Shown here: positions 1 through 15,839 of the stretch, one piece after another
Layout of the letters: each line of letters opens with the position of its first letter
Position numbering within the stretch: position 1 is the stretch's first letter
Source: Pseudomonadota bacterium
Lineage (GTDB): Bacteria > Pseudomonadota > Alphaproteobacteria > Acetobacterales > Acetobacteraceae
Direction: 5' to 3'
DNA: 15,839 nt
NCBI GenBank assembly: GCA_021826565.1
Contig: JAKAZJ010000006.1
Span: forward strand, 1-15,839
The notes under the pieces: generated by a model
Databases searched by the model: none
Told to the model about the DNA's origin: nothing
The model's input: only the letters and a program-made list of their open reading frames with translations
Program-made: the position numbers and the translations under genes

Positions 1-559
1 CGCACGCGCGGCACGACAGCTTCGGGCGCACATGCCGGGTGACGCGGAACGCCCCCGGCACGTAGTCCAGCACTTCCGTCACATCCTCGCCGAGGGCATG
101 CAGCTTGCCGCCGCAGTGCGGGCAGGCCCACGGCGCGGCGTGCTCCACCACATCGCGCGGCAAGCTCGCGGGCAGCGGCTTGCGCGCCGGCTTGCGTCGC
201 GCGGTCTCGGCCGGCGTTGATGCCGCGGGCGCTTTCGCCTCGGCGGGCGCGGTCTCGGCAATCTGCTCTTCCAGATCGCCGAGCAGCAGGTCGAGCTGTT
301 CGATCGCGCCGTGCAGCTTCTCCGAGGACGCACCGAACCGCTCGCGCAGCAGCCGCGCCAGGCGCAGCTTCAGTTGCTCGTTGCGCAGCACCTGTTCCTG
401 CAAGCCGTTGCGGGCAGCGATAAGTTCGGCTGCCTGCCGTTCCAGTTGTCCCACCTGCCGCGCCTGCTCGGCCGCATGCTCCGCCTCACGCTGCAACAAC
501 AAGCTGTGCAGGGCGATCACCTGACGCGGCAAGGTTGCAGGGTCGAGCGGTGTTGGCAT
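1..559 (-). CDS. IS66-family transposase (TnpC type), N-terminal part, runs off the left edge
   Basis: This is the DDE transposase of an IS66-type insertion sequence; the 186 N-terminal residues are visible and the catalytic domain lies outside the window. It starts at the ATG with first base 559. Residues about 20-75 form a leucine-rich coiled-coil-like stretch that ends in RLLRERFGASSEKL, a sequence typical of the IS66 N-terminus. An Ala/Pro/Lys-rich linker follows at about 101-132. A zinc finger comes next, with CPHC at 146-149 and CRAC at 183-186 around a typical ALGEDVTEVLDYVPG stretch. No tnpA or tnpB gene precedes it, so the element may belong to the single-ORF branch of the family, or may be a remnant. 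It abuts a truncated pabB-like gene. Family assignment is confident; whether the element is active cannot be judged. Confidence 0.9.
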   Translation of the reverse strand, partial: MPTPLDPATLPRQVIALHSLLLQREAEHAAEQARQVGQLERQAAELIAARNGLQEQVLRNEQLKLRLARLLRERFGASSEKLHGAIEQLDLLLGDLEEQIAETAPAEAKAPAASTPAETARRKPARKPLPASLPRDVVEHAAPWACPHCGGKLHALGEDVTEVLDYVPGAFRVTRHVRPKLSCRAC

Positions 560-638
560 GCGCTGGTGTCAACGCCGGAGGAAAAATGTATCGGCGGGCC
601 GGAGCAAAACTACATCACGGACGATGGCAGCCAGGTGC
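1..638 (-). mobile_element. IS66-type insertion sequence, one end only
   Basis: The element covers the transposase gene and about 80 bases upstream of it. Its outer boundary is inferred from where pabB homology stops: read on the minus strand, the PabB-like sequence PVPFAG breaks off near 638-643 and continues into unrelated sequence. I could not identify the terminal inverted repeat. The target duplication cannot be tested because the other end is outside the window. Confidence 0.6.
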
Positions 639-916
639 CCCGCGAACGGGACCGGCGCCTGCCCCGGCTCCAGCAGCCAGCGCGCCAACTCGCGCTGCAA
701 GGCTTGGAACGGATCTCCCTCGACAGGTGTGCCGTTCACGGTGACGCAGGCGCCCTTCGCCTCCAACACCTGAAACGGCTCGACGCACAGGTAGCTGTAA
801 CGGCTGCGCGGGTCAGCCGGCGCCGCGCTATCCAGCCAGGTCACATACGGGTCGTCCGACCAAACTGCGAACGCCTCGGCCGGGTGACGCCAAGCGATCT
901 CCTGGATATGGATCAT
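638..916 (-). pseudogene. pabB: Aminodeoxychorismate synthase component I, 5' fragment truncated by IS66
   Basis: The intact enzyme makes 4-amino-4-deoxychorismate from chorismate for folate synthesis. Only the N-terminal ~90 residues remain. They carry the features of a PabB/TrpE N-terminal domain: DDPYVTWLDSA, RYSYLCVEPF, then VNGTPVEGDPFQALQRELARW and PVPFAG. In intact family members the last motif normally continues into a Gly-rich GGAVG-like segment. Here the frame passes instead into IS-derived codons and stops at 569. The chosen start is the ATG at 916; a TTG at 955 is an in-frame alternative. The C-terminal chorismate-binding catalytic domain is missing, so the fragment cannot be functional alone. 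The rest of the gene may lie beyond the left edge on the far side of the IS. TrpE cannot be fully excluded from this fragment. Confidence 0.7.
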
Positions 917-1037
917 CGTGCCACGTTGAATACGCGTCTGGCTGGGACGGGGCAAGCGAATACGCCCAGTGTGAAACAGGTGCGCCTATCAACGGATAGT
1001 CATTTATGGGGTCTATCGTGCGATTACCTATCTCTCT

Positions 1038-1067
1038 TTGACTCTGCACGCCTCAGATCGGTAGCCT
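1038..1067 (+). promoter_or_regulatory. Possible sigma-70 promoter of the panB-like gene
   Basis: TTGACT at 1038-1043 matches five of six bases of a -35 box. TAGCCT at 1062-1067, after an 18-base spacer, is a weak -10. It lies about 60 bases upstream of the start codon, in the gap between the pabB fragment and the panB-like gene. Sequence match only. Confidence 0.25.
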
Positions 1068-1129
1068 AGGACCGACGCGGCAGAGCGCGACCGAGACCAA
1101 ATTCACGCCGATCAATCGGGAGAGGAAAC

Positions 1130-2083
1130 ATGAGCATACCTTCGACAACGCAAGCCGGCTCGCCTCCGCGCAGGAAGGTGACGATCCCCGCCCTGGTCAA
1201 GAAGATGGAGCGCGGCGATGCCATCGTGCAGATGGCCATCTACGATTATCGAAGTGCGGTGATCGCCGACCGCCTCGGGATCGATATTCTTTGCGTTTCC
1301 GATTCCGGCGGCATGATCCTGTTTGGCCATCGCAGCACGGTGACGGTGAGTTTCGAGGAAGTCATGTTCATGGCGCAGGGGGTCGATCGTGGCTCGCGCT
1401 ATGGGCTGCGCATGGTCGACATGCCGTATTGGAGCTTTCACGTCTCCCCGCAGCAGGCGGTGGAGAACGCAGGCAGGTTCGTCTCCCAGGCGAATGCCGA
1501 GGTGATGAAATGCGAGGGTAACCGGCATCACGTGCCCGCTATCGAGGCCATCATCCAGGCCGGCATCCCGGTTCAGGGACACATCGGTGTCACGCCCATG
1601 CGCATGCCGCAGCTCGGCGGTTACGCCGCGCAGGGGAAGACGGCGGAAGCCGCGCTCGCCCTGGTCGAGGATGCCAAGGCCATGGTCGATGCGGGCTGCT
1701 TCTCGATCCTGTGTGAGGTGACGACCGAGGAAGTGTGCCAGTATCTGACTGAGACGCTTCCGGTGCCAGTGATCAGCCTCGGTGCGGGGAACAAGGCGCA
1801 CGGCGTGCACATCATCACCTCGGATCTGTTCCATCTTTACGAGGAGCATGTGCCGCGCCACTCGAAGATCTACACGGACCTCATTCCGATCATCGAGGAT
1901 GTCTATACGCGCTACATGACGGACGTGCGCGACCGGACCTATCCGGGCCCGGAACATACGGCCTATATGACCCCGAAGGACCTTGAAGGATTCGCGCGCA
2001 AGGTCAACTGGACGAACCCGCCGATCGAGGCGGCGGAAGGGCGCGAGAGAGAGAGGCGGGCGCGCAAAGCCGCCGCGGAGTAG
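1130..2083 (+). CDS. Divergent 3-methyl-2-oxobutanoate hydroxymethyltransferase (PanB-like)
   Basis: PanB transfers a hydroxymethyl group from 5,10-methylene-THF to 2-oxoisovalerate, forming ketopantoate, in the cytoplasm. The 317-residue protein keeps the (beta/alpha)8 landmarks: VSDSGGMILFGHRST at 56-70, VDMPYWSF at 96-103, HIGVTPMRMPQLGGYAAQGK at 151-170, and LGAGNKAHG at 217-225. The family's metal-binding acids (D58, D97, E129) and catalytic acid (E196) are all in place by motif alignment. Homology runs to PGPEHTAY at about 272-279. A charged tail of about 37 residues follows and makes it longer than typical PanB (about 265). Several normally invariant positions differ (SDSGG for GDSLG, CEGN for EGG), so it is probably a paralogue with another oxoacid or aldehyde substrate. 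The ribosome-binding site GGGAGAGGAA lies at 1118-1127. The gene is monocistronic and ends in a strong hairpin. Neighbours with one-carbon roles suggest, but do not prove, a C1 function. Confidence 0.8.
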   Translation: MSIPSTTQAGSPPRRKVTIPALVKKMERGDAIVQMAIYDYRSAVIADRLGIDILCVSDSGGMILFGHRSTVTVSFEEVMFMAQGVDRGSRYGLRMVDMPYWSFHVSPQQAVENAGRFVSQANAEVMKCEGNRHHVPAIEAIIQAGIPVQGHIGVTPMRMPQLGGYAAQGKTAEAALALVEDAKAMVDAGCFSILCEVTTEEVCQYLTETLPVPVISLGAGNKAHGVHIITSDLFHLYEEHVPRHSKIYTDLIPIIEDVYTRYMTDVRDRTYPGPEHTAYMTPKDLEGFARKVNWTNPPIEAAEGRERERRARKAAAE

Positions 2084-2094
2084 GCGGTTGCATT

Positions 2095-2127
2095 CAACCC
2101 GCCGGCGACAGCGGCGCCGGCGGGTTG
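2095..2127. terminator. Perfect 13-bp hairpin after the panB-like gene
   Basis: The arms at 2095-2107 and 2115-2127 are perfectly complementary (CAACCCGCCGGCG and its inverse) with a 7-base loop. The hairpin starts 11 bases after the panB-like stop and lies downstream of the convergent cyclo-ligase gene, so it can serve both. There is no real T-run on either side, so termination may be weak or factor-assisted. Confidence 0.7.
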
Positions 2128-2170
2128 TTGCACTGCTCCCGTCGCGCCGACCGCATATCGCGCGATTGTA

Positions 2171-2761
2171 TCAGCGGTTCTGCATGCCTGCTTCCGTCAC
2201 GATGAAGTCCATGGGTACGTCGTGTGGCTGCGGGCACACGCTGTCCAGGCGCGACAGCTCAAAGCCGACGCCGATCACGCGCGGGCGTGGTGAGAGCGCG
2301 GCCAGCGTGCGGTCAAAATAGCCGCCGCCATAGCCCAGGCGGTAATTGGCCGCATCGAAACCGACGAGGGGCGCCAACACGGTGTCCGGAACAAGCCTGT
2401 CCGCGGATTTTGGAATCGGAATCCCCAGAACCCCAGACTCCATCGCGCAATCGGGAGTCCATGGACGGAATATCAGGGGCGCGTTCCGCGCGGCTACCAC
2501 CGGTAGCGCGGCCCGCCAAGCCTCGGTAGCCAGCAATTCCGTGACGAGCGCGCGGGCATCGAACTCGCCTTTGAACGGCCAGTAGAAGCCGATGACACGG
2601 CCGGGCAGGCCACGGAGCAAGGGACCGAGATGGCTCTCGATCCTTGCGCCCCATGCGGTTCGCCGCGCGGGGCCGGCGGCCATGCGGCGTTCGAGCAGGG
2701 CGGTGCGCATCTCCCGACGCCAGGGGCGCACGTCCTCCCATCCCCCCGTGACCGGCGTCAT
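2171..2761 (-). CDS. 5-formyltetrahydrofolate cyclo-ligase
   Basis: The enzyme uses ATP to turn 5-formyl-THF into 5,10-methenyl-THF, returning a storage folate to the one-carbon pool. The 196-residue product has the family's full length. Near the N-terminus is the basic helix WRREMRTALLERR (14-26). FYWPFKGEFD occupies 59-68. The ATP/phosphate-binding signature LGYGGGYFDR lies at 142-151, preceded by PLVGFDAANYR. The C-terminal HDVPMDFIVTE motif is at 180-190. The ATG at 2761 fits the family N-terminus; the frame stays open upstream to 3031, but that extension is Arg/Ser-rich and has no family homology. In many alphaproteobacteria this gene sits just downstream of 6S RNA, which makes the 180-base structured leader noteworthy. 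The gene converges with the panB-like gene. Confidence 0.92.
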   Translation of the reverse strand: MTPVTGGWEDVRPWRREMRTALLERRMAAGPARRTAWGARIESHLGPLLRGLPGRVIGFYWPFKGEFDARALVTELLATEAWRAALPVVAARNAPLIFRPWTPDCAMESGVLGIPIPKSADRLVPDTVLAPLVGFDAANYRLGYGGGYFDRTLAALSPRPRVIGVGFELSRLDSVCPQPHDVPMDFIVTEAGMQNR

Positions 2762-2774
2762 GGCGCGGTTCCCG

Positions 2775-2945
2775 GGTTGCCGGTGTGGGACGGACGCCCG
2801 AATTTCCACTCGCCTGCGACGAACGGACGCAGCGGACGGCGAGCGGCCATAGGCGCTGCGCCGGCGGACGGCATGATCCCCAGCCGGCGCCTCCTGGATC
2901 CCGATGCAAGACCTGCAAGAAGCATCTTCCACCTCCGGCGACGTA
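2775..2945 (-). ncRNA. Candidate 6S RNA upstream of the cyclo-ligase gene (tentative)
   Basis: In many proteobacteria the 6S RNA gene (ssrS) directly precedes the 5-formyl-THF cyclo-ligase gene, and this leader has the right size (about 170 bases). Read on the minus strand, the ends can close as GCCGG-GTG with CAC-CCGGC, with small bulges. An inner GCGCCGGC/GCCGGCGC hairpin and a second hairpin, CTCGCC...CTGCG-loop-CGCAG-GCGAG, follow. I do not see an unambiguous conserved 6S bubble sequence, so the call rests on synteny and general foldability. The boundaries are approximate. It could simply be a GC-rich leader. Confidence 0.28.
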
Positions 2946-2950
2946 CGCAC

Positions 2951-2968
2951 TCGCGCCAACTGGCGCGA
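2951..2968. repeat. Palindrome, 8-bp arms
   Basis: TCGCGCCA at 2951-2958 and its exact complement TGGCGCGA at 2961-2968 are separated by two bases. It shares its last base with the next palindrome. It lies in the region between the minus-strand cyclo-ligase and the plus-strand msm operon, so an operator role is possible. Confidence 0.6.
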
Positions 2969-2993
2969 TGCCTGATAAGATGCGATCAGGCAT
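2968..2993. promoter_or_regulatory. Palindrome, 9-bp arms with 8-base spacer; possible operator
   Basis: ATGCCTGAT at 2968-2976 and ATCAGGCAT at 2985-2993 are perfect inverted repeats. The dyad is less GC-rich than its surroundings and lies about 390 bases before msmA and about 205 bases before the cyclo-ligase start, on the far side of the candidate 6S RNA. It resembles a dimeric repressor or activator site. No DNA-binding regulator is encoded in the window, and the cognate protein is unknown. Confidence 0.4.
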
Positions 2994-3013
2994 TCGCGAC
3001 GGGAAACTGTCAA
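2986..3013 (-). promoter_or_regulatory. Possible promoter for the 6S candidate/cyclo-ligase transcript
   Basis: On the minus strand a perfect TTGACA (-35) occupies 3008-3013. At normal spacing the -10 region (about CCTGAT) overlaps the right arm of the 9-bp palindrome, so a protein bound to the dyad could block it. The -10 match is poor. Confidence 0.3.
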
Positions 3014-3031
3014 GCCGGGGAAACGCCGCAT

Positions 3032-3059
3032 TTGTGCAGAAATATCATAGTTTTATGCT
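3032..3059 (+). promoter_or_regulatory. Possible promoter of msmABC in an AT-rich patch
   Basis: The 621-base gap before msmA contains a distinct AT-rich stretch (about 3030-3095) in otherwise GC-rich DNA. TTGTGC at 3032-3037 and TATGCT at 3054-3059, 16 bases apart, are a plausible sigma-70 pair. It would give a long leader of about 320 bases, in which I see no riboswitch or other clear element. Confidence 0.28.
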
Positions 3060-3382
3060 ATTAGCCGATAGAACATATTGTCTTTACAGGCAGTGGATCA
3101 GGTAGCACAGTTTCTCGAGGACCGAAGGGTCGTATGCAGGCTGGCGGGCTGGAAGCCGGTGGGGAAAGTCTATGAAAGCGTTCGGTCATGGCCGCGTTCG
3201 ACATGTGAGAGTCGCGCGTGCCATCTGGAGGACCGCCCCTGGCGGCCGATCTTGCACCCGATGATCCCGAAAGCCGAATGTCTGGCGCGGCGTGTCTTCG
3301 GGATCCTGCGCGCAGCCCGTCCCCTCGGCATGTCGGCCTCGCCTGCGCGAACGCCCAGCTTTGCCCCGAGAGGAGAGGTGTG

Positions 3383-4618
3383 ATGACGGCACTTGCGATC
3401 GATCCAACCCGGTATGACGAAGGCCAGGCGATGCCTTCGGTGGACAGCCGGATCTACGGTGACCATGATATCTTCGAGGAGGAGGTCGAGAAAATCTGGA
3501 AGAGGGTCTGGCTCCTCACGGTCCACGAGTCGGAGCTTGCGGAACCACTCGATTTCCGCACGCTGACGGTAGCGCGCGAGCCGGTGATCATCGTGCGCGG
3601 CGCTGACAACAAGATCCGGGCATTCCTCAATGTCTGCCCGCATCGTGGCAATCTGATCGTTCGTCAGCCCTCCGGCAGCCTGAAGGTCGCGGAACCGTCG
3701 GGCAATGCCAACCACATGACCTGCATGTTCCACGCCTGGCAGTTCGACAGCTTCGGCCGCTGCGCCGATATCCCCCGCATGAAGCAGGGGTACCAGGACC
3801 GTCTTCAGAAGGCGGACGTGGGGTTGAAGGAGCTCCCCTGCGAGGTGGCCTATGGCGGCTTCGTCTGGCTCTCGCTCAACCGGGATCCCGGTCCGCTCTC
3901 GGCGTTCATCGGGCCGGCGCTCGATGTCCTGAAGACCGAGCTCGACAGCGAGCCGCTGGATGTTTTCCACTACCACAAGGCGATCATTCCGAGCAATTAT
4001 AAGCTCTGGCACGATACCAACAGCGAATTCTACCATGATTACATGCATTATTTTAACCGCGCGACGGGCATGTTGCACAAGGGCTACTTCGAGCGCCGGT
4101 ATACCGCCTTCCCGAATGGTCACGCTGAGGTCGGCTCGATGGAGGTGAAATACGATGCCTATGAGGGTGCCGCCGAGCGACCGCTTTCCTTCCCGGGAAT
4201 GCCGATCAACGGCTGGAAGTTGGTCGACCTCTTCCCGGGCACGACATACAACCTTCGCGGCTCCTCATTGCGCATCGACACAATGACCCCGATTGGCCCG
4301 GACCTCGTGATGATCGAGTTTCGCGGCCTCGGATTGAAAAGCGATACGCCGGAACAGCGCGCGCAGCGGGTCCGGGACCACAATACCATCTGGGGGCCGT
4401 TCGGCCGCAACCTGCACGAGGACCTTCTGGGGATCACCGGTCAGGGCGTGGCAATGCGGCCGGGCACCGGGCCGCGCCGGGTGTTACACGGGCGGCATGA
4501 GGACAGCACGATCCACGACGAGATCGGGATGCGCCATTATTACGCCGAATGGGCGCAGCGGATGGGCCGTTCCCCGGCCGATCCCATGGCCTCGCCTATC
4601 GCTGCCGCCGCGGAGTAG
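3383..4618 (+). CDS. msmA: Methanesulfonate monooxygenase, hydroxylase large (alpha) subunit
   Basis: This is the Rieske non-heme iron oxygenase subunit that would hydroxylate methanesulfonate, which then breaks down to formaldehyde and sulfite. It has 411 residues. The Rieske centre is C85-P-H87 and C114-M-F-H117, with 26 residues between the pairs instead of the usual 15-17. This long spacer is the feature reported for MsmA of Methylosulfonomonas and is the main reason for the specific call. The catalytic domain carries KLWHDTNSEFYHDYMHYFNR at 207-226, with H218 and H222 as likely iron ligands, and RNLHEDLLGITGQG at 342-355, where D347 is the probable carboxylate ligand. The ATG at 3383 has a strong AGGAGAGG site at 3371-3378; an upstream in-frame extension to 3218 lacks homology. 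It begins an operon with msmB and msmC. Another sulfonate or aromatic acid remains possible as substrate. Confidence 0.83.
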   Translation: MTALAIDPTRYDEGQAMPSVDSRIYGDHDIFEEEVEKIWKRVWLLTVHESELAEPLDFRTLTVAREPVIIVRGADNKIRAFLNVCPHRGNLIVRQPSGSLKVAEPSGNANHMTCMFHAWQFDSFGRCADIPRMKQGYQDRLQKADVGLKELPCEVAYGGFVWLSLNRDPGPLSAFIGPALDVLKTELDSEPLDVFHYHKAIIPSNYKLWHDTNSEFYHDYMHYFNRATGMLHKGYFERRYTAFPNGHAEVGSMEVKYDAYEGAAERPLSFPGMPINGWKLVDLFPGTTYNLRGSSLRIDTMTPIGPDLVMIEFRGLGLKSDTPEQRAQRVRDHNTIWGPFGRNLHEDLLGITGQGVAMRPGTGPRRVLHGRHEDSTIHDEIGMRHYYAEWAQRMGRSPADPMASPIAAAAE

Positions 4619-4690
4619 TGGATACGGCGGACGCGGCCGGGAAAGGCAATATCCCCCCTGGTCGCGTCCCGCAAATTCGGAGGAAATGTC

Positions 4691-5200
4691 ATGACTACTG
4701 TCCAAGGTGCCGAGCACGATCCCGTGCGCGAAGCGGTCCGGGAGACGATCTATCGCGCCTGTCTCCTGCTCGATGACGGGCGGTTCTCGGATTGGCTCAG
4801 CCTGTGCGCGCCTGATTTCTGTTACAAGATCACAGCCTACAGCCCCGAGATCCGCAAGGACATGACCTGGTACGAGCAGGACATCGACGGGTTGAAGAAC
4901 ATGATCGAGATGCTGCCGAGGCACAACACCGACCACGGCCGCCTCATGCGGCACGCGACGGTCTATACCATCGAGATCGACCGCGCCAAAGGCGAGGCCG
5001 TCGCGACCACCGCCTTCTCCTGCTATCGCACTGCGCTGGATGGGATGAACTCGCATCTGGATGCCGGCGAGTCGCAGCTTTTCGTGATCGGGAAGTACTA
5101 CGACAGGCTGCGGCTCGACAATGACGGGCCACGGTTCGTGGAGCGCAGGGTTGTGCTGGAGACGCGCCGGCTGGATAAAGGCTCGCACTATCCGGTCTGA
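4691..5200 (+). CDS. msmB: Methanesulfonate monooxygenase, hydroxylase small (beta) subunit
   Basis: This is the structural beta subunit of the Rieske oxygenase, with the NTF2/SnoaL-like cone fold; it packs against MsmA and has no cofactor. The 169-residue protein has the usual N-terminal helix region (VREAVRETIYRACLLLDDGRFSDWLSLCAPDFCYKI). The typical basic middle follows, HNTDHGRLMRHATVYTIEID, and then the C-terminal strand LFVIGKYYDRLRL...FVERRVVLETRRLDKGSHYPV. Its length fits beta subunits (about 160-180). It lies 72 bases after msmA and has a good GGAGGAA site at 4679-4685. Its place between a Rieske alpha subunit and a Rieske ferredoxin supports the role. Substrate specificity cannot be read from this subunit. 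Confidence 0.82.
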   Translation: MTTVQGAEHDPVREAVRETIYRACLLLDDGRFSDWLSLCAPDFCYKITAYSPEIRKDMTWYEQDIDGLKNMIEMLPRHNTDHGRLMRHATVYTIEIDRAKGEAVATTAFSCYRTALDGMNSHLDAGESQLFVIGKYYDRLRLDNDGPRFVERRVVLETRRLDKGSHYPV

Positions 5201-5241
5201 CAGACCGCACCCGGCCACCGTCGATAACGAGAGGCTCTCCT

Positions 5242-5574
5242 GTGACTTGGCAGAGACTATGTTCCCTGGGCGATCTCGATGAAGGGCGCCTGAAAAAGAT
5301 CGACCACGCCGGCGTCGCGATCATGGCAACCCTGATCGACGGCGCCGCGGTGGCGCTCCCGCCGCGCTGTCCCCATATGTCCGAGCCGCTCGAGGAGTCC
5401 GGCGTCTGCGACCACGGGACGCTCACCTGCACGAAGCACGTCTGGCAATGGGATCTGCGCACCGGTGAACCGCAAGGTCTCGCGGAGAAGCCGCTGAGCC
5501 TCTACCCGACGGAATGCCGGGACGCAGAGGTCTGGATCAACTTCGAGCACGAACTGGCCTACGAATACGATTGA
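5242..5574 (+). CDS. msmC: Methanesulfonate monooxygenase, Rieske ferredoxin
   Basis: This small electron carrier passes electrons from the reductase MsmD to the MsmA Rieske centre. The 110-residue protein has a Rieske [2Fe-2S] site: C43-P-H45 and C63-T-K-H66, with a 17-residue spacer as in ordinary Rieske ferredoxins. It is therefore a second, different Rieske protein in the operon, unlike MsmA with its 26-residue spacer. DLRTGEP after the second pair is typical of ferredoxin components. The start is the GTG at 5242, behind GAGAGG at 5229-5234, 41 bases after msmB; no ATG near it gives a better N-terminus. It is the last plus-strand gene of the operon, and a repeat element begins immediately after its stop. 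Confidence 0.85.
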   Translation: MTWQRLCSLGDLDEGRLKKIDHAGVAIMATLIDGAAVALPPRCPHMSEPLEESGVCDHGTLTCTKHVWQWDLRTGEPQGLAEKPLSLYPTECRDAEVWINFEHELAYEYD

Positions 5575-5575
5575 C

Positions 5576-5874
5576 GCCACTTTTCGGTTCTTCGCTGTTT
5601 GGAGTGGGTAGCGGGCCCGGCCGGCAGCCCGGGGCAAGGTGCCCGACCTGACCGAGCGTGGTGCCGTGCTCGCCGCCGTCAAGAACGCTGCGCGCCGCGC
5701 AAGGGCGCGGTGGCCCGCGAAGGGGCGGGCCATCCTTGACCGCGGCTCCGCTCGGCGCCCTGGAGATGTCAGGTCGGGACGGAGAAACGGCTCCCAGCCG
5801 AACCGAGAAACGCCACAGAAGGGGGTGGCATGGGAGCGCCCTACCCACACCAAACAGCGAGGAGGCCACTTTTC
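5576..5874. repeat. MITE-like repeat element of about 300 bp with inverted ends and flanking direct repeats
   Basis: Inverted ends lie at 5592-5611 and 5841-5860 and match at 19 of 20 bases. Outside them a 10-base direct repeat, GCCACTTTTC, occurs at 5576-5585 and 5865-5874, as a target-site duplication would. The interior is highly palindromic. CCCGACCTGACCGAGCG at 5642-5658 pairs with 5749-5755 plus 5768-5778. Short hairpins lie at 5695-5710 and 5711-5732 (TGGCCCGC/GCGGGCCA). I see no credible protein in it. It fills the gap between the convergent msmC and CNB-domain genes and could act as a transcription end for both. A non-autonomous transposon is the simplest reading; an integrated palindromic repeat of another kind is possible. 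Confidence 0.65.
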
Positions 5875-5942
5875 CGATGGGGCGGGGGACAAATCCCTCG
5901 CCGGGGCTATGCCTCGATGTTCAGCCCTGGCCATGTTCCCGA

Positions 5943-6422
5943 TTATGTTACGCTGCTCAGCAATGTGCTCTGTTCGAGGAAGCTCTGCGTGATCATCCTC
6001 GCCAGGCGCTGCATCACGAGAAATCCCGCGCGCGGGTCCTCCTCCAGCACCTCCAGCAGCTGGCGCCCATCGATCTCCAGCAGCCGGCTCGGTTCAAGCG
6101 CGGCCACCGTCGCGATGCGCCGGGGTTGATCGGCGAGCAACGCCGCCCATCCCAGGATATCGCCCGGGCGGATAACCGAGCCGCCGGCGGCGGGCCGGCC
6201 GTCGCCGCCCAAGGTAAAGCGGAGACGACCGTTACAGATGACATAAACGTTGCGGGCCGGATCGCCGACCGAATAGAGGATATCGCCCTCATCGACCTCC
6301 CGCGCACGCGACAGCGCCGCGATCCGCTCTATGGTCGGTTCAGAGACACCGGCGAGGATCTGCATCCGTCGCAGGACGGTCGGAACATCCCGGGCAGGGA
6401 TGGAGCTTGCATCGGACGGCAT
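5943..6422 (-). CDS. Orphan cyclic-nucleotide-binding-domain protein without DNA-binding domain
   Basis: The 159-residue protein is a single CRP-type sensor domain. Residues about 41-130 form the beta-roll: VDEGDILYSVGDPARNVYVICNGRL, then VIRPGDILGWAALL and RIATVAAL. A C-terminal helix (about 133-152) resembles the CRP dimerisation helix. There is no helix-turn-helix and no membrane segment, so it is not a CRP/FNR transcription factor by itself. In the phosphate-binding cassette the Glu that normally contacts the cyclic nucleotide ribose is replaced (GWAALL instead of GE-ALL), while an Arg is kept at ...PRRIATV. It may therefore bind another ligand, or none. It lies 26 bases downstream of msmD on the same strand and is probably co-transcribed with it. 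A regulatory or redox-sensing role for the oxygenase is inference. Confidence 0.8.
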   Translation of the reverse strand: MPSDASSIPARDVPTVLRRMQILAGVSEPTIERIAALSRAREVDEGDILYSVGDPARNVYVICNGRLRFTLGGDGRPAAGGSVIRPGDILGWAALLADQPRRIATVAALEPSRLLEIDGRQLLEVLEEDPRAGFLVMQRLARMITQSFLEQSTLLSSVT

Positions 6423-6448
6423 GGGTCATCTCCCGGAGAGACGTTGAT

Positions 6449-7531
6449 CTAGCTGAACTTATCGTAACGGATATCGCGTGCCGGCAGCCGCGCCTGGGTG
6501 ATCAGCATGCGGATCGAGACGTCCACCAGGATCGGCGGCCCGGCCAGGTATGCGACCCGCCCGGCGAACCGATCCGCCAGGTCGCGGGCGGCCACTTCGT
6601 GCGGGAATCCAGTCTCGAACGACAGCGCGGGATAGCGCTCCCGAAGTGACGGATCGATTTCGTCGTGGGAGAAAACGATGGTGATCCGGAGCGTTCCGGG
6701 GAACGACCCGGCGAACCGGTTCAGCCGGTCCAGGTAGAAGACATCCGCGCGGGTCCGCAGGCCGAAAAACACCGCCGCGTCGAACTGCTCGAAATGACAC
6801 GAGGTCGCGCCTACCGCGAGGATCGACATGATCGAGGCGATCCCGGAGCCGCCCGCAATGGCGACAATGGTCCTCTGCTCCTGCGGCGTGAAAGTGGCCT
6901 TTCCCAATGGGCCGAACCACTCGAGTTGCTCACCCCGCAGATCGTCGGAAAGTAGCCACTCCGTGAAGCCCCCGCCGGGCTTGCGCTTGATGACGAACTC
7001 CACTTCCTCAGCCGTGCCGGCTTGGTTCACCATCGAGTACGCACGATAGCCGTTCACATGTGGGGTGGCGAGCACCGCGAATTGCCCTGCCTCGAACTCC
7101 AGGGCCGGCTCCATCCGCAGGCGCAGAGCCACAATGTCGTGGGTCAGGCGCGCGACATCGGTGATGACCGCCCGCCCGAAGGAGGGACGGACGGACGGGC
7201 TCAGGGTGATATCCGCGCGGCCGGGAATTTCGAAGCTCGACTCGGTCAGGGCACGCGTCTGACACAGCAGCACTTCTTCGCGATCAGGGTTGAGATATCG
7301 GGCCCCCGGCGCTTCAGGCCAATCATTGAGAAGCACTCCGGAACGGCGGCGCGCCTTGCAGGTTCCGCAGGTCCCGGTGGCGCATTCGTACGGCAGCAGA
7401 ACACCGGCGTGTAGAGCCTCATACAGCAAAGAGCGTTGCGGGGTCACCGCAAAGGTGCGGGCACCTGTCTTTGAATGTACCTCAATCAGCACGCTGGTTT
7501 CGGCACCAGGACGGGAGGCATGATGAGTCAT
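6449..7531 (-). CDS. msmD: Methanesulfonate monooxygenase reductase (plant-type [2Fe-2S], FAD, NAD)
   Basis: This reductase takes electrons from NADH through FAD and a plant-type [2Fe-2S] cluster to the MsmC ferredoxin. The 360-residue product has an N-terminal ferredoxin domain with C50, C55, C58 and C90 (CATGTCGTC...LLC). A flavin domain with RAYSMVN at 163-169 follows, and then a nucleotide-binding domain with GGSGIASIMS at 227-236. Domain order and length match MsmD. The likely start is the ATG at 7531, although no good ribosome-binding site precedes it; the open frame upstream to 8224 overlaps the MFS gene and is not credible. Unlike the described msmABCD operon, this gene is on the opposite strand, separated from msmC by the CNB-domain gene and a repeat element. 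Another electron partner is possible, but no other reductase is present here. Confidence 0.82.
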   Translation of the reverse strand: MTHHASRPGAETSVLIEVHSKTGARTFAVTPQRSLLYEALHAGVLLPYECATGTCGTCKARRRSGVLLNDWPEAPGARYLNPDREEVLLCQTRALTESSFEIPGRADITLSPSVRPSFGRAVITDVARLTHDIVALRLRMEPALEFEAGQFAVLATPHVNGYRAYSMVNQAGTAEEVEFVIKRKPGGGFTEWLLSDDLRGEQLEWFGPLGKATFTPQEQRTIVAIAGGSGIASIMSILAVGATSCHFEQFDAAVFFGLRTRADVFYLDRLNRFAGSFPGTLRITIVFSHDEIDPSLRERYPALSFETGFPHEVAARDLADRFAGRVAYLAGPPILVDVSIRMLITQARLPARDIRYDKFS

Positions 7532-7656
7532 GGTTGGTGGCCCGCAGGTATCGATTAAAGCGAGTAGCAGGATATCATCACGTCTGTCGGCAGACCAGAT
7601 CCCATACCCAGACAGATCGGCGGCCTGCAGGAGCGGCGATGCGGCATGGAATTTGG

Positions 7657-7688
7657 CCGGCGGGGTCCCGCGCACGGGACCCCGCCGG
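7657..7688 (-). terminator. Perfect 14-bp hairpin after the MFS transporter gene
   Basis: CCGGCGGGGTCCCG at 7657-7670 pairs exactly with 7675-7688 across a 4-base loop. It begins 7 bases past the transporter stop on the minus strand. The sequence after it is only mildly AT-rich (CCAAATT), so it may attenuate rather than fully stop transcription towards msmD. Confidence 0.75.
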
Positions 7689-7695
7689 ATGTCTG

Positions 7696-9012
7696 TCAGA
7701 GTTGCACCTCTTCGAGCTCGCGCCGAGCGGTCTCCGGCCCCAGGAGGTAACCGATGATCGGCAGGATCCAAAGTGCCGCCGTGACCATGAACGGAATCGT
7801 CGGGCCGTAGACCGAGATTCCCCACCCAACCAGGAAGGGAGCCGCGATCGATGCCAGCCGCCCGCCTCCCACCATGATACCGAAGCCGGTGCCGCGCAGT
7901 GAGGTGCGGAAGAACTCGCTGAGGTAGGTATCGCCGACGCCCCAGAGCCAACCCAGCAATCCGACCATCAGGGCCCCGAAGATCAGGAATAAGGTCAGGG
8001 AATTTGTCAGCGATGCTTCCAGTGTGCAGCCGATCATGAGCACCGAGCCGAGGATCCCGGCTGGCCTGCGGCCGATGAGATCGGAGAGCCCGGTTCCGAC
8101 ATAGGACAGGAAAAACTGAACCACGTAGAACATCATCGCGTAAAAGATCGCGTCGGTCGGCACGACATGGAATTTTACCACCATGAAGGTGGTCAGGAAG
8201 ACCGTGATTCCCCAGTAGCCGCATGCGTTGGCCACGTAGATCAGCCAGCCGATCACGATGCGGCGGAATGCGCCCGGGACGGTCCAGATATTGACGCGCG
8301 GATGGATGGCACCTTCTTCCCGGATCATCGCCTCAATCTCGGCGCGGGCATGGCGATACCGCGGCGACTCCTGAATCATGCGCCGAAGGACGAACACCAT
8401 CACAGCTGGGACGATGGCGAAGACAAACGCCCACTGCCAGCCAAACCGCGGCACGATGAACAGCGCGGCGATCGCCGCCACGATGTAGCCCAGGGAGTAG
8501 AGCGAGAACATGATGCCGCCGGTTCCGAGCGCCCTCACCTTCGACGGCCACATCTCGGCGGTGTAGGGCGCGCCGACGGCAAGTTCTCCCGCGCCGCCGA
8601 CGCCGGTCAGGAAGCGAAGTCCGGTAAAGAGGAACAGATTGGTCGTCAGGCCGCCGAGCGCGGTCGTGATACCATACATGATGATCGACCAGCCCAGCGC
8701 GTCCCGCCGCCCGACACGATCGGCGAGGATGCCGAATCCGAAGGTGCCGATGGTATATCCAACGAGGAAGATCGAGCCGATCAGCCCGATTCCCTTCAGC
8801 GTAATATCGAGGTCTTTCGCGATCAGCGGCCCCAACAGACCGAAGATGTTGACCGCATAGGCATCGAATCCGTAGCCGAGGCCGGCGGCGATTGCGACGA
8901 GCAACGCCTCTCGGAAGGGGATAACGTGCATCACGCTGTGGCCCGTCGCTCCACGCGGAATCCCTTCCACGACCGAAGCGGCAGACTCGGCTGTTCTCAG
9001 CCCCTGGCTCAT
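7696..9012 (-). CDS. MFS transporter, candidate methanesulfonate/organic acid importer
   Basis: This is a 438-residue major facilitator protein with about 12 hydrophobic helices, placing it in the inner membrane. The first helix carries GLGYGFDAYAVNIFG (44-58), with the acidic residue typical of proton-coupled organic-acid symporters. The loop 2-3 signature LADRVGRRDALG is at 96-107, and its repeat, LSDLIGRRPAG, lies in the second half. RRMIQESPRY marks the end of the first half. The overall type is closest to the aromatic-acid/metabolite:H+ symporter group. The ATG at 9012 follows a very good GGGAGGAAAAA site. Its position directly upstream of msmD suggests it imports the oxygenase substrate, replacing the ABC transporter MsmEFGH of classical loci. 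That is inference; a carboxylate or sulfite substrate is possible. Confidence 0.85.
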   Translation of the reverse strand: MSQGLRTAESAASVVEGIPRGATGHSVMHVIPFREALLVAIAAGLGYGFDAYAVNIFGLLGPLIAKDLDITLKGIGLIGSIFLVGYTIGTFGFGILADRVGRRDALGWSIIMYGITTALGGLTTNLFLFTGLRFLTGVGGAGELAVGAPYTAEMWPSKVRALGTGGIMFSLYSLGYIVAAIAALFIVPRFGWQWAFVFAIVPAVMVFVLRRMIQESPRYRHARAEIEAMIREEGAIHPRVNIWTVPGAFRRIVIGWLIYVANACGYWGITVFLTTFMVVKFHVVPTDAIFYAMMFYVVQFFLSYVGTGLSDLIGRRPAGILGSVLMIGCTLEASLTNSLTLFLIFGALMVGLLGWLWGVGDTYLSEFFRTSLRGTGFGIMVGGGRLASIAAPFLVGWGISVYGPTIPFMVTAALWILPIIGYLLGPETARRELEEVQL

Positions 9013-9249
9013 TTTTTCCTCCCAACGAATATCAGATCAGGCAGGGCGGAACCTGTGCAGGCCCGCTGTTGTTCTGGGACGCCCTTGTTGCCTTGGAACG
9101 GAACCGAGACTCTCGGTCGTAGACAGAGAATTCCGGCCCACAGACCACGCGTAATCGCATCAAGGGTCGATCGTGCCTGTTCGTCCAATCCTATTTCTAA
9201 ATGGATATATCGAAAAAACCTATAGTGCAGCAGGCGCCGGTCCCCTGTC

Positions 9250-9278
9250 TTGCAATTCGATCTGAATGGCTGAATTAT
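9250..9278 (+). promoter_or_regulatory. Possible promoter of the formate dehydrogenase operon
   Basis: TTGCAA at 9250-9255 and AATTAT at 9273-9278 are 17 bases apart, each matching four of six consensus bases. It lies in the AT-richer half of the 299-base divergent gap between the MFS and fdsG genes. The rest of the gap shows only a short CCGAG-ACT-CTCGG dyad and an AT-rich patch around 9187-9222. No fdsR-type regulator gene is nearby. Confidence 0.35.
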
Positions 9279-9311
9279 CCCCCTGGTTGAACTGCGACGG
9301 GGAGGAGATGC

Positions 9312-9782
9312 ATGAACGCGGATGCGCCATGGAACCCGGAACGGGCGGCGGCGATCATCGCGGCGCATCGCGCGACCGAGGGCGCCGTCATGCCCATCCT
9401 GCACGCGCTGCAGCACGCATTCGGCCACGTGCCACGGGCGGCGATCCCGTTGGTTGCCGAGGCGCTGAACCTGACACGCGCCGAAGTGTACGGCATCGCC
9501 AGTTTCTATCACGAGTTCCGCGATACCCCGCCCGGGCGGCACATACTTCGGCTATGCCGCGCCGAGGCGTGCCAGGCGATGGGGGCGGAGCGCTTGCACG
9601 CGGCGGCGCGGCATCGCCTGGGGATCGGCTGGCACGAAACCACCGCCGACGGCGCGGTGACCCTGGAACCCGTGTTCTGCCTGGGGCTGTGCGCGGTCGC
9701 GCCTTCGGGGATGCTGGATGGCGCCCCGCTGGGGCGGCTTGATCCGCCGGCGCTCGATGCCGTCCTGGAGGCCGCGCGATGA
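9312..9782 (+). CDS. fdsG: NAD-dependent formate dehydrogenase, gamma subunit (NuoE-like)
   Basis: FdsG is the small electron-transfer subunit that, with FdsB, forms the NADH-generating module of soluble formate dehydrogenase. It is homologous to NuoE of complex I. The 156-residue protein has the helical N-terminal domain (MPILHALQHAFGHVP, ALNLTRAEVYGIASFYHEFR). The thioredoxin-like [2Fe-2S] fold follows, with C82, C87, C123 and C127 as ligands (CRAEAC and CLGLC). The ATG at 9312 follows GGGGAGGAG. It opens the fds operon, and its stop overlaps the fdsB start (ATGA at 9779). Confidence 0.93.
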   Translation: MNADAPWNPERAAAIIAAHRATEGAVMPILHALQHAFGHVPRAAIPLVAEALNLTRAEVYGIASFYHEFRDTPPGRHILRLCRAEACQAMGAERLHAAARHRLGIGWHETTADGAVTLEPVFCLGLCAVAPSGMLDGAPLGRLDPPALDAVLEAAR

Positions 9783-11308
9783 GCCACGTCTTCGTTCCGC
9801 GCGATGCCGGCGCGTTGGCGCTGGGGGCGGACGCGGTCGCCGCCGCGCTGACCGCTTCCCGGATTGAGGTGGTGCGCACCGGATCGCGCGGGATGTTCTG
9901 GCTGGAACCGATGATCGAGGTGGAGACGCAATCGGGGCGGATCGCCTACGGGCCGGTGCGGCGGGAAGACGTAGCGGGGCTGCTGGCCTCGGGGTTGATG
10001 GCGGGCGGGGCGCATCCATTGCGCCTTGGACCGACGGAGGAGATCCCGTTTCTCGCCGGGCAGACGCGCTTCACCTTCGCGCGCTGCGGGGTGGTGGATC
10101 CCGGCTCGCTCGAAGACTACCGCGCCCATGGCGGACTGAAGGGGCTGGCGCGGGCGATCAAGATCGGGCCGGCGGCGACGGTTGCGGAGGTGACGGCCTC
10201 CGGCCTGCGCGGGCGCGGCGGGGCAGGTTTCCCGACGGGTGTGAAGTGGAAGACCGTCGCGGATGCCACCGGCGAACGCAAATTCGTCGTCGCCAATGCC
10301 GACGAGGGCGATTCCGGCACCTTCGCCGATCGGATGCTGATGGAAGGCGATCCGTTTTCGCTGATCGAGGGCATGGCGATCGCCGCGATCGCGGTCGGGG
10401 CCTCGAAGGGGTATGTCTATACGCGGTCGGAATATCCGCACGCGATCGCCGCGTTCGATCGGGCGCTGGCGGCGGCGCGCGCCGCCGGGATGCTGGGCGC
10501 GGACACGCTGGGTTCGGGGATCAGCTTCGATATCGAGCAGCGGGTCGGCGCGGGCGCCTATATCTGCGGCGAAGAAACCTCGCTGCTCGACAGTCTGGAG
10601 GGCAAGCGCGGCCAGGTGCGCGCCAAGCCGCCGCTGCCGGCGATCAAGGGGCTGTTCGGCCAGCCCACGGTGGTCAACAACATCATCTCTCTGTCTTCGG
10701 TTCCGTTCATCCTGGCCGAAGGGGCGCGTGCGTACCACGATATCGGCTACGGGCGGTCGCGCGGCACGATGCCGATCCAACTGGCCGGAAATATCCGCCA
10801 TGGCGGATTGTTCGAGGCGGGGTTCGGGCTGACCCTGGGTGAGATCGTGAACGATATCGGCGCAGGCACGGCGACGGGCCGGCCGGTGCGCGCGGTGCAG
10901 GTGGGCGGGCCGCTCGGCGCCTATTTCCCGCCCAGCCTGTTCGACACGCCGTTCGACTACGAGGCGTTCGCCGCGCGGGACGGGCTGATCGGCCATGGCG
11001 GGGTGGTGGTGTTCGACGACACCGTCGATCTGGCCCGCCAGGCGCGCTTCGCGATGGAGTTTTGCGCCGCGGAATCCTGCGGCAAATGCACCCCCTGCCG
11101 GATCGGCTCGGTGCGCGGGATGGAAGTGATCGACCGCATCCTGGCCGGGCACGATGTCGATGCTAATTTGGAACTGGTCCGCGATCTCTGCGAGACGATG
11201 AAATTCGGCTCGCTCTGCGCGCTGGGCGGCTTCATCCCCTATCCGGTGATGAGCGCGCTCGCGCATTTCCCCGAGGATTTCCGCCGCCTCGCGCAGGCGG
11301 CGGAATAA
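9779..11308 (+). CDS. fdsB: NAD-dependent formate dehydrogenase, beta subunit (NuoF-like)
   Basis: FdsB binds FMN and NAD+ and reduces NAD+ with electrons coming from the molybdenum subunit. Its 509 residues hold a degenerate thioredoxin-like N-terminal domain (about 1-90, without a cluster), as is usual in FdsB. The FMN/NAD-binding part follows: GLRGRGGAGFPTGVKW at 142-157, NADEGDSGTF at 173-182, and GAGAYICGEETSLLDSLEG at 257-275. The C-terminal [4Fe-4S] site is ESCGKCTPCRIGS (C434, C437, C440) plus C480 in GSLCALGG. All expected motifs are intact. It overlaps fdsG by four bases and ends ten bases before fdsA; an AAGGAGG site for fdsA spans its stop codon. Confidence 0.95.
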   Translation: MSHVFVPRDAGALALGADAVAAALTASRIEVVRTGSRGMFWLEPMIEVETQSGRIAYGPVRREDVAGLLASGLMAGGAHPLRLGPTEEIPFLAGQTRFTFARCGVVDPGSLEDYRAHGGLKGLARAIKIGPAATVAEVTASGLRGRGGAGFPTGVKWKTVADATGERKFVVANADEGDSGTFADRMLMEGDPFSLIEGMAIAAIAVGASKGYVYTRSEYPHAIAAFDRALAAARAAGMLGADTLGSGISFDIEQRVGAGAYICGEETSLLDSLEGKRGQVRAKPPLPAIKGLFGQPTVVNNIISLSSVPFILAEGARAYHDIGYGRSRGTMPIQLAGNIRHGGLFEAGFGLTLGEIVNDIGAGTATGRPVRAVQVGGPLGAYFPPSLFDTPFDYEAFAARDGLIGHGGVVVFDDTVDLARQARFAMEFCAAESCGKCTPCRIGSVRGMEVIDRILAGHDVDANLELVRDLCETMKFGSLCALGGFIPYPVMSALAHFPEDFRRLAQAAE

Positions 11309-11318
11309 GGAGGCCGGG

Positions 11319-14159
11319 ATGAGCCTGCACCCCGAACCCGATCATGGCACGCCACCGAGCGGCGCGACCGCAACCGTCACCCTGACGATCGACGGGCAGG
11401 ACGTGACGGTCCTGGAAGGCACCTCCGTGATGCGCGCCGCCGTCGAGGCGGGGATCACCATCCCGAAGCTGTGTGCCACCGACAGCCTGGCCGCGTTCGG
11501 CTCCTGCCGGCTATGCCTGGTGGAAATCGAGGGGCGCGGCGGCACGCCGGCCTCCTGCACCACGCCGGTTGCGGCCGGGATGAAGGTTGCAACCGGGACG
11601 GACCGGTTGCGCCGGCTGCGGCGCGGGGTGATGGAGCTCTATCTGTCCGATCATCCGTCGGACGGGCTGACTTCGCCGGTCGCGGGGGCGGCCGAGATGC
11701 ATACGATGGCCGGGATCGTCGGCGTGCGGCGCGTGCGCTACGGGACCGAGGGGGCCAATCATCTGGCCGCGCCGGTCGATGTGTCCAACCCCTATTTCCA
11801 GTTCGATCCGGCGCGCTGCATCGTCTGTTCGCGCTGCGTGCGAGCCTGCGAGGAAACGCAGGGGACCTTCGCGCTGACCGTCGAGGGGCGCGGGTTTGCG
11901 TCAAAAATCGTCGCCGGAATGGACGAGCCGTTCCTCACGTCCGAATGCGTCTCCTGCGGCGCCTGCGTGCAGGCCTGCCCGACCGGATCGCTGATCGAGA
12001 AATCGGTGGTCGCGCTGGGTCAGCCGGAACGCGCGGTGGAAACCACCTGCGCCTATTGCGGCGTCGGCTGCACCTTCCGCGCCGAGATGCAGGGCGAGAC
12101 CGTCGTGCGCATGGTGCCGGCGAAATCCGGCAAGGCCAATCACGGCCATTCCTGCGTCAAGGGCCGCTTCGCCTGGGGCTACGCGCAGCACCAGGACCGC
12201 ATCCTGAAACCAATGTTGCGCGCGAAGATCACCGATCCGTGGCGGGAAGTGGGCTGGGACGAGGCGATCGCGCATGTCGCGACCGAATTCCGCCGGCTGC
12301 AAGCCGCGGCGGGCAAGGATTCGATCGGGGTCATCACATCGTCGCGCTGCACGAACGAGGAGACCTATCTGGTCCAGAAGCTCGCGCGCGCCGGGTTCGG
12401 CAACAACAACACCGATACCTGCGCGCGGGTCTGCCACTCGCCGACGGGGTACGGGCTGGCGACCACGTTCGGGACCTCGGCCGGGACCAATGATTTCGAT
12501 TCGGTCGAGCACGCGGATGTGGTGCTGGTGATGGGTGCCAATCCGACCGACGGGCATCCGGTCTTCGCCTCCCACCTCAAGCGCCGGCTACGGGCCGGGG
12601 CGAAGCTGATCGTGGTCGATCCGCGGCGGATCGATCTTGTACACACACCGCACGTGGAAGCGACGTACCACCTGCCGCTGCGGCCGGGCACCAATGTCGC
12701 CATGCTGGATGCGCTGGCGCATGTGATCGTGACCGAAAATCTGATCGATCAGGACTATGTGCGCGCGCGCTGCGACGCGGACGCCTTCGCCGATTGGGCT
12801 GCCTTCGTGGCCGAGCCGCGCAACAGCCCCGAGACGGTGGAGGCAATCACCGGCGTGCCGGCCGCACTGGTGCGCCAGGCCGCCCGGCTCTACGCGACGG
12901 CTGGGCGCGGGGCCATCTATTACGGCCTCGGCGTGACCGAACACAGCCAGGGCAGCACCGCGGTGATGGGGCTGGCCAACCTCGCGATGGCGACCGGCAA
13001 TGTCGGCACGGCGGGCACCGGGGTCAATCCGCTGCGCGGGCAGAACAACGTGCAGGGCTCGTGCGACATGGGCAGCTTCCCGCACGAACTGCCTGGCTAC
13101 CGCCATATCTCCAGCCCGGCCGTGCGCGCGATCTACGAGCGCGAATGGGGCGTGCGGCTCGACCCTGAACCCGGGCTGCGCATTCCCAACATGTTCGACG
13201 CCGCGCTGGACGGAAGTTTCCGGGGCATCTACATCCAGGGCGAGGACATCGTGCAGTCCGATCCGGACACGCACCATGTCACCTCCGCGCTGGCGGCGAT
13301 GGAGCTCGTGGTGGTGCAGGACCTGTTCCTGAACGAGACCGCCACCTTCGCCCATGTGTTCCTGCCAGGATGCAGCTTCCTGGAGAAGGACGGCACCTTC
13401 ACCAATGCCGAGCGCCGGATCGGCCGAGTCCGCAAGGCCATGGCCCCGCGCAACGGCTACGCGGACTGGGAGATCACGCAGTTGATCGCCAACGCCATGG
13501 GCGGCGGCTGGGCCTACACCCACCCCTCGCAGATCATGGACGAAATCGCGCGCACCACGCCCACCTTCGCCGGCGTGAGCTTCGCCAAGCTCGACGCGCT
13601 GGGTTCGGTGCAATGGCCGTGCAACGATGCGATGCCCGACGGCACGCCGACGATGCACGAGACGGGCTTCGTGCGCGGCAAGGGCCTGTTTGTCGTCACC
13701 GAATACGTCCCCACCGACGAGCGCATCGGGCCGCGCTTCCCGCTGCTGCTGACCACGGGGCGCATCCTCAGTCAGTACAACGTGGGCGCACAAACGCGGC
13801 GGACCGAGAATACGCTGTGGCACACCGAGGATGTGCTGGAAATCCATCCGCACGATGCCGAGGAACGCGGGGTGCGCAACGGCGACCTGGTCCGCCTCGC
13901 CTCCCGCGCAGGCGCCACGGCGCTGCACGCGCGCATCACCGACCGGGTGGCGCCGGGGGTGGTGTACACCACGTTCCACCATCCGGAGACGCAGGCGAAC
14001 GTGGTCACTACGGAATATTCCGACTGGGCGACGAACTGCCCGGAATACAAGGTGACCGCCGTCCAGGTCTCGCCCGCCAACGGTCCGACGGAATGGCAGG
14101 AGACCTACCGCGCCACCGCCGAGCGCGCCCGTCGGATCGAGGCGGTGCCGGCAAAATGA
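11319..14159 (+). CDS. fdsA: NAD-dependent formate dehydrogenase, catalytic molybdenum alpha subunit
   Basis: FdsA oxidises formate to CO2 at a bis-molybdopterin Mo centre and passes electrons down an iron-sulfur chain to FdsB. In 946 residues it has a plant-type [2Fe-2S] domain (C52, C63, C66, C80). Two ferredoxin-type [4Fe-4S] sites follow (C167/C170/C173/C177 and C210/C213/C216/C220). The Mo-domain [4Fe-4S] site is CAYCGVGC plus C279. The catalytic Cys372-His373 pair sits in DTCARVCHSPTGYG. The conserved stretch usually providing a His/Cys3 [4Fe-4S] site reads DHPSDGLTSPVAGAAEM: H112 is kept, but G116, S119 and A125 replace the cysteines, so this cluster should be absent. The C-terminal guanine-dinucleotide-binding domain is complete (LLTTGRILSQYN, then TTFHHPETQANVVT). 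Cys rather than Sec and the fds gene order mark the oxygen-tolerant soluble type. Confidence 0.95.
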   Translation: MSLHPEPDHGTPPSGATATVTLTIDGQDVTVLEGTSVMRAAVEAGITIPKLCATDSLAAFGSCRLCLVEIEGRGGTPASCTTPVAAGMKVATGTDRLRRLRRGVMELYLSDHPSDGLTSPVAGAAEMHTMAGIVGVRRVRYGTEGANHLAAPVDVSNPYFQFDPARCIVCSRCVRACEETQGTFALTVEGRGFASKIVAGMDEPFLTSECVSCGACVQACPTGSLIEKSVVALGQPERAVETTCAYCGVGCTFRAEMQGETVVRMVPAKSGKANHGHSCVKGRFAWGYAQHQDRILKPMLRAKITDPWREVGWDEAIAHVATEFRRLQAAAGKDSIGVITSSRCTNEETYLVQKLARAGFGNNNTDTCARVCHSPTGYGLATTFGTSAGTNDFDSVEHADVVLVMGANPTDGHPVFASHLKRRLRAGAKLIVVDPRRIDLVHTPHVEATYHLPLRPGTNVAMLDALAHVIVTENLIDQDYVRARCDADAFADWAAFVAEPRNSPETVEAITGVPAALVRQAARLYATAGRGAIYYGLGVTEHSQGSTAVMGLANLAMATGNVGTAGTGVNPLRGQNNVQGSCDMGSFPHELPGYRHISSPAVRAIYEREWGVRLDPEPGLRIPNMFDAALDGSFRGIYIQGEDIVQSDPDTHHVTSALAAMELVVVQDLFLNETATFAHVFLPGCSFLEKDGTFTNAERRIGRVRKAMAPRNGYADWEITQLIANAMGGGWAYTHPSQIMDEIARTTPTFAGVSFAKLDALGSVQWPCNDAMPDGTPTMHETGFVRGKGLFVVTEYVPTDERIGPRFPLLLTTGRILSQYNVGAQTRRTENTLWHTEDVLEIHPHDAEERGVRNGDLVRLASRAGATALHARITDRVAPGVVYTTFHHPETQANVVTTEYSDWATNCPEYKVTAVQVSPANGPTEWQETYRATAERARRIEAVPAK

Positions 14160-14995
14160 CCGGCGCGCGCATCCCAGACCCGGCAAGCAACCTGCCCCGG
14201 GTGCTCTGGCGCGGCGGCGGGATCGCGCACGGGCGCCGGCAGGTGGCCGAGGAAACGCCCGTCGCGTTCTCGTATAACCGCGCGACCCTGGCGGTGATGC
14301 TGGCGACGCCCGCCGATCTGGACGATTTCGCGCTGGGCTTCAGCCTGACCGAGGGGATCGTCACGCATCCCGACCAGATCGAGGAGATCGCGATCGTCGC
14401 GGTCCCGAACGGGATCGAGCTGCGCCTGTGGTTGTCGCCCAATCGCGCGGCGGCGGCGGAGACGCGGCGGCGCCACCTCGCCGGGCCAGGCGGATGCGGC
14501 CTGTGCGGGATCGACAGCCTGGAGGCCGCCAACCGCGCGCCACGCCACGTCACCGCCGATCCCTGCGTCACCACCACCGACATCGCCGAAGCGGTGGCGA
14601 GCCTCGCCCCCGCCCAGACGCTGAACGCCGCCACCCGCGCGACCCATGCCGCGGGGTTCTGGACCCGCGCCGAGGGGCTGGTGATCGTGCGGGAGGATGT
14701 CGGGCGACACAACGCGCTCGATAAGCTCGCCGGCGCGCTGGCCCGCGCGGGGCGCGCGGTCTCGGACGGCGTGGTGCTGCTCTCCAGCCGGCTTTCGGTG
14801 GAGCTCGTGCAGAAGGCCGCTATGATCGGTGCGCCTGTTTTGGCCGCGGTCTCGGCACCCACCGCGCTCGCCGTGCGCACTGCCGAGCAAGCCGGGATCA
14901 CTCTGGTCGGCATCGCGCGATCCGATGGGTTCGAGATATTCACGTATGCGCACCGGATCGTGCCCGCCGAGGATGCAACCCGCCATGTCGCCTGA
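14156..14995 (+). CDS. fdhD: Formate dehydrogenase accessory sulfurtransferase FdhD/FdsC
   Basis: FdhD (FdsC in fds operons) delivers sulfur to the Mo cofactor so that formate dehydrogenase becomes active, and binds the bis-MGD cofactor. The 279-residue protein has the family motifs: EETPVAFSYNRATLAVMLATPADLDDFALGF near the N-terminus, and the sulfur-carrying CGLC pair in GGCGLCGIDSLE at about 112-123. TRATHAAGFWTR and VREDVGRHNALDKLAGAL (about 178-195) follow, then SSRLSVELVQKAAMIGAPVL and GFEIFTYAHRI. The start is the ATG overlapping the fdsA stop (ATGA, 14156-14159), which places it in the same operon with likely translational coupling. The frame is open far upstream inside fdsA, but that part is only a shadow. 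Confidence 0.93.
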   Translation: MTGARIPDPASNLPRVLWRGGGIAHGRRQVAEETPVAFSYNRATLAVMLATPADLDDFALGFSLTEGIVTHPDQIEEIAIVAVPNGIELRLWLSPNRAAAAETRRRHLAGPGGCGLCGIDSLEAANRAPRHVTADPCVTTTDIAEAVASLAPAQTLNAATRATHAAGFWTRAEGLVIVREDVGRHNALDKLAGALARAGRAVSDGVVLLSSRLSVELVQKAAMIGAPVLAAVSAPTALAVRTAEQAGITLVGIARSDGFEIFTYAHRIVPAEDATRHVA

Positions 14996-15212
14996 CCGTC
15001 TCGCCTATATGGCCAACCAGATCGGCAAGTTCTTCGCCCACCGCCCGCATGGTGTCGCCGTGGCCGCGACCGAGGAACATCTGCGCAAGTTCTGGGACCC
15101 GCGGATGCGCCGGCAGATCGTCGAGGGGCTTGAGCGCGGCGAGGCCACGCTCGACCCGCTGGTCCGCGAGGCGGTGGAGCGGCTGCGCGCGCCTGCCGCC
15201 GTGCCCGCTTAG
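14985..15212 (+). CDS. fdsD: Formate dehydrogenase delta subunit
   Basis: FdsD is a small protein required for a stable, active FdsGBA complex. The 75-residue product shows the family's signature: DRLAYMANQIGKFFA at the N-terminus, HLRKFWDPRMRRQIVEGL in the middle, and LDPLVREAVERLR at the C-terminus. The ATG at 14985 overlaps the fdhD end by 11 bases, so the operon order is G-B-A-C-D as in classical fds clusters. No cofactor motif is expected and none is seen. Confidence 0.92.
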   Translation: MSPDRLAYMANQIGKFFAHRPHGVAVAATEEHLRKFWDPRMRRQIVEGLERGEATLDPLVREAVERLRAPAAVPA

Positions 15213-15277
15213 ATCGAGTTCCGACCCCATCCACCACAGCGTTCCAGAACATCCTGACGACCATCGACGGAGGCATT

Positions 15278-15839
15278 ATGCGCGGCGCGACTTCGAGGCG
15301 AACGAGCGGGTTTAGCCGCCCAGTGGAGCGGATCGACCCATCGCCGCCGGTAGGCGATTCGGTCAAGCCAACCACCTGCTACATGTGCGCCTGCCGTTGC
15401 GGCATCCGCGTCCACCTCCAGGACGGCCGCATTCGCTACATCGAGGGCAATCCCGACCACCCGGTGAACAGCGGCGTGATCTGCGCCAAGGGCTCCGCCG
15501 GCATCATGCAGCACTATTCCCCCGCGCGCCTCACGAAGCCCCTGCTGCGGGTGGGCGAGCGCGGAGCCGGCGACTTCAAGGAGATCGAGTGGGAGGAGGC
15601 GCTGAGCCTCGCCACCGAATGGCTCGGCCGGATCCGCGCCACCGAGCCGCGTAAGCTCGCCTTCTTCACCGGGCGCGACCAGAGCCAATCCTTCACCGGC
15701 TGGTGGGCGAAACAGTTCGGCACGCCCAATTTCGCCGCGCACGGCGGGTTCTGCTCGGTCAACATGGCCGCCGCCGGCCTCTATTCCATCGCCGGCAGCT
15801 TCTGGGAGTTCGGCGAGCCGGACTGGGAGCGGACCAAAT
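15278..15839 (+). CDS. soeA: Cytoplasmic molybdopterin oxidoreductase, SoeA-like sulfite dehydrogenase catalytic subunit (5' part)
   Basis: The first 187 residues of a DMSO-reductase-family catalytic subunit are visible; the gene runs off the right edge. The [4Fe-4S] site is C34-Y-M-C37-A-C-R-C41 with C69 in VICAKGSAG. AHGGFCSVNMAAAG at 154-167 offers C159 as the likely Mo ligand. The stretches GIMQHYSPARLTKPLL and FFTGRDQSQSFTGWWAKQFGTPNF match, from memory, SoeA, the membrane-anchored but cytoplasm-facing enzyme that oxidises sulfite to sulfate with SoeB and SoeC. There is no Tat signal: an RR pair near residue 7 lacks a following hydrophobic stretch, which fits a cytoplasmic SoeA. A GGAGG site lies at 15269-15273, 65 bases after fdsD. 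Polysulfide or thiosulfate reductase-like enzymes are the alternative. Sulfite from methanesulfonate cleavage would be a natural substrate. Confidence 0.72.
   Translation, partial: MRGATSRRTSGFSRPVERIDPSPPVGDSVKPTTCYMCACRCGIRVHLQDGRIRYIEGNPDHPVNSGVICAKGSAGIMQHYSPARLTKPLLRVGERGAGDFKEIEWEEALSLATEWLGRIRATEPRKLAFFTGRDQSQSFTGWWAKQFGTPNFAAHGGFCSVNMAAAGLYSIAGSFWEFGEPDWERTK

What the first reader, a model, noticed from the sequence alone, without database searches (positions are those of the whole stretch)
3383..15839. A compact island that may mineralise methanesulfonate: Msm oxygenase, formate dehydrogenase and SoeA-like sulfite dehydrogenase side by side
MsmA with the diagnostic 26-residue Rieske spacer, MsmB, MsmC and MsmD give a complete methanesulfonate monooxygenase, whose products are formaldehyde and sulfite. 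The next operon oxidises formate with NAD+. The gene after it looks like the catalytic subunit of a cytoplasmic sulfite dehydrogenase. Both product branches thus have an oxidising enzyme in one stretch, with an MFS transporter for possible uptake. I know classical msm loci as msmABCD plus an ABC transporter; this arrangement differs. The joint function is inferred from adjacency.
Basis: partly seen in the sequence, partly recalled or inferred. Interest (0 to 1): 0.8.

Follow-up and report, generated by a model that had tools for sequence, protein, structure and literature searches.

The report
Gene island for burning methanesulfonate
The stretch carries genes that look able to break down methanesulfonate, a common natural sulfur compound, all the way to carbon dioxide and sulfate, together with an unexplained relative of a vitamin-making enzyme that may handle the formaldehyde released.

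Summary
The window encodes MsmA (26-residue Rieske spacer), MsmB and MsmC on the + strand; MsmD and an MFS transporter on the - strand, with a cNMP-binding protein between; then FdsGBA-FdhD-FdsD and the first 187 codons of a SoeA-type gene.

The reading as a methanesulfonate (MSA) mineralisation island is mostly supported. One relative repeats PanB-like/5-FCL/MsmABC/cNMP/MsmD/MFS/Fds with FolD and formate-THF ligase added. SoeA is on the msm contig in 5 of 12 msm genomes. In 20 of 20 msm-free relatives looked at, SoeB and SoeC accompany SoeA, none with Fds nearby. Against it: MsmA lies outside the clade holding Filomicrobium and Hyphomicrobium, SoeA is common without msm, and the window ends inside soeA.

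The new point lies left of the finding: the "PanB" at 1130-2083 is a distinct paralogue. Of 666 sampled genomes 7 carry it, all 7 with msmA. It keeps PanB's catalytic residues and often sits with folate C1 genes, so it is a candidate formaldehyde/tetrahydrofolate enzyme; its function is unproven.

The parts
1130..2083 (+). PanB-like hydroxymethyltransferase paralogue (317 aa) associated with msm
   Evidence: PF02548 266 bits, but below both NCBIfam PanB cut-offs; 7 of 666 sampled genomes carry it, all msmA+; own clade 100/100
2171..2760 (-). 5-formyltetrahydrofolate cyclo-ligase (start approximate)
   Evidence: TIGR02727 133 bits, cut-off 84.9; 74% identical in the same place in L008
3383..4618 (+). 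MsmA, Rieske oxygenase alpha subunit with X26 spacer
4691..5200 (+). MsmB, oxygenase beta subunit
   Evidence: PF13577, PF00866; cluster present in 79 of 85 sequences (window plus 84 loci)
5242..5574 (+). MsmC, Rieske-type ferredoxin
   Evidence: PF00355; Rieske motif
5943..6422 (-). stand-alone cNMP-binding-domain protein (159 aa; no other Pfam domain), putative regulator
   Evidence: PF00027; same position in L005, L006 and L008
6449..7531 (-). MsmD, 2Fe-2S/FAD/NAD reductase (360 aa)
7696..9012 (-). MFS transporter, putative methanesulfonate permease
   Evidence: PF07690; 66-81% identical to MFS genes in 6 other msm loci
9312..9782 (+). FdsG, NAD-formate dehydrogenase gamma
   Evidence: NF004638 over cut-off
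9779..11308 (+). FdsB, NAD-formate dehydrogenase beta (NuoF-like)
   Evidence: TIGR01959 392.7 bits, below its 558.65 cut-off; position between FdsG and FdsA
11319..14159 (+). FdsA, formate dehydrogenase catalytic subunit
   Evidence: TIGR01591 917.9 bits, over cut-off
14156..14995 (+). FdhD, sulfurtransferase for formate dehydrogenase
   Evidence: TIGR00129 191 bits, over cut-off
14985..15212 (+). FdsD (75 aa)
   Evidence: position; 55% match in L121; no NCBIfam hit
15278..15839 (+). SoeA-type molybdopterin oxidoreductase, first 187 aa, runs off the window
   Evidence: PF04879, PF00384; 72-79% to SoeA genes of 8 msm genomes, with SoeB/SoeC seen downstream in L105, L107 and L109; best NCBIfam model for the fragment is PhsA, far below cut-off

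Best explanation
The block 1130-15839 is a methanesulfonate-mineralisation island, most likely of an alphaproteobacterium. MSA enters through the MFS permease (inferred). MsmABC with the reductase MsmD oxidises it with O2 and NADH to formaldehyde and sulfite (inferred from family). Formaldehyde is taken up on tetrahydrofolate: the msm-associated PanB paralogue is proposed to act here, and 5-FCL returns 5-formyl-THF to the pool. The C1 unit is oxidised through FolD and formate-THF ligase, which sit beside msm in the closest relative. Formate goes to CO2 through FdsGBA(D), and its NADH can repay the NADH used by MsmD. Sulfite is oxidised in the cytoplasm by SoeABC, passing electrons to quinone. 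Shown here: gene identities, recurrence of the block, and association of the PanB paralogue (strong) and of SoeA (moderate) with msm. Inferred: substrate, fluxes, and the role of the PanB paralogue and of the MFS.
For: X26 spacer and four Msm components. Same block with FolD-Fhs-FdsGBA in L008/L121. Filomicrobium insigne has Fhs, SoeABC, TauE, GcvT, PanB-like and SorA-type + cytochrome c contiguous with msm. SoeA on the msm contig in 5 of 12 genomes: G005, G006 (SoeA cut by the contig end), G009, G011, G012 (cut likewise). SoeB and SoeC beside SoeA in 20 of 20 msm-free relatives fetched. Highest 12-residue mean hydropathy in the first 60 residues of SoeA is 0.97, so no signal segment is seen, fitting a cytoplasmic enzyme. 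PanB paralogue only in msmA+ genomes: 7 of 11 msmA+, 0 of 655 others. MFS of this type in 6 of 80 loci, none with MsmE. Independent analogue on the M. nodulans plasmid. soeCBA, pta and tauR have neighbouring locus numbers (SPO3557-3562) in Ruegeria pomeroyi, so Soe next to a sulfonate pathway has a precedent (PMC4334477, table passage).
Against: MsmA lies outside the 57-row clade that holds Filomicrobium, Hyphomicrobium, Methylobacterium and SAR116, and I know of no tested member of its own clade. Variovorax WS11 carried msmABCD with the X26 motif and did not grow on MSA (PMC7143210 passage). SoeA occurs in 83 of 290 msm-free genomes of the order. In L008's genome SoeA is on another contig. 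Fds beside msm was seen in 1 of 80 loci with the window's own Fds queries; clustering adds one distant FdsA-family gene in L028. The MFS is not a rule of the window's MsmA clade: L007 has MsmE, and L006 has ABC genes and no MFS on its 10-kb contig. L052 has the MFS and also ABC genes, though no MsmE. No own genome is held, so FolD and Fhs could not be checked in this organism.
Confidence: 0.72

Rival explanations
1. The oxygenase of this clade acts on a different C1-releasing sulfonate (or a broader range of short sulfonates), not chiefly on methanesulfonate. The flanking C1 and sulfite genes fit any substrate that gives formaldehyde and sulfite.
For: The MsmA clade is separate from the clade with Filomicrobium and Hyphomicrobium and groups (support 86) with a set that includes the myxobacterial sequences. 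Relatives at 39-53% identity sit beside acetaldehyde dehydrogenase and sulfite/sulfate exporters, suggesting C2 sulfonates.
Against: The PanB paralogue and the same MFS type occur in loci of both MsmA clades, so the two clades share accessory genes.
Confidence: 0.17
2. The fds and soe genes only happen to lie next to msm: msm is one unit, fds a general formate dehydrogenase, and soe a general sulfite dehydrogenase.
For: SoeA is common without msm (83 of 290). FdsA genes at 71-74% identity lie away from msm in G005, G006, G009 and G011 (another contig or hundreds of kb apart), and G007 has one that is not in its fetched msm locus.
Against: 0 of 20 msm-free SoeA loci have Fds nearby. L008/L121 repeats msm-MFS-(FolD-Fhs)-Fds. 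SoeA on the msm contig in 5 of 12 genomes. SoeA in 6 of 7 msmA+ genomes of the order against 83 of 290 others (p 0.003).
Confidence: 0.15
3. The island serves sulfur scavenging and formaldehyde/sulfite detoxification rather than growth on MSA as carbon and energy source.
For: Oxygenases of alkanesulfonates often serve sulfur supply (general knowledge). No carbon-assimilation pathway is visible in the window.
Against: A dedicated quinone-linked sulfite dehydrogenase would waste the sulfur; sulfur-scavenging loci would be expected to assimilate sulfite (inference).
Confidence: 0.1

Closest known systems
msmABCD/msmEFGH loci of Methylosulfonomonas methylovora M2 and Ca. Filomicrobium marinum (PMC4433239, passages; PMC4424283, text part 1 of 2)
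   Same: MsmA with X26 spacer, MsmB, MsmC, MsmD. The Filomicrobium fragment also carries a 3-methyl-2-oxobutanoate hydroxymethyltransferase, GcvT, a sulfite exporter and SoxCD-type sulfite dehydrogenase.
   Different: Here msmD is inverted behind a cNMP-domain gene, an MFS stands where others have msmEFGH, and formate dehydrogenase and a SoeA-type gene are directly attached; MsmA is in another clade than Filomicrobium insigne.
Methylobacterium nodulans plasmid pMNOD01 locus (L001)
   Same: Fds-type formate dehydrogenase, MFS, msmABCD, TauE and a sulfite-oxidase-like enzyme in one stretch.
   Different: Formate dehydrogenase and MFS only 37-40% identical; SorA-like enzyme with cytochrome c instead of SoeABC; no PanB paralogue found in the 25-kb locus.
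SoeABC sulfite:quinone oxidoreductase (PMC8076601, passages; Ruegeria pomeroyi SPO3557-3559 in PMC4334477, passage)
   Same: Molybdopterin subunit without a hydrophobic signal segment; relatives have a 4Fe-4S SoeB and a DmsC-type SoeC beside it.
   Different: Only 187 aa are visible; not compared with the Allochromatium vinosum or Aquifex aeolicus sequences.
Canonical PanB (ketopantoate hydroxymethyltransferase)
   Same: Fold family PF02548; metal, Lys, His and Glu active-site positions kept (roles recalled).
   Different: 29-35% identical to canonical copies in msm genomes; separate clade 100/100; changes beside the active-site motifs (Gly57Ser, Leu60Gly, Gly131Asn, window numbering).
DmmD/TMAO-demethylase GcvT domain (PMC5520151, passages)
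   Same: H4F-binding partner of a formaldehyde-releasing oxygenase; GcvT-like genes lie in 12 of 80 msm loci.
   Different: The window shows no GcvT-like gene; it has the PanB paralogue.

Membership tests
Methanesulfonate monooxygenase (MSAMO) | CXH-X26-CXXH Rieske motif in MsmA | tested here: met
   26 residues; criterion from PMC4433239
Methanesulfonate monooxygenase (MSAMO) | Four components MsmA, MsmB, MsmC, MsmD encoded together | tested here: met
   All four present, but msmD is on the opposite strand
Methanesulfonate monooxygenase (MSAMO) | MsmA groups with MsmA of cultured MSA degraders | tested here: inconclusive
   Groups in a separate X26 clade. The sequences of M2, TR3 and Ca. F. 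marinum were not in the tree; Filomicrobium insigne and Hyphomicrobium MAGs stood in for them
Methanesulfonate monooxygenase (MSAMO) | msmEFGH ABC importer adjacent | tested here: not met
   No ABC importer gene recognised in the window; MFS instead. The island may continue beyond the right end of the window
Methanesulfonate monooxygenase (MSAMO) | NADH- and O2-dependent turnover of methanesulfonate | not testable with these tools
   needs enzyme assay
SoeABC sulfite dehydrogenase | SoeA-type catalytic subunit without export signal | tested here: met
   Fragment only. 72-79% to SoeA genes; no hydrophobic segment in the first 60 residues. Of the 120 listed homologues of G004's SoeA (79% to the window fragment) JGI names some SoeA and others 'anaerobic selenocysteine-containing dehydrogenase', and NCBI calls two formate dehydrogenase
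SoeABC sulfite dehydrogenase | soeB and soeC downstream | not testable with these tools
   window ends; seen in 20 of 20 msm-free relatives fetched and with msm in L105 and L109
NAD-dependent formate dehydrogenase FdsGBAD | FdsG, FdsB, FdsA with FdhD and FdsD in order | tested here: met
   FdsB and FdsD named by position and homology, not by a model over cut-off
PanB ketopantoate hydroxymethyltransferase (TIGR00222, NF001452) | score over the curated equivalog/subfamily cut-off | tested here: not met
   203.3 against 207.55 and 242.6 against 272 bits
PanB ketopantoate hydroxymethyltransferase (TIGR00222, NF001452) | conserved catalytic residues | tested here: met
   alignment to 1m3u and 1oy0; shared invariant columns D58, K127, H151, E196; residue roles recalled
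PanB ketopantoate hydroxymethyltransferase (TIGR00222, NF001452) | groups with canonical PanB | tested here: not met
   42 msm-type rows and 10 canonical rows split 100/100; 'canonical' means the 29-35% copies of msm genomes, not a characterised enzyme

The most novel reading that the evidence does not exclude
The msm-linked PanB paralogue is a formaldehyde-capturing enzyme of the tetrahydrofolate pathway: it condenses free formaldehyde with an alpha-keto acid and hands the C1 unit to tetrahydrofolate (or uses the hydroxymethyl-keto acid for assimilation). It would be the folate counterpart of the formaldehyde-activating enzyme Fae. PMC7073904 finds the spontaneous reaction too slow in vivo and names PanB as a possible promiscuous catalyst; deleting panB and ltaE in E. 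coli did not change its strain's growth phenotype (passages), so E. coli's own PanB does not do it measurably. The association with msm, the kept catalytic residues, the altered positions beside them and the neighbourhood of Fhs, GcvT and 5-FCL in several loci do not exclude this for the paralogue. The Fae data neither support nor exclude it: Fae is present in 10 of 39 genomes with the paralogue and 8 of 15 without (p 0.10).
Probability: 0.22. Interest if true: 0.85.

Novelty: new variant of a known kind. Interest (0 to 1): 0.6.

Why it matters
Methanesulfonate is an important compound of the global sulfur cycle (PMC4433239, abstract), and its bacterial mineralisation is known mainly for its first step. 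The window and its relatives suggest how both products are disposed of, by interchangeable modules: ABC or MFS uptake; SoeABC or SorA-type sulfite oxidation; folate-linked C1 oxidation with formate dehydrogenase. They also give a clean genomic marker, the PanB paralogue, whose function can be tested directly and which bears on the open question of how formaldehyde enters the tetrahydrofolate pathway. The SoeA fragment next to msmD in a SAR116 MAG suggests that 'dmsABC' genes reported beside msmA in SAR116 (PMC8547437, passages) may be sulfite dehydrogenase genes (inference).

Tried and rejected
Own genome: not held, so the contig could not be extended. Known-substrate alternatives for MsmA by curated models: benzoate, anthranilate, phenylpropionate and glycine-betaine oxygenase models all score far below cut-off, so these were dropped. 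Fae as strict alternative to the PanB paralogue: 10 of 39 against 8 of 15, Fisher p 0.10; the independent-pairs test on an MsmA tree also shows nothing; not claimed. SoeA as an msm-specific gene: rejected, 89 of 297 genomes of the order have it. Fds-Soe as a routine block: not seen, 0 of 20 loci; these 20 are of the 83 msm-free genomes with SoeA, picked by hand from the better-scoring hits, most with long contigs, and one (L140) has only 2.7 kb upstream of SoeA. A first PanB tree failed because my motif filter kept only one canonical copy; repeated with tblastn-defined copies. In that repeat one canonical copy (L138, 180 aligned residues) was dropped for length. The MsmA tree is a quick search with some long branches (L003, L002, L063_b) and a midpoint root; only the separation of the window clade from the 57-row clade is relied on. 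Counts in 80 loci are lower bounds because many contigs end close to msm, and rest on identity limits that I set. One of the five SoeA loci there (L067) belongs to the X17 group. The two genome samples used for the PanB control contain their centres G009 and G033, which were known to carry msm, and used different msmA limits (1e-100 and 1e-60). Paper searches (open-licence library only): methanesulfonate monooxygenase with soeA gave two papers, seen as listings; methanesulfonate with formate and sulfite dehydrogenase gave the Filomicrobium announcement; the PanB-type name with formaldehyde and methylotrophy gave three papers, of which I read passages of two. Nothing that I saw describes a msm-restricted PanB paralogue or SoeABC beside msm; papers seen only as listings might.
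Full report
1. What is there. Reading the window on both strands gives, from left: an IS66 transposase end and a cut pabB start (2-955, -), a PanB-like gene (1130-2083, +), 5-formyl-THF cyclo-ligase (about 2171-2760, -), msmA, msmB and msmC (3383-5574, +), a 159-aa cNMP-binding-domain gene (5943-6422, -), msmD (6449-7531, -), an MFS gene (7696-9012, -), fdsG, fdsB, fdsA, fdhD and fdsD (9312-15212, +, overlapping or nearly so), and 65 bases later the start of a soeA-type gene that runs off the window after 187 codons. MsmA has the X26 Rieske spacer.

2. Is the oxygenase an MsmA? 1255 proteins match at E <= 1e-30; the 120 listed all have the X26 spacer, and JGI names many of them methanesulfonate monooxygenase. 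In the family of 86 sequences 62 have a 26-residue spacer, 23 have 17 and one, from phage HMO-2011, has no motif. In the tree of 105 rows the window falls in a 13-row clade (SH-aLRT 99) that groups (86) with an 8-row X26 set including the myxobacterial sequences, while Filomicrobium insigne, Hyphomicrobium MAGs, Methylobacterium and SAR116 lie in another clade of 57 rows (100). So it is an MsmA-type enzyme by motif and components, but its own clade has no tested member known to me, and the sequences of the cultured degraders themselves were not in the tree. X26 alone is not proof of growth: Variovorax WS11 has it and did not grow on MSA (PMC7143210, passage).

3. The neighbours recur. L008 (a different MAG, MsmA 82%) has LysR, TauE, PanB-like (89%), 5-FCL, MsmABC, cNMP gene, MsmD, MFS, FolD, Fhs, FdsG, FdsB and FdsA in that order. 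L005 has FolD, PanB-like, TauE, LysR, then MFS, MsmABC, cNMP gene and MsmD. In 80 loci, with identity limits set in the script, I counted PanB-like 29, TauE 22, SorA 14, GcvT 12, FolD 11, Fhs 7, MFS of the window's type 6, SoeA 5, FdsB/FdsG 1 (L008), MsmE 49; many contigs end near msm, so these are minima. None of the 6 loci with this MFS has MsmE (p 0.002), though L052 has other ABC genes; in the window's own MsmA clade L007 has MsmE and L006 has ABC genes and no MFS on a 10-kb contig. The MFS is 66-81% identical in the 6 loci, four of which belong to the 57-row MsmA clade.

4. Sulfite branch. SoeA orthologues (72-79% over the fragment) were found in 8 of 12 msm genomes. In 5 of the 12 (G005, G006, G009, G011, G012) SoeA is on the msm contig; distances run from 33 bases after msmD in the SAR116 MAG to about 19 kb between soeA and msmA in Filomicrobium insigne; in G006 and G012 the contig ends inside SoeA. 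In Filomicrobium and Hansschlegelia, SoeA is followed by a 4Fe-4S SoeB and a DmsC-type SoeC. In the wider set of 50 msm genomes (of 80) 18 have SoeA at E <= 1e-40. Control: in 297 genomes of the Filomicrobium order 89 have SoeA, 6 of 7 with msmA and 83 of 290 without (p 0.003). From the 83 I fetched 20 loci, chosen from the better-scoring hits (19 of 13 kb, one of 9.5 kb): 20 of 20 have SoeB and SoeC, 0 of 20 have Fds within the stretch. So SoeA is common, its partners are constant in that sample, and its junction with Fds is not routine. The names in the homologue list are mixed: some SoeA, some 'anaerobic selenocysteine-containing dehydrogenase'.

5. The PanB-like gene. It scores below both NCBIfam PanB cut-offs. 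In 5 of 12 msm genomes it is present at 69-89% identity, while canonical copies are 29-35%; G002, G008 and G009 hold both kinds. 42 msm-type rows and 10 canonical rows split with full support. At E <= 1e-90 it is present in 37 of 50 msm genomes. It goes with the X26 type: 28 of 59 X26 loci and 1 of 21 X17 loci. Control: of 297 genomes in the Filomicrobium order, msmA is in 7 and the paralogue in 4, all among the 7. Of 369 genomes in the class of G033 (a Granulosicoccaceae MAG), msmA-type genes are in 4 (one, G451, only 41% identical) and the paralogue in 3, all among the 4. Together 7 of 11 against 0 of 655 (p 3e-14). The centres G009 and G033 were chosen as msm-positive and are part of these counts; the msmA limits differed (1e-100 and 1e-60). 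Linkage: 94-6391 bases from msmA in the 29 loci, under 600 bases in 18 of them. In G399 the paralogue lies 15-20 kb from two msmA copies, among Fhs, GcvT-like, TauE, an MTHFR-like protein and formate dehydrogenase subunits. In G025, G069 and G093 its match ends within 200 bases of an Fhs match, in G069 only a 42-position piece. Filomicrobium's PanB-type gene beside msm was already listed by PMC4433239 (passage) as a C1-moiety transfer gene; its status as a separate, msm-restricted paralogue was not in the passages that I read.

6. Mechanism. MSA + O2 + NADH gives formaldehyde and sulfite (established for MSAMO). Formaldehyde must reach THF; PMC7073904 (passages) measured the spontaneous step as too slow for growth and named PanB as a possible promiscuous catalyst, but deleting panB and ltaE in its E. 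coli strain left the growth phenotype the same. PMC5520151 (passages) assigns this task to the GcvT-domain protein DmmD in dimethylamine degradation. Msm loci have GcvT-like genes in 12 of 80 and the PanB paralogue in 29 of 80; 9 of the 12 GcvT loci also have the paralogue, so the two may act in sequence rather than as substitutes. This weakens the simple reading that the paralogue alone does the capture. FolD, Fhs and Fds then give formate, CO2 and NADH. Fae, the H4MPT-route enzyme, is in 18 of 54 msm genomes, in 10 of 39 with the paralogue and 8 of 15 without: a trend, not significant. Fhs is over cut-off in 47 of 54.

7. Verdict. A real and probably functional MSA-mineralisation island of a new layout; each catalytic part belongs to a known kind.

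Noticed in passing
window 5943-6422 (-): Stand-alone cNMP-binding domain of 159 aa without a DNA-binding domain hit, between MsmC and MsmD; same place in L005, L006 and L008.
   Followed up: partly
window 2-955 (-): IS66 transposase end directly beside a cut N-terminal pabB fragment (weak model hit), probably an insertion at the island's left border.
   Followed up: partly
21 loci: L037, L038, L056-L058, L060, L062, L063, L067, L069, L073-L081, L083, L084: MsmA relatives with a 17-residue spacer, mostly Betaproteobacteria including Thiobacillus thioparus, lie with MsmB, MsmD, often MsmE and in some SorA + cytochrome c; the spacer may not be a strict marker of sulfonate use.
   Followed up: partly
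L002 7948-17341; L003 5444-11614: MsmA-type genes on plasmids of Paraburkholderia graminis and Hydrogenophaga sp. PBL-H3 next to acylating acetaldehyde dehydrogenase, dmpG and a sulfite- or sulfate-exporter-type gene: perhaps oxygenases of C2 sulfonates.
   Followed up: no
L113 3-1595: SAR116 MED-G04: soeA-type start 33 bases after msmD; genes called dmsABC beside SAR116 msmA in PMC8547437 may be soeABC.
   Followed up: partly
L001, L020, L022, L023, L030, L036, L040, L054: An amidohydrolase-family gene and an unnamed family without Pfam hit (f17, median 275 aa) recur beside msm in Methylobacterium-like and Methylopila-like genomes.
   Followed up: no
L004 1510-2592: Phage HMO-2011 MsmA-like protein lacks the Rieske motif; 46-51% identical to the window's MsmA.
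   Followed up: no
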